A DNA stretch of 64,000 bases from Sphaerisporangium sp. TRM90804. GTDB lineage: Bacteria > Actinomycetota > Actinomycetes > Streptosporangiales > Streptosporangiaceae. The position numbers were made by a program, and so were the translations under genes. This document shows positions 1 to 64,000 of this stretch, one piece after another; within the stretch, counting starts at the first letter, position 1; each line of letters begins with the position of its first letter. Location: NCBI RefSeq assembly GCF_029846175.1, contig NZ_JARWAC010000023.1:1-64000 (forward strand). Direction: 5' to 3'. A model generated the notes under the pieces. The model was not told the origin of the DNA. It did no database searches and saw only the letters and a program-made list of their open reading frames with translations.

Positions 1-141
1 GGTGTTGTCTTCGGCGGCGGGCGTGGGTCCGACGGCCGGCTTGGCCGCGCCAGCGGGCTTCTCGCCGGTCGTGGGCTTGGCTACGACGGTGGTGTCATCC
101 TCGGCGGCGGGCGTGGGCTCGACGGCTGGCTTGGCCGCCGT
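1..141 (-). repeat. 90-base in-frame direct repeat in the edge gene
   Basis: Bases 1-51 and 91-141 are near-identical copies with a period of 90 bases, i.e. 30 residues, so the repeat keeps the reading frame. A second, shorter pair centred on the coding for EKTAV occurs near 150-190 and 277-310. This is a repeat array inside a gene and may vary in copy number between strains. Confidence 0.7.
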
Positions 142-558
142 GGCGCGTTTGTCCGGGACGGCGGTCTTCTCCCCGGTGGCGGGCTTGTCCGCGACTGTCG
201 GCTCGGTCGCGACGGCAGGCTTGCCCTCGGTCGTGGTCTCGTCCGCGACCGGGGTGTCCTGCCCGGTGGCGGGCTTGTCCGAGACGGCGGTCTTCTCCCC
301 GGGGGCGGCCGTCTCGCCGGTGGTGGGCGGCTTGGGCTCGGCGGCCGTGGGGGCCTCGGGGGTGGGCTTGGCGTCCGTTGTGGAGCCGGGGCCGTCGTCG
401 TCGGTGGTGGACGGGGCGTCCGGCTCGGGAGGGGTGGGGAGGGGGACCGGGCGGGTCAGGCCGGATGTGGTGTCGACATCGACTTCCATGTCGTCGCCGG
501 CGACGCTCGCCGCCGCCTCCTTCGTCTCATCGCCCGTCCATTGCCTCACGTTGACCAT
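1..558 (-). CDS. Unidentified repeat-rich protein, N-terminal 186 residues only (cut by left edge)
   Basis: An open frame starts at ATG 558-556 and is still open at base 1. The visible part is Pro/Thr/Ala/Lys-rich and surely disordered, with degenerate repeats around ATGEKTAV, DKPATG and KPTTGEKP. It has no hydrophobic segment or recognisable domain so far. The start lies inside the last codons of the flippase gene (13-base overlap), so it is the last visible gene of the polysaccharide operon and is probably translationally coupled. A reading on the other strand exists over the same bases, but its composition (Ala/Val/Ser run) and lack of context make it the shadow. In such clusters a long disordered N-terminus often precedes a membrane or transferase domain; that is inference, and the rest must be read outside this window. 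Confidence 0.7.
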   Translation of the reverse strand, partial: MVNVRQWTGDETKEAAASVAGDDMEVDVDTTSGLTRPVPLPTPPEPDAPSTTDDDGPGSTTDAKPTPEAPTAAEPKPPTTGETAAPGEKTAVSDKPATGQDTPVADETTTEGKPAVATEPTVADKPATGEKTAVPDKRATAAKPAVEPTPAAEDDTTVVAKPTTGEKPAGAAKPAVGPTPAAEDNT

Positions 559-1937
559 GATGCGGCCTCGGGCGCCTCCCGCGCGCTCGGCGTGTGGGTG
601 GTTTTCGACGAGCCGAGAATTTTACGAAGCCCGCCGAAGATCAGCAGGGCCACCAGGATCTCGCTGAACAACAGCCCGTAGCCGACAGATGCGATGCCCG
701 TCACCGGCAGAAGCAGCACCGAGGAGGAGAGCACCAGCACCGCGAGGCCGATCTGCACCACAGCCAGCGTGCGGGCCCGGCTCTGCGCCCGCATGGCGCT
801 GAGGTAGATCTCGATGAGCACCCGGGGAAGCACGGCCAGCGCCATCAGCCGCAGCAGCAGGGTGCCGTGCTCGGAGAACCCGGGCCCGAAGACCGCCAGG
901 ATGTACGGCGCCGCCACCACCGTCACCAGCGACACCGGCAGAATGATCAGGTACGACCGCCGCAGCGCCTGCCGGCAGTTGGCGACCAGCTTCGAACGGT
1001 CGGCCGACCCCTCCACCGTGAGCGAGGTCGCCATGTTGATCGCCAGCAGCTCGATCATCGCGCCGAGGGTCTGGGCCATCGCGAAGTAGCCGAACAGCTC
1101 CCCGCTGACCCGCGAGGCGACGTACACGGGCAGGAAGTAGACGATCGCCAGGATGGAGAAGGCGCCCGGATAGTCGCCCGCCAGGAACCGGCCGATCTGC
1201 CGGAACCCCGGCGGCCGCGACCCCTCGGGCGCCCGCCGCGCGTTGCGCGGCACCAGCACGCCGAAGATGAAGAGGTTCACCGGGATCAGCGCCATCGCGG
1301 TCGGGATGATCCACGACACGTAGATGCCGTCGTCGGGCAGCGCGCCCGCGAGCGCGACCAGCAGGCCCATCTTGATCAGCCCGAAGCACACGCTGTTCAC
1401 CGGCACCCACACGGCCTTGCGCAGCCCGGCCAGCGCGACGTCCTGGAGCGTGAACACCGACCAGATGGCCACCGCCGCCAGGAAGAACAGACCCGGCCCG
1501 ATGCCCGCCAGCGAGGCGTAGTTCTCCCCCCAGAACGGCAGCGTCAGCAGGAAGCCCACGGCCGCCAGGACGGCGGTCAGCGTCGAGATGAGGTAACCCC
1601 GGCCGATGAGCCCGCCGGTACGCCGCCCCGCCACCGGGATGAACCTCGCCAGCGCGCCGGCGAGCCCGAGCGCGGTGAGCCCGGCGAACAGCCGCATCGC
1701 GGTGATCAGCGCCTGGCTGCGGCCGAAGTCCTCCGGCGAGTACAGCCGGGCCGCCAGCAGCCAGTAGCCCATGCCGAGCACCGCCGTGACGCCGGTGTTG
1801 GCCATCAGGGCGTAGCCGTTCAGGAACAGGGGGTTGCGAAGATCGCGTAACAGGCGGCGGCGCATCATGGCGAACCGGCCGACGCCGTCGCCCACCTGCG
1901 GCCGGTCCGGCCGTTGGTCGGCCACTGTCGTCTTCAT
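546..1937 (-). CDS. Wzx-like polysaccharide flippase (oligosaccharide flippase family)
   Basis: 463 residues, dominated by some 12-14 hydrophobic helices separated by short basic loops, beginning after a charged N-terminus of about 40 residues (NPLFLNGYALMANTG is the first membrane entry). This is the layout of the MOP superfamily flippases that move undecaprenyl-linked glycans across the cytoplasmic membrane. Length is typical for the family. It lies downstream of two GT2 glycosyltransferases and a polysaccharide deacetylase in the same direction, which supports a role in export of a cell-surface or extracellular polysaccharide. The substrate cannot be told from sequence. Its stop codon overlaps the start of the next gene. 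Confidence 0.85.
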   Translation of the reverse strand: MKTTVADQRPDRPQVGDGVGRFAMMRRRLLRDLRNPLFLNGYALMANTGVTAVLGMGYWLLAARLYSPEDFGRSQALITAMRLFAGLTALGLAGALARFIPVAGRRTGGLIGRGYLISTLTAVLAAVGFLLTLPFWGENYASLAGIGPGLFFLAAVAIWSVFTLQDVALAGLRKAVWVPVNSVCFGLIKMGLLVALAGALPDDGIYVSWIIPTAMALIPVNLFIFGVLVPRNARRAPEGSRPPGFRQIGRFLAGDYPGAFSILAIVYFLPVYVASRVSGELFGYFAMAQTLGAMIELLAINMATSLTVEGSADRSKLVANCRQALRRSYLIILPVSLVTVVAAPYILAVFGPGFSEHGTLLLRLMALAVLPRVLIEIYLSAMRAQSRARTLAVVQIGLAVLVLSSSVLLLPVTGIASVGYGLLFSEILVALLIFGGLRKILGSSKTTHTPSAREAPEAASWST

Positions 1938-1985
1938 GGTCGCGTCACCCCCTGTTCGACGCGCGGCGTGGTCCCCGCGGTTACT

Positions 1986-2786
1986 TCACTCACGCCCGAC
2001 CACGTGGCGCAGCCCGTACCGGGTGCGGCGCACCACCGCGTACCCCTTGGTCAGGGCGTGTTCCTTGAGATAGATGAGCGGCACGCCGCGGCCCTCGACC
2101 GCCTTGCGGAAGCGCTCCATGGACGTCGACCGGCCCACGGTGAGCCGGGGCAGCGCCATGACGTCGTCGTCGCCGTCCGCCAGCGTGTTGGCCACCGCGC
2201 ACGCGGCCCAGTAGCCCGCCTTGCGTACCTCCCTGCGCACGCGGGCGCTGGAGTAGCCGTACGGGTAGGCCATCGTGGCGACCGGGCGCCCCACCTTGTC
2301 CTCGATGAGGGCCTTGTTGCGGCGCAGCTCCTGGCGCAGGTCGGCGTCGGGAAGCTGGTCGAGCTGCGGGTGGCTGTGGCTGTGCCCGGCGATCTCGACG
2401 CCGCACGCGGCGGCCTCGCGCACCTGGTTCCAGGTCAGCATGCGGTCGAGCGGTCTGCCCGCGGCGTCGTCGCCGGCGTCGTCCAGCCACCCGCTGGTCA
2501 GGAAGACCGTCGCCGGGAAGCCGAGGCCGTCGAGCACCGGCAGCGCGTTGTGGTGGAAGTCGGCGTACCCGTCGTCGAACGTGATGACCACGGGACGGTC
2601 GGGCGCCGGGGCCCCGCCCGTCCTGTACAGGCTCGCCACCAGGTCACCCAAGGTGAGCGGGGTGAACCCGCGCTCCTTGAGGTAGGTCATCTGCGCCTCG
2701 AAGTCCGACGGGCGCACCGCCAGCGGCCGGGTGGCGCTGTTGGGGTCGTCGGTCACCGAGTGGTACATCAGGATCGGCACGCTCAT
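1986..2786 (-). CDS. Polysaccharide deacetylase (NodB homology domain)
   Basis: 266 residues. The NodB fold is shown by the motif TFDDGYAD (about residues 70-77), which gives the catalytic Asp and metal Asp, and by HSHSHP (about 136-141), which gives the metal-binding His pair. It begins MSVPILMYHS, the usual opening of CE4 enzymes of the PgaB/IcaB type. There is no signal peptide, so unlike many CE4 enzymes it may act in the cytoplasm or be held at the membrane by partners. Only four bases separate it from the upstream GT2 gene. The expected reaction is removal of N-acetyl groups from a hexosamine polymer or precursor. Confidence 0.88.
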   Translation of the reverse strand: MSVPILMYHSVTDDPNSATRPLAVRPSDFEAQMTYLKERGFTPLTLGDLVASLYRTGGAPAPDRPVVITFDDGYADFHHNALPVLDGLGFPATVFLTSGWLDDAGDDAAGRPLDRMLTWNQVREAAACGVEIAGHSHSHPQLDQLPDADLRQELRRNKALIEDKVGRPVATMAYPYGYSSARVRREVRKAGYWAACAVANTLADGDDDVMALPRLTVGRSTSMERFRKAVEGRGVPLIYLKEHALTKGYAVVRRTRYGLRHVVGRE

Positions 2787-2790
2787 GGTG

Positions 2791-3777
2791 TCACCGTTCG
2801 TGGTCGAGGGGGCGTCCCGCCCGGCCGCCGCGAAGGCGCAGGCGGGCGGAGCCGACGGCGTATCCCCAGGTGGTCCAGGCCAGGCCGACGACGATCGCCC
2901 CAGCCCTGGCCAGCCCGGCGGCGTCGCCGCGCAGGGCGGCGCCGACGCCGCGCAGGACTCCCGCCGGCAGGGTCTTGACGGCGTGGGCGCGCTCGCTCGA
3001 CAGGCCGTCGCCGGCCCCGACGCTCCGCGCGACCAGCGCCTTGGACAGCCCTTCGGCGTAACACCGCGACCGGAAGTACCGGAAGGTCGACCGGGCCGCG
3101 GGGACCCGGTGGCCGATCACGGCCGCCGGCTCGAACATCATGATCGAGCCGGGCCTGCGCTGGGTGAGCCGGATGCAGAACTCGGTCTCCTCGCACCCCA
3201 GCGGACGGCTCTTGCGGCCCTGGACGCTGCGGCCGATGCCGGAGTGGAAACCGCCCACCCCGCCCACGACCTCCCTGCGGAAGGCAGCGTTCCCTCCCAT
3301 CACGTTGCGGATCGGCTTCCGCTCGGCCGGAAGGCCGCGGTAGGTGCACCCGATGGTCCAGTCGAACTCCTCGGGAAACCATCGCGGCCGCGCGCCGGTG
3401 TCCCACAGTGGCTCGGTCAACCCGCCAACCCCCACGACGGCCGGGTTCGCACCGTGCTCCTCGGACATGGCCCGCTCGAAGGCCTCCAGCCACCCTTCGC
3501 CCGCCACCGCGTCGTCGTCCAAGAACGCCACGACGTCGCCCGAGGCGGTCGCCGTACCGGTGTTCTTGCCGCCGGACAACCCTCGCTCGTGGCTGTTCTC
3601 CACGACGATCGCGTCGGTGTACTCCCGCTTGAGCCGCAGGTGCAGGTCGGGGTTGTAGTCGACGACGATGACGAGTTCGTCCGCCCGGCGCCGCTGCTCG
3701 CGCACCGAACGCACGGCGGCTGCGATGTCGTCCCACCGATCTTCGGTGTAGACGCAGATGACGACGGATATCTTCAT
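2791..3777 (-). CDS. GT2 family glycosyltransferase
   Basis: 328 residues from ATG 3777, chosen because MKISVVICVYTED is the canonical beginning of a GT-A fold; longer readings upstream lie in the preceding gene. FLDDDA around residues 89-94 is the DxD-type nucleotide-sugar and metal site, and GGNAAFRREV plus CEETEFCIRL (the ED acceptor-side motif) follow in the right order. A C-terminal hydrophobic stretch (about 270-300) may contact the membrane. It starts five bases after the stop of the previous GT2 gene. Probably adds one sugar to the lipid-linked repeat unit of the exported polysaccharide. Confidence 0.87.
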   Translation of the reverse strand: MKISVVICVYTEDRWDDIAAAVRSVREQRRRADELVIVVDYNPDLHLRLKREYTDAIVVENSHERGLSGGKNTGTATASGDVVAFLDDDAVAGEGWLEAFERAMSEEHGANPAVVGVGGLTEPLWDTGARPRWFPEEFDWTIGCTYRGLPAERKPIRNVMGGNAAFRREVVGGVGGFHSGIGRSVQGRKSRPLGCEETEFCIRLTQRRPGSIMMFEPAAVIGHRVPAARSTFRYFRSRCYAEGLSKALVARSVGAGDGLSSERAHAVKTLPAGVLRGVGAALRGDAAGLARAGAIVVGLAWTTWGYAVGSARLRLRGGRAGRPLDHER

Positions 3778-3782
3778 CTCGT

Positions 3783-4634
3783 TCAGGCCGCGCCCTGGCC
3801 GGCCGCCGCCTCGTCCGCGGCGGGCTGCTGCGCCGGCACCGGGCCGGCCGCCGGCACCGGGCGGCGCCGCTCGCGAATGATCGTCTTGAGCACGCGCCAG
3901 CCGTCGCGCACCACGCGCAGGTTGCTCTCGCCGTGGATGCGGCAGCGCTCGTGGCTCGGCACCTCGTGCACCTTCAGCCCGGCCTTGGCCGCGCGGATGT
4001 TCATCAGCGTCTCGACCTCGAAGCCCTCGCAGTCGAGGTCGAGCACGTCGAGGTGGCGTGCCCAGAAGGCGTTGTAGCCGTAGCACAGGTCGGTGTACTG
4101 GGTGCCGTAGATCCAGTTGACCATCGAGCGCAGGACGCTGTTGCCCAGGCGGCGGCTGAACGTGAGGTCGTCGCTGCCGCCCCCGCTGGCGTACCGGGAG
4201 CCCTTGACGAAGTCGGCGCCGGCGACGAGCGAGCTGACGAAGTGGATGATCTCGCGGCCGTCGGTGGAGCCGTCGGCGTCGATCATCACGATGATGTCGC
4301 CGGTGCAGGCGGCGAACCCGCTGGCCAGGGCGTCACCCTTGCCCCTGCCGCGCTGCTGCACGACGCGGAGGTTCGGGCGCAGCCTGCGTGCCACGGCCAC
4401 GGTGTCGTCGACGGAGTTGCCGTCCACCAGGACGATCTCGTGGACCCAGTGCGGCAGCGTGGCGAAGACGTGCGGAAGGTTCTCCGCCTCGTTCATGGCC
4501 GGAACGACCACGCTGACGGTCGGGGATATGGCTAGGTGGGGCGTGAGGGGAGTGAAACGGTCCACTGCAGGCAGTGGCCTCAGGCTGTGCAGCTGAGGCT
4601 TCCCGTTGTACTTGGTGGTGGTCTCGGGACTCAT
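3783..4634 (-). CDS. GT2 glycosyltransferase, dolichyl-phosphate-mannose-synthase-like
   Basis: 283 residues. The start at 4634 (MSPETTTKYNG) is preferred over one 16 codons upstream because AAGGA lies about ten bases before it. SVVVPAMNEAENL, DGNSVDDT and MIDADGSTD are the nucleotide-binding and DxD motifs of the DPM1/GtrB branch, and the RLGNSVLRSMVNWIYG segment is typical of those polyprenyl-phosphate-sugar synthases. No C-terminal membrane pair is present; the tail is Pro/Ala-rich and probably disordered. It may make a polyprenyl-phosphate-linked sugar used by the operon. It is followed closely by the next GT2 gene. Confidence 0.85.
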   Translation of the reverse strand: MSPETTTKYNGKPQLHSLRPLPAVDRFTPLTPHLAISPTVSVVVPAMNEAENLPHVFATLPHWVHEIVLVDGNSVDDTVAVARRLRPNLRVVQQRGRGKGDALASGFAACTGDIIVMIDADGSTDGREIIHFVSSLVAGADFVKGSRYASGGGSDDLTFSRRLGNSVLRSMVNWIYGTQYTDLCYGYNAFWARHLDVLDLDCEGFEVETLMNIRAAKAGLKVHEVPSHERCRIHGESNLRVVRDGWRVLKTIIRERRRPVPAAGPVPAQQPAADEAAAGQGAA

Positions 4635-4771
4635 TTCGAGGGATGTCCTTCCGGGCGGTCTGACATCGGCGGCGACTGCCAACAGGACCGGCGCGACTGG
4701 ACGGAGAGGGGATTCTCCGTCCCGGTCAGAGCAGTGGGGGGGTGTCGGGCTACTACGGCGGGGGGCGCTTG

Positions 4772-5890
4772 TCAGCGCGCCCCCGATGGTTCCTTCTCTG
4801 CGGTCTCGGGGTGGAGGGAGGAGCGAACCCGTCCGAAGCCCTTCAGCAGGCGGTCGGCCAGCCGGTAGAGCGATGGTCGGTCAACGACGATGTTGCGCGC
4901 CTTGTTGAAGGGCGTTCGGCCCATCCAGTGGACGGCGGCCGCCGGAGAGGGACGGGAGACCCGGCCCTCCGAGACGTGCACGACGCCGTTCTTCAGCCAC
5001 CCCTTGTACTCCCGGCCTCCTTTGCCCATGTCGACCTGGCCCAGGCCATGCGACGCGGCCTGCTCCGCCATGTGCAAGTGGTGCATTATCCCGGGGGAGT
5101 ACCGGGCGAACTCGGGGTCGTAGGCGGGGAACCATCCGACCAGGGTGCGGTGCGTGCGCAGGCCGAAGTGGCCGGCCACCGGGGTGTCCCCGGCGTAGAG
5201 CATCGTCAGCACGCCGCCGAACGAGGGGGAGTCGCTGGCGTGCATGACGTCGAGGAGCTCGACGATCCACGGCTGGGCGAACCGGTCGACCCGTCCCGTC
5301 CTGCGGTACTGGTCGGACTTCCAGCCGGTCAGGGTGCGCATCGACGGGGGATCGCTCACACCCCACTCAAGACGGATGTCGCCGTGCTCGCGGGCGAGCT
5401 TGCGCTCCTTGTAACGGACCGTCTTGTAGTTCTTGGGGGCGTTGGCGCGGACGTACCCGATGTAGGCGTCGAAGCCCTCGGAGAGGTCCATGATCGGGGC
5501 CGGGCGCACCGCCGACTCGTGCGGCGCGAACGTGGGCTGGCCCGCGACCATGTGGTCGAAGTCGAACACCGAGAGCCCGCAGGAGCGCAGGAGGGTGCGG
5601 GCCGACAGCTCCAGGCCGGGATCGGCGACGAGCCCGTGGCAGGTGGTGAGCCAGCTGCCGAGGGGCTTGCCGATGCCGAAGGAGTGCCGTTCGTAGGGGA
5701 GGAAGCCGACGACCTTGCCGCCGTCCTCCACCACGGCGACCCGCACGTACGAGCGCAGCCGATCGAGGGCCAGCGCGAACTCCACCGAGAGGAAGGGATT
5801 GTCCAAAGAGGGCGCCGAGTGTTGCAGCTCGCGCCATCGGCCGAGCTCAGGCTCCCCGAGCTCCCCCGGCCGGACGACCGTGACTTTCAC
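4772..5890 (-). CDS. GNAT/FemAB-like acyl- or aminoacyltransferase (BioF2/CelD-like)
   Basis: 372 residues from GTG 5890; the start forms a GTGA four-base overlap with the stop of the upstream gene, which decides it. The sequence has the two-lobed arrangement of the CelD/BioF2-like acetyltransferase family (PF13480-type): an N-terminal half with FLPYERH and a C-terminal GNAT-like core with LYAGDTPVAGHFGL and a GKGGREYKGWLKNG motif where these enzymes carry their conserved Lys/Gly-rich loop. The family decorates exopolysaccharides or peptidoglycan precursors. Position between membrane protein and glycosyltransferases supports polymer modification. Exact donor and acceptor are unknown. Confidence 0.8.
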   Translation of the reverse strand: MKVTVVRPGELGEPELGRWRELQHSAPSLDNPFLSVEFALALDRLRSYVRVAVVEDGGKVVGFLPYERHSFGIGKPLGSWLTTCHGLVADPGLELSARTLLRSCGLSVFDFDHMVAGQPTFAPHESAVRPAPIMDLSEGFDAYIGYVRANAPKNYKTVRYKERKLAREHGDIRLEWGVSDPPSMRTLTGWKSDQYRRTGRVDRFAQPWIVELLDVMHASDSPSFGGVLTMLYAGDTPVAGHFGLRTHRTLVGWFPAYDPEFARYSPGIMHHLHMAEQAASHGLGQVDMGKGGREYKGWLKNGVVHVSEGRVSRPSPAAAVHWMGRTPFNKARNIVVDRPSLYRLADRLLKGFGRVRSSLHPETAEKEPSGAR

Positions 5891-6258
5891 CTTGAACCGG
5901 CCCCCTGTTCGGTGTGCACACTGCCGTTCCCCCGGTACAGCGACCGAAGCACCCACATGAACCCACCGAGTACCGCGACGGTGGCCACCCCGGCGCGAGG
6001 AGACCACGCGTCGAACATGAGCATGGCTTCGGCGAGCAGAACATTGATAACGAGACTCGCGGCGGCGCCCACCGTAAGTGCCGCGAGTGGGTCACGATCA
6101 CGCAACAGTCCGACGACCGAAGCCCCCGGGACGACCAGGAGGAACAGCGGGGTCAGGAAAAGACGCGCCGGAGTCTGGATATCGGCGAGCGCGATGACCG
6201 CCCCTGCGGCGCACGCGACCGCCAGCACCCAAGTGAGCACTGTCCTTTTCCTCCACAT
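5887..6258 (-). CDS. Small multi-spanning membrane protein, first gene of the polysaccharide operon
   Basis: 123 residues with about four hydrophobic helices (residues 8-25, 33-49, 60-78 and 90-105) and a short charged C-terminal tail. No enzyme motif is visible and I do not recognise the family; the N-terminal part vaguely recalls DUF1616-like membrane proteins. ATG 6258 is preceded by AGGAG at short distance. It overlaps the following transferase gene by four bases. As first gene behind a likely operator it may be an accessory of polymer assembly. Confidence 0.7.
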   Translation of the reverse strand: MWRKRTVLTWVLAVACAAGAVIALADIQTPARLFLTPLFLLVVPGASVVGLLRDRDPLAALTVGAAASLVINVLLAEAMLMFDAWSPRAGVATVAVLGGFMWVLRSLYRGNGSVHTEQGAGSR

Positions 6259-6295
6259 GTCTCCTGGCTCCGCTGGTCAAGGCCGAACTGACTAC

Positions 6296-6324
6296 GGTTG
6301 ATCGCTGCTCTCATGGGATCAACC
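6296..6324. promoter_or_regulatory. 8-base inverted repeat upstream of the polysaccharide operon
   Basis: GGTTGATC (6296-6303) and GATCAACC (6317-6324) are perfect inverted arms separated by 13 bases, about 40 bases before the first gene of the operon (start 6258). The placement suits an operator. The remaining intergenic bases 6325-6518 show no gene. Confidence 0.45.
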
Positions 6325-6518
6325 ACGTAATGCGATCGTCAATGCCGACGCCCTCAACCGGTCACTGGTTTACAGCGGCGAGGGCAAGAAACCGGTGCTT
6401 GATCGGACATGTTTCCGATGCGCCAACGGCTGATGCCCCCGAGCCCACTGGGACACCAGGGACCGGAGGTAATGACAAGGTACCGTCGCTTTGCCCGAAA
6501 GGTGGAGTCGACGGGGAA

Positions 6519-8567
6519 TCAGGTGGGATCACCGGTGGATTCGCCCGTCGGCGTGTCGGAAGGCAGCGGATCCGGTGTGCCGGGGGGATCCGGCGGCGGA
6601 TCCGACGCGGGGGGATCGTCGTCCCCCTCCCACGACACGGCGCAGGACGTGCCGCCCGCGGAGGCACGAAGCGTGACCTGGCCTTCACCTGACTGTAGCG
6701 GGTCGATCACCTCCACAGCCAGCCGCGCCTTCGTGCCGGGGCGGAGCGTTCCGCTTCCCGGCGCCACGGTGAGGCCGCCCGACGCGGACGCCGTCCACCG
6801 GACGTCGCCGTTGCGCGCCGAGACGAGGATCACACCGGTGGAGTCGGCGCCGAGCGCCGAGGGACAGGAGACGACGAGCCTGGCCGCGAGCGTCGGGGCC
6901 GGGCGCGTGGGGGCACGGGTGGGCGTCCGGCGCGGCGTGGCGGAGGGGACGGGCGCGGCGGCGTTGCGCGTCGCCGGCCGGGTCGCCGACGGCGCCGGGC
7001 CGGGGTCGGAGTCGGCGGGCGTCGGGACGGGCGGGCCGCTGCGCTCCAAGCCGTAGGTGACCTCCAGCTCGCCGGGGGTGCGGCTGGGGAAGCGCAGTGT
7101 CTGGGTGGCGCCGGGGTTGGTGGCGTCCTGCCCGGTGGCCACCACCATGGCGCCGGTCGCCACCAGCACGCAGGCGATCGTGGCGAACACGGGGGTCGCC
7201 TTGCGTGAGGCGCCGCCGAGCCGCTTGCCGCCCCGGCCTCCCCTGCCGCCCCGGCCGGATCCGCCCCTGCGGCGGCCGGGCTCCTCGGCCTTCCCGATCG
7301 TGAACGCCTCCCCGGACGCCACGCCGGCGTGGCGTCCGGGCGACGCGGCCTCGTCGTGCGGGCCTTCGTGTCCGGAGAGGTCTTCTTCCTGGTATCGGGC
7401 GTCCGCCCCATGGGCGGCGCCGTGAGCGCCGTGCCCGGGCGTGTGAGGCTCGTCCGGGCCCGGTCCGGTCTCGGCGGGCAGCTCGACGAGGTACGCGGTG
7501 CCGTAGCCCGCCTTGTACGGCGTGCCGTCGAAGGGCTCCTGGCTCAGGGCCCGGACCCCACGCGGCAGGCCGTTGCCGGGGACCGCCCGCGCGCCGTGCC
7601 GGGGGGTCTGCTCGTGCGCGGCCGTGGTGCCGTACCCGGGGGTCTCGGCGTCGGCGGGCGCGGGCGGGACGGGCCTGGCCGCCCGCCGCTCGGCCCTGCC
7701 GCGGCGTTCGCCCCCGGCCGGGGGGAAGCCGTTCTTGTCGAACCCGTCGGCCGCGCCGAGGATCACCGCGCGCGCGGCGTCGCGGCCGGGCGCGCCGTGC
7801 TCGACGGCGCCGCACATCTCGGCGATCCTGCGGCGCAGCGACAGCGGCGGGAAGGCCACCGGCACGGCCTCCAGCAGGCGTTCGGCCGAGACCCGGCGGC
7901 GGCGCCCGTCCGCGCACTCCTTGCAGCCGATGATGTGCCTGGTCAGCCGCTTGCGCAACGGCTGGGGGAGCGGGCCCTCCAGGGAGTCCACCAGTGCCGA
8001 CAGATCAGGGCAGTACGCACGGCCGGTCCGCGCGAGGATCACCGCGGCGGCGGCGTTCTCCAGGTGGTCGCGGGCCCGGACGAGCCGCGTCCCGGTCTGG
8101 CGCGAGGACAGGTGGGCGACGGCGCCGACCTCCGAGGTGCTCAGCCCGTGCCGCTGCGCGAGCAGCAGCACCTCGCGGTCCCTGGTGCCCATCTCGGCCA
8201 GGGACTCCCGCACGATCTCCGCCAGCTCCGGGTCCTCGCCGTCCCCGTACGGCAGGCCGGGCAGCGCGGCTCCGCCGGGCGGCGTGCGGCCGCGGCGGGA
8301 CGCGCACGCGTACCGTGTCAGCGCGTACAGCCAGGCCCGCAGGCGCGCGGGCTCGCGCAACACCTCCGGACGGCCGTGCGCGAGCACGATCGTGTCGTGC
8401 ACGGCCTCGGCCGCGGCGTCGTGGTCGTCGAGCACCGAACAGGCGTAGTCGTTGAGCCGATCGGCATAGGCGTCGTAGAGGCCGTCCGCCGCGCGGCTGT
8501 CCGCTCGGCGCAGGGCCTCCACCAGTCGTTGATCGTCGGCACGGCCGACGCTCGGCCACCCGGGCAA
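6519..8567 (-). CDS. ECF sigma factor fused to anti-sigma-like zinc finger, membrane anchor and extracellular domain
   Basis: 682 residues from TTG 8567, with GGAGGA just upstream. Residues 1-175 hold sigma region 2 (DGLYDAYADRLNDYACSVL) and region 4 (EVLLLAQRHGLSTSEVGAV). Then HIIGCKEC (H211, C215, C218) is the HxxxCxxC zinc site of ZAS anti-sigma domains. A long Gly/Pro/Arg-rich linker leads to one membrane helix (about 455-478), and the C-terminus after a Pro/Thr/Ser linker is a BACON-like beta domain (about 570-660) that must lie outside. Actinomycete ECF classes with membrane-tethered tails (the groups called ECF52/53) have this plan. Regulation is likely by proteolysis or sensing through the tail, in cis, with no separate anti-sigma gene nearby. 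Confidence 0.82.
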   Translation of the reverse strand: MPGWPSVGRADDQRLVEALRRADSRAADGLYDAYADRLNDYACSVLDDHDAAAEAVHDTIVLAHGRPEVLREPARLRAWLYALTRYACASRRGRTPPGGAALPGLPYGDGEDPELAEIVRESLAEMGTRDREVLLLAQRHGLSTSEVGAVAHLSSRQTGTRLVRARDHLENAAAAVILARTGRAYCPDLSALVDSLEGPLPQPLRKRLTRHIIGCKECADGRRRRVSAERLLEAVPVAFPPLSLRRRIAEMCGAVEHGAPGRDAARAVILGAADGFDKNGFPPAGGERRGRAERRAARPVPPAPADAETPGYGTTAAHEQTPRHGARAVPGNGLPRGVRALSQEPFDGTPYKAGYGTAYLVELPAETGPGPDEPHTPGHGAHGAAHGADARYQEEDLSGHEGPHDEAASPGRHAGVASGEAFTIGKAEEPGRRRGGSGRGGRGGRGGKRLGGASRKATPVFATIACVLVATGAMVVATGQDATNPGATQTLRFPSRTPGELEVTYGLERSGPPVPTPADSDPGPAPSATRPATRNAAAPVPSATPRRTPTRAPTRPAPTLAARLVVSCPSALGADSTGVILVSARNGDVRWTASASGGLTVAPGSGTLRPGTKARLAVEVIDPLQSGEGQVTLRASAGGTSCAVSWEGDDDPPASDPPPDPPGTPDPLPSDTPTGESTGDPT

Positions 8568-9014
8568 TCTTCCTCCCCGCAGGACGGGAACCTGGTTTCC
8601 GGTCGCACACGCTCGCGAGAATCTCCCCTGCCCGCGCCAGGCCCCACACGCGTAGGACGCCTCGTCTCTCCGCCCGGTTCACCGGGGATCGTTTGATAAT
8701 CACCGGGTATGAGCTGGGAAAACAGGGTCTGATGTGGTTGGTGGGGCAATCGTGCCGCCGGTGCGGAACTGGGGCGAAGATCGGTCACGGCGGTGATCGC
8801 CGGCGGTGACCGAGCGTGATCACCGGGCGCGTCCGGGGCCCGCGCGGCGCGCGCGGGCGGCCGCCCGGTGACGAAGGTCACTCTTCCTGGATAGCCCGTG
8901 TGGCGGGTTCCGGGAACGAGAACGCCCGACCCCGGGGCCGCGAGCGGCCGGGATCGGGCGTGTTCGGCCGTGTGGGGCCGGGGCCGGGCGGATAAGCCCG
9001 GCGGGTCGCCGCCG
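8568..9014. other. Intergenic stretch with an inverted repeat and a terminator
   Basis: No gene is seen in these 447 bases. Besides the terminator at 8922-8961, CGGTCAC (8782-8788) and GTGACCG (8806-8812) form perfect arms around GGCG/CGCC arms, about 215 bases upstream of the sigma factor start. It could be an operator of that gene. Confidence 0.5.
8922..8961 (-). terminator. Hairpin after the VWA-protein gene
   Basis: The arms ACGCCCGACCCCGG and CCGGGATCGGGCGT pair with one G-T, and the loop itself folds as GGCCGC-GA-GCGGCC, giving one long GC stem about 50 bases after the stop of the minus-strand gene at 9015. No T run, as is usual in actinomycetes. Confidence 0.6.
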
Positions 9015-10814
9015 CTACTGCGCGGCGGCATTGCAGTTGGGCGCGCAGAGGCGGCGGGAGATGCCTTCGAGGAAGACCTTGCGGATCTCCAGGGCGTTGT
9101 TCGGGAAGAAGGCCTCACCCTGCGTCGCCTTGGCGAGGGCCTGCATCTGCCGGCGGCCCGACGCGTCGTCGGCGCCGAGGGCGATGATGATCACGCTGAT
9201 CGGCTGCGTCTCGTCGAACTCGGTGCGCATCTTGCTGAGGATCTCCTGGTTGGAGATGCCGCCGTCGGGGTCGTCGTTGCCGACGCCGTCCGTGAACAGG
9301 ATGATCGTGTTGATCTTGTCGGCCTCGTACTCGGCCTGCATCTTGTCGTAGGCGGCGGCGAGGGTGTCGTTGAGCCCGGTGTCGCCGGTCTTCTTCGCCC
9401 TGATCTGCTGCAGCGACCTGATGAGCACCTCGCGCCGGGTCGTGCCCTCCAGCTCGCCGCCTATCGGCCCGACCGGGATGATCGGCCGGTAGTCGACGCC
9501 CTTGCCGTTCATGTTGGTGGAGAAGATCCACGTGCCGATCTCGGTCTTGTCCGGGAACAGCTTGAGGCCCTCGATCGCCGTCTGCGAGATGAGGCGCATG
9601 CGGTCGCCGCTCGCGCCGACCGCCGGCAGCGCCATGGTGCCCGAGATGTCGAGCAGGGCCAGGATGCGCCCGCCCAGCTTCAGCCGGGACCACGCCTGCG
9701 AGAGCTCGGTGACGGCGGACGCCTCGGGGATGTTGATCACTCGGGGCATCGCGGGGTTCAGGCCGTTCGCCTTGCTGAGACCGGCGCCGCCCTTGCCGTC
9801 GGGGGTGCGGAAGCCCTGCTCGCGGATGATCCTCTTGGCGTCCGCGCCGGTCAGCGCGGTCGAGAAGGCCTTGGCGGCGTTGCGGGTGGCCTGGTCCTTG
9901 GCGGTGATCAGCACCGGGTAGTCGAGGCTGATCGTGCCCTCGGCGGGGTAGAGGCCGACGATCTGGCCCGCGTTGTTCCTGGTGTTGAACGCCCAGATGG
10001 CCTGCTCGGACGCGATGCCGATCGGGGCGCGGGAGGACTGCTTGCCCATGGTGGCGAACATGTTCGCCGGGCTGTTCACCGCGCTCTCGGAGAGCTGCCT
10101 GAGCACGCCGACGAGCTGCTCGTCGCCGCCGCCCCCGGCCCGCAGCACACCCGCGCCGGCGAGCAGGGCGCTCAGCCCGGCGGCGTTCTGCGTCGGGTCG
10201 AGCGGCAGCACGCGGATCCTGCGGCCCAGGCCGTCGGGGGTCGCGGCGTTGGCCGCGGACATCACGCCGCTCCAGCTCGGCTCGCCGAAGGCGCTCTGCA
10301 GCTTCTCCACGACGGGCTTGGGGGCCGCGAGCACCACGGGGGAGCGGGCGATCGAGCCGACGGGCGCGGAGATGCCCGAGCCCTTGGGCGTGGAGCGCAG
10401 CTTGGCCACCCAGAGGCTGGAGTCGGGGATCCACAGGTCGGCGTCGAACCGGCCGGCGGTCGCGCCCGACCCGGCGATGGAGTTGGTGACGCCCGCCGGG
10501 TCGCTCTCCTTGACCGCGACGGCCGCGCAGCTCCCGTCGACCGGGGTCGCCTCCTTGTTGAAGGCGGCGGCGATCTTGGTGATCGCGGGGGCGATGTCGG
10601 GCGACGCCACGACCCGCAGGGCGACCTTGTTCTCTCCGCACCCCTGGTCGCGGCTCATGATCACGTAGGCGGCGACGCCGAGCAGGACGGCCAGGGCCAC
10701 GGCGCCCGCTAGCGGCACCAGAACCTTGCCTCGACCCGCGCGACGGCGGCTTGGCGGCTCGTAGTACGGGTTGTAGCCGCCCTCGAGCTCATCCGTGCGG
10801 TGGCGTCCGCCCAC
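9015..10814 (-). CDS. Membrane-anchored substrate-binding/VWA-domain protein
   Basis: 599 residues from GTG 10814 (GAGGA four bases upstream). A cytoplasmic N-terminus of 30 basic residues is followed by one membrane helix (30-53), so the bulk is extracellular. Residues 65-340 have the layout of a type-2 periplasmic binding protein (extracellular solute-binding, PF13531-like: RVVASPDIAPAI, FDADLWIPDSS). Residues 383-590 form a von Willebrand A domain: DISGT (389-393) is the MIDAS with Thr in place of the last Ser, then TGDTGLNDTL and LFTDGVGND. The C-terminal pair of Cys (CAPNC) is reminiscent of a disulphide. This fused architecture is frequent in actinomycetes but has no established role. 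No transport genes adjoin it. Confidence 0.85.
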   Translation of the reverse strand: MGGRHRTDELEGGYNPYYEPPSRRRAGRGKVLVPLAGAVALAVLLGVAAYVIMSRDQGCGENKVALRVVASPDIAPAITKIAAAFNKEATPVDGSCAAVAVKESDPAGVTNSIAGSGATAGRFDADLWIPDSSLWVAKLRSTPKGSGISAPVGSIARSPVVLAAPKPVVEKLQSAFGEPSWSGVMSAANAATPDGLGRRIRVLPLDPTQNAAGLSALLAGAGVLRAGGGGDEQLVGVLRQLSESAVNSPANMFATMGKQSSRAPIGIASEQAIWAFNTRNNAGQIVGLYPAEGTISLDYPVLITAKDQATRNAAKAFSTALTGADAKRIIREQGFRTPDGKGGAGLSKANGLNPAMPRVINIPEASAVTELSQAWSRLKLGGRILALLDISGTMALPAVGASGDRMRLISQTAIEGLKLFPDKTEIGTWIFSTNMNGKGVDYRPIIPVGPIGGELEGTTRREVLIRSLQQIRAKKTGDTGLNDTLAAAYDKMQAEYEADKINTIILFTDGVGNDDPDGGISNQEILSKMRTEFDETQPISVIIIALGADDASGRRQMQALAKATQGEAFFPNNALEIRKVFLEGISRRLCAPNCNAAAQ

Positions 10815-10989
10815 AGTGTCCTCTTACAATCGTCGATCTTCGCCGCAAACGGCGATCCTCGCAGCGACCATATCGGGAGTTCCGGGCCAATGCGTACGGA
10901 ACGATAGCGTTGCGCGTCATCTCCGTAAAACCGATCATTTGGTGCGGCGATTACCTTGCGTAGGGGTCGCCTTTAAAGAGCGGATCACG

Positions 10990-11026
10990 CGATACATCTT
11001 GAGTGATCGGTGGACGCGATGTATCG
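10990..11026. promoter_or_regulatory. Palindromic operator candidate CGATACAT-N21-ATGTATCG
   Basis: Perfect 8-base arms at 10990-10997 and 11019-11026, inside a longer near-symmetry (ATCACG on the left, CGTGAT on the right). ATGT/ACAT arms resemble PadR-family sites. It sits in the 294-base gap between the VWA gene (start 10814, minus) and the plus-strand ORF at 11109. No PadR gene is nearby. Confidence 0.5.
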
Positions 11027-11108
11027 TGATGGCTTCACAGCGCAGTGTCCGTAACGCGACGGGGAACGCAGAAGAGCGGTCGCGGCGACGCGCAGGAGGC
11101 AGCCGCAC

Positions 11109-11936
11109 GTGTCCACCCTCACCGACGCCAGACACCGCCCCGCGAGGGCCCCCGAGCCCCCCGGCGCCACGATCGCGGCGAGCCCCCCGCCCGCCACGCC
11201 GCCGCCCGCGCCCTCCGCGCTCGCGGCGAGCGGCCCGTTCGATGTGCCGCCGCCCGTGCCGGCCACGATCGCGGCGAGCCCCCCGCCAGTCGCGCCGCCG
11301 CCCACCTCGCTCGCGGCGAGCACCTCGCTCGCCGCGCCGTCGCCCGCGCCCGGGGGGCCGGCCGTCGAAGGCCTGGGAGCCGCCGTCGTGGTGAGCGCGC
11401 CGGCCGTCCGTGCGGGGGCGCCGTCGCGCCGGGCGGCCGCCGGCCGGCCCGACCTGTTGCTGCTCGAACTGCCCGGGGCGGTGTGCCCCGACGGGGTGAG
11501 GCGGGCGCTGAGGGAATGCGACTGCGTGCGCGAGGTGCTCGTGGCGGGCGGCGTGTGCCGCGCGCTGGCCGACCCGGGGACGGCCTGTCACGTCGCCGAC
11601 GCGCTCCGCGCCCAGGAGGTGGAGTTCGCCGTGGTGATCCTTCAGTGGCGGCAGGACTCCCCGCGCCAGGCCTTGCGCCCCTCGCCCGCCGCGACCACCG
11701 CCAGCGCGACCGCCACGGCGGGGTCGACCCACCACCAGCCGAACGACGTGGCGGCCAGCCCCACCAGCACCCCCGCGGCGAGCAGGGCGCACATCAGGTT
11801 CTGGGTGCCCTCGCCCGTGGTGGCGGCAGACCCGAGGCGGCTGCCGAGCCGGCGCTTGGCGAACCCGAGCAGGGGCATGCTGACCAGGCTGATCGTGGTG
11901 ACGACGATGCCCAGCGCCGTCGGCGCCGCCCGGTGA
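11109..11936 (+). CDS. Doubtful Pro/Ala-rich hypothetical protein
   Basis: 275 residues from GTG 11109, which has GGAGG nine bases upstream, the main argument for a real gene. The first 110 residues are Pro/Ala-rich with repeated IAASPPP. Residues 117-185 look like a folded part (LLLLELPGAVCPDGVRRAL, then CHVADALRAQEVEFAVVILQ). The last 98 codons run antisense through the transporter gene on the other strand for 295 bases, with wobble positions facing each other, so GC bias there cannot tell the strands apart. Either the gene has lost its proper end, or it is an artefact. No family recognised. Confidence 0.35.
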   Translation: MSTLTDARHRPARAPEPPGATIAASPPPATPPPAPSALAASGPFDVPPPVPATIAASPPPVAPPPTSLAASTSLAAPSPAPGGPAVEGLGAAVVVSAPAVRAGAPSRRAAAGRPDLLLLELPGAVCPDGVRRALRECDCVREVLVAGGVCRALADPGTACHVADALRAQEVEFAVVILQWRQDSPRQALRPSPAATTASATATAGSTHHQPNDVAASPTSTPAASRAHIRFWVPSPVVAADPRRLPSRRLANPSRGMLTRLIVVTTMPSAVGAAR

Positions 11937-12298
11937 CCCTGGCTCAGGTCGTAGGCGACGTGCAGCACCAGGTAGGGGGACAGCACCCAGAAGCTGACGG
12001 CCACGGCCTTGCGCGCGCGGTGCTCGGCGGTGTGCGAGTGCAGCCGCCGCCCGGTGAAGCGCCAGATGACGATCAGACTGGCCAGCGCCTCGACGAGTGA
12101 CGCCCACGCCCAGCCGATCAGCGCCACCGAGTGCGCCGACAGGCCGGCGGCCATGCCGAGCACGCTCTCGGCGCCCAGCCAGGCCAGCGTGCAGAACGAC
12201 AGCCGCCTCGCCAGCCGCGCGTCGCGCAGGAACGGCACGGAGGGAAGGGGCGGCGCCGATGCGGGTGGGCGCGCGCGGATGTACTGGTCGGTCACCAT
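11642..12298 (-). CDS. Cation-efflux-type (CDF-like) transmembrane protein
   Basis: About 218 residues. Start at ATG 12298 or the next codon GTG 12295; GGGAGG is better spaced for GTG. Five to six hydrophobic helices are visible, beginning at RLSFCTLAWLGAESVLGMAAG, with HSVALIGWAWASLVEALASL in the place where CDF transporters carry their HxxxD-type helix; here the metal-site Asp residues are mostly replaced by Ser, Trp and Glu. It lacks the long cytosolic C-terminal domain of classical zinc exporters. The family call rests on helix layout; the transported ion is unknown. It ends antisense to a doubtful plus-strand ORF. Confidence 0.7.
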   Translation of the reverse strand: MVTDQYIRARPPASAPPLPSVPFLRDARLARRLSFCTLAWLGAESVLGMAAGLSAHSVALIGWAWASLVEALASLIVIWRFTGRRLHSHTAEHRARKAVAVSFWVLSPYLVLHVAYDLSQGHRAAPTALGIVVTTISLVSMPLLGFAKRRLGSRLGSAATTGEGTQNLMCALLAAGVLVGLAATSFGWWWVDPAVAVALAVVAAGEGRKAWRGESCRH

Positions 12299-12412
12299 GC
12301 CTCCCTGGGAGTACGAACCGGCGTTGACGACGATGGGTAGCCTACCGACTACGCCGAGTCGTGACCCCGTGTGCCCGCGAAGCTGTGGACAACCGGGTTC
12401 TAGGCTGGTCCG

Positions 12413-13423
12413 GTGCCCGATCCGATCCCCGTCGACGACCCCGCCGACCCCCGGCTCGCCGACTACGTGCGCCTGCGCGACGTCGAGCTCCGCAAGAGCA
12501 TGGAGGCCGAGCGCGGCCTGTTCGTCGCCGAGGGGGAGAAGGTCATCCGGCGCGCCGTGGCCGCCGGCTACCCCGTCAGGTCGGTGCTGACGACGCGGCG
12601 ATGGCTGCCCGGCCTGCGTGACGCGCTGGGCGACGCCCGCGTCTACCTGGTCTCCGACGAGGTCATGGAGGGCATCGCCGGCTTCGCGGTGCACCGCGGC
12701 GCGCTGGCCTCCATGGCCCGCCTGGAGCTCCCGTCCGTCGAGAACCTGCTCGCCCGCGAAGCGGGCCGACCCGCCGGCGAACCGGTGGTGGAGCAGCCGT
12801 TCGCCGGGACGTCGGGCCGTTCGGCTGGTCCGTCCGTGGAGGAGCCGCTCGCGGGCGCACCGGGCCGCCCGGCGGGCACGCCGGCCGAGGGCCCCGCGGA
12901 CGGGGGAGGGGGCCGCCCCGGCGTGCCGCACCCTGGGGCGCCCCGGCGCATCCTGGTGCTGGAGGACCTGGTCGACCACGGCAACGTGGGGGCGGTCTTC
13001 CGGTGCGCGGCCGCGCTCGGGGTGCACGCGGTCGTCCTGTCGCCGCGCTGCGCCGATCCGCTGTACCGGCGGGCCGTCAAGGTCTCCATGGGCGCCGTCT
13101 TCGCCATTCCGTACGCCCGCATGACGAACTGGCATGACGGCCTGGCGACGCTGCGGGCCGCCGGGTTCCGGCTGCTCGCGCTCACCCCCGACCAGTCCGC
13201 CACCCCCGTCGACACGGTCGCCATGCCGGAGCGGGTGGCGCTCATGCTCGGCTCGGAGGGCGACGGCCTGTCCTCGCGCTGGCTGCGCGAGGCCGACGAG
13301 GCGGTCTGCATCGCGATGAGCCCGGACGCGATGGCCCTCGGCGTCGACTCCCTCAACGTGGTGGCCGCCGCCGCCATCGCCTGCCACGGCCTGATGGCCC
13401 GCGCCCCGGCCGTCCGCCCCTGA
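12413..13423 (+). CDS. TrmH/SpoU-family RNA 2'-O-methyltransferase with repeat insertion
   Basis: 336 residues from GTG 12413. Residues 10-105 are the substrate-binding domain (RLRDVELRKSMEAERGLFV, an L30e-like fold). Residues 175 to the end are the SPOUT methyltransferase domain with its three signature blocks: DHGNVGAVFRCAAALG, MLGSEGDGL and VDSLNVVAAAAIA, which form the knotted SAM site. Between them lies an unusual 65-residue Gly/Pro/Ala-rich insert made of three 16-17-residue repeats. The domains needed for activity are intact. It probably methylates a ribose in 23S rRNA or tRNA; target unknown. Confidence 0.87.
   Translation: MPDPIPVDDPADPRLADYVRLRDVELRKSMEAERGLFVAEGEKVIRRAVAAGYPVRSVLTTRRWLPGLRDALGDARVYLVSDEVMEGIAGFAVHRGALASMARLELPSVENLLAREAGRPAGEPVVEQPFAGTSGRSAGPSVEEPLAGAPGRPAGTPAEGPADGGGGRPGVPHPGAPRRILVLEDLVDHGNVGAVFRCAAALGVHAVVLSPRCADPLYRRAVKVSMGAVFAIPYARMTNWHDGLATLRAAGFRLLALTPDQSATPVDTVAMPERVALMLGSEGDGLSSRWLREADEAVCIAMSPDAMALGVDSLNVVAAAAIACHGLMARAPAVRP
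12737..12883 (+). repeat. In-frame 48-51-base repeat insertion in the RNA methyltransferase gene
   Basis: Three copies encode VENLLAREAGRPAGEPV, VEQPFAGTSGRSAGPS and VEEPLAGAPGRPAGTP. The array lies exactly in the linker between the two domains, where length change would be tolerated. Confidence 0.7.
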
Positions 13424-13480
13424 CGTTCGCCCCCGAGGTCGTCGGCGCACGCGCCGGGGCCGGCCGGTCCGTTGGGCCGG

Positions 13481-13600
13481 GGGAGCCGCAGGTGGCCGGT
13501 CCGGGGCGGGAGGTCGCTGGTTCGGCACGCGGTGGAGCCGGAGGTGAACGATCCGTGGTGGGTGGAGCCGGAGGTGGCCGGTCCGTGCTGGAGGCGGAGG
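13481..13600. repeat. 30-base degenerate tandem repeat between convergent genes
   Basis: Units beginning GTGGAGCCGGAGGTG start at 13532 and 13562, with a weaker copy at 13481. The array fills most of the 203 bases between the ends of the RNA methyltransferase gene and the allophanate hydrolase gene. Confidence 0.65.
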
Positions 13601-13626
13601 TGGGCGGTAGGGGGGCGGTCGTTCCG

Positions 13627-15474
13627 TCAGGCCAGGGAAAGCAGGTAGCCGGGCCAGCTTCCGTGGGCGCTGATGTCCAGGGCGCTCGCGGCGGCGTACG
13701 ACTCGCACAGGAAGCCGTGCACCGAGCGGCCGTCGGCGAGCAGCACCGTGCCGACGCCGAGCGGCGGCCCGACCGCCGCCAGCAGGGCGCCAAGGGCCGC
13801 CCGGTCCATGCCGAACAGCTCGACCTCCACCGAGAAGCCGCCCGTGGCCGAACGCACCAGCCCCGCCCGGGGCACCTCGCCGCCGTCCAGGGCGTACAGG
13901 CGGTACAGCGGCGCGGTCGGCGCCGTGCCCAGCGGGACGGCGCCCAGTGAGGTGAGCTGCCCGTGCAGCGGCTGCCCCGTCCGGTGCGCCCCCACCACGG
14001 CCAGCACCATCTCGGCGGCGGGCGCGGCGGGCATGGTGGGCACGGCGGGCGCGTCCGGTGCGTCTTGGGGCGGCGATGCGGGTGGTGTGGCGGGCGCGGG
14101 AGCCGGGCCCGGTTGTGCGGGTGGGCCGCCGGTCAGGGCGTGGAAGGGGGCGGCGAGGCCGGCGAGGAGTTCGTCGGATCCGGCGGGGCCGAGCAGGGTG
14201 AGGCCGTGCGGGCGGCCCGCGGACGTGAGGCCGCCGGGGACGGCCACCCCGGCCAGGTCGAGCAGGTTGGTGAACGTCGTGTAGTGGCCGAGCACGGTGT
14301 TGCGCTCGATCGGCTCCTCGGCCATCTCGGCGACGGTGAACGTCGTGGGCACGGTGGGCAGGGCCAGCGCGTCCATCGCTGCCCAGGCGTGCTCCGTCCG
14401 CGCGCGCAGCTCGCGCAGCCGGTACAGGCCCCGGTACGCGTCGACGGCGCTCAGCGCGCCGCCCCGGCGCAGCACGCGCAGCGTGACCGGATGCAGCTCC
14501 TCGGGGTGCCGGTCGGCGAAGTCGCCGACCGCGGCCAGCCGCTCGGCGAGCCACGGCCCGTCGTACAGCAGCCGCCCCGCCGCCAGGAACGGCTCCAGGT
14601 CGACCGGGACCAGCCGGTGCCCGAGACCGGCGAGGCGCTCCTTGACCTCTTCGAAGGCCGCCGCCGCGGCGTCGTCGCCGAAGAACTCGGGCCGCGCCGG
14701 CACGCCGATCCGGCGCGGCCCGACGGCGGGCGGGACGGGCGCGGGCACGGGAAGCCGCCGCGACCAGGGGTCGCCGTCCTGCGGCCCTGCCATGACCGAC
14801 AGGACCGCGAGACCGTCGGCGACCGACCCCGCGAAGACGCTCGCGCAGTCGAGCGACGCGCACGCCGGCACCACGCCGAGCGTGCTGACCAGCCCCCGGC
14901 TCGGCTTGATCCCCACCGTGCCGGTGAGCGCGGCGGGCACGCGGCCGGACCCGGCGGTGTCCGTGCCGACGGCGAACGCGACCAGCCCGGCGGCGACCGC
15001 CACCGCCGAGCCCGAGCTGGAGCCGCCCGAGATGAGCCCCGGCACCAGCGGCGACTCGCACGCGCCGTACGGGCTGCGGGTGCCCGACAGGCCCGTGGCG
15101 AACTGGTCGAGGTTGGTCTTGCCCACGAGCAGCGCGCCGGCGGCGAGCAGCCGCTCGACCAGCGGCGCGCCGCGCTCGGGCACGTAGGCGTAGGCGGGGC
15201 AGGCCGCCGTGGTCGGCAGGCCCGCCACGTCCACGTTGTCCTTGACCGCGAACGGCACGCCGTACAGCGGGGGGCGGGCCGCGGGGTCGGGCCAGCGGCG
15301 CCGCAGGGTCTCGGCGTCGGCGAGCAGGGCGGCGGCCGGGCGCAGGGTGATCCACACGTGGTCGTCACCCCGCGCCTCGATCCGCGCGAGCACCTCCTCG
15401 ACGACGCCCGCCGGGCCCGCCGCGCCCGTCCGGTAGCGGCGGGCCAGGCTCGGCAGGTCCAGGGACACGCTCAT
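13627..15474 (-). CDS. atzF: Allophanate hydrolase
   Basis: 615 residues. The N-terminal 440 residues are an amidase-signature domain with the full Ser-cisSer-Lys set: K78 (GVPFAVKDN), S153 in GGSSSGSA and nucleophile S177 in GTDTAGSGR. Residues 500-615 form the extra C-terminal domain peculiar to allophanate hydrolases (VVGAHRTGQPLHGQL, LYALDGG, GFLCESYA), separated by an Ala/Pro linker. The amidase half turns allophanate into N-carboxycarbamate and ammonia, the C-terminal half decarboxylates it. It is the last gene of the hydrolase-permease-hydrolase operon. There is no adjacent urea carboxylase gene, so the allophanate more likely comes from biuret than from urea. Confidence 0.88.
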   Translation of the reverse strand: MSVSLDLPSLARRYRTGAAGPAGVVEEVLARIEARGDDHVWITLRPAAALLADAETLRRRWPDPAARPPLYGVPFAVKDNVDVAGLPTTAACPAYAYVPERGAPLVERLLAAGALLVGKTNLDQFATGLSGTRSPYGACESPLVPGLISGGSSSGSAVAVAAGLVAFAVGTDTAGSGRVPAALTGTVGIKPSRGLVSTLGVVPACASLDCASVFAGSVADGLAVLSVMAGPQDGDPWSRRLPVPAPVPPAVGPRRIGVPARPEFFGDDAAAAAFEEVKERLAGLGHRLVPVDLEPFLAAGRLLYDGPWLAERLAAVGDFADRHPEELHPVTLRVLRRGGALSAVDAYRGLYRLRELRARTEHAWAAMDALALPTVPTTFTVAEMAEEPIERNTVLGHYTTFTNLLDLAGVAVPGGLTSAGRPHGLTLLGPAGSDELLAGLAAPFHALTGGPPAQPGPAPAPATPPASPPQDAPDAPAVPTMPAAPAAEMVLAVVGAHRTGQPLHGQLTSLGAVPLGTAPTAPLYRLYALDGGEVPRAGLVRSATGGFSVEVELFGMDRAALGALLAAVGPPLGVGTVLLADGRSVHGFLCESYAAASALDISAHGSWPGYLLSLA

Positions 15475-15547
15475 CCGCCGTCCTCTCGTCCGGGTGCCCG
15501 TCCCGCGCCCTCTCCTGGCGCGGGACGGGATGCGGTGCGCGACGGGG

Positions 15548-17140
15548 TCACGTCGCCGCCTTGGCGTCGGCGGCGACGGGCTCGGGGGCGGGCGTCCCGT
15601 CCCCCTCGGGCCCGGCCGTCTTGGGCGCGAGCAGGGCGAACAGCACGAGGACCACCCCGGCGAACAGGTAGCCGAGTGCGACCTGGCCGTTGGCGTTCCA
15701 CTCGACCTGGACGCCGTGGATGAGCCCCACGAACGACAGCGCCGCGCCCGCGAGCGCGTACCCGGCCGCCCACAGGAAGGACCGGTCGATGATGAACGCG
15801 GTGATCGAGCCGAGCACCAGCCCCGCGAGCACCGCGCCCCCGCCCAGCAGGGCCGTCCCCTCGTAGACCGTGCCGCTCTGGGCGATGGCGTCGTACCCGA
15901 CCCGTTGCGCGCTCGTGCCGGCCGCCGCCAGCGCGTTGTCCATGTATCCCTGGGCCCAGGCGGCGATGTTCGGGATGATCGCGATCACGACGGCCACGGC
16001 GTGCGCCTTCGGCACCGCCTGGAAGGCCTGGGCGCCGATGAGCAGGCCGATGTAGAGCAGGATCGGCACGATCGCGGGTGTCGGCAGCACCGCGCCGAGC
16101 AGCGCGAACATGCCGAGGAAGCAGAGCAGCGCGATGACCACGCCGCTGGCCATCGAGTAGCTGCTCCGCCCGCCGGCCGACTTCCACCCCGGGTGGCCGA
16201 TGTAGACGGCCGGCGGGAACGGCGAGCCCAGCATGGAGCCGACCACGGCGCCCGCGCCGTCGGCGAGCAGCACCGACCGCAGGTTGTAGGAGTCGCCCGC
16301 GGCGGCGGCGCTCTCGACGTTGCTCATGCCCTCGGTGAAGTTGTAGATGCCGAGCGGGATGGCGGTGGCGAGCAGCGGCGACACCTGGGCGAGCCCGTCG
16401 AGCAGCAGGTCGAGGTTGAGGGTCGGCAGGCTGATCGCGATGTTCTGGGCGGCGGCGCCGACGTCGGCCGGGTTCATGTAGCCGCCGGCCCACGCGATGG
16501 CGGTGCCCACCAGGAGCGCGGCCAGCCCGACCGGGATGTTGCCCGGCAGCTTGAGGTCGGTGAAGAAGCCGACCAGGATGATGACCAGGACGGGAAGCGC
16601 GATCCACGCCGCCTCCCACATCTGCGCGGCCGGGCGCATCGAGATGAAGGCGATCGAGATGCCCGCCAGCGTGCCGAGCATGGCGGCCCGGGGGGTGAAG
16701 CGGCGGATGTACGGGCCGACGAACGCGCCGATCAGCACGATCACGCCGATGATGAAGCACCAGGCCAGCCCGGCCGCCCACGCCTGCACGGGGTTCTTGG
16801 TGGCCAGGTAGGTGGGCAGCATGATGACGAAGACGACGATGAACATGTGCGGGACGCTCGGCCCGTACGGCATCGCGCACACGTCGGTGCGGCCCTCGCG
16901 GCGGGCGAGCCGCCGGGCGAGGTAGGTGTAGTACAGGTTGCCGATCAGGAGCTGGATGCCCATCGCCGGGAGGATGACGCCGAAGACGTCCGACCCGGGC
17001 AGGTGCACGACGCCGAGGCACAGGCCGCTCAGCACGAGCACGTTGACCATCACGTTGAAGCCGAGGCCGAAGAAGGCGTTGGTGTCCCCGGCGACCCACC
17101 ACGGCAGGTGCTGTCTGGCCGGGCCGGTTGTCGTGCTCAT
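15548..17140 (-). CDS. NCS2-like (nucleobase/cation symporter-2, SLC23-type) permease
   Basis: 530 residues with 12-14 membrane helices, starting [20 protein letters not shown]. Segments such as [25 protein letters not shown] and [16 protein letters not shown] match the region where NCS2/AzgA-type permeases carry their substrate motif, and helix order fits. ATG 17140 overlaps the stop of the upstream hydrolase by four bases (ATGA). The operon context makes a small urea-like nitrogen compound (biuret, ureide or a pyrimidine/triazine ring) the likely substrate; this is inference. Confidence 0.82.
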
Positions 17141-17823
17141 CGGCGGCTTCCCGTCTCGAGTGCCTTGAGGTAGTGGCCGGAGGAGGCGACCCAGCCGAAG
17201 ATGCCGCCCTGCGCGGCGATCATCGCGAGCCCGTGCCGCTGGAACTCGGCGAAGTAGGAGCCCACGCAGTCGGACAGCACGAGGCACTCGTAGCCCCGGT
17301 CGTTCGCCTCGCGGACGGTGGTGTGCACGCACACCTCGGTGGTCACCCCGGTGACCACCAGGCGGTGGACGTCCCGGTCACGTAGCTCCCGGTGGAGGTC
17401 GGTGGCGTAGAAGGCGCCCTTGCCCGGCTTGTCGATGATCAGCTCGCCCTCGGCGGGGGCCAGCTCGTCGACGATGTCGTGGCCGTACTCGCCCCGGATG
17501 AGGATGCGGCCCTTGGGCCCCTGGTCCCCGATGCGCAGGGACGGCGTGCCCCGGTTGAGCTTGGCGGGCGGGCAGTCCGACAGGTCGGGCAGGTGGCCCT
17601 CCCGCGTGTGGATCACGGTCATCCCCGCGAGCCGCGTGGCGTCCAGCACGTCACGCAGCGGCGGGACCACCCGCTGCAGCAGGCTGACGTCGTTCCCCAG
17701 CGTCTCCCCGAAGCCCCCCGGCTCCACGAAGTCCCGCTGCATGTCGATGATCAGTAAGGCGGTGTGCGCGGGGTCGAACGCGTAGGCGTACGGTTCGGCC
17801 TCGACGAGAAGCGGATCGGACAC
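17137..17823 (-). CDS. Isochorismatase-like cysteine hydrolase, probable biuret hydrolase
   Basis: 228 residues from GTG 17823 (GGAGG upstream). The catalytic triad of cysteine hydrolases is complete: D27 (IIDMQRD), K132 (DKPGKGAF) and C165 ([10 protein letters not shown]). The spacing of Lys to Cys (33) and the Gln at 205 (IAAQGGIFG) agree with what is known for Rhizobium BiuH (triad D36, K142, C175 and substrate Gln215, as I remember them), with a constant offset of ten from Lys onward. Biuret hydrolase makes allophanate, which the third gene of this operon would destroy. Ureidoacrylate, triuret or N-carbamoyl substrates remain possible. Confidence 0.78.
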
Positions 17824-18350
17824 GGTGCCTCCGTCCTCAGTTCCTGTTCGTCGATTGTCGACAGTTTTGTGTCCGCCGCCGTTCCCCCCGGTTACAGCTC
17901 TGTAAGCTCCCCGGTCCCCGCCCCGAGGCCCCCGCCGCCCACCAACCGGCGGCCCACCACCTCGCGTCTGTAGGGGCCCCCTTACGCGGTCTCCCTCGCC
18001 GCCCGCGAGTAACCGAGCACCATCCTCGACCCGGTGCCTTCGGCGCAGCCTGCTCAAGGGCGCCCCTCGGCCGGCCCACCCCCCGCCGTCGCGCGAGCCA
18101 CCCTCCTCACCTGCTGAAAAGACACACTCGTCACCGACCCGGCCGGCGGCGAAGGAGCGCCCCCGATGGAGGTGAGGTGGTCCCCTTTGCGCCTCACCGG
18201 CTTGCGCGCCGTAAGGCGGCGCCGGCTTCGCCGTACGGCTTCCCGCCGCCCCGGCGCCGGAAGGAGGGGCAACCGTGGGCGGAATGAGCACCCTTCCGGC
18301 GGGCGGGTCAGGCACCGAGTCTGCCCGAACAGCCGACCCGGTGGCTTCCG
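17824..18350. other. Intergenic region of the nitrogen operon, with one dispersed repeat copy
   Basis: No gene is supported in these 527 bases. The bases 17840-17910 are relatively AT-rich (GTCGACAGTTTTGTG) and probably contain the operon promoter. Farther out lies the dispersed repeat at 18034-18078, and then GC-rich filler up to the GntR stop codon. Confidence 0.5.
18034..18078. repeat. Dispersed intergenic repeat, copy 1
   Basis: GTGCCTTCGGCGCAGCCT is identical to bases 40327-40344, and similarity continues for about 27 more bases (GGGCG, CCCTC, CCGGCCCAC blocks). Both copies lie between genes. Confidence 0.7.
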
Positions 18351-18998
18351 TCAGCCGATGTAGGTGCGGGCGCCGTGTCTGGTCAGGGCGTCTATGGCTA
18401 TGGCGGCGTCGCCGGAGGAGACGGCGTCGAAGAGGCGGCGGTGGCGGGCGACCCCCGTGGAGGGGGCGCGCTGCTCGGCCTCTCTTCGCAGGTTGGCGGC
18501 CATGTAGAGCTGCAGCTTCAGGATGACGGGCTCGTAGACCAGCTGGAGCTGGCGGTGGCCGGCCAGCTCCACCAGGGCGACGTGGAAACGCCGGTGGGCC
18601 TCGTTCTCGCTGAACGGGTCGTCGGCCTCGACGGCCGCGGCCATGCCGTCGAGGGCCTCGGCCAGCCCTTCGAGGCTCTGGCCGTCACGCAGCGGCAGCG
18701 CGGTCTGCATCGCGTAGCGCTCCAGCACGTCGCGCAGCCCGAACAGCTCGTCGACGTCCGTCGGCGTCAGCTCGGCGACCCGCACGCCGCGGCGCGGCAG
18801 GTGCTCCACCAGGCCCTGCTGCCCGAGCGAACGCAGCGCCTCGCGCAGCGGCGCCCGGCTGGTGCCGAACCGCTGGGTGAGCTGCTCCTCGATCAGCCGC
18901 TCGCCCGGCGCGAAGGCGCCGCTGAGGATCTCGTGACGCAGCCGCCGCACCGAGAGCTCGACGAGGCTGTGGGGCTCCAGCGCCCCATCCGGTTCCAC
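18351..18998 (-). CDS. GntR-family regulator, FCD subfamily
   Basis: 215 residues from GTG 18998, preceded by AAGGGGGG; longer in-frame readings upstream have no ribosome site and no homology. Residues 10-75 are the winged helix ([40 protein letters not shown]), the remainder the all-helical FCD ligand domain with its metal-ligand pattern ([25 protein letters not shown]). It is transcribed in the same direction as, and just upstream of, the hydrolase-permease-allophanate operon, so it is the obvious candidate to control it. Confidence 0.88.
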
Positions 18999-19170
18999 CC
19001 GTGCACCCCCCTTAGAACGCTGCGACAACCTTCTCAGAGCTTCGGCACCGCGTGGCGCACGGGATGGCACCTCCCCGGCGGGGATCGGGCATCGGGCCTG
19101 CAAGTGGACGGCAAGCGGGAAGCAACTGCCCCCACGTACACCTGGGGGTGGAAAGAGAGAGGTGGCAGTC

Positions 19171-19683
19171 ATGGGAGCTCGACACAACCTGGGACCGGTG
19201 ATGGCGTCCGGCACCGCCACGGCGGCGAGGTTGCTGATCGCGTCCCTGACCATGGCCGGCGCCTACCTGGGCGTCGAGGCCGCCACCGGGACGGAGCCGA
19301 GCGCCCGCGTCGGCGCGCGCACCGTGACGCTGTCCGCGCAGGCCATGCCCGTCGAGGTCGAGCGGGCCCCGCGCACCGGCACCGTCAGCGTGGCGGCGTC
19401 CGCGGCCGGGCCCGAATGCCGCCGCACCTACCACGCGCAGGGCGTGGCCGCCCCCGAGAAGCCGGGCGCCATGGTCACCTACGACTGGACCCTGTACCGC
19501 TGGAGCCCCAGGACGAAGGAATGGATGACGTACCTGTCGTCCGGCCCCGCCGGCTTCATCGGCGGCCCGCGCGCCGTCGAGTGGCGCCCGCGCGTCGTCG
19601 GCAACCCCGGCTGGTACCGCGTGGAGCTGGAGGTCTCCGGCGAGGCCGCCGTCCTCAGCGAGCGCTTCCAGGTGAGCTGCTGA
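19171..19683 (+). CDS. Secreted or membrane-anchored hypothetical protein
   Basis: 170 residues from ATG 19171 (GAGG eight bases upstream; a GTG three codons earlier is possible). A hydrophobic segment near the N-terminus (residues 18-38, AARLLIASLTMAGAYLGVEA) is a signal peptide or anchor. The mature part contains one Cys pair (GPECRRTYHAQG and the final SC) and many Trp/Tyr in an apparently beta-rich fold (VTYDWTLYRWS, WYRVELEVSG), like a small immunoglobulin-like extracellular domain. Family not recognised; no operon partner. Confidence 0.65.
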   Translation: MGARHNLGPVMASGTATAARLLIASLTMAGAYLGVEAATGTEPSARVGARTVTLSAQAMPVEVERAPRTGTVSVAASAAGPECRRTYHAQGVAAPEKPGAMVTYDWTLYRWSPRTKEWMTYLSSGPAGFIGGPRAVEWRPRVVGNPGWYRVELEVSGEAAVLSERFQVSC

Positions 19684-19727
19684 CCCCGCCCGGAGGGGCG
19701 AGTCGAGCCGGGCCGAAGACGCGCCCG

Positions 19728-19864
19728 CCGCACCGCGAGGCCGCCGCACCGCGAGCCTGCCGCACCGCGAGCCTGCCGCGCCGCAAGGTCGCCGGGCCGC
19801 GAGGTCGCCGGGCCGCGAGCCTGCCGCGCCGCGAGGTCGGCGGGCCGCGAGGTCGGCGGGTGGG
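19728..19864. repeat. 16-base tandem repeat array, eight units
   Basis: Eight units of 16 bases (consensus CCGCGCCGCGAGGTCG, variants with GCCTG ends) plus a partial one. It lies between the stops of the secreted-protein gene (19683) and the SARP gene (19889). Confidence 0.85.
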
Positions 19865-19888
19865 CTCGTCAGCCGACGGCGGGCCTGG

Positions 19889-22800
19889 TCAGCGGGCGGA
19901 CTCCGACGAGCCGCTGAGCGTCTCCAGCGAGCCGCGGGCGGCATCCACCCACCGGGGGACGCCGACGCGCTCGGCCACCCGCAGGGCGTTGTCGAAGTGG
20001 GTGCGGGCCGCCTCGGGCTGGCCGAGGTGCACGGCCAGGTCGCCGAGGGTCTGGGACACCGGCCACAGGGCCACCACGCCGGTGCCGGCGCCGGCGATGC
20101 GGTCGGAGAACGGACCGAGGGTGGAGTAGGCGTCCTGCATGCGGTCGCGGTCGCCGAGCAGCATCCCGGCCAGTGCGCGCCAGGTCACCGCCAGCTCGTA
20201 GAGGAAGTCGGCGCGCACGGCCGGCCTCGCGGCGGCGACCGCCCGGGCGTCCTTGACGTGGCCGGCGGACGCCAGCGCGAAGGCGTAGGCGTCCAGCGTC
20301 CACTTCGCGCCGCGCCGGTGCGCCTCCTCCAGCGGCTCCACCATGTCGGCCGCCTTGCCGTCGACCAGGCGCAGGCAGAACGTGGTGATCAGCGGCAGGT
20401 CCTGACGGCCCTCCAGCATGCCCGCGCGAGCGGTGAGCCGGGCGGCGTTGCGGTAGGCGCGCTCGGCGGCCGGGTAGTCTCCGGCGATCATCAGCCGCTG
20501 GCCGGCGTACCAGGCGCCCACGGCCGACGGCGCCGGCAGGTCGTACTGCTTGGCCAGGCGCTCGGCCGCCTTGATCTGCGCGTCGGCCTCGGCGAAGTCG
20601 CCGCGCGCCGCCGCGCACTCCATGAGCACCAGATGCGCCAGCGCCTGCACGGCGATCTGCCCCGACGCCGCGCCGACCTCCAGCAGTTCGCGGCCGATGG
20701 CCTCCCGCTCGTCGACGACCGTGATCACGTACGACTGGCGCAGCCGCCCGCTCAGCGCGACGGCGAGTACGGCGGGGTCGCCGCTCTGGCGGGCGAGCTC
20801 CTCGGCCTCCAGGGACGCCTCGTACCCGCGGCCGGTCGCCGAGCCCTCCAGCTCCAGCGCCAGCGTCGCCAGCAGGCTAGCGCGCAGCGACTGCTCGCCT
20901 GGCGGCAGCTCGATCAGCGCCCGCTCGGTGACGTCCACGATCTCCCACGCCGTGCGGGTGAGGTCGCGGGCGATGCCCTTGTACGGCACCGCGACCGAGG
21001 CGGCGACCCGCGCGGTCAGCTCCATGTCGCCCAGCGGCAGCGCGGCGTCCATCGCCTCGCGCCGGCGGGCGCGCGCGGCCGTCATGTCGCCGCAGAGCGC
21101 CAGCGCCTTGATCAGCCGAAGCTGGAGCGCCAACCGCTCCTTGGGTGGGCCCTCCACCGGATGGGCGCGGTCGAACGCCGCGATGGCCCGCTCCCACAGC
21201 GTGGCGGCCTCGCGGTGGGCGAACCGGCGTTCGGCCTGCTCGGCGGCCCGGCCCGCGTAGTGCACGGCCTTGGCGGCGGTCTCGGCCGTGCCGGCGGAGT
21301 CGTAGTGGTGGGCGAGCGCCGCGACGTCGGACGCCGAGCGGCTCTCGATGACCGACGCCACCGCGGCGTGCAGGCGCGACCGGCGCAGGCGCGAGGCGTC
21401 GGAGTACAGCGTGTCGCGCACCAGGTCGTGGTCGAAGCGCAGCATGCCCGGGCCCGGCTCGGTCACCAGGCCGGCCAGCAGGCCCGCCTCGACGGCGTCC
21501 ACCACGGCGTCCTCGTCGCCGGACACGTCGACCAGGACGTCGATGTCGACGTCTCGCCCGATCACGGCCGCCTGGAGCAGGATCTGCTGCGCGGGCCCGG
21601 GCAGCCGTGCGATGCGCCGGCGCAGCACGTCGCGCACGCCGGAGGGCACCTCGGAGATCACCTCGGCGGCGGTGGCCCGGCCGCCGGGGGACTCGGAGTC
21701 GAGCAGCCGCACGGTCTCGCGGACGAAGAACGGGTTGCCGCCGGTGCGTTCGATGATCGAGTGGACGGCGTCCTCGTCGACCTCGCGGACGCACGTGGCC
21801 CGCACCAGCTCGGCGACGGCCTCCTCGCCGAGCCCCTCCAGGCCAACGCGCACCGGGCCGAGGCGGGCGAGCGCGGCCAGGACGTCGGACTGGTGGTCGT
21901 TCAGCTCACCGTCGCGGCAGGTGACGACCAGCAGCACCCTGCTGGTCGCCAGCAGGCTGGGCAGGGCGCGCAGCAGGGCCAGCGTCTGGTCGTCGGCCCA
22001 GTGCAGGTCTTCCAGGGTGACCAGGACGGGCGCCTCGCGGGCGATGCCGGCGATGTACCCGCCCACGGCGCGGTGCAGCCGGAACCCGCCGGACGCCTGG
22101 TCGTCCTCGTCGCTGGGGGCGGCGTCGTCGAGCAGCGGGGCCAGCAGCGAGCCGTACTCGCCGGTGCCCCGGACGGCGACGAGCGCGCGCAGGACCTCCA
22201 CCCAGGCCCACCCGGGCGGGGTGGCGCTGCTGTCGGGGCAGCCGCCGGCCGTGGTGATCCAGCCCTGCCCGGCCAGCTCGCGCGCCAGCCGGCGCACCAG
22301 GGTGGTCTTGCCCGCGCCGGGGTCGCCGTCGACGACCGCCGCGGTGAAGCGCCCGGCCAGGGCGTGCGGGGCGGCGCCGGTGAGCCGGGCCAGCTCGGCG
22401 TCCCGGCCGACGAACGGCTCCGGCGACAGGGGCGGCACGTCGCCGAGGGAGCGCGGCGGCCAGGTGCCGGCGATCTCCACGGCGCGGGGGCGCGGGGCGA
22501 CCGTGAGGTCGAGGCCGGGGTCCTGCGACAGGATGTCGGACTCCATCTTGCGCAGCGCCGGGCCGGGGTCGATGCCCAGCTCGTCGGCGAGCGTGGTGCG
22601 GGCCCTGCGCAGCGCGGCCAGCGCGTCGCCCTGGCGGCCGCAGCGGTACAGGCCGAGGGCCAGCAGGCGCCAGCCCTCCTCCCTGAGCGGGTGCTCGCCG
22701 GTGAGGGCCTCCAGGTCGGGCACGGTCTCGGCGTGCAGCCCCAGGCGCAGCCCGGTGTCGGCGTGCCGCTCCCTGGACACCAGGCGCAGCTCGGCCAGCC

Positions 22801-23284
22801 GGCTGACCTCGGCCTCGGCCCACTGCTGCTCGGCGAAGTCGGAGTAGGGCGTGCCGCGCCACAGCCCGAGCGCGGTCTCCAGCCCGGCGCGCGCGGCCCC
22901 GGGGTCGTCGTTCTCCAGGTACTTGCCGGCGGCCCTGACCATGGACTCGAAGCGCAGGGCGTCCACCTGGTCGGGGGCGGTGCGCAGCGCGTACCCGGAG
23001 GCGACGGTGACCAGCAGGCGGTTGGGGCCGCCGCGCGGGCGGCCGGGCTCCAGGACGCGGCGCAGCCGGGAGATGTACACCTGTAACCCGGATTGGGCGC
23101 CCTTGGCCGCCTCGTCGGTCCACAGGTCGAACAGCAGTGTGTCGACGGGGACGACCTGACCGCGCGCCACCAGCAGGCGTGCGAGGACGGCCCGCTGCCG
23201 AAGACCGCCGAGGTCGGCCTCACTCTCCCCGTCGTACGCTTCGACGGGGCCGAGAACGTGGAACGTCACCATGTCAGCCGCCAC
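19889..23284 (-). CDS. AfsR/SARP-family regulator with STAND ATPase and TPR tail
   Basis: 1131 residues from GTG 23284; ATG 23272 four codons later is as likely. Residues 5-100 form the OmpR-type winged helix, 105-250 the bacterial transcriptional activator domain (ALGLWRGTPYSDF, HPLREEGWRLLALGLYRCGRQGDALAAL). The AAA/STAND ATPase follows, with Walker A GDPGAGKT (320-327) and Walker B LVTLEDLHWADD (about 420). The remaining 500 residues are helical repeats of TPR type. Such proteins activate antibiotic or development genes; no biosynthetic cluster lies next to it here, so its targets are elsewhere. A 16-base repeat array follows its stop codon. Confidence 0.9.
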   Translation of the reverse strand: MAADMVTFHVLGPVEAYDGESEADLGGLRQRAVLARLLVARGQVVPVDTLLFDLWTDEAAKGAQSGLQVYISRLRRVLEPGRPRGGPNRLLVTVASGYALRTAPDQVDALRFESMVRAAGKYLENDDPGAARAGLETALGLWRGTPYSDFAEQQWAEAEVSRLAELRLVSRERHADTGLRLGLHAETVPDLEALTGEHPLREEGWRLLALGLYRCGRQGDALAALRRARTTLADELGIDPGPALRKMESDILSQDPGLDLTVAPRPRAVEIAGTWPPRSLGDVPPLSPEPFVGRDAELARLTGAAPHALAGRFTAAVVDGDPGAGKTTLVRRLARELAGQGWITTAGGCPDSSATPPGWAWVEVLRALVAVRGTGEYGSLLAPLLDDAAPSDEDDQASGGFRLHRAVGGYIAGIAREAPVLVTLEDLHWADDQTLALLRALPSLLATSRVLLVVTCRDGELNDHQSDVLAALARLGPVRVGLEGLGEEAVAELVRATCVREVDEDAVHSIIERTGGNPFFVRETVRLLDSESPGGRATAAEVISEVPSGVRDVLRRRIARLPGPAQQILLQAAVIGRDVDIDVLVDVSGDEDAVVDAVEAGLLAGLVTEPGPGMLRFDHDLVRDTLYSDASRLRRSRLHAAVASVIESRSASDVAALAHHYDSAGTAETAAKAVHYAGRAAEQAERRFAHREAATLWERAIAAFDRAHPVEGPPKERLALQLRLIKALALCGDMTAARARRREAMDAALPLGDMELTARVAASVAVPYKGIARDLTRTAWEIVDVTERALIELPPGEQSLRASLLATLALELEGSATGRGYEASLEAEELARQSGDPAVLAVALSGRLRQSYVITVVDEREAIGRELLEVGAASGQIAVQALAHLVLMECAAARGDFAEADAQIKAAERLAKQYDLPAPSAVGAWYAGQRLMIAGDYPAAERAYRNAARLTARAGMLEGRQDLPLITTFCLRLVDGKAADMVEPLEEAHRRGAKWTLDAYAFALASAGHVKDARAVAAARPAVRADFLYELAVTWRALAGMLLGDRDRMQDAYSTLGPFSDRIAGAGTGVVALWPVSQTLGDLAVHLGQPEAARTHFDNALRVAERVGVPRWVDAARGSLETLSGSSESAR

Positions 23285-23439
23285 GGTATGCGGGCCGATC
23301 GAGGGCGCACAAGGTGTTCGCCAACGCGCGCCTGCCTTCCTGCCCCCGCCGGTACGGGGCCCTCGACGTGATCAGCGGCCCCCCGAGGGTACAGCCACGC
23401 CCAGACGGGCCGTGGCCGTCCGCCCGGATCGGGCGGGTG

Positions 23440-24501
23440 TCAGGCCTGGGAGGCGGGTTCGGGGGACCGGTCGCGGGTGGCGTCGCGCCGCCGAAGCAGG
23501 GACCACCCGCCGAGCGCGAGGCCGCCCCAGGGGATCTCGATGGTGTAGGTCCAGAAGCCGAACAGGATGGCGGCCGCGGTCGCGGCGCCCGGGGGCTGGC
23601 CGAAGGCGATCAGCAGGGTGGCCACGCCGCCCTCCATGATCCCCGCGCCGCTCGGTGTGATCAGGGCGCTGGTGAGCACCCGGCTGAGCGCGAACACCGC
23701 CACCGTCTCGGCCGGCCCGGGATAGGAGCCGGTGGCGACCAGGCAGGCGGCCATGATCAGGCACTGCAGCACCAGGAAGGCCGTCATGCCCAGCGAGAGG
23801 CCGGGCCAGCGGCTCCGCAGGACGCCTGCGGTGTCGGCCCGCAGCCGGTGCACGGCCTCGGACGCGAACCCCGGGCGCGGCCGGACGCGGCGCGGCAGCA
23901 CGCCGAGCAGCCGGTCGGCCGCGCGCCCGAGCAGGTCGGCGGCCCGCTCCCAGTACAGCGCGGCGGCCACCACCGCCACCAGGGCGAGAATCGAGATCAC
24001 GCCGCCCCACGCGGCCTTGGTGACCGTCGGGTTGGGGATGCGGCCCGCGACCAGCAGCCCGACGATGCCCACGGCCGGCAGGATGAAGCGGAAGAGCGTG
24101 TTCCAGATGCCGGTGACCAGCGTGTACACCACGACGGGCCGGGTGCCGAAGCCCCACCCCTTGGTCATCGCGAACGTCAGCGCCACCCCGGCGGCCCCGC
24201 CGAACGGCAGCAGGTTGCTGACCGCGCTGCCCGCGCCGTTCAGCGTCAGCGCCTGAAGGTGTGTCAGCCCCGGCAACGCCGACGTCATCACGTAGGTGTA
24301 GGCCCACAGGCTGGCCAGCCACAGCGCGGCCATCAGCGCGACCGTCCGCCAGCTCAGCGCCCCGAACTGCGCGCCGATCTCGCTCCAGCTCACGGTCGCC
24401 CCGGTGAGCGCGTGCACGATCTGCGGCAGGTAGACCACCAGCAGGACCGCGAGGGCCAGCGAGGCGACGGAGAGCGCCACCTGACCCCACTTCTTCCTCA
24501 T
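23440..24501 (-). CDS. LPG-synthase-like transmembrane protein (UPF0104 family)
   Basis: 353 residues from ATG 24501, with GAGGGGAAG upstream; the reading can be extended by 39 codons but without a ribosome site. Seven to eight membrane helices, with the family blocks NGAGSAVSNLLPFGGAAGVALTF, RVLTSALITPSGAGIMEGG and the closing TYTIEIPWGGLALG. The family corresponds to the flippase half of lysyl-phosphatidylglycerol synthase and also includes glycolipid-related transporters. No synthetase domain is attached. Neighbouring PIG-L deacetylase and GT4 genes suggest a glycolipid or glycan role. Confidence 0.85.
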   Translation of the reverse strand: MRKKWGQVALSVASLALAVLLVVYLPQIVHALTGATVSWSEIGAQFGALSWRTVALMAALWLASLWAYTYVMTSALPGLTHLQALTLNGAGSAVSNLLPFGGAAGVALTFAMTKGWGFGTRPVVVYTLVTGIWNTLFRFILPAVGIVGLLVAGRIPNPTVTKAAWGGVISILALVAVVAAALYWERAADLLGRAADRLLGVLPRRVRPRPGFASEAVHRLRADTAGVLRSRWPGLSLGMTAFLVLQCLIMAACLVATGSYPGPAETVAVFALSRVLTSALITPSGAGIMEGGVATLLIAFGQPPGAATAAAILFGFWTYTIEIPWGGLALGGWSLLRRRDATRDRSPEPASQA

Positions 24502-24654
24502 CCCCGGCACTTCCCCTCTTCCCGGCACGATAGTGGTCGTGCCGGGCCCGGCACCGGCCACCCAGTCTGCCGTGCCCCGGCTCCGGTGGGTTCCTCCTGC
24601 GGGACGAACAGCCCTCATCCCCGCTCACGACCGCCGGGCGGCCCGCTGTCGACG

Positions 24655-25479
24655 CTAGCGCGGGGTCTCGGGGGGATCGTCGAACGGGTGGTTCAGGCGG
24701 GTGCCCGGCGGGAGGTCGCGGCGGACGTACCACTCGGTGCCGAACAGGAGGCGGTACAACGGCCCCGGCGCCCTGAGCATCATCGCGAGCGTGCGCTCGC
24801 CGCCCCCTCCGGACGCCTGGCTCGCGTGGGCCGCCATGCTGGCGCGTTTGGCCTTGGCGAAGCGGCGGACGTTCACCCGGTGGGTGATCGCCTCGCCGGG
24901 GGAGTAGGCCCTCTCGTACGACCGGATGTCGAACTCGGGCGGGAAACGGTAGAACCGCTGGGCCAGGCGCAGCCCCTTGAGCAGCGGGTCGCGGTTGACC
25001 GTGGCCTCCAGCAGGATCGGCGTGCCCGCGATGGCGGCGGCGCGCTGGCCGACGCGGTAGACCTGCACGTGGTCGGGGTGGCCGTAGCCCCCCGCCGGGT
25101 CGTAGATCGTCAGCAGGTCGGCGCTCTCCTCCTTCAGCACCGCGGCCAGGCGCTGGGCGGCCTCCTCGGTGTCGGCGTCGATGAAGGCGTTGGCCGGACG
25201 GTCTTCGGCGAGGCCGCCGCCTTCGCCGAGGCCGGAGTCGCCGTAGCCGAGCAGCACCACGCGGGCCACCCCGAGCACGGCGGCGGACGCGTACAGCTCG
25301 GCGGTGCGGGCCTCGGCGAGCGCGTCGCCGTGCGGGAGGTCGGCCAGGCCGCGCTCGCCGGCGGTCGCCACCACCAGGACGACCCGGTGGCCCTCGGCCG
25401 CGAGCATCGCCATGGTTCCGGCGGTCAGCAGGGCCTCGTCGTCGGGATGGGCGTGGAAGAAGACCGCGGTACGTGCCAC
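24655..25479 (-). CDS. PIG-L family zinc-dependent deacetylase
   Basis: 274 residues from GTG 25479. AHPDDE near residue 10 and GHPDHVQVYRVG near 135 supply the zinc ligands (His-Asp and His) of the LmbE/PIG-L fold. The family removes acetyl groups from GlcNAc-bearing substrates: mycothiol precursor or conjugates, or lipid-linked sugars. The sequence shows DPAGGYGHPDH, as in MshB/Mca relatives, but length and neighbours (LPG-synthase-like protein, divergent GT4) point rather to a glycolipid or small-molecule substrate. Specificity is not determined by sequence. Confidence 0.85.
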   Translation of the reverse strand: MARTAVFFHAHPDDEALLTAGTMAMLAAEGHRVVLVVATAGERGLADLPHGDALAEARTAELYASAAVLGVARVVLLGYGDSGLGEGGGLAEDRPANAFIDADTEEAAQRLAAVLKEESADLLTIYDPAGGYGHPDHVQVYRVGQRAAAIAGTPILLEATVNRDPLLKGLRLAQRFYRFPPEFDIRSYERAYSPGEAITHRVNVRRFAKAKRASMAAHASQASGGGGERTLAMMLRAPGPLYRLLFGTEWYVRRDLPPGTRLNHPFDDPPETPR

Positions 25480-25626
25480 GCCGCCATGATCCCACGCCCG
25501 CGTACGACGGCGTCGGCGGGCGGGCCGCCCGGGTCTTTCCCTGAGGTTCGTCACGGATGTTTCCCTGGTCCCGCCGGGAGGGCGCCGTCCGCGTTTGATG
25601 CGGGTCGCGTGCTCTGGGAGGCTGGC

Positions 25627-26760
25627 GTGGTGCGGATCCTCCACGTCAGCGACTGCTATCTGCCCCGCCTCGGGGGCATCGAGGTTCAGGTGGCCGATCT
25701 CGTGCGGTCGCAGTCCGAGGCCGGCCACGAGGTCGAGGTGGCCACGGCGACCCCCGGCGAGCGGCTGCCCGGCGTGCACCGCGTCGTGGCCCGCATGCCG
25801 TTCGACCTCCCGGTGCACCCCAGGGGCGTGTCCCGTCTGCTGCGGCTGATGGCGGCGCGGCGCCCCGACGTCGTCCACGTCCACACCGGCGCGGTGTCGC
25901 CGTTCGCGTGGATGGGGGTGCGCGCGGCCGTCCGGGCGGGCCTGCCCGTCGTGGTCACCGTGCACAGCATGTGGGATCCGCTGACGCGCCTGCTGTACCG
26001 GGTGCTCGACACGCTGTTCGGGTGGAGCCGGTGGCACCTGGTGGGCACGGCCGTGAGCCGGGCGGCGGCGCATCCGATCCGCGCGGTGGCGGGCGGGCGG
26101 GTGCCGGTCGACGTGGTGTCCAACGGTCTCGATCTCTCGTCGTGGCGGCCGGTGCCGGGCACGCGGCCCGCGCGGCCGGCGGGGGGCGCCGAGGCCGTGC
26201 ACATCGTGGCGGTCGGGCGGCTCGCCCCGCGCAAGCAGCCCGTGCGGCTGCTCAAGCTGCTGATGGAGGCCAGGCGGCGTGTGCCGGGGGACATCGCGAT
26301 GCGCGCCACGCTGGTGGGCGACGGGCCGGCGCGCCGCTCCATGGAGCGGTTCCTGCGCGCGCACGGCATGGACGCCTGGGTGTCGCTGCCGGGGCGCTAC
26401 TCGCGCGAGAGGATCCGCGAGCTGCTGGCGTCGGCCGACGTCTTCGTCGCACCCGCTCCGCGGGAGTCGTTCGGCATCGCCGCGCTGGAGGCGCGGGCGG
26501 CGGGCGTCCCCGTGGTGGCCAGGGCGCAGAGTGGTGTCGCCGACTTCGTCCGTCCGGGCAAGGAAGGTCTGCTGGGCCGCAGCTTCGAGGAGCTGGTGCG
26601 GTCGGTGGCCAGGCTGGCCCGCGACAGTGAGCTGCGGGAACTCATCGCCCGGAACAACAGGGAGACGGAGCCGGCACAGTGCGCTTGGCCGGCGGTGCTT
26701 GAGGGGTTCGAGCGCTGTTACGAGCTGGCGGGCGCTCGGTCTGAGATGCGGAGGTCGTGA
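25627..26760 (+). CDS. GT4 family glycosyltransferase
   Basis: 377 residues from GTG 25627 (a second GTG follows at 25630; GGGAGG is five to eight bases upstream). The N-terminal domain begins VRILHVSDCYLPRLGGIEVQV, the acceptor-side Gly-rich loop of GT-B enzymes; HIVAVGRLAPRKQP opens the C-terminal domain, and ESFGIAALEARAAGVPVVA is the EX7E donor-site motif of GT4. Retaining transfer of a hexose or hexosamine to a lipid or small molecule is expected. Divergent from the PIG-L gene (147 bases apart), so both could serve one glycoconjugate path. Confidence 0.88.
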   Translation: MVRILHVSDCYLPRLGGIEVQVADLVRSQSEAGHEVEVATATPGERLPGVHRVVARMPFDLPVHPRGVSRLLRLMAARRPDVVHVHTGAVSPFAWMGVRAAVRAGLPVVVTVHSMWDPLTRLLYRVLDTLFGWSRWHLVGTAVSRAAAHPIRAVAGGRVPVDVVSNGLDLSSWRPVPGTRPARPAGGAEAVHIVAVGRLAPRKQPVRLLKLLMEARRRVPGDIAMRATLVGDGPARRSMERFLRAHGMDAWVSLPGRYSRERIRELLASADVFVAPAPRESFGIAALEARAAGVPVVARAQSGVADFVRPGKEGLLGRSFEELVRSVARLARDSELRELIARNNRETEPAQCAWPAVLEGFERCYELAGARSEMRRS

Positions 26761-26767
26761 CGGAGGG

Positions 26768-26863
26768 TCAGAAGGGGAGGGTTCGCCCAGACGGGCTACG
26801 GAGGTCCAGGTCGGGCCGGCGTGGGGGTCTAGGGCGTTGACTGGTGATCAGAATCCGCTTCAT
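26768..26863 (-). CDS. Small ORF of 31 residues with strong ribosome site
   Basis: ATG 26863 is preceded at five bases by AAGGAG, the best ribosome site in this region. It reads MKRILITSQRPRPP and continues, Arg/Pro-rich, to SGRTLPF and a stop at 26768. No enzyme gene for peptide modification is adjacent. The upstream bases are unusually AT-rich for this genome (GGTAAAAGGACC, GGTAAACATGAGG), as a promoter would be. It could be a small regulatory or precursor peptide; its end touches the end of the GT4 gene on the other strand. Confidence 0.45.
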   Translation of the reverse strand: MKRILITSQRPRPPRRPDLDLRSPSGRTLPF

Positions 26864-27050
26864 GCCTTCTCCTTAAGGTACGGACTCACACTTCCCTCGT
26901 CGTTCGTCGGCGGAAAGGTCCTTTTACCTTCGACGTCGAATTCCGCGGCCAGACCAGGTGCAGGAGCCGACCTTGCCTCATGTTTACCCCGGAATGACCT
27001 TCCGCAGACGTTGTTGACCCCAGTTTCTTCGATCTTGGTAGGGCCGGTAA
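26864..27050. other. AT-richer stretch upstream of the small ORF
   Basis: No gene is seen. Composition is less GC-biased than anywhere nearby. On the minus strand it would be the leader of the 31-residue ORF; a TAAACAT box near 26977-26983 is a possible -10. Confidence 0.35.
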
Positions 27051-27087
27051 CCCCTAGCCCGCCCCTTGGTCAGGCGGGTGCTAGGGG
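27051..27087. terminator. Bidirectional GC hairpin
   Basis: CCCCTAGCCCGCC and GGCGGGTGCTAGGGG pair with a two-base bulge around a nine-base loop. Confidence 0.5.
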
Positions 27088-27139
27088 CCGGGTGTCTCCT
27101 CGTACGGTGAACGGCATCCTCTGAGCACGTCTGCAGGCT

Positions 27140-27158
27140 AAAAACCGGATGTTTCCGG
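27140..27158 (-). terminator. Rho-independent terminator after the acyl-CoA dehydrogenase pair
   Basis: Read on the minus strand: CCGGA, loop AACA, TCCGG, then TTTTT. It lies 24 bases after the stop at 27182. A T tract is rare in this genome. Confidence 0.75.
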
Positions 27159-27181
27159 AGAAGTCCTGATTTGTTGCAATC

Positions 27182-28348
27182 TCACACGCCGGTTACGGCC
27201 GTAGGTAGGTCGCCGCCCGGGCGGCCCCGCGGGTGGTCCGCGGACGTGGCGAGCAGCGCGCCGAGGCGTAGCGCCTGCTCGGTCGCGCCTCCGAGCGCGA
27301 ACTCGATCTGCTTGGCGTGCAGGAAGTAGCGGTGCACGAAGTACTCCTCGGCGACTCCCATCCCGCCGTGCACGTGGACGACCGCGTGGGCCACCCGGTG
27401 CCCGCCGTCCGCCGCCCAGAACTTCGCCGTGGCGACGGCCTCCGCCCGCTCGCGCGCGCCCGCCCCGGCCTGCGGGGACAGCAGCCACGCCGCCTGCCAC
27501 ATGGTCAGCCTGATGGCCTCCACGTCGATGTGGCAGTCGGCGAGCCGGTGCCCGACGGCCTGGAACGACCCGATGGGGCGGTTGAACTGCCGCCGCCTCC
27601 CGGCGTACTCGGCCGCCGCCTCCAGCGCGCGGGAGGCGACGCCGAGCTGGAGCGCGCACAGGCCGAGCGTGGCCATGTCGCGCGCGCTCTCCACGACGCC
27701 CGCCCGCTCCTCGCCGGGGTCGCCCAGCACGGCGTCGTCGGGGAGCGTGACGTCCAGGCGCACCAGGCCGGTCACGTCCTTGGCCGTCGTCCGCTGCGGG
27801 GTGATCGTGAGACCCGCCGTGCCCGCGGGCACCAGGAAGAGGCGCCCGCCGGCCGGCACCACGATCAGGTCGGCCACGGTCGCGGCCGGCACCCCCGTGC
27901 GGACGCCGCTCAGCCGCCAGCCGTCCCCGGTGCGGCGCGCCGTCACCTCGGGGGCGCCCACCGGCCCGGCGAGCGCGGCCGTGAGCACCCGCTCGCCCCG
28001 CGCCGCCGGAGCGACCCAGGTGGCGCGCTGCTCCTCGGTGCCGAACGCGGCGATCGGCCAGGCGCCCAGCACCGCCGTGGCGTGCAACGGCACCGGCGCG
28101 AGCGCGCGGCCCGCCTCCTCCAGCACCAGGCACTGCTCCAGCGGGCCGTATCCGCCGCCGCCGTGCTCGGCCGGCAGCGAGACGCCGAGCAGGCCCGCGT
28201 CCGCCAGCGTCGACCACAGGCCGCGGTCGAAGCGCTCGCCGCCGCGGGCCTCCATCGCGGTCAGGGACTCGTGGGTGACCCGGTCGGTGAGGATGCGCCG
28301 TGCGAGCCGCGTCAGCTCCCGCTGGTCCTCGGTGTAGGCGAAGTCCAT
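27182..28348 (-). CDS. Acyl-CoA dehydrogenase, FadE28-like (probable beta partner)
   Basis: 388 residues from ATG 28348 (GAGGAG just upstream). It has the short, diverged form of the family: N-terminal helical domain (MDFAYTEDQRELTRLARRIL), mid beta domain, and the C-terminal helices with ARRRQFNRPIGSFQAVGHRLAD and GGMGVAEEYFVHRYFLHAKQI. The usual acidic catalytic base in the C-terminal domain is not obvious, as in the non-catalytic or half-site partners of heteromeric dehydrogenases. It follows its sister gene by 41 bases. In actinobacteria such adjacent pairs form alpha2-beta2 enzymes acting on steroid side-chain CoA esters; the substrate here is unproven. Confidence 0.83.
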   Translation of the reverse strand: MDFAYTEDQRELTRLARRILTDRVTHESLTAMEARGGERFDRGLWSTLADAGLLGVSLPAEHGGGGYGPLEQCLVLEEAGRALAPVPLHATAVLGAWPIAAFGTEEQRATWVAPAARGERVLTAALAGPVGAPEVTARRTGDGWRLSGVRTGVPAATVADLIVVPAGGRLFLVPAGTAGLTITPQRTTAKDVTGLVRLDVTLPDDAVLGDPGEERAGVVESARDMATLGLCALQLGVASRALEAAAEYAGRRRQFNRPIGSFQAVGHRLADCHIDVEAIRLTMWQAAWLLSPQAGAGARERAEAVATAKFWAADGGHRVAHAVVHVHGGMGVAEEYFVHRYFLHAKQIEFALGGATEQALRLGALLATSADHPRGRPGGDLPTAVTGV

Positions 28349-28389
28349 GTCTCCTCGGCGTGCTCGGCTCGGTCGTCGGCGGGTGGCGC

Positions 28390-29571
28390 TCAGCGCGGGG
28401 GGCGGGGGAGGCCGAGGCCGATCATCGCGATCATGTCCCGCTGGATCTCGTTGGTGCCGCCGCCGAAGGTGAGCATCAGGATGGTGCGGTACATCCGCTC
28501 GACGCGCCCGTGCAGCACGGCGCCGGGGGTGTCGGTCAGGTGGGCGTCCTCGCCGAAGCACTCCATCAGCAGCCGGTACGCCTCGATCGCGAACTCGGTG
28601 CCGAAGACCTTGGTGACGGAGGCGTCGGCGGGCCCGACCCGCACCCCGTTGTCCAGACCCCACGCGATCTTCCAGTTGACCAGCTTGAGGAACTCCACCT
28701 TGGCGTGCACCCGCCCGAGGTTGGCCCGCACCCACTCCTGGTCGACGACCCTGCGCCCGTCGGGCAGGAGGGTCGCCGCCGCCCAGTCGCGGGTGGCCCC
28801 GAGGACGGACTGGACGCCGGCCGCCGAGCAGAGCGCCACCCGTTCGTGGTTGAGCTGGCCGGTGATCAGCTTCCAGCCGTCGCCGGGCCGGCCCACCAGG
28901 GCCGACGCCGGGACGCGGACGCCGTCGTAGAACGTCTGGCTGGTGACCTGCCCGGTCATCGTCGGCACCGGCGACCACCGGAAGCCGGGCGCGTCGGTGG
29001 GCACGAGGAACACCGACAGGCCCTTGTGCCTGGGCGCCTCGGGGTCGGTGCGCGCGGCCAGCCAGACGTAGTCGGCGGCGGCGATGACGCTCGTCCACAT
29101 CTTCTGCCCGTCGATCACCCACTCGTCCCCGTCGCGCTCGGCCCTGGTGGTCAGCGCCGCGAGGTCGGTGCCGGCCTCGGGCTCGGAGTAGCCGATGGAG
29201 AAGTGCAGCTCCCCGGCCAGGATCCTCGGCAGGAAGAACTCCTTCTGCTCGGGGGAGCCGTACTCCATGAGCGCCGGGCCCACGCTGCCCAGCGTGAGCA
29301 GCGGGATGGGCACGCCGGCGGCCATGGCCTCGTCGGCGAAGATGAGCTGCTCGACCATGCTGCGGGCCTGGCCGCCGTACTCCTTCGGCCAGCCGATGCC
29401 GAGCCAGCCGTCCTGCCCGAGGCGCCGGATGACCCGGCAGTAGGCGCCGTCCTTGCCCAGGGACTCCCCGCCGGACAGCTCCTCGCGCAGGCTCGGCGTC
29501 ATGACGGTGCCGAAGTAGTCGCGCAGTTCGGCGCGCAGCTTCTCCTGCTCGGGGGTGTAGGCGATCCTCAT
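28390..29571 (-). CDS. Acyl-CoA dehydrogenase, FadE29-like (probable alpha partner)
   Basis: 393 residues from ATG 29571, chosen because MRIAYTPEQEKLRAELRDYF is the standard opening. FAD-site blocks are YSEPEAGTDLAAL and WVIDGQKMWTSV; the C-terminal GGGTNEIQRDMIAMIGLGLPR is the flavin-adenine loop common to the family. The large middle insertion and C-terminus match the FadE29/ChsE-type rather than short-chain enzymes. Paired with the gene directly downstream. No other beta-oxidation gene (thiolase, enoyl-CoA hydratase, CoA ligase) is in the window. Confidence 0.86.
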   Translation of the reverse strand: MRIAYTPEQEKLRAELRDYFGTVMTPSLREELSGGESLGKDGAYCRVIRRLGQDGWLGIGWPKEYGGQARSMVEQLIFADEAMAAGVPIPLLTLGSVGPALMEYGSPEQKEFFLPRILAGELHFSIGYSEPEAGTDLAALTTRAERDGDEWVIDGQKMWTSVIAAADYVWLAARTDPEAPRHKGLSVFLVPTDAPGFRWSPVPTMTGQVTSQTFYDGVRVPASALVGRPGDGWKLITGQLNHERVALCSAAGVQSVLGATRDWAAATLLPDGRRVVDQEWVRANLGRVHAKVEFLKLVNWKIAWGLDNGVRVGPADASVTKVFGTEFAIEAYRLLMECFGEDAHLTDTPGAVLHGRVERMYRTILMLTFGGGTNEIQRDMIAMIGLGLPRPPR

Positions 29572-29659
29572 GCCCGCATCAGCTCGTTCCCGCTCGTCCG
29601 GAACGTGATCCTTCCAGCGCAGGCATCGTGCCACGCCGCCCCGTATGTAGCAATCGCTT

Positions 29660-29800
29660 GGTCAAGCCGGGCCGTTACCGGACGTCCCCCCTCCGGCCGA
29701 GGGGCCAGACGGAACGGCCAAGCTCGGCCGTCACCGAAGGGCCACTCCTCCGGTCGCGGGACGAGACGAACGGCCAAGCCGGGCCGTCACCGGGACGACC
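29660..29800. repeat. 56-base tandem repeat, 2.5 units
   Basis: The core GGCCAAGCCGGGCCGTCACCG (with GGTC/TTACCG in copy one) begins at 29660, 29716 and 29772, a period of exactly 56. Fills most of the gap between the methyltransferase stop (29804) and the dehydrogenase start (29571). Confidence 0.75.
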
Positions 29801-29803
29801 GCG

Positions 29804-30535
29804 TCACCCATCCGGCCGCAGGGCGAAGAAGACGAACTCCAGACCGGGCCGGTCGGGCGCGCCGCGGACCTCCTCCACGACGTACCCGTGGGCCACGAGG
29901 TCCGCCTCGACCTCGTCCCGCTCGCGGAAGCGAAGCGTCGAGTCCGACGTCAGCACCCGGCCGTCCGCGGCGAAGACCCACGTCACCCGGAACGTCACCA
30001 GCGGCCCGCTGACGTCGGTCAGCTCGACCCAGTTCTCGACCGCGCCGACGCCGCTCACCTCGGCGACCTGGTACGTGGCCGCGCGGTTCCACCCGCGCCA
30101 GGCGCGTGCGGCCGGGTCGCGGGTCTCGAAGACGAGATGCCCGCCGGGCCGCAGGGCGTCGTGGACGCCGCGCAACGTCCCCTCCCAGTCGAGCGGGCCG
30201 GCGATCGCCTGCGCGACGTTGCCGGTCATGGTCGCCAGGTCGGCGCGCATCGGGGGGAGGGCGGTCGCGTCGCCGTGGATCCAGCGCACCCGTTCGCCGC
30301 CCGGCTTGGCCCGCGCGACGTCGAGCGAGGCGGCGGCCGGATCGACACCGGTCACCCGGAGCCCGCGCCCGGCCAGCAGCAGCGCGAACGTCCCCGTCCC
30401 GCAGCCGACGTCCAGCACCGCGCGCGCACCGAGCTCCTCGGCGACGGCGGCGTACACGTCGAGGTCGCCTCGATCGGGGTCGAGCGCGTCGTAGACCGCG
30501 GCCAGCCGCGGATGCTCGAAGATGTCGTCGGCCAT
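29804..30535 (-). CDS. Class I SAM-dependent methyltransferase
   Basis: 243 residues from ATG 30535 (a GTG three codons upstream is possible). Motif I VLDVGCGTGTFALLLAGRG, the acidic end of strand two (VTGVDPAAASLDVAR) and GDATALPP define the Rossmann methyltransferase fold. The C-terminal beta-rich half (VTWVFAADGRVLTSDSTLRF) is that of the Methyltransf_11/25-type small-molecule enzymes with an added jelly-like sheet. Substrate unknown. Eighteen to thirty bases separate it from the Pycsar-effector-like gene upstream, so the two may be co-transcribed. Confidence 0.82.
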   Translation of the reverse strand: MADDIFEHPRLAAVYDALDPDRGDLDVYAAVAEELGARAVLDVGCGTGTFALLLAGRGLRVTGVDPAAASLDVARAKPGGERVRWIHGDATALPPMRADLATMTGNVAQAIAGPLDWEGTLRGVHDALRPGGHLVFETRDPAARAWRGWNRAATYQVAEVSGVGAVENWVELTDVSGPLVTFRVTWVFAADGRVLTSDSTLRFRERDEVEADLVAHGYVVEEVRGAPDRPGLEFVFFALRPDG

Positions 30536-30562
30536 CGCCGCCACGGTACTGCGTGACGGCGC

Positions 30563-31153
30563 TCAGACGGCCCGCAGGACGAGGTCGATGACGAGCGGGA
30601 GGACCGTCGCGGCGATGGCGGCCGACAGGAGCCAGAAGCCCCAGCGGATGAGGCGGTACTTGCGGTCGACGATGCCGCTCATGCGGCGCACCTGGTCGGC
30701 GATCCGGGGAAGGTCCGGGACGGACGCCACGAGCAGGGCGTCGGTCAGCGCCTCCAGTGTGCGGAAGCGGGTGACGTCGCCGTAGTAGGCGACGATCTCC
30801 GGGTCCTTGACGTCCGACCTGCCGGTGCGCGGGTACACGGCGCCGCCCAGACAGGCCAGGGAGGCGAGAGCCGCGACCGCCCCGGCCCACCACAGCCACT
30901 CCACCGCGTTGGCCAGGTCGAACGGCGACCAGTTGCCCGCCGCCAGCCCCCCGGCCACCGCGCCGATCGCGATGCCCACCACGCCGAGCAGCACCTGCGC
31001 CTTGGCGTCCGCCTTGTTGACCTCCTCCCGGGTCTCGGTGAGCAGCCGCACCGCGTACGCGTGCGCGACCCCCTCACGCCCCGGACCGGCGGTCGTGTTC
31101 TCCCGGGCCTTCTCGGCGAACCGGAGGGCTGCCTTCGCTCGGCGGCGTAGCAC
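30563..31153 (-). CDS. Pycsar-effector-like membrane protein (PycTM/DUF5706 type)
   Basis: 196 residues from GTG 31153. An N-terminal helix ends in LLTETREEVNKADAKAQVLLGV, leading into two adjacent membrane helices (about 52-75 and 86-108), a soluble stretch with VYPRTG and EIVAYYGDVTRF, then DQVRRMSGIVDRKYRLIRWG and a final pair of hydrophobic helices (about 172-194). This order, and the ADAKA and KYRLIRWG motifs, is that of the PycTM domain, which in Pycsar defence opens the membrane when a cyclic pyrimidine nucleotide is made. No nucleotide cyclase gene is next to it, which is odd. Neighbours are two methyltransferases. Confidence 0.75.
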   Translation of the reverse strand: MLRRRAKAALRFAEKARENTTAGPGREGVAHAYAVRLLTETREEVNKADAKAQVLLGVVGIAIGAVAGGLAAGNWSPFDLANAVEWLWWAGAVAALASLACLGGAVYPRTGRSDVKDPEIVAYYGDVTRFRTLEALTDALLVASVPDLPRIADQVRRMSGIVDRKYRLIRWGFWLLSAAIAATVLPLVIDLVLRAV

Positions 31154-31324
31154 GCTCAGCTCTCACTCCCCATGCCCCGGCGTCCGGGGGGCGGCACGCC
31201 CCCGGACGTCCATGTGGTGACCACTGTCCCGCGCGAGCATGCCACGCGCCGCGCACGCCGTGTACGGCGAAGTACGCGTTCGCCCAGCGGGTGTGAACGG
31301 CCGGTGCGCCGGGTGACCGGGCGG

Positions 31325-32134
31325 TCAGGGCTTGCGGCCGACGGCGCAGTAGCCGTCGACCTCGGCCGGCGTGCCGAAGGGCGTCGCCTCCGGGCGCCAC
31401 CGCGTCAGGGACACCAGGCCGGGCTCCACGAGCTCCAGGCCCTCGAAGAAGCGGCCGATCTCCTCGGGCGTCCGCAGCTGGTACGGCACCGCGCCGCCCT
31501 CGTTGTACTGCTGCTGGGCCTCGTCGATGGCCGTGCCGGACACGTTGGTGCCGTCGTTGATCGCCAGATAGCTGCCGGACGGGAGGGCGTCCACCAGCCT
31601 GGTCACGATCGACCGCGCCTCGTCGAAGGTCGCGATGTGCCCGAGGATCCCCATGAGCATCAGCGCGACCGGCTGACGGAAGTCGAGCGTCTGGCCGGCG
31701 GCCTTGAGGATCTCCTCGGGTTCGCGCAGGTCGGCCTCGACGTACGCGGTGAGCCCCGGCGCGCTGCCCGTGAGCAGCGCCTGGGCGTGCACCAGCACCA
31801 GCGGGTCGTTGTCCACATAGACGATCTTGGACTCCGGGGCGACCCGCTGGGCCACCTCGTGGGTGTTGTCGACGGTCGGCAGCCCGGTGCCGATGTCGAG
31901 GAACTGCCGGATCCCCGCGTCCGCCGCCAGGTACCGCACCGCCCGCGCCAGGAACGCGCGAGACGCCCGGGCCAGCTCCACGACCCCCGGGAAGATCGCC
32001 ATGTACTCGTCCCCGGCCGCCTGGTCGACGGGGTAGTTGTCCTTCCCGCCGAGCCAGTAGTTCCAGATCCTCGCCGAATGCGGCACGCTCGTGTCGATCC
32101 CCGAAGCCCGCCCCGCCGATAACTCGTCACCCAC
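31325..32134 (-). CDS. SAM-dependent methyltransferase of the DUF574 family
   Basis: 269 residues from GTG 32134 with GGGGAG five to six bases upstream. Family hallmarks are SVPHSARIWNYWLGGKDNYPVD at the N-terminus (in part), FLDIGTGLPT as SAM motif I, VYVDNDPLVLVHAQALL and INDGTNVSG. DUF574 proteins are abundant in filamentous actinomycetes, often several dozen per genome, and their substrates are unknown. Transcribed alone; 171 bases separate it from the Pycsar-like gene. Confidence 0.9.
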   Translation of the reverse strand: MGDELSAGRASGIDTSVPHSARIWNYWLGGKDNYPVDQAAGDEYMAIFPGVVELARASRAFLARAVRYLAADAGIRQFLDIGTGLPTVDNTHEVAQRVAPESKIVYVDNDPLVLVHAQALLTGSAPGLTAYVEADLREPEEILKAAGQTLDFRQPVALMLMGILGHIATFDEARSIVTRLVDALPSGSYLAINDGTNVSGTAIDEAQQQYNEGGAVPYQLRTPEEIGRFFEGLELVEPGLVSLTRWRPEATPFGTPAEVDGYCAVGRKP

Positions 32135-32256
32135 GAAAACTCCCCACGTACGGTCGATTCGTCCCCCCAACCCAACCGCACCCCGCCCCTCCCCACCACC
32201 CCCGCCCGCGAGACGACCACTGAGCCGCCCCGCCCGAAAGAAGCCGCTCCCCCCGT

Positions 32257-32332
32257 AAGAAATGGTCCTCGCCTTCGGCTCGGGCAGTATCTCCATGGGG
32301 CCTCCGGCCCCGCGTAACCCCGCTGTGCCGGG
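32257..32332. repeat. Direct repeat, copy 1, before the 101-residue gene
   Basis: Bases 32257-32287 match 32855-32885 with one difference in 31, and similarity goes on with gaps to CCTCCGGCCC and GTGCCGGG. The two copies flank the gene 32375-32680. Confidence 0.75.
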
Positions 32333-32374
32333 CTCTCGCACGAGCCGGGCGATCAGGAGAAATCGGGAGGGGCT

Positions 32375-32680
32375 ATGCCGGCGCGCGGAGAGCCTTCGGT
32401 GGCGGCTTCGGGGGAGTGGAGGGGGGACGACGGTGTGCGGCTGCCGGCGGGGGAGGTTCACGCGTGGTGGCCCGGGACCAACCAGACGCTGTGCGGGCTG
32501 GCGCTGAGCCGGTCGCGGCTGCACCGCTTTCACCATGTGAACTGGACGGACGTCTTCCCGGAGTCGGGCGGCGCGGCGGACGAGGTGCGGCTGGTGTGCG
32601 CGAAATGCCGTGCCGGGGCCGGAGGCCGGTCTGAGCGAGGCTGGAGCAAGGGGTGGACGAGGATCGCACCCCGCCCGTGA
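32375..32680 (+). CDS. Small conserved actinomycete protein with Cys pairs, function unknown
   Basis: 101 residues from ATG 32375, with GGGAGG four bases upstream. The core HAWWPGTNQTLCGLALSRS followed by VRLVCAKCRA carries three Cys and His in a spacing that could bind zinc (H, C, then CxxC). I know similar short proteins from actinomycetes but no function. It is flanked on both sides by a direct repeat and followed by a short tandem repeat. Confidence 0.65.
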   Translation: MPARGEPSVAASGEWRGDDGVRLPAGEVHAWWPGTNQTLCGLALSRSRLHRFHHVNWTDVFPESGGAADEVRLVCAKCRAGAGGRSERGWSKGWTRIAPRP

Positions 32681-32745
32681 GTGCCGTGGAACAGCACCCG
32701 AGCCTTAGTGCCGTGGAACAGCACCGTGGAACAGCACTTGAGCCC
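32681..32745. repeat. Tandem repeat of GTGCCGTGGAACAGCACC
   Basis: Copies start at 32681 and 32708, with a shortened third (GTGGAACAGCAC) at 32726. Each unit begins GTGC and ends GCAC, so it is partly palindromic. It starts at the base after the stop codon of the 101-residue gene. Confidence 0.7.
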
Positions 32746-32854
32746 TGCGGTTCCGGTCCGCTCGGCGGTGTGGAGGCCGCGGGGCAGGGCCGGGGTCGCC
32801 GTCGGGCGTCATGGCCCCCGGCCGGCGAGACGGTCGGTGAGCACGACCCGCACG

Positions 32855-32927
32855 AAGAAATGCTCCTCGCCTTCGGCTCGGGCAGCCCTTCCAAGGGCCT
32901 CCGGCCCGGGCCGGCCGCCGTGCCGGG
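32855..32927. repeat. Direct repeat, copy 2, after the 101-residue gene
   Basis: Second copy of the repeat at 32257-32332, 598 bases downstream in the same orientation. The rest of the gap 32746-33009 holds no gene. Confidence 0.75.
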
Positions 32928-33009
32928 GAACGAGAAGTGACCCGCACCATGACGCGAGACTTCTTCCACGTCACAGCACAGGTCCATCCTCACGACTTCA
33001 GGCTGGTGA

Positions 33010-33303
33010 TCAGCTCTTGTCGCGGATCACGTCGTAGTCGGAGAGGGCGACCTTGCCGTCGCACAGCTTCGCCAGGTTGGCGTTGAACTGGTCGGTCTCC
33101 GGCAGCTTGCTGTTGCGCTGGGCGTCCTCGTAGGTGGGGAACTCGAGGATGGCCATGTAGTGGTCGGGGCGGACGTGGTGCTTGGCCACGAGGCCCTGCT
33201 TCACAGGGCTCTTGGCCTGCGTCTGCGTGCGCCACTCGTTCATCAGCGACTGGACTTCGTCGGCGCGCTTGGTGTCGAATTCGAGGATTTGTACGACGCT
33301 CAT
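33010..33303 (-). CDS. Ferredoxin-like-fold small protein (ABM-domain-like)
   Basis: 97 residues from ATG 33303, preceded by GGAAGG six bases upstream. MSVVQILEFDTKRADEVQSL, then HVRPDHYMAILEFPTYEDAQ, has the beta-alpha-beta pattern of antibiotic-biosynthesis-monooxygenase/Dabb-like dimeric proteins, including the paired strands around VVQILEF and YMAILEF. No catalytic residue can be named. Stands alone. The upstream bases are AT-rich (TATTAAG near 33330), a likely promoter. Confidence 0.7.
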   Translation of the reverse strand: MSVVQILEFDTKRADEVQSLMNEWRTQTQAKSPVKQGLVAKHHVRPDHYMAILEFPTYEDAQRNSKLPETDQFNANLAKLCDGKVALSDYDVIRDKS

Positions 33304-33772
33304 AGAGTGCCTTCCTGTTTGGGTACGTCTCTTACTTAATACTCTTTCCGGCGAAATAGCAAGGAAATATACAAAAAATCAGCCGGTTCCCCTCTCGGCA
33401 TAAGCGTGGAAAATCAACAGCAGCCTGGTGGGATGGTTACCTCGAAATGCTGGAAACGTGGCTCGTCGCAGGTGGGAAGCAGTTTCGAAGATGGCGGAAC
33501 CACTGGAGTGCACCCGACTTCGACCATGGAGAATATCGGCAGATATCGATCCCGACCTGGTGAACAATCGCCCGAGGCGGGTCGAATGTGTGTTTTTCAG
33601 AATCTCGCCTATACTCGCGCGCCCGCCCGCTGTGGCCGATGTGCCAGGTGGGGTGCTTTTTGGCGGTACGAAACCATCGAGGATGATTTATGGGGCCTGA
33701 AAGCGGCTTTCATTCTTCCCCCCGGTCCGACGGGGTCACCGACGACGATCGTCCCGCAGGCCCGGGCAGGGT
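33304..33772. other. 469-base low-GC stretch without a convincing gene
   Basis: Clearly lower in GC than its surroundings, with runs such as AAATATACAAAAAATC. Short open frames exist on both strands, but none has both a ribosome site and coding bias. One plus-strand frame ending at TGG TGA near 33564 reads protein-like (WWDGYLEMLETWLVAGG) but has no proper start, so it could be the remnant of a lost gene. Confidence 0.45.
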
Positions 33773-34630
33773 TTAGGTGGCCGGTTGGCTGGTCCAGCTC
33801 GCCAGCAGGCGCAGGGCCTGGTCGGAGGGGGACCCGGGCTCGGCCGTGTAGAGGCCGAGGGTCAGGTCGGGGTCGCCGTCGGGCGTCATGGCCTCGTAGT
33901 CGAGGGTGAGGTCGCCGACCAGGGGGTGGTGGTAGCTCTTGGTGCCGTGGGTGCGGCGCAGGACGTCGTGCTCGGCCCACCAGCGGCGGAAGTCGCCGTC
34001 ACGCAGCGACAGGTCGCCGACCAGCTCGGCCAGGCGGGGGTCGTGCGGGTGGCGGCCGGCGTACAGGTGCAGGGCGGCCACCGTGCCACGGGCGGCGGAC
34101 GGCCAGTCGTCGTACAGGCCGCGTGCGGCCTCGTCGAGGAAGATGTAGCGGGCCATGTTGCGGTCGCGGTACGGCAGCGCGTCGAAGTCGGTGTACAGGG
34201 CCCGGGCCATGCGGTTGGCGGCGAGGACGTCCATGCGGTACCCGATGACCATGGCCGGGGTGTCGGCCAGCCTCTCCAGCACCTGGTACAGCCCCGGCCG
34301 CACCCGCTGCGGCGGCATCGGCCGGCGCTGCCCGCGCACCGGCCTGGCCACGGTGAACAGGTGGGCGCGCTCGGTCGGGTTCAGGCGCAGCGCCCTGGCC
34401 AGGGCGTCCAGCACGCTCTCGGAGACGTTGACGTGGCGGCCGCGTTCCAGGCGAACGTAGTAGTCGACGCTCACCCCGGCGAGCTGCGCGACCTCCTCCC
34501 GGCGCAGGCCCGGCACCCGCCGGGCGCCCGGCCGCGACGGCAGGCCCGCCTCCTCAGGGGTGAGGCGGGCCCGGCGCGAGCGCAGGAACTCGCGCAGCTC
34601 CGCGTTCCCCCCGGAGGAGTGGTCGCCCAT
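33773..34630 (-). CDS. XRE regulator with MmyB-like ligand domain
   Basis: 285 residues. Residues 10-90 form the helix-turn-helix (RVPGLRREEVAQLAGVSVDYYVRLERGRHVNVS region), residues 105-275 the MmyB-like PAS-type domain (ADTPAMVIGYRMDVLAANRMARALYTDF, then LVGDLSLRDGDFRRWWAEHDV). Such regulators typically repress the adjacent, divergently transcribed oxidoreductase gene and may bind a fatty-acid-like ligand. Exactly that neighbour, a short-chain dehydrogenase, lies 325 bases away on the other strand. Confidence 0.9.
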   Translation of the reverse strand: MGDHSSGGNAELREFLRSRRARLTPEEAGLPSRPGARRVPGLRREEVAQLAGVSVDYYVRLERGRHVNVSESVLDALARALRLNPTERAHLFTVARPVRGQRRPMPPQRVRPGLYQVLERLADTPAMVIGYRMDVLAANRMARALYTDFDALPYRDRNMARYIFLDEAARGLYDDWPSAARGTVAALHLYAGRHPHDPRLAELVGDLSLRDGDFRRWWAEHDVLRRTHGTKSYHHPLVGDLTLDYEAMTPDGDPDLTLGLYTAEPGSPSDQALRLLASWTSQPAT

Positions 34631-34694
34631 GCCTTCCAGGCTATGGCAGGTCAGGCGCCGTATCGCCTGCTGTGAGGGGTACCAGCTGACCTCC

Positions 34695-34836
34695 GGTCGG
34701 CCGGGCCCCCGGTCTTCCGAGCCCTCGGTCGGCTGGGTCCCCGGTGGACGGGCCCCGGTTGGACGGGTCCCTGGTTGGACGGGCCTCTGGTTGGACGGGC
34801 CCACGGCCGGCTGGGCCTCCGGTTGGACGGGCCCCC
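34695..34836. repeat. 16-base tandem repeat array, nine units, in a divergent promoter region
   Basis: Consensus GGTTGGACGGGCCCCT; nine units of 16 bases (unit four has 14). It lies between the start codons of the XRE gene (34630) and the SDR gene (34956), where operators are expected. Confidence 0.85.
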
Positions 34837-34955
34837 TCCAGCGTGCCGGGGCGCGGCCCGGCGGTTGGTTGGCTGAGGGGGAACCGCCTGGACGCCCGTC
34901 CCGGGCCGGCGGTGCGCCCGGCGGTCCGCGCCGAGCACGACAGAGAGGCACGATC

Positions 34956-35906
34956 ATGACCGTATCGGAGCGCGTCACCACGCCGTTCACCGCGACGTCC
35001 ACCGCCGCCGAGGTGGTGGACGGGGTCGACCTCACCGGCCGCCGCGCCATCGTGACCGGCGCGGCGTCCGGCATCGGCGTCGAGACCGCCCGGGCGCTCG
35101 CCGCCGCCGGCGCGGAGGTCACCCTCGCCGTGCGCGACGTCGAGGCCGGCGAGCGCACCGCCGAAGGCCTCACCGCGAGCACGGGCGGCGGGCGGGTTCT
35201 CGTCGCGCAGCTGGACCTCGCCGACCGGCGGTCCGTCGCGGCCTTCGCCGCCGCGTGGAACGGCCCCCTGCACATCCTGGTGAACAACGCCGGCGTGATG
35301 CGGACCCCCGAGACGCGGACGCCGGAGGGCTGGGAACTGCAGTTCGCCACCAACCACCTGGGCCACTTCGCCCTCACCACGGGCCTGCGCCCGGCGCTCG
35401 CGGCGGCCGGCGGGGCCCGGGTCGTGTCGCTCAGCTCGGTCGGCCACCTGCGGGCCCCGGTGGACTTCGACGACATCCACTTCCACCGCCGCGCCTACGA
35501 CCCCACGATCGCCTACGGCCAGTCCAAGACGGCCAACGTCCTGTTCGCGGTCGAGGCGAACCGGCGCTGGGCCGCCGACGGCATCACGGTCAACGCGGTG
35601 CACCCCGGGGCGATCCTGGAGACCAACCTGTCGCGGCACATGAGCCGCGAGGAACTGGACGGCGTGCTCCAGACGGCCGGCTACACCTTCAAGACGCCCC
35701 AGCAGGGCGCGGCCACGTCCGTCCTGGTCGCGGCCTGGCCCGACCTCGAAGGCGTGGGCGGCCGCTACTTCGAGGACTGCGGCCAGGCGCTTCCGCACGT
35801 CCCGGGAACCCCCGGCGGCGTCGCCGGCCACGCCCTCGACCCGGACGCGGCCTCGCGGCTCTGGCGGGTCTCCCTCGACATGATCGCCGCGGCCGACGGC
35901 GGGTGA
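34956..35906 (+). CDS. Short-chain dehydrogenase/reductase
   Basis: 316 residues from ATG 34956 (GAGAGG seven bases upstream). The NAD(P) loop is TGAASGIG (about 35-42), NNAGV follows near 110, and the active site is SSVGHL with YGQSK (Ser, Tyr-x-x-x-Lys) around 160-190. The C-terminal LPHVPGTPGGVAGHALDPDA segment is that of the WW-domain-oxidoreductase/retinol-dehydrogenase-like classical group. Divergent from an XRE-MmyB regulator, a pairing seen often in actinomycetes. Substrate not deducible. Confidence 0.9.
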   Translation: MTVSERVTTPFTATSTAAEVVDGVDLTGRRAIVTGAASGIGVETARALAAAGAEVTLAVRDVEAGERTAEGLTASTGGGRVLVAQLDLADRRSVAAFAAAWNGPLHILVNNAGVMRTPETRTPEGWELQFATNHLGHFALTTGLRPALAAAGGARVVSLSSVGHLRAPVDFDDIHFHRRAYDPTIAYGQSKTANVLFAVEANRRWAADGITVNAVHPGAILETNLSRHMSREELDGVLQTAGYTFKTPQQGAATSVLVAAWPDLEGVGGRYFEDCGQALPHVPGTPGGVAGHALDPDAASRLWRVSLDMIAAADGG

Positions 35907-35962
35907 TCTCGCGTGCCGACCACGACGGGCCGCGAACAGGGATCGGCGAGGCCCGGGCGGGG

Positions 35963-37192
35963 TCAGTGCCTGCGGAGGACGAACTCCTGCTCGTCGTCGC
36001 CGACGCCGACCGAGCCGACCGTCCACAGGCTTGTGGAGCCGGGGACGCGGGTGACGGACGTGCGGTGGACGTGGTGGCCGTCGGGGTACTGCTGGTCTTC
36101 GGTCTCGCGCCGGAACACCGGGCCGTAGGACGTGGTCCAGGCGCGGCCGTCGAAGTGGAGGAAGAGCACCTGGCCGGGGTGGGCGGCGTCCACGCCGGTG
36201 ATCCACACGTCGTCGGCGGCGGTGGCGGTGACGCCGTCGAGCGTTCCCCCGGCGACCGGGACGCGGACCTGCCGCCACCGGTCGCCGTCACCGTGCATGA
36301 CCAGCGGGCGCTTGGGGCCCCCGCCGGGAGGGGAGACGCTGCCCACCGCCCACACGTCGGACGGTGAGATCATCCAGACCCTCCTCAGCGTGCCGCCCGG
36401 GATCTCCGGGGTCCGCGCGCGGGTCCACGACTGGATCTCCTCGCCCGAGACGGCGGCGCCGTGCCAGATCATCGGGTTGCCGGGGGCCGTCTCGGCGGGC
36501 CCGGCGTCGGCGCCGACCGCCCAGACGTGGCCGGGGCCGGCGGCGATCGCGCTGAAGTAACCGTCGGCCTGGAAGACGTTGTCGAAGGCCCCGTTCTTCC
36601 AGGTGAGGACCATGCCCCGCGTGGGGCTGCTGCCGGCGAACCAGGTGCGGCCCGCGCCCGCCGCGACGCCGCCGAGGTGGTGGCCCTCGGCCACGCCGAA
36701 GGGGCGGTGGCCGCTCCAGCGGGCGCCGTCCCACCGGGCGGCGTACGGGTGCTCCCCGTTCCCGACGATCCACACGTCGCGGGGCCCGGCCGCGCTGACG
36801 CCGACCAGGTGCCAGGCGTCCGCGGGGTCCACGGCCGTCTGGGCCCAGCGTCTGCCGTTCCAGTGCTGGAGCGCGGGCGTGCCCTCGCGATCTTCGGCGC
36901 TCTCTTTGTAACCGACCGCCCACACGTCTCGCGGGCCGGCGGCGGCCACGTCGACCAGCGCCGAACTGCCCTCCAGGTCGCCACCGGGGGCGCGCTTCCA
37001 GGCGGGGGAGACGGCCTGCTCGGCCGGCGCGGCGGCCGGGGTGGCCGCGTCGGCGGGGGCCGCCGGTGAAGGCGAGGCGGACGGCGCGGGGGAACCGGCC
37101 GTGGAGGGGTGCGCGGGCGCGGTGCCGCCGCACGCCGCCGTCAGCGCGAGCGACAGGCATGCGGCCGTGATCGGCAGGCGCGTTCTCCCCAT
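35963..37192 (-). CDS. Lipoprotein with beta-propeller-like repeats
   Basis: 409 residues from ATG 37192. A signal peptide with lipobox LTAAC puts the acylated Cys at residue 21. A Pro/Ala/Ser linker of about 45 residues follows. The rest is a series of repeats built on GPRDVWAVG, GPRDVWIVG, GPGHVWAVG and SPSDVWAVG spaced about 45-60 residues, typical of six- or seven-bladed propellers. It should be anchored on the outer face of the membrane. No enzyme residues recognised; a binding or scaffold role is the likely guess. Confidence 0.8.
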   Translation of the reverse strand: MGRTRLPITAACLSLALTAACGGTAPAHPSTAGSPAPSASPSPAAPADAATPAAAPAEQAVSPAWKRAPGGDLEGSSALVDVAAAGPRDVWAVGYKESAEDREGTPALQHWNGRRWAQTAVDPADAWHLVGVSAAGPRDVWIVGNGEHPYAARWDGARWSGHRPFGVAEGHHLGGVAAGAGRTWFAGSSPTRGMVLTWKNGAFDNVFQADGYFSAIAAGPGHVWAVGADAGPAETAPGNPMIWHGAAVSGEEIQSWTRARTPEIPGGTLRRVWMISPSDVWAVGSVSPPGGGPKRPLVMHGDGDRWRQVRVPVAGGTLDGVTATAADDVWITGVDAAHPGQVLFLHFDGRAWTTSYGPVFRRETEDQQYPDGHHVHRTSVTRVPGSTSLWTVGSVGVGDDEQEFVLRRH

Positions 37193-37338
37193 GCCACGGC
37201 ATGTTCCCAGGTGTCCGCGCACGCCGCCACCGATCAGGCCCGCGCCCCGTCCTCAGAGACGAAGCGGGGCTCGCCGGTGGCCGCTCTGCGGGGAGGCGGG
37301 CCGCGACCGGCGAGCCCGCGTCTCGGGCCGCTCGTAGG

Positions 37339-37638
37339 TCAGCGGCGGATGACGTGAAGGACGCTGGCGATGCGCTCGGCCGCGGTCACGATGTCGGAGG
37401 CGTGGCCGATGCGTCCCGCCCAGGAGAGCCAGAACCACCATTCACCGTCGGCGGCGTTGGCCGCCAGCACATCCTCGGTGACGGCCGGGGCCATGGGGTT
37501 GATCACCCGGAGTCTCGGATACAGCCCGGTCCGCGCCGTCAGGCGAACCTGGAACGCGTGGGCTTCGAGTTGTGCGGCGAGTCGCTCCAGGTGGTCGATG
37601 GCCTCGCCCGACTGGGTACTTGCTGCTGCCGTCCTCAT
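37339..37638 (-). CDS. Small hypothetical protein divergent from an XRE-TPR regulator
   Basis: 99 residues from ATG 37638, chosen because CTGGAG lies six bases upstream; an in-frame ATG at 37659 lacks one. The N-terminal half (AIDHLERLAAQLEAHAFQVRL) is helical; the second half has RLRVINPMAPAVTEDVLAA and WWFWLSWAGRIG, with a Trp-rich core. It recurs in actinomycetes beside similar XRE regulators (from memory, not checked). Function unknown. Confidence 0.65.
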   Translation of the reverse strand: MRTAAASTQSGEAIDHLERLAAQLEAHAFQVRLTARTGLYPRLRVINPMAPAVTEDVLAANAADGEWWFWLSWAGRIGHASDIVTAAERIASVLHVIRR

Positions 37639-37717
37639 CGTGGTCTCCAGAGGTGACATGGGGGACCGGTCGGGCACCACACTGGACCCGCGGACGGCTA
37701 CCGGCAATCAGAGCAAA

Positions 37718-37733
37718 TCCACTGATAAGTGGA
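37718..37733. promoter_or_regulatory. Inverted repeat TCCACT-GATA-AGTGGA in a divergent intergenic region
   Basis: Perfect six-base arms, 80 bases upstream of the 99-residue gene and 148 upstream of the XRE-TPR gene. The surrounding bases 37735-37860 are AT-richer, as in a promoter region. Confidence 0.5.
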
Positions 37734-37880
37734 ATTCCGGTGGTTGGCCACTTGGTTTACGTGGAAACGACGCGGATGGCCAAGCATCAGTCACATAACG
37801 CTCTGGGCCATTAGGTGCCGACTGGTTAACATCGGGGAAACATCCGTAAGGGCGGACACTCCAGTGGCGGAGGGGCGGAC

Positions 37881-39347
37881 ATGGCCCGTGGGGAGCATTC
37901 GCCGGCGTGCGCGCGTCGCTGGCGAGAGCAGGCCGTCTCAAGGCAGTGGAGTCTGTGGCAGACCGCCCAGGCGATCCACGGCTGTTGTGGGGTGAGCCTG
38001 CTCAAAGCGCATCGGCTGGCACGCGGCTGGTCGGCGCGCCAGGCCATCGAGGAGCTGGAGCGTCTCTGCGAGACCCACTCCCTCGGCCTGCCGCGGGCCA
38101 GCATCGACCTGCTCAACGCCTGGGAGAACAACCGGGCCAGGCCGCGCCCGCAGACCATCGACCAGATCGCGCGGCTCTACTCGGGCAACGCCGTGCGCCT
38201 CGGCCTCGCCGCCGACTACTGCGACGACGGCGACGGGCAGAACGTCGTCGTGGTCGCCTCCGCGCACGCCGAGGAGACCCCCACCCAGGCGCGCGGCCCC
38301 GCGCCCGACCACGACGACGAGGCAGAGCGGCGCGCCCTGTTCCACCACGCCCTGCTGAGCTCCGGCCTGCCGCTCAACGGCCGGCTGCTCGCCGAGGTGG
38401 AACGCACCCGCCAGGACGTCGACCGCACCCTCGCCACCGGGTCGGTCACCGAAGACCAGCTCGACCGGCTCGACGAGCAGGTGATGCGCTACCGGCGCGA
38501 GTACATCAAGAGCGCGCCGCTGCCGATGCTGTACCGGCTGATGCTGGAGGTCGCCGAGGTCCGCAGGCTCGTCTCCACGCGGCAGCCCGCCCTGTCGCAA
38601 CGCCGACTGCTGAACGCGACGACGATGCTGGCCCTGCTGTCGGCCGACGCCCTGATGAAGCTGGGCGACACCCGCCAGGCGCACGCGTGGTACGGCACCG
38701 CGCGCACCGCGTCCGACGACGTCGGGGAGGTGCGGCTGCGCGCCCTCGTGCGGGCGCAGGAGGCCATGCTGCCGTACTACTACGGCGACCTGACCGAGAC
38801 CGTGCGGCTGGCGCGCGAGGCCCGGATGCTCGCCGGGAGCGCTCCAAGTTCGCCCGCCGCCCTCGGTGCCGCGGCCGAGGCGCGTGCGCTGGCCCGCATG
38901 GGCCAGCACCAGGCCGCCCGCGTCGCGCTGGCCGAGGCCGAGCGCATCTTCTCCCGCATGCCGCGCGAGGACGACAACCTGGCGTTCCGCTTCTCCGAAC
39001 GGCGGCTGCAGTTCTACCGCATGGGCACGCTGATCGAGCTGGGCGAGACCGAGCAGGTGCAGGAGTGGATCTCCGGCTCGTCCAGCCCGTACACCATCGA
39101 CCCGGCGCTCGTGCTGCTCGACCAGGCGGCGCACCTCGCGCGGGAGGGCGGCTACGAAGAGGCGTGCCGGCTGGCCGAACAGGCGCTGGTGCAGGTGCCG
39201 CCCGAGCATAGGACCTCCATCGTGGTCAACCGGGCGCGCGCATTGCTGGCGATGATGCCGACCGGGCAGCGACGCCTGCCCGCCGCCCGCCACCTGCACG
39301 ACCTTCTCGCCGACGCCGGCCCACAGCTCGCCGTGGAGCGTCCGTGA
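37881..39347 (+). CDS. XRE-type regulator with helical-repeat C-terminus
   Basis: 488 residues from ATG 37881. Residues 20-110 contain a helix-turn-helix of the type WSARQAIEELERLCETH with AWENNRARPRP, and LYSGNAVRLGLAADY closing the DNA-binding part. From about 190 onward the protein is helical, with TPR-like pairs (ALGAAAEARALARMGQHQAAR, LDQAAHLAREGGYEEACRLAEQAL). Its stop overlaps the start of the kinase-like gene by four bases (GTGA), so they are translated together. Together they form a regulator/phosphotransferase module common in actinomycetes. Confidence 0.82.
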   Translation: MARGEHSPACARRWREQAVSRQWSLWQTAQAIHGCCGVSLLKAHRLARGWSARQAIEELERLCETHSLGLPRASIDLLNAWENNRARPRPQTIDQIARLYSGNAVRLGLAADYCDDGDGQNVVVVASAHAEETPTQARGPAPDHDDEAERRALFHHALLSSGLPLNGRLLAEVERTRQDVDRTLATGSVTEDQLDRLDEQVMRYRREYIKSAPLPMLYRLMLEVAEVRRLVSTRQPALSQRRLLNATTMLALLSADALMKLGDTRQAHAWYGTARTASDDVGEVRLRALVRAQEAMLPYYYGDLTETVRLAREARMLAGSAPSSPAALGAAAEARALARMGQHQAARVALAEAERIFSRMPREDDNLAFRFSERRLQFYRMGTLIELGETEQVQEWISGSSSPYTIDPALVLLDQAAHLAREGGYEEACRLAEQALVQVPPEHRTSIVVNRARALLAMMPTGQRRLPAARHLHDLLADAGPQLAVERP

Positions 39348-40240
39348 ACATGCTCGCCGACGAGGCCGCCGAGATCCTCCGGGAGGTGTGCGAGAACGTC
39401 GGTCTGGACGCGCGGGACGCCCAGCTCCTCCGGGTGCGCAGCAACGCCGTGTTCAAGCTCCGCGACGAGATCGTGGTGCGCATCGCCACCGCGCCCGACG
39501 CCCTCACCCGCCTGCCGGTCGTGCTCGCCGTCGCCCGCTGGCTGGCCGCCCAGGGCTTCCCGGCGGTGCGCCCGGCCGACGAGCTGTGCGAGCAGCCCCT
39601 GGTGTACGACGGGCGGGTCGTGACGTTCTGGCACTACGTGCCCGCCAGCGGACGGCCCACCACCACGCAGCTCGGAAGCATCCTGCGCAGCCTGCACGAG
39701 CTCCCGGTGCCCCCGTTCACCCTCAAGCGGCTCGCCGACCCGCTGGCCGAGGTGCGCAACTCGGTCGAGAGCCGCACCGACGTGCTCACCCTCTGGCAGC
39801 GCGCCTGGCTGCGCGACCGCATCGCCGAGCTCACCGACCGCTGGGCGGCGCTGCCGACCGCCGGCCCGCCGGTGCTGCTGCACGGCGACGCCTGGATCGA
39901 CAACCTGCTCCGCTGCCAGGACGGCCACGCCGTCCTGTGCGACTGGGACGCCGTCGCCGTCGGCCCCCGCGAGTGGGACCTCGTGCACACCTACCACGGC
40001 CAGCGCCGCTTCGGCCTGACCGTCCCCGAGGTCGACGACTTCGCCGGAGCCTACGGCTCCGACCTGCGCGTATGGGGCGGCTACCCCACCCTGATGGAGA
40101 TCAGGGACATGTACGCCGTAGGCATCCACATCCGCAACGCCACCCGCGACCCCTTCTCCCGCAAGGAACTCCCGCGCCGCCTCGACTCCCTGACCCGAGG
40201 CGACGGCCGCGCCCGCTGGTACCTGGCCGAACCCGCCTGA
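39344..40240 (+). CDS. Aminoglycoside-phosphotransferase-family protein (APH)
   Basis: 298 residues from GTG 39344 (or ATG 39350). VLLHGDAWIDNLL is the HxDxxxxN catalytic loop and VLCDWDAVAVGPREWDL the metal-binding Asp region of the APH/choline-kinase fold; VRIATAP holds the probable ATP Lys-equivalent region (here Arg). The coupling to an XRE-TPR regulator suggests a small-molecule or protein kinase in a regulatory module rather than drug resistance. Confidence 0.82.
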   Translation: MNMLADEAAEILREVCENVGLDARDAQLLRVRSNAVFKLRDEIVVRIATAPDALTRLPVVLAVARWLAAQGFPAVRPADELCEQPLVYDGRVVTFWHYVPASGRPTTTQLGSILRSLHELPVPPFTLKRLADPLAEVRNSVESRTDVLTLWQRAWLRDRIAELTDRWAALPTAGPPVLLHGDAWIDNLLRCQDGHAVLCDWDAVAVGPREWDLVHTYHGQRRFGLTVPEVDDFAGAYGSDLRVWGGYPTLMEIRDMYAVGIHIRNATRDPFSRKELPRRLDSLTRGDGRARWYLAEPA

Positions 40241-40624
40241 CCCCACGCCCTCCCGTCCGGCGTTGCGCCGCGGCCGCCTCCGTCGTGCCGCGGCTACCTC
40301 CGTTGTGCCGCCGCGGCCTCGAAATCGTGCCTTCGGCGCAGCCTTCTAGGGGCGACCCTCATCCGGCCCACGACCCCCATCGCGCACCCCGCCCTCGGTG
40401 ACCGCAAGACTCGCGCCGGGCCGGCGACCACGGCCGGCGGTGTCACCCCTCCCAGGCCCTGAGTGACCCTTCTCGGCGCCGGGTCGGCGGGACGTGGTGC
40501 GGTGAAGTCGGTGCCGTGGGCGGCGGGTGGGCTGGCGGGCGCGCGGGACCTTACTAGGCAATTCGTCTGGGGATCGATCAAGATGGACGGCATGCTCGGT
40601 TCTGGCGGTGACGGGGAGTCGTCC
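40241..40624. other. Intergenic region with the second dispersed repeat copy
   Basis: No gene is seen in these bases. It contains repeat copy two at 40327-40371 and, near 40545-40590, lower-GC bases (CTTACTAGGCAATTCG) that may hold the pca promoter. Confidence 0.5.
40327..40371. repeat. Dispersed intergenic repeat, copy 2
   Basis: The first 18 bases are identical to 18034-18051; the next 27 are alignable with a few changes. Same orientation. Confidence 0.7.
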
Positions 40625-41764
40625 GTGGGGGATGTGGGGTTGCTGTCGCCGGTGTGGGCGGGGACCGCCGTGGAGGCGGCGGTCTCTGATCGGGCGTTTC
40701 TGCGGGGGATGTTGGACGCCGAGGCGGCGCTGGCCCGGGCTCAGGCGGGGCTGGGGATCGTTCCCGTGGACGCGGCCGAGGGGGTCACGCGACTGTGCCG
40801 GACGGTGGAGATCGACGCGGTGGAGCTGGCGCGGCGGGCCCGGGGGGCGGGGAACCCGGTCGTGCCCCTGCTCGCCGAACTGCGGGGCGCGGCGGGCGAG
40901 CTGGGGCCGTACATCCACCTGGGGGCGACAAGCCAGGACATCGTGGACTCGGCGCTCATGGTGCTCGCCTTCAAGGCGCGAACCGTCATCCTGGACAGCC
41001 TCGGCTGGACGCTCGACGCCCTCGCCGGGCTCGCGGAGGCGCACCGGCACACGCCCATGGCGGGCCGCACGCTGGGCCAGCACGCCGTGCCGGTCGCGTT
41101 CGGCGCCAAGGCGGGGGGCTGGCTGCTGCTGGTGCTGGACGCGCGGGACGCCCTGGCGGGGGTACGGCTGCCCGCCCAGCTCGGCGGCGCCGCGGGCACC
41201 CTGGAGGGGCTGGGCCCGGTCGAGTTGATGGACGCCTTCGCCGACGAGCTGGGCCTGGCGCGCCCCGTGCAGCCGTGGCACACCCGAAGGACGGCGGTCG
41301 CGGGCCTCGGCGCGGCGCTCGCCACGACGGCCGGCGCCCTCGGCAAGATCGCGGGCGACGTCGTGCTGATGGCGCAGAACGAGGTCGGCGAGCTGGCCGA
41401 ACCGGCCGCTCCCGGGCGCGGCGGGTCGTCGGCGATGCCGCACAAGCGCAACCCGGTGCTGTCGATCCTGGTCAGGTCGGCCGCGCTGCAGGTGCCCGTC
41501 CTGGCGCAGATCCTCCAGGCGTCCCTTCTGTCGGAACACGAGCGCGCCGCCGGCGCCTGGCACGCCGAGTGGATGCCGCTACGCGAGTGCCTGCGCCTCA
41601 CCGGCGGCGCGGCCGAGACGGCCGCCGAGCTGGTCGCGGGCGTCGAGGTCTTCCCCGACCGCATGCGGGCCAACTTGGAGGTCACCGGCGAGCTGTCCGG
41701 CGGCCTGGGCGCCTCCGACGACCTCGTCACCCGCGCCCTGGAGGAGTACGGCCGAAGGCGATGA
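40625..41764 (+). CDS. pcaB: 3-Carboxy-cis,cis-muconate cycloisomerase
   Basis: 379 residues from GTG 40625, which has GGGGAG six bases upstream and leaves only a few residues before LLSPVWAGT, as in relatives; ATG 40583 or 40592 are alternatives. The fumarase/aspartase superfamily signature GGSSAMPHKRNP is complete, and IHLGATSQDIVDSALM and GRTLGQHAVPVAFG are the other two active-site regions. It cycloisomerises 3-carboxymuconate to the muconolactone in protocatechuate breakdown. Its product is the precursor of the substrate of the next gene, 25 bases downstream. Confidence 0.88.
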   Translation: MGDVGLLSPVWAGTAVEAAVSDRAFLRGMLDAEAALARAQAGLGIVPVDAAEGVTRLCRTVEIDAVELARRARGAGNPVVPLLAELRGAAGELGPYIHLGATSQDIVDSALMVLAFKARTVILDSLGWTLDALAGLAEAHRHTPMAGRTLGQHAVPVAFGAKAGGWLLLVLDARDALAGVRLPAQLGGAAGTLEGLGPVELMDAFADELGLARPVQPWHTRRTAVAGLGAALATTAGALGKIAGDVVLMAQNEVGELAEPAAPGRGGSSAMPHKRNPVLSILVRSAALQVPVLAQILQASLLSEHERAAGAWHAEWMPLRECLRLTGGAAETAAELVAGVEVFPDRMRANLEVTGELSGGLGASDDLVTRALEEYGRRR

Positions 41765-41789
41765 CCCGTAGTCGAGTGGAGGAGATGGC

Positions 41790-42908
41790 GTGGAGCTGGG
41801 GTTTCGGGTGGACGGGCCGCAGGACGGGCCGTTGCTGGTGCTGGGGCCGTCGCTGGGGACGACTTCCGCGCTCTGGGACGCTCAGGTGGCCGAGCTGGGG
41901 CGGAGCTGGCGGGTGCTGCGTTACGACCTGCCGGGGCACGGCGCCTCGCCCGCGGCGGCCGGGCCGTTCTCGGTCGACGACCTCGCGCGGGAGGTGCTGG
42001 CGCTGGCGGGGCCGGGCCGGTTCGCGGTGGGCGGGGTCTCGCTGGGCGGGGCGGTGGCGATGGCCGTCGCGGCCGCCGCGCCGAACCGGGTATCCGACCT
42101 GGTGCTCTGCTGCACCTCTGCCAGGTTCGGCGAGCCGGGGCCCTGGCACGAGCGCGCCGCGGCGGTGCGCGCGAAGGGCATGGCCGGCCCGGCGGGCCTG
42201 GTCGCCGCCCGCTGGTTCACCCCGGAGGCCGACCCCGGAATGGTCGAGCCCGTCGTCACGGCGCTGCTGGGCGTCGACCCGGGGTCCTACGCCCTGGCCT
42301 GCGAGGCCCTCGCGGCCTGTGACCTGCGCGACCGGCTGGGCACGATCACGGCGCGCACGCTGGTGATCGCCGGGGACCGCGACCCGGCCACCCCGCCCGA
42401 GCACGCCGAGGTCGTCGCGGACGGCATCCCGGGCGCCCGGCTCGCGGTGGTCTCCGACGCGGCGCACCTGGCCAACGTCGAGCGCGCCCACGCGGTGACC
42501 GGCCTCATGACCCGCTTCCTCGGCCACGGCCTCGGCCTCAAGGTGCGGCGCGAGGTGCTGGGGGACGCCCACGTCGACCGGGCGCGCGCCCAGATCACCA
42601 CGTTCACCGCCGATTTCCAGGACCTGATCACCCGCTACGCGTGGGGCGAGATCTGGACCCGGCCCGGCCTGGACCGCAGGACCCGCAGCTGCGTCACGCT
42701 CACCGCCCTGGTCGCCCGCGGCCACCTGGAGGAGCTGGCCCTGCACGTGCGCGCCGCCCTGCGCAACGGCCTCACCCCCGACGAGATCAAGGAGGTCCTG
42801 CTGCAGACCGCCGTCTACTGCGGCGTCCCCGCGGCGAACTCGGCCTTCGCCGTGGCGAGCAGGGTGCTGGCCGAATCACCGGACACCACCCCGAAAGCCC
42901 ACGGCTGA
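41790..42908 (+). CDS. pcaL: Fused 3-oxoadipate enol-lactonase / 4-carboxymuconolactone decarboxylase
   Basis: 372 residues from GTG 41790 (GGAGG seven bases upstream). Residues 1-245 are an alpha/beta hydrolase with nucleophile elbow GVSLGG, Asp in AGDRDPATPP and His in DAAHLANVE (PcaD). Residues 255-365 are the carboxymuconolactone decarboxylase domain (DFQDLITRYAWGEIW, RTRSCVTLTALVARGHLEEL, LLQTAVYCGVPAANSAF) (PcaC). The order PcaD-PcaC in one chain is the pcaL fusion known in actinomycetes. pcaH, pcaG, pcaI, pcaJ and pcaF are not in the window, so the pathway is completed elsewhere. Confidence 0.9.
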   Translation: MELGFRVDGPQDGPLLVLGPSLGTTSALWDAQVAELGRSWRVLRYDLPGHGASPAAAGPFSVDDLAREVLALAGPGRFAVGGVSLGGAVAMAVAAAAPNRVSDLVLCCTSARFGEPGPWHERAAAVRAKGMAGPAGLVAARWFTPEADPGMVEPVVTALLGVDPGSYALACEALAACDLRDRLGTITARTLVIAGDRDPATPPEHAEVVADGIPGARLAVVSDAAHLANVERAHAVTGLMTRFLGHGLGLKVRREVLGDAHVDRARAQITTFTADFQDLITRYAWGEIWTRPGLDRRTRSCVTLTALVARGHLEELALHVRAALRNGLTPDEIKEVLLQTAVYCGVPAANSAFAVASRVLAESPDTTPKAHG

Positions 42909-43024
42909 AGCCCACCGGGGTCCCGGCACGGCACTCACAGGACTCCCGCCCTCGAAGGTCGCGGTCCTGTACGGAATCGATCATTCTGAGGCATCTCCAG
43001 TCGGGGCTGGCCTGATCCCCGATT

Positions 43025-43057
43025 TTGACAGTAACCTTCTTTTGAAGGTAGCTGTCA
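43025..43057. promoter_or_regulatory. Promoter with TetR-type operator before the amidohydrolase-tetR pair
   Basis: TGACAGTAACCTTC (43026-43039) and GAAGGTAGCTGTCA (43044-43057) are inverted with 12 of 14 matching bases around TTTT. The left arm includes TTGACA (43025-43030), a perfect -35, and the right arm covers the -10 region (TAGCTG, 43049-43054), so binding would block the polymerase. The next start codon is at 43072. Confidence 0.75.
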
Positions 43058-43071
43058 CTAAGGGGGCGCCG

Positions 43072-44067
43072 ATGCGCACGATCGCACTCGAGGAGCACTA
43101 CGCCACCGTGGCGTTCATGGACGGTCCCGGGCGCGCCTTGAAGGAGCAGGCCTCCGTCGCCGGCGCGCATCCGGAAGTGGCTGCCGGGCTGACCGCGCTG
43201 ATCGAGCGACTCTGCGATCTGGGTGAGAACAGAGTCGCATCCATGGACGCCGCCGGGATCGATCTGCAGGTGCTCTCCCTCACCTCACCCGGCGTGGAGC
43301 AGCTCGGGCTCGACGAGGCGGTCTCGCTGGCCAGGGAGACGAACGACGTGCTCGCCGGCGCGGTCAGGAGCCACCCCGGCCGGTTCGCCGGGTTCGCCGC
43401 TCTGCCCACCGCCGCTCCGGACCTCGCCGCCGACGAACTGCAGCGGACGGTTGAGGAGCACGGTTTCGTCGGCGCCCTGATCAACGGCCACGCGCGGGGG
43501 CGTTACCTGGATGACGAGTTCTTCTGGCCGATCCTGGCACGCGCCGAAGCTCTCGGTCGTCCGCTGTACATCCACCCCACTCCGCCACCGCCTTCGGTCG
43601 TCGAGGGCATGTACCGCGGAAACTATCCCGACGGTGTGGCCGCCACGCTGGCCACGGCGGCCTGGGGATGGCACATCGACACCGCCACCCACGTGCTACG
43701 CCTCATCCTCAGCGGCGCCTTCGATCGCTTCCCCGACCTGCAGGTGGTGGTCGGCCACCTGGGCGAGACACTCCCCTTCATGCTTCCCCGCCTCGACCGC
43801 GCCCTGCCCACCCAGATGACCGGGCTCGACCGGACCGTCGGCGACTATCTGCGCAGCCACGTCCACTACACGATCAGCGGGTTCAACTGGACCCCCGCCT
43901 TCCTCGACCTCCTGCTCCAGGTGGGAGTCGACAGGATCATGTTCTCGACCGATCATCCGTACAGCTCGATGGCGCAGGCACGTGCTTTCCTCGACCAGCT
44001 TCCCGTCAGCGCGACGGACCGGGAGCGAATCGCGCATGGCAACGCGGAGAGGCTGTTGGGGGTATGA
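43072..44067 (+). CDS. Amidohydrolase-2 family decarboxylase-like enzyme
   Basis: 331 residues from ATG 43072 (AGGGGG five bases upstream). IALEEHYA supplies the N-terminal Glu/His metal site of the gamma-resorcylate / 2,3-dihydroxybenzoate decarboxylase group, PLYIHPTPPPP the next His, VVGHLGETLPF another, and FSTDHPY the final Asp. This group adds or removes CO2 on phenolic acids, though some members hydrolyse. It is followed with a four-base overlap by its TetR gene and lies 160 bases after pcaL; decarboxylation of a benzoate to feed ring cleavage is a plausible role, not shown. Confidence 0.82.
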   Translation: MRTIALEEHYATVAFMDGPGRALKEQASVAGAHPEVAAGLTALIERLCDLGENRVASMDAAGIDLQVLSLTSPGVEQLGLDEAVSLARETNDVLAGAVRSHPGRFAGFAALPTAAPDLAADELQRTVEEHGFVGALINGHARGRYLDDEFFWPILARAEALGRPLYIHPTPPPPSVVEGMYRGNYPDGVAATLATAAWGWHIDTATHVLRLILSGAFDRFPDLQVVVGHLGETLPFMLPRLDRALPTQMTGLDRTVGDYLRSHVHYTISGFNWTPAFLDLLLQVGVDRIMFSTDHPYSSMAQARAFLDQLPVSATDRERIAHGNAERLLGV

Positions 44068-44639
44068 GCGGGCTGCGCGAGCGCAAGAAGGCCCAGACGA
44101 GGGCCTTGATCCAGCACAACGCGCTGCGATTGTTCCGTGAACAGGGGTATGAGACGACTACGGTCACTCAGATCGTCACGGCGTCGGGAATCTCCGAGAG
44201 CACCTTCTTCCGCTATTTCCCGACGAAGGAAGATGTGGTGCTGTGGGACCGGTTCGACCCCATGATTTATGAGGCGTTGCAGGCTCAGCCCAGGCAGACC
44301 CGGATCATCCCCGCCCTGCGTGCTGCGATCCGGGCATCCCTCGACAGGATCTCGGACGCGGAGCGGACAGAGATGGCGGAGCGGATCGAACTGATCGTCT
44401 CGACTCCGGCCCTGCGGGCGCTGCTTCTGGACCGCCTCGGGGAGCCGATGCGGGCACTGATGCGAATCGTGGCCGGCAGGACGGGGCGGGCGGCCACCGA
44501 TCCGGAGGTGTGCGCCGTGGTGGGCGCGATCATCGGCGTCGGCCTGACGCTGCTCCTCACCGCGCAAGAGGTGGACCGCGACCTCGGCGCACTGCTTGAC
44601 GAGGGACTGGCCGCGCTGGAGACGGGCCTTCACCTCTAG
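44064..44639 (+). CDS. TetR-family regulator
   Basis: 191 residues; ATG 44064 overlaps the amidohydrolase stop (ATGA). Residues 5-60 are the TetR DNA-binding domain (ALRLFREQGYETTTVTQIV, then SGISESTFFRYFPTKEDVV). The remaining helices form the ligand domain with no recognised family. Because it is cotranscribed with the decarboxylase-like gene and a palindrome overlaps their common promoter, it should repress its own operon until the substrate appears. Confidence 0.9.
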   Translation: MSGLRERKKAQTRALIQHNALRLFREQGYETTTVTQIVTASGISESTFFRYFPTKEDVVLWDRFDPMIYEALQAQPRQTRIIPALRAAIRASLDRISDAERTEMAERIELIVSTPALRALLLDRLGEPMRALMRIVAGRTGRAATDPEVCAVVGAIIGVGLTLLLTAQEVDRDLGALLDEGLAALETGLHL

Positions 44640-44703
44640 GGACCCCGACCGGTCACCTCGTGCTGATCCGTTCCGGGTGCTGGCGGCGTGACAATCGTTA
44701 ATT

Positions 44704-44910
44704 ATGAAGAATGCCGGTTTTGAGGCGCCGGTGACCACCGATGACAGGCCTTTCAGCGCGGCGCCGGACGACGGCGGCGCCGACGTGTTCGTGCACTTCT
44801 CGGCGATCAACTCCCGGGGCTACCGCAGCCTCGACGAGAACCAGCGGGTCAGCTACGTGACCGTGCAGGGGGCCAAGGGCCCGCAGGCCGAGCAGGTGAC
44901 GCTGGTCTGA
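44704..44910 (+). CDS. Degenerate cold-shock-domain protein
   Basis: 68 residues, the normal length of a Csp. From residue 20 it is a good cold-shock domain: [16 protein letters not shown] (RNP2 is VFVHF), then [14 protein letters not shown] and [14 protein letters not shown]. The first third should read like GTVKWFNxEKGFGFI but is [18 protein letters not shown], so the RNP1 motif and the first two strands are lost. No frameshift was found that would restore them. Either a diverged paralogue or a decaying gene. Confidence 0.6.
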
Positions 44911-45045
44911 CCGTTCGGGCCGCGTGCTCACCCTCGCAGCTCCTGCCCCCGCGGCGCCCGCGCGGGCGGCGATGAGGCGGCCCGTCCGCACAGCGCGCCG
45001 GCCGGCTCGGCGATAGTTCGCCCGTTCCGGGGTAGAGGCGGGCGG

Positions 45046-46785
45046 GTGAGACTCACCTATACCTCAGACGTGTGGTGGAAGAACGCGGTCGTCTACTGCC
45101 TGGACGTGGAGACGTACGCCGACGGCAACGGCGACGGGATCGGCGACTTCGCCGGGCTCACCCAGCACGTCGACCACCTTGACCGGCTCGGCGTGACCTG
45201 CATCTGGCTCATGCCGTTCTTCCCGACCCCCGACCGGGACGACGGGTACGACATCACCGACTTCTACAGCGTGGATCCCAAGCTGGGCACGCTGGGGGAG
45301 TTCGTGGAGTTCGTCCGGACGGCCAACGACCGCGGCATCCGCGTGATCGCCGACCTCGTGGTGAACCACACCTCCGACGAGCACCCATGGTTCAAGGAGG
45401 CCCGCTCCAGCCGTGACTCGCCGATGCGCGACTGGTACATCTGGTCGGACACCCCCGAGCCCGACGACCCCAAGAGCGTGGTCTTCCCCGACAAGGAGGA
45501 CTCCCTCTGGCAGTACGACGAGGGCAGCGGGCAGTACTACTACCACCGCTTCTACCGGTTCCAGCCCGACCTCAACGTGGCCAACCCCGAGGTCCGTGAC
45601 GAGATCGCCCGCATCCTCGGCTTCTGGATGCAGCTCGGCATGTCCGGCTTCCGGGTCGACGCCGTCCCCTTCCTCGTCGAGGACGTCTCCAAGGACGAGC
45701 CCGCCGGCGAGAAGAAGGACGCCCAGGCCGCCGGGAAGGCGGGGAAGAACAAGGGGCGGGACGGCGGGGGGCACAAGCTGCCCGAGGTGCACGACTTCCT
45801 GCGCGACCTGCGTGCGTTCATGAACCGCAGGGACGGCACCGCCATGCTGCTCGGCGAGGTCAACCTGCCCTACCCCGACCTGATGAAGTACTTCGGCGAG
45901 AACCTCGGCGACGAGGTCACGATGTGCTTCGACTTCATCGGCATGCAGCGCATGTACCTGGCCATGGCCCGCGGCGACGCCGCCCCGCTGGCCGAGGCGC
46001 TGCGGGAGCGGCCGGTGCCGCCCCGCGACAGCCACTGGGCGACCTTCGTCCGCAACCACGACGAGCTGACGCTCGACAAGCTGACCGACGACGAGCGCCA
46101 GGAGGTGTTCGACTCCTTCGGCCCCGACAAGGACATGCAGCTCTACGGCCGCGGCCTGCGCCGCCGCCTGCCGCCCATGGTGGACGGCGACCCGCGCAGG
46201 ATGAAGATGGTCTACAGCCTTCTGTTCTCGCTGCCCGGCACCCCGGTGCTGTTCTACGGCGAGGAGATCGGCATGGGGGAGAACCTCAAGGCCGAGGGAC
46301 GCCAGGCGGTGCGCACGCCCATGCAGTGGACGCCGCACAGGAACGGCGGCTTCTCCACCGCCGAGCCGTCCACCTTCCCCAACCCCGTGGTGGAGGGGGA
46401 GTTCGGCCCCGAGCACGTCAACGTCAGCGCACAGCGCCGCGACCCCGACTCGCTGCTCATGTGGATCACCACGCTGGTCGAGCGGTACCGCGAGTGCCCG
46501 GAGCTGGCGTGGGGCGAGTACAAGGTGCTCGACACCGGCGAGTCGCGCGTGCTGGCGCACCGGGCCGACATCGAGGGCGAGACCGTGGTCGCGCTGCACA
46601 ACTTCGCCGACGAGAAGGTCTCCTTCGAGCTCACCCTCGACGGGCTCGACGACGGCAAGGTGCTGACCGACCTGCTGGTCGACGGCACCGTCGAGCTCTC
46701 CAAGACCGGGGTGGCGAGGTTCGACCTGGAGCCCTACGGCTGCCGCTGGCTGCGTGCCTCGACTCCGGAGCTGGCGCCCTCGTAA
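45046..46785 (+). CDS. GH13 trehalose-synthase/alpha-amylase-family enzyme
   Basis: 579 residues from GTG 45046. The TIM-barrel signature regions are intact: DLVVNHTS, GFRVDAVPF with nucleophile D205, LLGEVNLP with acid/base E271, and FVRNHDE with D339. Overall length and WWKNAVVYCLDVETYADGNGDG are those of trehalose-synthase-like (maltose isomerising) or glucosylating members. A 28-residue Lys/Gly-rich insert (about 216-243) sits in an outer loop and is unusual. No signal peptide, so it acts on cytoplasmic maltose, trehalose or glycogen-derived sugars. Precise activity unresolved. Confidence 0.82.
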   Translation: MRLTYTSDVWWKNAVVYCLDVETYADGNGDGIGDFAGLTQHVDHLDRLGVTCIWLMPFFPTPDRDDGYDITDFYSVDPKLGTLGEFVEFVRTANDRGIRVIADLVVNHTSDEHPWFKEARSSRDSPMRDWYIWSDTPEPDDPKSVVFPDKEDSLWQYDEGSGQYYYHRFYRFQPDLNVANPEVRDEIARILGFWMQLGMSGFRVDAVPFLVEDVSKDEPAGEKKDAQAAGKAGKNKGRDGGGHKLPEVHDFLRDLRAFMNRRDGTAMLLGEVNLPYPDLMKYFGENLGDEVTMCFDFIGMQRMYLAMARGDAAPLAEALRERPVPPRDSHWATFVRNHDELTLDKLTDDERQEVFDSFGPDKDMQLYGRGLRRRLPPMVDGDPRRMKMVYSLLFSLPGTPVLFYGEEIGMGENLKAEGRQAVRTPMQWTPHRNGGFSTAEPSTFPNPVVEGEFGPEHVNVSAQRRDPDSLLMWITTLVERYRECPELAWGEYKVLDTGESRVLAHRADIEGETVVALHNFADEKVSFELTLDGLDDGKVLTDLLVDGTVELSKTGVARFDLEPYGCRWLRASTPELAPS

Positions 46786-46943
46786 CACCGCCTCGGGGCC
46801 TTCGCCCTGGTGGGGAGGGATAAACCCTGACCCCCGGCCGAGTCCCGCGCTGAGCGCGTCGGGGTCGGTTCGGGGGTGCCCCAGGGCTCGCTCCGGCCCA
46901 TCTCCGATGCTGCCGAGCGCGGTCGCGCGTCACAGTCAAGTGC

Positions 46944-48759
<1,816 letters not shown>

Positions 48760-48971
48760 CTACATGGGCTGTTGACGGTTTTCCGAACAGCCGAAGGGTA
48801 TCCGTTCACCCGCCCCCACCCGGAACGCAGGTCCGTTCCTGTGGATGAGCGCCCCGGGCGCGCCGCGAGATCCGCGCGGAGGCCGTCGATCTTCCCGCCG
48901 AAGGTCGTTGACGCCCGCGATGGGCGGGCCTACGGTACGGACACCACCCGCCGGCAGGACCCGGAGGTCCC

Positions 48972-49949
48972 ATGCCAACGGTAGAGACGGTGCGCGGCCC
49001 GGTCGACGTCGAAGACCTCGGCCAGACGCTGATGCACGAGCACGTCTTCGTCCTGTCGACCGAGCACGTCGACAACTACGGCCAGGACTCCTGGTGGGAC
49101 GAGGAGCATCGGGTCGCCGACGCCATCGCCAAGCTGCGCGGGCTGGCCTCCGTGGGGGTCGCGACGATCGTCGACCCCACCGTGTGGGGCATCGGCAGGT
49201 ACATCCCGCGCGTCCAGCGCATCGCCGCCGAGGTGCCCGAGCTGAACATCATCGTGGCCACCGGGCTGTACTGCTTCGACGAGGTGCCCCACCACTACGC
49301 GCACCGCGGGCCCGGCCTCCTGATGGACGTGCCCGAGCCCATGGTGGACGACTTCGTGCGCGACCTCACCGAAGGCGTCGCCGGCACCGGCGTGAAGGCG
49401 GCGTTCCTCAAGTGCGTCGTCGAGCAGCGAGGGCTGACGGCGGGCGTCGAGCGCGTCTGCCGGGCCGTGGCCCAGGCCCACCTGCGCACCGGCGCGCCGA
49501 TCACCGTGCACACCAACGCGTTCACCCAGGCCGGGCTGCCCGCCCTGGGCCTGTTCACCAAGGAGGGCGTCGACCTCACCAAGGTCGTCGTCGGGCACGC
49601 CGGCGACTCCAACGACCTCGGCTACCTGATGCGCCTGGCCGACACCGGCGCCACCCTGGGCATGGACCGCTTCGGCCTGGACGTCTACAACCCGACCCCC
49701 GCCCGCGTCGACACCATCGCCGCCCTGTGCGAGCGCGGCTACGCCGACCGCATGGTGCTCAGCCACGACAGCGCCTGCTTCATGGACTACTTCGGCGGCG
49801 CCTACGGGCAGATGCTGGAGCACGCCGCCCCGAACTGGCACCTGCGCCACATCCACGACGACGTGCTCCCCGCGCTGCGCGAGAAGGGCGTCACCGACGC
49901 CCAGCTCCACCAGATGCTGGTCGTCAACCCCCGCGTGTACTTCTCATAG
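48972..49949 (+). CDS. Phosphotriesterase-family metal hydrolase (lactonase-like)
   Basis: 325 residues from ATG 48972. The binuclear metal site is visible: HEHVFV near residue 21, Lys in AAFLKCVVEQRG (bridging, near 145), VHTNAF, VVGHAGD and LSHDSACF with the last Asp. Opening DLGQTLMHEHVFV is that of the phosphotriesterase-like lactonases. Most relatives hydrolyse lactones, including acyl-homoserine lactones, with side activity on phosphotriesters. Transcribed alone; it ends ten bases before the convergent tex stop. Confidence 0.87.
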   Translation: MPTVETVRGPVDVEDLGQTLMHEHVFVLSTEHVDNYGQDSWWDEEHRVADAIAKLRGLASVGVATIVDPTVWGIGRYIPRVQRIAAEVPELNIIVATGLYCFDEVPHHYAHRGPGLLMDVPEPMVDDFVRDLTEGVAGTGVKAAFLKCVVEQRGLTAGVERVCRAVAQAHLRTGAPITVHTNAFTQAGLPALGLFTKEGVDLTKVVVGHAGDSNDLGYLMRLADTGATLGMDRFGLDVYNPTPARVDTIAALCERGYADRMVLSHDSACFMDYFGGAYGQMLEHAAPNWHLRHIHDDVLPALREKGVTDAQLHQMLVVNPRVYFS

Positions 49950-49959
49950 CCGGTCGGGG

Positions 49960-52317
49960 TCAGCCGGTGCCCTTGTCGAGGCCGGCCTTCCTGAGCGCCT
50001 CGGCCAGGGCGCCGCCCGCCGGGGGAGCGGCGCGGTCGGGCCGGGGACGACGGTCGCCGCCGCGCCGCCCGGCGTTCCCGCCGCCCTTGCGCTCGCGGTC
50101 GCCGCCGCCGGACGCCGCGCCGCCCTGGCCGGGCGCGCGGGAGGTCTTCTCGTCGTCCAGCCGCAGCGTGAGCGAGATGCGCTTGCGCGGGATGTCGACG
50201 TCCAGCACCTTCACCCGGACGATGTCGCCGGGCTTCACCACCTCGCGCGGATCTTTCACGAAGTTCCTGGACATCGCCGACACGTGCACGAGGCCGTCCT
50301 GGTGCACTCCGACGTCGACGAAGGCGCCGAACGCGGCAACGTTCGTGACCACGCCCTCCAGCAGCATGCCCGGCTCCAGGTCGGACAGCTTGTCGACGCC
50401 CTCCTTGAAGGTCGCCGCGCGGAACGCCGGACGCGGGTCGCGGCCGGGCTTCTCCAGCTCCTTCAGGATGTCGGTGACGGTCGGCAGGCCGAAGGTGTCG
50501 TCGGCGAAGCGCCTGGGGTCGAGCGTGCGCAGCACGGTGCCGTTGCCGATCAGCTCGGCGATGCCCACCCCGGCGGTGTCGACGATGCGGCGGACCACCG
50601 GGTACGCCTCGGGGTGCACGCTGGAGGAGTCGAGCGGGTCGTCGCCGCCGGGGATGCGCAGGAAGCCCGCGCACTGCTCGAACGCCTTGGGGCCGAGCCG
50701 GGGCACCTCCTTCAGCGCCCGGCGCGACCGGAACGGGCCGTTGGAGTCGCGGTGCAGCACGATGTTCTCGGCGAGGCCGGAGCCGATGCCCGAGACGCGG
50801 GTGAGCAGCGGCGCCGAGGCGGTGTTGACGTCGACGCCGACGGCGTTCACGCAGTCCTCCACGACGGCGTCCAGCGAGCGCGACAGCTTGGACTCGGCCA
50901 GGTCGTGCTGGTACTGGCCCACGCCGATCGACTTGGGGTCGATCTTGACGAGCTCGGCCAGCGGATCCTGCAGGCGGCGCGCGATCGACACCGCGCCGCG
51001 CAGCGACACGTCCAGGCCGGGCAGCTCCTGCGAGGCGTAGGCCGAGGCGGAGTACACCGAGGCGCCGGCCTCGGATACGACGATCTTGGTGAGTGAGAGC
51101 TCGGGGTGCCGCTTGATGAGGTCGCCGGCCAGCTTGTCGGTCTCCCGGGACGCCGTGCCGTTGCCGATCGCGATCAGTTCCACGCCGTGCTCGCCCGCGA
51201 GCCTGGCCAGGACGGCGAGCGACTCGTCCCAGCGGCGCCTCGGCTCGTGCGGGTAGATGGTCTCGGTGGCGACGACCTTGCCGGTGGCGTCGACCACGGC
51301 GACCTTCACGCCCGTGCGCAGGCCGGGGTCGAGGCCCATGGTGGGCCGGGTGCCGGCGGGCGCGGCGAGCAGCAGGTCGCGGAGGTTGGTGGCGAACACG
51401 CGCACGGCCTCGTCCTCGGCCGCCTGCCACAGGCGCATGCGAAGGTCGATGCCGAGGTGCACCTGGACGCGGGTGCGCCACGACCAGCGGACGGTGTCCA
51501 TCAGCCAGCGGTCGCCGGGCCTGCCGCGGTCGGCGACCCCGAAGCGCTGCGCGATGCGCGCCTCGTACCCGGTGGGCCCCTCGGCGGGCGCCTCCTCGGG
51601 CTCCAGGGTGAGGCTGAGCACCTCCTCCTTCTCGCCGCGGAACATGGCGAGCACGCGGTGCGAGGGCAGCTTGGTGAAGGGCTCGGCGAAGTCGAAGTAG
51701 TCGGCGAACTTGGCGCCGGCCTCCTCCTTGCCTTCGCGGACGCGCGCCGTCATGCGGCCGCGCGACCACATGCGCTCGCGCAGCTCGCCGATCAGGTCGG
51801 CGTCCTCGGCGAAGCGCTCGACGAGGATGGCGCGCGCGCCCTCCAGCGCGGCGGCGGCGTCGGCCACCCCCTTGCCGGGGTCGGCGAACGACGCGGCGAC
51901 CGCCAGCGGGTCGCGCGAGGGGTCGGCCAGCAGCCCGTCGGCGAGCGGCTCCAGGCCGGCCTCACGGGCGATCTGGGCCTTGGTGCGGCGCTTGGGCTTG
52001 TACGGCAGGTAGATGTCCTCCAGGCGGGCCTTGGAGTCGGCCGCGAGGATCTGCGCCTCCAGGGCGTCGTCGAGCTTGCCCTGGGAGCGGATCGACTCCA
52101 GGATCGCCGCGCGCCGCTCCTCCAGCTCGCGGAGGTAGCGCAGCCGCTCCTCCAGCGCGCGGAGCTGCGCGTCGTCGAGCATCTCGGTCGCCTCTTTGCG
52201 GTAGCGGGCGATGAACGGCACCGTGGCGCCGCCGTCGAGCAGCTCTACGGCCGCCTTCACCTGCCGCTCGCGCACGCCGAGCTCTTCGGCGATCCGCTGG
52301 TCAATGGAGATCGTCAC
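49960..52317 (-). CDS. tex: Tex-family RNA-binding protein
   Basis: 785 residues. N-terminal helical domain ([30 protein letters not shown] in part), the YqgF nuclease-like domain ([17 protein letters not shown] as [10 protein letters not shown]), the helix-hairpin-helix region ([23 protein letters not shown] in part) and a C-terminal S1 domain (about 650-720, [17 protein letters not shown]). A basic Gly/Arg tail of 50 residues follows. Tex acts in transcription and RNA handling and is nearly universal in bacteria. Single gene. Confidence 0.95.
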
Positions 52318-52410
52318 GTTCCTGGTCCGCCTTCAGGTTGAGGTCCGTGGACGATTCTCCATGCTCGGCGCCCGGTTGTCGCGCCGAGGACGGGCCTCAG
52401 CCGGGGCGGG

Positions 52411-52698
52411 TCAGTCGTCCTCCCAGGTGACGGTGAGCTCCTTGCGCTGCCCGAAGCGCTCCAGGTGGCGGCCGAGCACGTCCTGCACCCTGGCCAGCAG
52501 CTCGGCGTCGACCGCCGAGGCGTGCATGACGAGCTGGGTGGCCTCCGGGATGAGCACGCCCTCGCCGCTGGTCATGACGAGGTTGAAGCCGCCCTCGGGG
52601 CGGTCGGACACGTCCATCTTGTGGCTGAGGTGGGAGGCGAGCTGCTTGGCGTAGCGGGCGGCTGCGTCCGTCGCGACTCGCGCGGTCGAGCTTGGCAT
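52411..52698 (-). CDS. DUF2218 small protein
   Basis: 95 residues. ARYAKQLASHLSHKMDV at the N-terminus, then GGFNLVMTSGEGVLIPE and VQDVLGRHLERFGQRKELTVTW, is the DUF2218 pattern (short alpha/beta proteins, sometimes next to siderophore or transport genes). Function unknown. ATG 52698 has GAGGAGTGG upstream and an operator-like repeat just above that. Confidence 0.85.
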   Translation of the reverse strand: MPSSTARVATDAAARYAKQLASHLSHKMDVSDRPEGGFNLVMTSGEGVLIPEATQLVMHASAVDAELLARVQDVLGRHLERFGQRKELTVTWEDD

Positions 52699-52717
52699 GG
52701 TCCACTCCTCGCATTGA

Positions 52718-52740
52718 TTGAACGCTCAAGTTTCACTATA
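52718..52740 (-). promoter_or_regulatory. Promoter of the DUF2218 gene with operator-like repeat
   Basis: On the minus strand TATAGT (52735-52740) is a fair -10. Directly downstream lies TTGAGCGTTCAA (52718-52729), an imperfect 12-base palindrome placed where a repressor would act. No good -35 is seen. Confidence 0.5.
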
Positions 52741-52851
52741 CGCGAGCGAAGCTGCCAGACTGGGGGTGCGTCACCGCGGCAGGGGTAGTCGCCTGCTGGT
52801 CGCGTCAGACGTCGCGACGCCCTCGCGGTCCGCGAGGAAGTGGAGGTTGAG

Positions 52852-53055
52852 GTGAAGACGATCCTGTTCCTGATCGCTGTCATCGTGATCATTTCATGCG
52901 TGCTCGTCATGGTGCGCACCTGGAAACCTCGCCGCGCCGCCGCCCTGGCGCCCGAGGAGAACCCCAGGGAGATCCTCAAGCGGCGCTACGCCGCGGGGGA
53001 GATCGACGAGGACGAGTACCTGCGGCGGATGTCCGGCCTCTCCCAGGACTACTGA
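52852..53055 (+). CDS. SHOCT-domain small membrane protein
   Basis: 67 residues from GTG 52852, with GGAGG five bases upstream; a GTG four codons earlier would overlap that site. One membrane helix (residues 3-21, ILFLIAVIVIISCVLVMV), then a short basic linker and the SHOCT motif ENPREILKRRYAAGEIDEDEYLRRM. SHOCT tails mediate oligomerisation. Followed by hairpins. Confidence 0.8.
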   Translation: MKTILFLIAVIVIISCVLVMVRTWKPRRAAALAPEENPREILKRRYAAGEIDEDEYLRRMSGLSQDY

Positions 53056-53093
53056 CACCGGGGCGCTCGCCGGCGCGCCGAGATTAGGGGTGC

Positions 53094-53115
53094 CGCCCGG
53101 CTTCGCGGCCGGGCG
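53094..53115 (+). terminator. Hairpin after the SHOCT gene
   Basis: CGCCCGG, eight-base loop, CCGGGCG; 39 bases after the stop at 53055. Confidence 0.55.
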
Positions 53116-53157
53116 TCCCCGGCGCGCCCCCGCCCTTGTATGGACGTGAACATGGAG

Positions 53158-53189
53158 ACGGGGAGCCGGGCGTCCGCCCGGCTCCCCGT
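53158..53189. terminator. Strong hairpin between convergent SHOCT and chitinase genes
   Basis: ACGGGGAGCCGGGCG and CGCCCGGCTCCCCGT pair perfectly over 15 bases with a two-base loop, 12 bases from the chitinase stop codon. Confidence 0.8.
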
Positions 53190-53201
53190 GACCGTGGGGG
53201 G

Positions 53202-55475
<2,274 letters not shown>

Positions 55476-55703
55476 GTACTGCTCCACGTCCAACGGGCAG
55501 ATGAGGAATGGGGGGCGATCTGGACGTACGCACGAGGGCGGGGAAACGTCGTGGCGGAGATGCGGGGGAGGCCCATGTGATGCCGGAAAGCGCGAGGCAC
55601 CCGGGATGTGCACAGGGGCGGCGGAGACCGTGACATGGCGAGCCCTTCCCTACCTCGGGATAAAGGCCTTACTGATAGGAAGCTTTCCTTTTAATTAGCT
55701 GCG

Positions 55704-55732
55704 AACCTACCCGCCGTCGGTTGACCAGTCAA
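55704..55732 (-). promoter_or_regulatory. Chitinase promoter
   Basis: On the minus strand TTGACT (55727-55732), spacer of 17, TAGGTT (55704-55709), a good sigma-70/HrdB-type promoter about 230 bases before the start codon. TTGACTGGTCAA at the -35 is an imperfect palindrome and contains ACTGGTC, one half of the known DasR (dre) site; the other half is poor. The remaining leader 55476-55703 shows no gene; it contains AGGAAGCTTTCCT. Confidence 0.65.
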
Positions 55733-55809
55733 TGATTTCCCACAATCGCTGTCGGGACGGCGGCCGCCACCGGGCGGCGGACGCGGTCCGCGGTCTACGC
55801 TCGGGAGCC

Positions 55810-56595
55810 ATGAGCCCCCAGACGCACGGTCGCTGGCCGCATGAGGAGTACTGCTCGGCCCTTGAGGCCGAGACCGCCCGGTTCGTGGAGGCGGTGCGCG
55901 GGGCCGACCTCTCCGCCGGCGTGCCGACCTGCCCGGGATGGACGCTCGTCAAGCTGCTGAAGCACGTCGGCATCACCCACCGGTGGGCCGAGCACATCGT
56001 GCGCGAGCGGGTGACCGAGCGCGTCAGCTCGCGGGACGTCCCCGTGGCCCTGCCCGACGACGACCGCGACTACCCCGGCTGGCTGGCGGAGGGCGCCCGG
56101 TCCCTGGTCGGCACCCTGCGCGCGGCCGACCCCGGCGAGCCCGTGTGGACGTGGGGGGAGGAGCGCGGCGCGCACTTCTGGACGCGCCGCATGCTGCACG
56201 AGGGGACGGTCCACCGGGCCGACGCCGAGATCGCGCTCGGGCGGGAGCCGCGCGTCGACGCCCGGGTGGCCGCCGACGGCGTGGAGGAGTTCCTGGGCAA
56301 CCTGACGGCGGCCTGGTGGCTCGTCGAGCCGCTGCGCGAGCTGGGCGGCGGCGGGGAGACGCTGCACTTCCACGCCACCGACGCCGCCCCCGGCGCCGGG
56401 GAGTGGACGGTCACGCTGGCCCCCGGGGGGCTCGCCTGGGAGCGCGGGCACGGCAAGGGCGACGTCGCCGCCCGGGGCGCCACCGGTGACCTGCTGCTCC
56501 TCCTGTACGGCCGCTGGAAGCCGGCCGACGCGCGCCTTGAGACGTTCGGAGACGTGAGCCTGCTCGCCCGCTGGCAGGAGAAGACCGCCTTCTGA
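55810..56595 (+). CDS. Maleylpyruvate-isomerase-family mycothiol-dependent enzyme
   Basis: 261 residues from ATG 55810. The DinB-like four-helix part has the metal site of the family: His in KHVGITHRWAEH, then Glu and His in RRMLHEGTVHRADAE. TCPGWTLVKLLKH is the usual opening of the MDMPI N-terminal domain; residues 185-255 form the C-terminal domain (GDLLLLLYGRWKPAD). Enzymes of this kind use mycothiol, the actinobacterial thiol. The substrate is unknown. Confidence 0.85.
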   Translation: MSPQTHGRWPHEEYCSALEAETARFVEAVRGADLSAGVPTCPGWTLVKLLKHVGITHRWAEHIVRERVTERVSSRDVPVALPDDDRDYPGWLAEGARSLVGTLRAADPGEPVWTWGEERGAHFWTRRMLHEGTVHRADAEIALGREPRVDARVAADGVEEFLGNLTAAWWLVEPLRELGGGGETLHFHATDAAPGAGEWTVTLAPGGLAWERGHGKGDVAARGATGDLLLLLYGRWKPADARLETFGDVSLLARWQEKTAF

Positions 56596-56673
56596 CGCCC
56601 CCTCGGGGGCGCCCGCCGTCGGCGCCGCCGCCCGCCCGAAGTTCCATCGAGGCTGGACCGGTGCTCATCAATG

Positions 56674-56740
56674 AGAGCACCGCTCTTGACGGCGGACTCC
56701 GCCATGGGCTTCACTGCTCTTGAGGGAGAGCGCTGCTCTC
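56674..56740 (+). promoter_or_regulatory. Promoter with two GAGAGC-type inverted repeats before the hydrolase gene
   Basis: AGAGC-ACC-GCTCT at 56674-56686 and the perfect GAGAGCGCTGCTCTC at 56726-56740 are two copies of one palindromic site. TTGACG (56686-56691) with TTCACT 18 bases on could be the promoter between them. Sites of this form are bound by TetR-type regulators. Confidence 0.6.
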
Positions 56741-56758
56741 GTCGGAAGTGGAGGCATC

Positions 56759-57571
56759 GTGGCGACCAGGTACCTGGAGACGGCGGGCGGGCGCGTCGCG
56801 TACGAGGAGTCCGGCCCGGCGGGCGGGCCGCTCGCGGTGCTCGTGCACGGCATGGGGGACACCCGCGCGACCTTCCGCCACCTGGCCCCGCCGATGGCGG
56901 CGGCCGGTCACCGGGTGGCGGCGATGGACGTGCGCGGGTACGGCGACTCGGGCACCGGGTGGCCCGATCACGGCGTCGCCGCGATCGGGGCCGACCTGCT
57001 GGCGTTGGTCCGCCACCTGGGCTCGCCCGCCACCGTGGTCGCCCACTCCATCGGCTGCGCCTCCGCGGTGTGGGCGGCGGCCGAGGCCCCCGACGACGTC
57101 GCCGGGCTGGTGCTGATCGCCTCGTTCTCCGGGGACACCCCGATCAAGGGCTGGATGAAGGCCGCATCGCGGGCGGTCGGCCGCAGCCCGGCGCTGTGGG
57201 GGATGTTCCTGCGCTCGTCGTACCCGAGCGGCGCGCCCGCCGACTTCGACGGCTACCTGCGCGAGCTCAGGGCGGGCCTGCGCGCGCCGGGCGGGACGGC
57301 CGCGCTGCGCGCGCAGATCGAGGTGTCGCTGTCCGGCGTGCGCGCCCGTTACGCGGAGGCGCGATGCCCCACCGTCGTGGTGATGGGCACCGCCGACCGC
57401 GACTTCGCCGACCCGGCCGCCGAGGCCCGTCTCATCGCGAGCAAGGTGGCCGGCCCCGCGGACGTCCGGCTGGTGGAGGGGGCCGGGCACTACCCGCACG
57501 CCGAGAAGCCCGGCCCCACCGCGGCCGCGATCCTCGCCGCCCTGGACGGGCGGGCCGCGGGCCGTCCGTGA
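56759..57571 (+). CDS. Alpha/beta-hydrolase
   Basis: 270 residues from GTG 56759 (GGAGG four bases upstream). Oxyanion region LVHGMGD, nucleophile elbow VAHSIGCAS (Ser), Asp in GTADRDFADP and His in GAGHYPHAEKP complete the triad in order. The cap is short. No neighbours suggest a substrate. A pair of palindromes lies in front of it, so it is probably under one-component repression. Closes with a strong hairpin. Confidence 0.87.
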   Translation: MATRYLETAGGRVAYEESGPAGGPLAVLVHGMGDTRATFRHLAPPMAAAGHRVAAMDVRGYGDSGTGWPDHGVAAIGADLLALVRHLGSPATVVAHSIGCASAVWAAAEAPDDVAGLVLIASFSGDTPIKGWMKAASRAVGRSPALWGMFLRSSYPSGAPADFDGYLRELRAGLRAPGGTAALRAQIEVSLSGVRARYAEARCPTVVVMGTADRDFADPAAEARLIASKVAGPADVRLVEGAGHYPHAEKPGPTAAAILAALDGRAAGRP

Positions 57572-57608
57572 CGGGGGCCGGCCCGCGGCGGCACTCTCGG
57601 TGGGAGAA

Positions 57609-57649
57609 GGCGAGGCCCGCCGCGCCGGGGGACGGCGGCGGGCCTCGCC
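57609..57649. terminator. Strong hairpin between convergent hydrolase and PRTase-like genes
   Basis: GGCGAGGCCCGCCGC and GCGGCGGGCCTCGCC pair perfectly over 15 bases around an 11-base loop; 38 bases after the hydrolase stop. Confidence 0.8.
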
Positions 57650-57803
57650 GGACGGGGGGCAGACCAGGGCGGGTTCGGCGGTCTTCGGGGCCGGGGGCGC
57701 GGGACGGTCGTCCAGCGGCCTCCGGATTCGCGACCGGGAGTGACCGCCGCGTGCGCCCTGGCGGGCGATGCCGGGGAGGCCGGGTGCGCGCCTCCCCGGC
57801 CGC

Positions 57804-58688
57804 TCAGGCCCCGATCACGCCTCTCCAGTCGGGCCCCAGGGCGTCCGCGTAGGCCGCGCGCTCGTGGGCCAGCTCGGCCCAGTTCCCGGGCTTCTCGGCC
57901 ACCGCCAGGCACTCGCTGCCGTGCAGGCCCCACACCTCCGCCTCCACCCAGCACAGCCCGCGGTACTTGCGCGGGGAGAACGCCTGGGAGCCGAAGTCCC
58001 ACCCGACCGCCGAGACCGGCTTGCCGGAGAACTGCCGGGCGGCCCGGTCGACGTACGAACGGCGGGTCACGGTGTCCGGGTGCAGGAACGACAGGTCGAA
58101 CCCGTTGAGCCCGAGGCCGAAGGCGGCCAGGCCGTACAGGAACGTCGCCCTGACGCCGCGCCGGGCGCAGAAGGCCGCGATCACCCGGGCCCCGCGCAGC
58201 GTGCCCGCGTACGACAGGACGTACAGCCGCTTCAGCGGGTGCGTCTCCAGGTAGCGGCCGACCGCCGCCACGATGGTGGCGCCGGACGCGACGGTGTCGC
58301 CGACGAACAGCGTCTCGGCGGGCGCGTCCAGGTGCGCGTAGGAGACCGCGACCCGGGCCGACTCCTGGGAGACGGCCACCCGCGAGGTGGCCACCAGGTT
58401 CAGCGGCAGGTTGCGGCCGAACCGCTGGGCCACGGCGTCGCCGAGCTGGTACACCAGCCCCTTGCTCAGGATCACCAGCTCCGCCGTGTCGCCGGGCCGG
58501 AACTCGTCGGCCAGGTGGCCGACGAAGTGGCGGCTCGACTCCAGGCACACGCGGCGGAACTCCGTCCCGACCAGGTTGCGGTCGAACAGCAGCCGCTCAA
58601 GCGCGGCGTTGTGCACTATGTACAACCGGGACGCGTCCGCGCCCAGCCTGACGAGTTCCGCCGTGCTTCCTTGCGCATCGAGGATCAC
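57804..58688 (-). CDS. Phosphoribosyltransferase-fold protein of a four-gene operon
   Basis: 294 residues from GTG 58688 (GGAGG six bases upstream). TLFVGDTVASGATIV (about 126-140) is the PRPP-binding loop of type-I phosphoribosyltransferases, with LVILSKGLVYQLGDAVAQRF upstream as the usual core strand-helix. The C-terminal third (VGWDFGSQAFSPRKYRGL and onward) is extra and unrecognised. It does not look like any salvage enzyme I know. Last gene of the operon, 18 bases after the deoxyribosyltransferase-like gene. Possible roles: making or breaking a nucleotide linked to the neighbouring enzyme. Confidence 0.7.
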   Translation of the reverse strand: MILDAQGSTAELVRLGADASRLYIVHNAALERLLFDRNLVGTEFRRVCLESSRHFVGHLADEFRPGDTAELVILSKGLVYQLGDAVAQRFGRNLPLNLVATSRVAVSQESARVAVSYAHLDAPAETLFVGDTVASGATIVAAVGRYLETHPLKRLYVLSYAGTLRGARVIAAFCARRGVRATFLYGLAAFGLGLNGFDLSFLHPDTVTRRSYVDRAARQFSGKPVSAVGWDFGSQAFSPRKYRGLCWVEAEVWGLHGSECLAVAEKPGNWAELAHERAAYADALGPDWRGVIGA

Positions 58689-58706
58689 CTGGGTCCTCCC
58701 ATCCGG

Positions 58707-59294
58707 TCATCCAGGTATTCGATCAAGCTGCCGCAGCGCCTCCAGCATGGGGACGTCGGCGGCCAGGACGTTCTCGCGGTATTCGTCGATCGCTCTGCTC
58801 AACCAGCCGGGGACCGGCGCCCTCTCGGGCGCGGCGCCGGTCTCCACCAGCAGGGCCAGCGCCTCGCCGGCGGCGTGGAAGTCGTCGGCGACGGCCGCCG
58901 ACAGCGCGGCCACATGCGGGTGGAGGTAGTCGTACACGACGGCTCCCCGGTATTCGAGCACGTCGGCCCGGTACTTGGAGTTCGGCGGCGCCACGACGAG
59001 CACGGGCGTGCCGAGGAAGCCCGCGACGGCCATCTCGACGCCGATGCCCAGGCCGCGCCGCTCCCGCGCGTCGACGATGACCGCCGTGGCCACCATGACC
59101 TGGTACATGTCGCGGCCGAACTGCCCGAGGGTGTTGCCGGGATCGGTGATCGGGTCGTCGGGGTTGAGGAACACGACCTCGTGGGGTGCGGCGCCCTTGG
59201 CGACCTCCATCCTCTCGGTGTCCGACCACGTCAGCTTCCGGTCGTCGCGGGAGCCTTTGGCGATCGAACCTGAGCAGTACACCGAAACCTTCAT
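58707..59294 (-). CDS. Nucleoside-2-deoxyribosyltransferase-fold protein
   Basis: 195 residues from ATG 59294 (GAGGG upstream). KVSVYCSGSI opens the Rossmann-like fold (Tyr6 in the place of the family's substrate Tyr), GRDMYQVMVATAVIVDA supplies Asp62 and Asp75, and GIGVEMAVAGFLGTPVLVV the expected catalytic Glu87 with the following gkPV strand. Members swap or hydrolyse bases on deoxynucleosides or nucleotides; related folds (SLOG, TIR) occur in conflict systems. The 55 C-terminal residues are helical. Operon position between an unknown protein and a PRTase-fold protein suggests nucleotide-based chemistry. Confidence 0.75.
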   Translation of the reverse strand: MKVSVYCSGSIAKGSRDDRKLTWSDTERMEVAKGAAPHEVVFLNPDDPITDPGNTLGQFGRDMYQVMVATAVIVDARERRGLGIGVEMAVAGFLGTPVLVVAPPNSKYRADVLEYRGAVVYDYLHPHVAALSAAVADDFHAAGEALALLVETGAAPERAPVPGWLSRAIDEYRENVLAADVPMLEALRQLDRIPG

Positions 59295-59362
59295 GGCGCC
59301 CTCGCCGTGCTCGTACGGACCGCGCCCGGCCCGGCGCGGGAAAGCGCCGTACGGGGGTGTGG

Positions 59363-60607
59363 TCAGGCGAGCGCGCGCGCCAGGTGGTCCGCCGCCGCGG
59401 CCACGTTGGACAGTGCGTCCCCACAGGTGGCGGCGGGACGGAAGTGCCGCGACCTTCCGGCGGCGATGATCGCGAGCCGGAACGCGTCGGCCGAGCCGTT
59501 CCCGTACAGCATCGACGCAATCATGCCGAACTCCGGGCTCGACCTCAGACGAATGAGCTCCTTCCAACTGGCCCCACGGTGGACGAAGTGGTCGACGCGC
59601 AGCCACCGGAGCGCGAGATCCAGGCGGCGGGACGACAGGACCCGGCCCCCCATGTCGTGCTCGGAGCCGTCCAGCGCGCAGGACAGCGGCCCCAGGGGAA
59701 GGTCGGTGAGGATCGCGGTGTCCAGGTCGCGCACGTAGCAGCGCAGGTAGGCGGCCGAGATGAACAGCCCCAGCAGCGTCCCGGCCTGCCCGGGCACCGG
59801 GCCGGGCAGCGTGCCCCGGACGAAGCGCGGGACGAACGCCTGGCCCTCCAGCCGTTCGGGGGAGCGCGACATGATCTTCTCCACGCGCCGGTACGGCCGG
59901 TGCCACGCGCGGGCGACCGCGTGCACGACGGCGGACAGTTCGCCCTCCGGCGCCAGCGCCTTGCCCCACAGGTCGGCGATGCCGTCGGTGGTCGGCCTCC
60001 CGTGCCGGGGATACCAGCCGAGATCGGGTTCGACGCGTACGTGCCGCGAGGCCGGCGACACGTACGGATTGGTCTCGTCACGGCGATACTCCCGGGCTTT
60101 CATGTCGCGGTAGGCCGCCAGTTCGGGGGTGGGCGAGGTATGACGCACCAGGCCCTCGTGAACGAGCGGATCTATGCATCCGAGAAAGACGTCGAACCAC
60201 GGCAGCTCGAACATGTAGGAGGACGGGAAAATCAGGTAGGCGTCGGTCAGCAGCACCGCCAGGCGGGTCGCGGTCAGCGCCTGGGTGAGCACCTGCGTCG
60301 CGTCGCCCCGGGCGACGTCCTTGCCGTAGCACGCCAGGATCTCCGGGTTGAGGTACTGGATGAACAGGGAACGTTCCCGCCGATAGCCGTGCGCCCCGTC
60401 CCGCGCCCACCCGGCACCGGCTCGCGGCCCCTGGAGCAGCACGTTCACGTACATGTCACGCGCCGCCGCGTACGCGTCCCGCCGCGCCACCACCCCCTGT
60501 CCCCGCTCCGGCACCTGCCCGGGCGGGTCACCGGGCCGGCGCGGCTCGGGGACCGGCGACGGCGGGCCCGGCACCGCGGGCGGGGGCGGCTCAGGCGTCA
60601 TCGTCAT
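59363..60607 (-). CDS. Unknown 414-residue protein of the four-gene operon
   Basis: 414 residues from ATG 60607 (or 60601), overlapping the upstream gene by 17 bases. The first 40 residues are Pro-rich, the remainder looks mostly helical: SLFIQYLNPEILACYGKDV, LTATRLAVLLTDAYLIFPSSYMFELPWF, a charged middle with EYRRDETNPYVSP, and LRVDHFVHRGASWKEL near the end. The hydrophobic stretches are moderate and do not look like membrane helices. No motif or family recognised. It is the largest protein of the operon and could be its sensor or scaffold. Confidence 0.6.
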   Translation of the reverse strand: MTMTPEPPPPAVPGPPSPVPEPRRPGDPPGQVPERGQGVVARRDAYAAARDMYVNVLLQGPRAGAGWARDGAHGYRRERSLFIQYLNPEILACYGKDVARGDATQVLTQALTATRLAVLLTDAYLIFPSSYMFELPWFDVFLGCIDPLVHEGLVRHTSPTPELAAYRDMKAREYRRDETNPYVSPASRHVRVEPDLGWYPRHGRPTTDGIADLWGKALAPEGELSAVVHAVARAWHRPYRRVEKIMSRSPERLEGQAFVPRFVRGTLPGPVPGQAGTLLGLFISAAYLRCYVRDLDTAILTDLPLGPLSCALDGSEHDMGGRVLSSRRLDLALRWLRVDHFVHRGASWKELIRLRSSPEFGMIASMLYGNGSADAFRLAIIAAGRSRHFRPAATCGDALSNVAAAADHLARALA

Positions 60608-61034
60608 CGTCGTCGGGGGTGATGGTCAGGTGCTGGTCGCGGCCGGCGGTGAAGGTGTCGCGACCCGCGGTGACCTGCTGCACCACCGTGTACGGCTCGG
60701 GGGACGGCGGCGGCTCGCCGAGGGCCTCGCGCAGATCGTGGACGGCGTCCTGCAGATCGTGGGCCGCCTCGGCGTGCCGGGCCAGGAACGCCGCGAGCAG
60801 GGCCGTCCACCGCTCGCGCTCCTCGGCCACCGCCTGTTCCGGCGGAGTGGGGGAGCCGTCGAGCCTTTGCTCGGTGGCCTCAAGCTGGTGGGACATGTCG
60901 GCCGCGTCGTCGCCGCCGTACCGCCGGAAGAGCGCGGCCAGCCGCGCCTTCGTGGCCTCCCAGGTGTCCTTCGTCATGGCCTGGACGAGGGCTGCTCCTG
61001 CTGCACCGGCCAGGCCGGCCAGAGCGGGGTCCAT
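60591..61034 (-). CDS. Small protein with AGRD-repeat tail, first gene of the four-gene operon
   Basis: 147 residues from ATG 61034; longer readings upstream are in AT-rich leader sequence. The N-terminus MDPALAGLAGAAGAALVQAM is a Gly/Ala-rich amphipathic or hydrophobic helix, followed by TKDTWEATKARLAALFRR and two long helices (about 50-110, EERERWTALLAAFLARH). The tail VTAGRDTFTAGRD (beta-type repeat) then an acidic run ending the chain. Tails of this kind recur in actinobacterial proteins near conflict-type ATPases and effectors, as far as I recall. Its acidic end is encoded by the same bases that hold the next start codon. Confidence 0.65.
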   Translation of the reverse strand: MDPALAGLAGAAGAALVQAMTKDTWEATKARLAALFRRYGGDDAADMSHQLEATEQRLDGSPTPPEQAVAEERERWTALLAAFLARHAEAAHDLQDAVHDLREALGEPPPSPEPYTVVQQVTAGRDTFTAGRDQHLTITPDDDDDDA

Positions 61035-61091
61035 CGCGACATCACCCTTCTCGTGCGATGAGGTTCCCCACTCGACCACTAATGCCAGGCT

Positions 61092-61232
61092 AGTATGCCG
61101 CCCGCGCTGACGCTTTTCCAGCGGTTTATAGATATTCCTCCGGCGGCTTTTCCCTTGGTCTACACCACTGCGCGGCACAACCCTCAGTTAGGCGCGCGGT
61201 AAACACCGAGATCGCGGTATCGGCGGGTTTAC
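61092..61232. promoter_or_regulatory. Leader of the four-gene operon with possible promoter and palindrome
   Basis: On the minus strand CATACT (61092-61097) is a possible -10 in an AT-rich leader. GTAAAC (61199-61204) and GTTTAC (61227-61232) with CCGA (61206-61209) and TCGG (61220-61223) form a nested palindrome; it could be an operator of the operon or the terminator of the small gene that ends at 61249. Confidence 0.45.
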
Positions 61233-61248
61233 GAGAAAACGGCGTGGG

Positions 61249-61467
61249 TCACGGATCGCGACGGCGGCGGGTCACGAGCAGCCCCGCGGCCACGAGCACC
61301 AGAACCACCGCCAGCGTCGCCACCAGCAGCCCCGGCCGCGCCACCCGCACCAGCCCGACGGCCGCGTTGCTCAATGGAACGGCGGCCACGACCGCGACCA
61401 TCGCCCGCATGATGCCGTCGCCCCCGGCGCGGCGCCCCTCGCGCCCGCCCGGCCGTCGTCGCGCCAT
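61249..61467 (-). CDS. Small two-helix membrane protein
   Basis: 72 residues from ATG 61467, fixed by a perfect AAGGAGG five bases upstream. A basic N-terminus (MARRRPGGREGRR) is followed by two hydrophobic helices (about 20-38 and 46-66, GLLVATLAVVLVLVAAGLLV) and a basic end. No family recognised. Same direction as the four-gene operon but separated from it by a 214-base leader. Confidence 0.65.
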   Translation of the reverse strand: MARRRPGGREGRRAGGDGIMRAMVAVVAAVPLSNAAVGLVRVARPGLLVATLAVVLVLVAAGLLVTRRRRDP

Positions 61468-61620
61468 CGGAACCTCCTTGGGTGAGGTGGTCACTCCGAC
61501 GAGTCTGACCCCCGCCACCGACAAAATCGGCTCGGCGGCCGGGGCACGGGCCTTCGCGACGACCGGGCACGCGCCGCCCGCGGGGCCGGAGCACGGCACG
61601 AGGATGGCCGCGGGCGGTCG

Positions 61621-61760
61621 GCGAGGGAGGTCAGGAGCTACAAGCCGCCAGCGAGGGAGGCCAGGGACTGTAGCCCGGCGGGGGGCGGTCAGGGCTACAA
61701 GCGGCCTGGCGAGGCGCGGTCAAGGGCTATAAGCCGTCCGGCGAGGGCCCCGGGGCCGCC
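61621..61760. repeat. 30-base degenerate tandem repeat
   Basis: Units beginning GCGAGG start at 61621, 61651, 61709 and 61741, with a shorter one at 61681 (lengths 30, 30, 28, 32). Each contains a GGTCAGGGCTACAAGCCG-like core. Ends 12 bases from the stop of the MmcQ/YjbR gene. Confidence 0.8.
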
Positions 61761-61771
61761 CGGAGAGGCGG

Positions 61772-62110
61772 TCAGGGGATGTACGCCGCGGCGACGCGCT
61801 TGGGGACGACCATGCGCCAGGCGTCCACCACGATCTCCCTCATCTCGGGCTCGTCGATCGCGGCCAGCCACACCCGCACCCAGTTGTACCGCTCGTCGGA
61901 CCGGATCGGCATGCGGAACTTCCCCGGCTCCGCCGCCACCAGCGCCGCGCGCTCCTCCTTGGGAAACGCGAACCCCATCAGCGTCTCGTCCGGAGAGATG
62001 CCGAGATAGACGATGCGCCCGACCCGGAAGGTCACATGATCGCGCACGACCTTCTCCTCGGTACGCGGCAACGTGACCGCCAACCGCCGCACATCGTCAA
62101 CCGTGACCAC
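61772..62110 (-). CDS. MmcQ/YjbR-family protein
   Basis: 112 residues from GTG 62110, with GGAGGGGG eight bases upstream. The pattern VDDVRRLAVTLPRTEEKVV, VTFRVGRIVYLGISPDETLMGFAF and RYNWVRVWLAAI is that of the YjbR-like fold (CyaY-like), often annotated as DNA-binding; direct evidence for that is thin. Single gene. Confidence 0.85.
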   Translation of the reverse strand: MVTVDDVRRLAVTLPRTEEKVVRDHVTFRVGRIVYLGISPDETLMGFAFPKEERAALVAAEPGKFRMPIRSDERYNWVRVWLAAIDEPEMREIVVDAWRMVVPKRVAAAYIP

Positions 62111-62749
62111 GCCGACCCCCTCCGAATACCCGCCCGGCAGGCGACCCGGCGCCTCCCACTGGACCGCCACGCTAGCCGCCCCCACTGACACCCCCCTGAC
62201 GCGCGCCACGCCGTCCCGCCGACGGGGACGATCGCATCCATGCCGTCTACCGGCCACGGCGAACCGCTTATTACCTGAGCGTGACCATTCAGACTCACCG
62301 CGTGACCGTTCACACTGGAAACATGAGCGGATCGGCGGACCCATCCGGGGAAGAGGCGGTCGACTACGACGCCATCCGACAGCGCTTCCCCTGGGTAGGC
62401 TGCTTCGACAGCGACATCACCGACGTGGCCACCACTGACCTCAATTCGTCGGCATGGCTCAGGGCCTCACCAAGATCAGCCCTCTGGCCTGGCCGTTGTA
62501 CGACCTGGCGTGACCGATCCGTCTCACCCGGCGCGCCAGGCGTGCCGGGTGAGACGGTGTGCGGGCGGCGGGCGGAATCTGGGTCGACAGACATGCCGCC
62601 GCCGGCCGGGAACGGCTGCGGCCTGCGGCCGGCGCACCGGGTCTCTGGCCGAGGCCGTCGCGCTCACCGTGTCACGACCCTGGGGAACTCCCGGCAAGGC
62701 CATCGCCTTCGCGTCACGGGGCGCTGAGGACGGATGGGCGTCGGCTGCG
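62111..62749. other. 639-base region without a confident gene
   Basis: A plus-strand frame from about 62281 (or ATG 62323) begins plausibly (VDYDAIRQRFPWVGCFDSDI) but loses coding character after 62440 and has no clear ribosome site. It could be a decayed gene, ended by the hairpin at 62519-62557. Nothing else is seen. Confidence 0.4.
62519..62557. terminator. Strong isolated hairpin
   Basis: CCGTCTCACCCGGC and GCCGGGTGAGACGG pair perfectly over 14 bases around an 11-base loop. It follows no confident gene, which suggests that one existed on the plus strand upstream. Confidence 0.65.
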
Positions 62750-64000
62750 TCAGGTGGTGCGGGTGAGGAGGAGGGCTACGTCGTCGTAGCGGTGGGGGAG
62801 GGCGGCGATGATGGCGTCGCAGCTGGCCTCCAGGGTGGCCCTGGGGGAGGAGAGGTGGCCGACCAGGGTGGCTATGCCGGTGTCGATGTCCTGCTCGCGG
62901 CTTTCGACCAGGCCGTCGGTGTAGAGGGCGAGGGTGCTGCCGGGCGGGATGTCGACCTCGGTGGTGCAGAAGGCGTGCGAGAAGTCGGGGTCGCCCAGGC
63001 CGAGGGCCAGGCCGGTGGGCAGGTCGAGCACCGAGGCGGTGCCGGCGGGATCGACCAGGATGGGCGGCGGGTGCCCGGCCCTGGACAGGGCGCAGGTGCG
63101 GGTGGCGAGGTCGACGGTGGCGTAGAGGCAGGTGGCGCACTGGATGGACTCCATGTCCTCGGCCATGAGATCGAGCCGGCGCAGCACCTCGTGCGGGGGG
63201 ATGTCGAACCCGGCGAAGGCCCGCACGGCCGCGCGGAGCTGGCCCATGGCGCCGGCGGCGACCGGGCCGTGGCCCATGGCGTCGCCGATGACCAGGGCCA
63301 TGCGGGTCTCGGACAGCGAGATCACGTCGTACCAGTCGCCGCCGACGGTCATGGCGCTGGCCGGGAGGTAGCGGTGGGCGACCTGCACGCCGGGCGGGAC
63401 GTTGAGCGTGCGCGGCGCGAGATCCTGCTGCAGGGCCTGCGCGGTGCGGCGTTCGAGGCTGTAGAGCCGGGCGTTGTCGACGCAGATGCCCGCCCGGGAG
63501 GCGAGGTCGGCGGCGAGCGTGAGGTCGTGGGCGTCGAAGGCCGGGCGGCCGGCGTCGCGGCTGAACGCGATGAAGCCCAGCACGATGCCCCGGGCCGTCA
63601 GGGGGGCGACGAGGAACGAGCACCGGCCGAGCGCGGCGAGCGCCGCCTCGCCGAGCACCTCGCGCAGCCTGAGGAGCTCGCGCGGCTCGAAGGCGCCGGA
63701 ATCGTGGACGGTGGGCGTGCCGGTGGCCATGCAGCGGTTGGCGGGGCTGCCCGGGCCGTAGGCGGCGATCTCGCCGGTCGGGAAGGCGGCCGGCCAGTCG
63801 TCGTGCCGGGGGGAGCGCGGGTCGAGCCCGTGGGCCAGGCGCCGGACGGTGACCGAGCCGTCGGCGGCGTGGTCGAGATGCCCGGAGTCGCGCAGCAGCC
63901 CCTCGGCCACGCAGATGCTGGCGCCGTCGGCGAACCGCGGCACGGTGACGGCGACGACGTCCTCGGCGGCTTTCACGGGGTCGAGCGTGCCGCTGATGCG
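62750..64000 (-). CDS. GAF-SpoIIE (PP2C-type) phosphatase, C-terminal part, cut by right edge
   Basis: 417 codons visible. The frame is open through base 64000: in-frame residues RISGTLDP precede a possible GTG at 63976, and RIxxTLD is the usual entry into a GAF domain, so the true start lies outside. Residues up to about 180 are the GAF sensor (FLVAPLTARGIVLGFIAFSR, AADLASRAGICVDNARLYSLER), followed by the SpoIIE phosphatase domain: GGDWYDVI, VIGDAMGHGPVAA, GHPPPILVD and LYTDGLVESR carry the metal-binding Asp and Gly residues. It dephosphorylates an anti-sigma-antagonist type protein in stress signalling. Relatives have further PAS/GAF domains upstream. Confidence 0.9.
   Translation of the reverse strand, partial: RISGTLDPVKAAEDVVAVTVPRFADGASICVAEGLLRDSGHLDHAADGSVTVRRLAHGLDPRSPRHDDWPAAFPTGEIAAYGPGSPANRCMATGTPTVHDSGAFEPRELLRLREVLGEAALAALGRCSFLVAPLTARGIVLGFIAFSRDAGRPAFDAHDLTLAADLASRAGICVDNARLYSLERRTAQALQQDLAPRTLNVPPGVQVAHRYLPASAMTVGGDWYDVISLSETRMALVIGDAMGHGPVAAGAMGQLRAAVRAFAGFDIPPHEVLRRLDLMAEDMESIQCATCLYATVDLATRTCALSRAGHPPPILVDPAGTASVLDLPTGLALGLGDPDFSHAFCTTEVDIPPGSTLALYTDGLVESREQDIDTGIATLVGHLSSPRATLEASCDAIIAALPHRYDDVALLLTRTT

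Follow-up and report, generated by a model that had tools for sequence, protein, structure and literature searches.

A conserved four-gene actinomycete operon as a candidate NLR-free variant of bacterial amyloid-type signalosomes

A four-gene operon of the soil actinobacterium Sphaerisporangium sp. TRM90804 encodes two adjacent proteins, A and B, that share an 18-residue motif, placed at the C-terminus of A and near the N-terminus of B, and we read the operon, with somewhat more confidence than doubt, as a variant form of the amyloid-type (BELL/BASS) signalosomes of bacteria that would operate without an NLR, the family name being applied by architecture. Bacterial amyloid NLR signalosomes of the BELL/BASS type were reportedly described by Dyrka et al. 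in 2020 (J Mol Biol). As in those systems, A is a small effector-like protein that combines a hydrophobic segment with a C-terminal motif, and the adjacent, overlapping gene B carries the same motif at its N-terminus; the receptor there is an NLR (a STAND NTPase with NB-ARC or NACHT), whereas B is not a recognizable NLR, and the operon adds two nucleotide-enzyme-like genes, C and D. The layout in which the C-terminal motif of the effector is repeated at the N-terminus of the adjacent NLR is set out in passages of two earlier papers (PMC7889193, PMC8086366). Our reading starts from what was directly observed: a conserved operon, a motif common to A and B, an A protein homologous to others that are paired with Walker-A genes, and a B protein devoid of recognizable NLR features.

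The genes lie consecutively on the minus strand at 57804..61034 of the window, by which we mean the whole 64,000-nt stretch of DNA analysed. Gene A (60591..61034) encodes a putative BELL-type effector of 147 aa, made up of an N-terminal domain and the C-terminal motif; gene B (59363..60607), a putative receptor or scaffold of 414 aa; gene C (58707..59294), a possible NDT/DNPH1-like enzyme of 195 aa that appears to be accessory; and gene D (57804..58688), which begins with GTG, a probable phosphoribosyltransferase (PRTase)-fold protein of 294 aa. Checking of the open reading frame coordinates in the window reproduced exactly the four-gene layout given in a preliminary description of this DNA, with a 17-base overlap between A and B followed by gaps of 68 and 18 bases. 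Surveyed for linkage, as that description had suggested, A, B and D were found together in 9 of 11 Sphaerisporangium genomes and in one genome of another genus, giving ten operons in all of which D accompanies B; dN/dS was 0.15–0.50 for the pairs compared, indicating purifying selection. Because of this recurrence in ten genomes and the purifying selection, we take the unit to be more than a chance neighbourhood.

The count of ten excludes a distant D relative (G061/L069, described below) and several matches that were rejected: distant matches of C in four genomes (E 2e-4 to 6e-4), discarded because by eye they fall in unrelated frames, for example regulator-like or binding-protein/reductase-like ones; a match of D in G087 (E 8e-4), whose frame by eye resembles leucyl-tRNA synthetase; and a match of B in G029 (E 0.001), which spans 47 residues of an uninformative frame. 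Samples of the phylum contained B in 1 of 386 genomes and D in 1 of 396, in both cases the source genome itself; since the first pass was limited to 4 candidates for B, or 6 for D, in each listed genome, distant relatives may have been missed. Scans of viral contigs with B and D found no relatives, a plasmid tblastn search with D gave no match, and a search of open-access papers found no described system with the gene set A–D.

The A copy of the motif (QQVTAGRDTFTAGRDQHL; 60627..60680, minus strand) and the B copy (QGVVARRDAYAAARDMYV; 60446..60499, minus strand) occupy the same termini in all ten operons, including that of the other genus, and in each operon the best local alignment of A with B contains the motif. 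Profile–profile alignment (hhalign) of the A C-terminus with the B N-terminus gave E 1.9e-7. A matrix built from the A motifs alone placed B second among the 104,316 six-frame 18-mers of the window, at 30.2 bits with the next at 7.6, and in nine further operons it scored B at 30.8–52.4 bits versus 11.5 (278,886 18-mers); B was thus its sole strong hit besides A. Within B the motif forms a conserved island flanked by variable stretches. Could the likeness nevertheless be convergent or compositional, given a motif rich in R, D and A, with the four genes merely co-inherited? The genome is high in GC and the motif short, single-pair A/B alignments are weak in two operons (in L024 and L026, 41 and 68 of 500 shuffles, respectively, were equally good), and no co-variation was detected between cognate A and B (cognate 50.9 versus non-cognate 50.7, permutation p 0.47). 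Convergence, already disfavoured, nonetheless seems very improbable to us in view of the matrix test against six-frame 18-mers, the profile E value, the constant placement of the motif across ten operons and two genera, and the same arrangement at 7 of 29 loci that encode A homologues.

The A domain is widespread, being present in 60 of 150 family genomes sampled. At those seven loci, as in BELL/BASS systems, the next gene downstream encodes a protein with a Walker A motif and an N-terminus that matches the C-terminal motif of the A homologue, and three motif types occur among the seven; at the other 22 loci no partner passed the score cut-off used within the DNA stretch examined. Pfam was run on one of the seven partners (L083), which matches AAA_16 and NB-ARC with scores under the respective cut-offs; at a further locus (L067) the A homologue is accompanied by a TIR_2 gene and by one that is nSTAND3-like, the nSTAND3 score likewise lying under the cut-off. 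The partner profile A10 matches the A family weakly, yet at the motif (E 0.068). All ten A proteins have their best 17-residue Kyte–Doolittle mean (1.45–1.87) starting at residue 4 or 5, which in the window protein falls in a Gly/Ala-rich hydrophobic segment (residues 4–20; 60975..61025, minus strand), a candidate membrane-inserting helix. A PDB profile search with A gave nothing credible, and a TipAS identity (Pfam E 2e-5, above the cut-off) was rejected because it is matched by only two of the ten A proteins, over a stretch that reaches into the motif.

The preliminary description had left A as effector or adaptor and B as sensor or scaffold; the shared motif and the pairing of A homologues with Walker-A (NLR-type) genes, neither of them used there, support a dedicated conserved unit in which A probably acts as the effector and B as the sensor. 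Judged by its sequence, B is not a recognizable NLR: Walker A is missing from all ten B proteins, Pfam gave no NTPase match, and no family at all for the window B, and a B profile did not match six of the Walker-A partner genes (E 0.095, probability 0.6%). One of the ten B members touches DUF6409 (E 0.032); a PDB profile search with B found no match, and an AlphaFold model of B from a three-row alignment had a mean pLDDT of 36.

D is probably a PRTase-fold protein with a weak likeness to those of retron type III-A. The PADLOC retron family PRTase_III-A matches six of the ten D members (best E 0.0011), and Pfam Pribosyltran matches none of the ten. A 489-aa PRTase-like protein from another Streptosporangiaceae genus (L069) matches D with 29% identity (E 8.3e-7) and itself reaches Pribosyltran at E 6.1e-5 and 22.8 bits, under the cut-off of 26.3; it differs from D in a long N-terminal extension that by eye looks membrane-spanning, in having RGG where D has SKG, and in adjoining a gene that by eye is NUDIX-like. 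The PRTase fold assigned to D in the preliminary description is in this way weakly upheld, through PRTase_III-A and, by way of L069, Pribosyltran, but not by a direct Pribosyltran match. The PRPP-type loop of D (residues 127–139, LFVGDTVASGATI; 58272..58310, minus strand), previously called intact, contains GDTVASGxT, which is invariant in all ten proteins except at x (G130, D131, T132–G136, T138), but the canonical PRPP motif has an acidic residue at its first position, where D has Gly130. A PDB profile search with D alone found nothing credible; with D and L069 together the phosphoribosyltransferase-related 1vch ranked third (E 0.28). The AlphaFold model of D, from a three-row alignment, had a mean pLDDT of 40, and Foldseek with this low-confidence model found nothing at E 0.001; the top-ranked structures were not PRTases.

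The C residues Tyr6, Asp62, Asp75 and Glu87, earlier singled out as an intact NDT set, are indeed invariant in all seven C sequences. The NDT fold itself is weakly supported: none of the seven has a Pfam match, and the best PDB profile match is Rcl/DNPH1, at only E 0.13. This match is collinear over residues 1–106, with Tyr6 opposite a Tyr and Glu87 opposite the Glu of GYELG, but Asp62 faces a Glu and Asp75 an Ala, and the C-terminal part of C is unmatched; C is perhaps similar to DNPH1/Rcl (2′-deoxynucleoside 5′-phosphate N-hydrolase 1), an enzyme for which PMC10483697 names hydroxymethyl-dUMP as a substrate. C is missing from three of the ten operons, which retain D, and was not found elsewhere in the three genomes; the absence probably reflects one loss.

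PRTase-fold proteins (retron type III) and NDT-like proteins are named as retron effectors in a passage of PMC12548924, and D and C are in this respect akin to the PRTase-fold and NDT-like partners found in defence operons. The unit could be toxin–antitoxin-like or an abortive-infection unit akin to retron effectors, in which D and C would be toxic, B would restrain them, and A would be an adaptor that clusters B, not the killer. We consider this unlikely. The PRTase_III-A matches and the occurrence of B and D in the same ten genomes would fit it, but none of the four window proteins matched a PADLOC family at E 0.001 or better, no reverse transcriptase was found among them or among six window flank proteins scanned, and an Rfam scan of 56500–62500 at the gathering score, which would miss undescribed retron RNAs, gave no match. 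Furthermore, C is absent from three operons, and the partnering of the A domain with Walker-A genes is what an effector would show. Here, in contrast to retrons, both enzyme types stand in a single operon linked to a BELL-type protein.

The six flank proteins comprise GH18, MDMPI, alpha/beta hydrolase, YjbR and GAF-SpoIIE proteins and one with no match, and none of them is encoded by a defence gene or a nucleotide salvage gene. On the A side, nine of nine genus copies have the YjbR gene, which looks like stable inheritance and not like a mobile defence island, so the defence-island setting considered in the preliminary description was not borne out. Such vertical inheritance, together with the purifying selection and the weak resemblance of C and D to nucleotide-processing enzymes, would also suit a nucleotide-metabolism or salvage operon, in which C would free a base, D would add a base to PRPP, B would be a metabolic subunit yet to be characterised, with the AGRD motif serving only as a docking tag that keeps the complex assembled. 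This, too, we hold to be improbable: D is kept where C is missing, the A family is found beside Walker-A and TIR genes, and D has SKG against RGG in its relative L069. Linkage solely to housekeeping salvage genes, a lack of co-occurrence elsewhere, or a metabolic assignment of the two uncharacterised proteins, had been named at the outset as grounds for abandoning the idea of a conflict or signalling system; the genes do occur together in other genomes, the six flank proteins include no salvage enzyme, and neither A nor B was placed in a metabolic family.

For the NLR-free signalosome that we prefer, we infer the amyloid state, the membrane action and the nucleotide chemistry, as well as what sets the system off and in which order the steps follow. 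A, with its short domain and hydrophobic helix, would act as executioner once templating of its C-terminal motif had released it from an inactive state. B would be the receptor, its N-terminal motif copy being the template and the remaining ~340 residues a switch replacing the NLR. D, present wherever B is found, would most likely be part of this switch, binding or making a nucleotide, and C, as a DNPH1/Rcl-like N-glycosidase, would play an accessory part, freeing or clearing a base or nucleotide. Upon a trigger, B would assemble and its motif would nucleate A, which would then act on the membrane and lead to cell arrest or death. A more speculative and rather doubtful extension is an amyloid-templated death pathway whose switch would be a nucleotide-responsive B–D complex, not an NLR: the PRTase-fold protein and the DNPH1-like hydrolase would control how much of a nucleotide is present, one that might derive from modified phage DNA, and B would respond by adopting a prion-like fold, thereby triggering the BELL-type effector.

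Daskalov and Saupe ask, in a passage of PMC7889193, whether NLR-independent bacterial pathways with signalling amyloids exist. The operon would be a small, concrete candidate for such a pathway, with ten natural orthologues and a three-gene minimal form. It would also put PRTase-like and NDT-like proteins, the kinds named as retron effectors in the PMC12548924 passage, into a different signalling context, and B adds a putative, uncharacterised receptor family.

The operon is bordered by two nucleic-acid elements. A GC-rich hairpin 3′ of D (57770..57800, minus strand) has a perfect 11-bp stem and a 9-nt loop, and the region 57740–57810 has a folding energy of −47 kcal/mol (z −2.8; 3 of 200 shuffles equally good); the strong closing hairpin of the preliminary description is real as a stem but has no T tract and is absent from the terminator-scan list. 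At the other end, 57 nt upstream of the A start codon, lies a promoter-like element, TGGAAA-N17-CATACT (61092..61120, minus strand; TGGAAA at 61120–61115, CATACT at 61097–61092). A sigma-70 scan does not list it; as read off an alignment of ten upstream regions, it is well kept in eight and weaker in two (L025 and L026).

The four minus-strand open reading frames lie exactly where the preliminary description had placed them: A at 60591–61034, B at 59363–60607, C at 58707–59294 and D at 57804–58688, with a 17-base overlap between A and B and gaps of 68 bases between B and C and 18 bases between C and D, in a genome of 8.3 Mb. A TGGAAA-N17-CATACT element lies 57 nt upstream of A; its conservation is good in eight operon copies of the ten and weaker in L025 and in L026, the locus of the other-genus carrier G137; a simple scan had neither this element nor a hairpin at the operon end among its listed sites. 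The operon is real and narrow in distribution. B is present in 9 of 11 Sphaerisporangium genomes (own genome counted), and 200 sampled Streptosporangiaceae genomes yielded ten accepted B loci, the tenth in G137; D occurs in the same ten genomes and C in seven. In the phylum sample, B (1/386 genomes) and D (1/396) were each found in the own genome only. Gene order is constant over the ten loci (A-B-C-D in seven, A-B-D in three). The operons lacking C, at L022, L023 and L024, fall into a single clade with a support of 0.995, and C is retained in L025 and in the outgroup L026, so that a single loss of C would be the simplest reading. YjbR lies on the A side of all nine genus copies, joined by MDMPI2 in eight, the window being the exception, and GH18 and Tex (the latter named by eye) on the D side are common to the window and L022–L024. 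YjbR near MDMPI2 persists in genomes G005 and G007, from which the operon is missing. Values of dN/dS were 0.15–0.50 among the compared pairs, highest for A. Among other neighbours, a small membrane-like protein without a Pfam match is encoded upstream of the operon (61249–61599; similar start, by eye, at L018), a GAF-SpoIIE phosphatase gene lies at 62750–63976 (L020, L021 and L023 have relatives of it close to this site), and L026 carries a macro-domain gene (13775–14251; Pfam) approximately 1.8 kb past the operon.

Family libraries were nearly silent on all four proteins. A ends, after a variable linker, in a short conserved segment, and B carries a closely similar segment at its N-terminus, with variable stretches on either side. 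When the A and B family alignments were compared using hhalign, this 18-residue motif was the sole match reported (probability 93.7, E = 1.9e-7). Simple pairwise local alignments between the A and the B of one and the same operon included the motif in all ten operons; equally good shuffles numbered 0–24 of 500 in eight operons, and the alignment was weaker in L024 (41/500) and L026 (68/500). A position matrix was built on nine A motifs, after two identical motifs had been merged and with B sequences excluded, and was scored on all stop-free 18-mers in six frames. The B copy scored 30.2 bits in the window, against 7.6 for the runner-up (104,316 18-mers), and the B copies of the nine other operons scored 30.8–52.4 bits, against 11.5 (278,886 18-mers). 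Cognate A/B motif pairs matched no better than non-cognate pairs.

A profile of A and two paralogues matched 60 of 150 family genomes, covering 33 of 68 genera. At seven of the 29 A-homologue loci inspected (L065–L068 and L079–L103), namely L065, L082, L083, L089, L101, L102 and L103, the next downstream gene encodes a Walker A together with an N-terminus alignable to the C-terminus of the homologue (score ≥ 45), and none of 200 shuffles did as well (1 of 200 for L082); the remaining 22 gave no match of at least 45 within the sequence stretch examined. The motif is of the AGRD type in five of the seven, of the QASDxAQQANLGQG type in L102 (1–1887) and a VIQVGGN/IIQIAGN pair in L103 (1–1854), which resembles the RHIM core. 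The L083 partner, the sole one scanned with Pfam, matched AAA_16 and NB-ARC, both under the cut-offs; a stop interrupts this gene in the stretch read (1914–2432), reflecting a pseudogene or a sequencing error. At L067, an A homologue is linked to TIR_2 and nSTAND3-like genes. There, 1133–5583 holds in one row these two genes, a third whose start looks membrane-like, and the A homologue, which carries a VIQAGRISG segment; a GPVHTGSG-like stretch occurs both at the C-terminus of the TIR protein and at the N-terminus of the NTPase. By eye, a similar third gene adjoins the A homologue at L079, L084 and L097.

The layout of A homologues and their partners is that described for BELL proteins and BASS motifs, a bacterial amyloid NLR signalosome, in three published reports (PMC7889193, PMC8086366, PMC12261475); the likeness is one of architecture, and the window operon lacks a recognisable counterpart of the defining NLR. 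Walker A is absent from all ten B proteins, B of the window has no Pfam family (DUF6409 was touched by one of ten members, E = 0.032), B has no PDB match, and its profile comparison with six of the seven partner genes gave no similarity (E = 0.095, probability 0.6%). On these grounds B appears to occupy the place of the NLR without being recognisable as one. Its AlphaFold model was too poor to rely on (mean pLDDT 36), and the mostly helical secondary structure in it is no more than a hint. The operon is best read as a putative new variant of the BELL/BASS type without an NLR. Its anatomy favours an executioner role for A, a receptor role for B, a share in the switch for D and an accessory role for C; the signal would pass from B to A through the motif. 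A would act on the membrane, as its hydrophobic segment and the BELL analogy suggest. A defence role may be proposed from the homology of A, its sole basis; the scanned flanks do not support it. The operon is of interest because it makes testable the published question of NLR-independent signalling amyloids in bacteria.

Weak fold assignments of C and D point to a possible nucleotide chemistry; NDT and PRTase are named as retron effectors in one report (PMC12548924). The top three PDB matches of C are Rcl/DNPH1 entries (E = 0.13–0.41), and none of its seven members matched Pfam. In the alignment with Rcl/DNPH1, Tyr6 stands opposite a Tyr and Glu87 opposite the Glu of GYELG, with Asp62 and Asp75 opposite Glu and Ala, so the full active site of C is not established. 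In D, the loop GDTVASGxT is invariant and six of ten members matched PADLOC PRTase_III-A (best E = 0.0011); none of the ten matched Pribosyltran. A distant relative of D in another Streptosporangiaceae genus, the 489-aa protein of L069, aligned to D (E = 8.3e-7) and to Pribosyltran (E = 6.1e-5, under the Pfam cut-off). D carries SKG in place of the RGG of L069; this and the lack of Pribosyltran matches among the ten members count against the PRTase reading of D. The PRTase-like protein lies within 1064–2928 of L069; by eye, it has a membrane-like N-terminus and a NUDIX-like gene as its neighbour.
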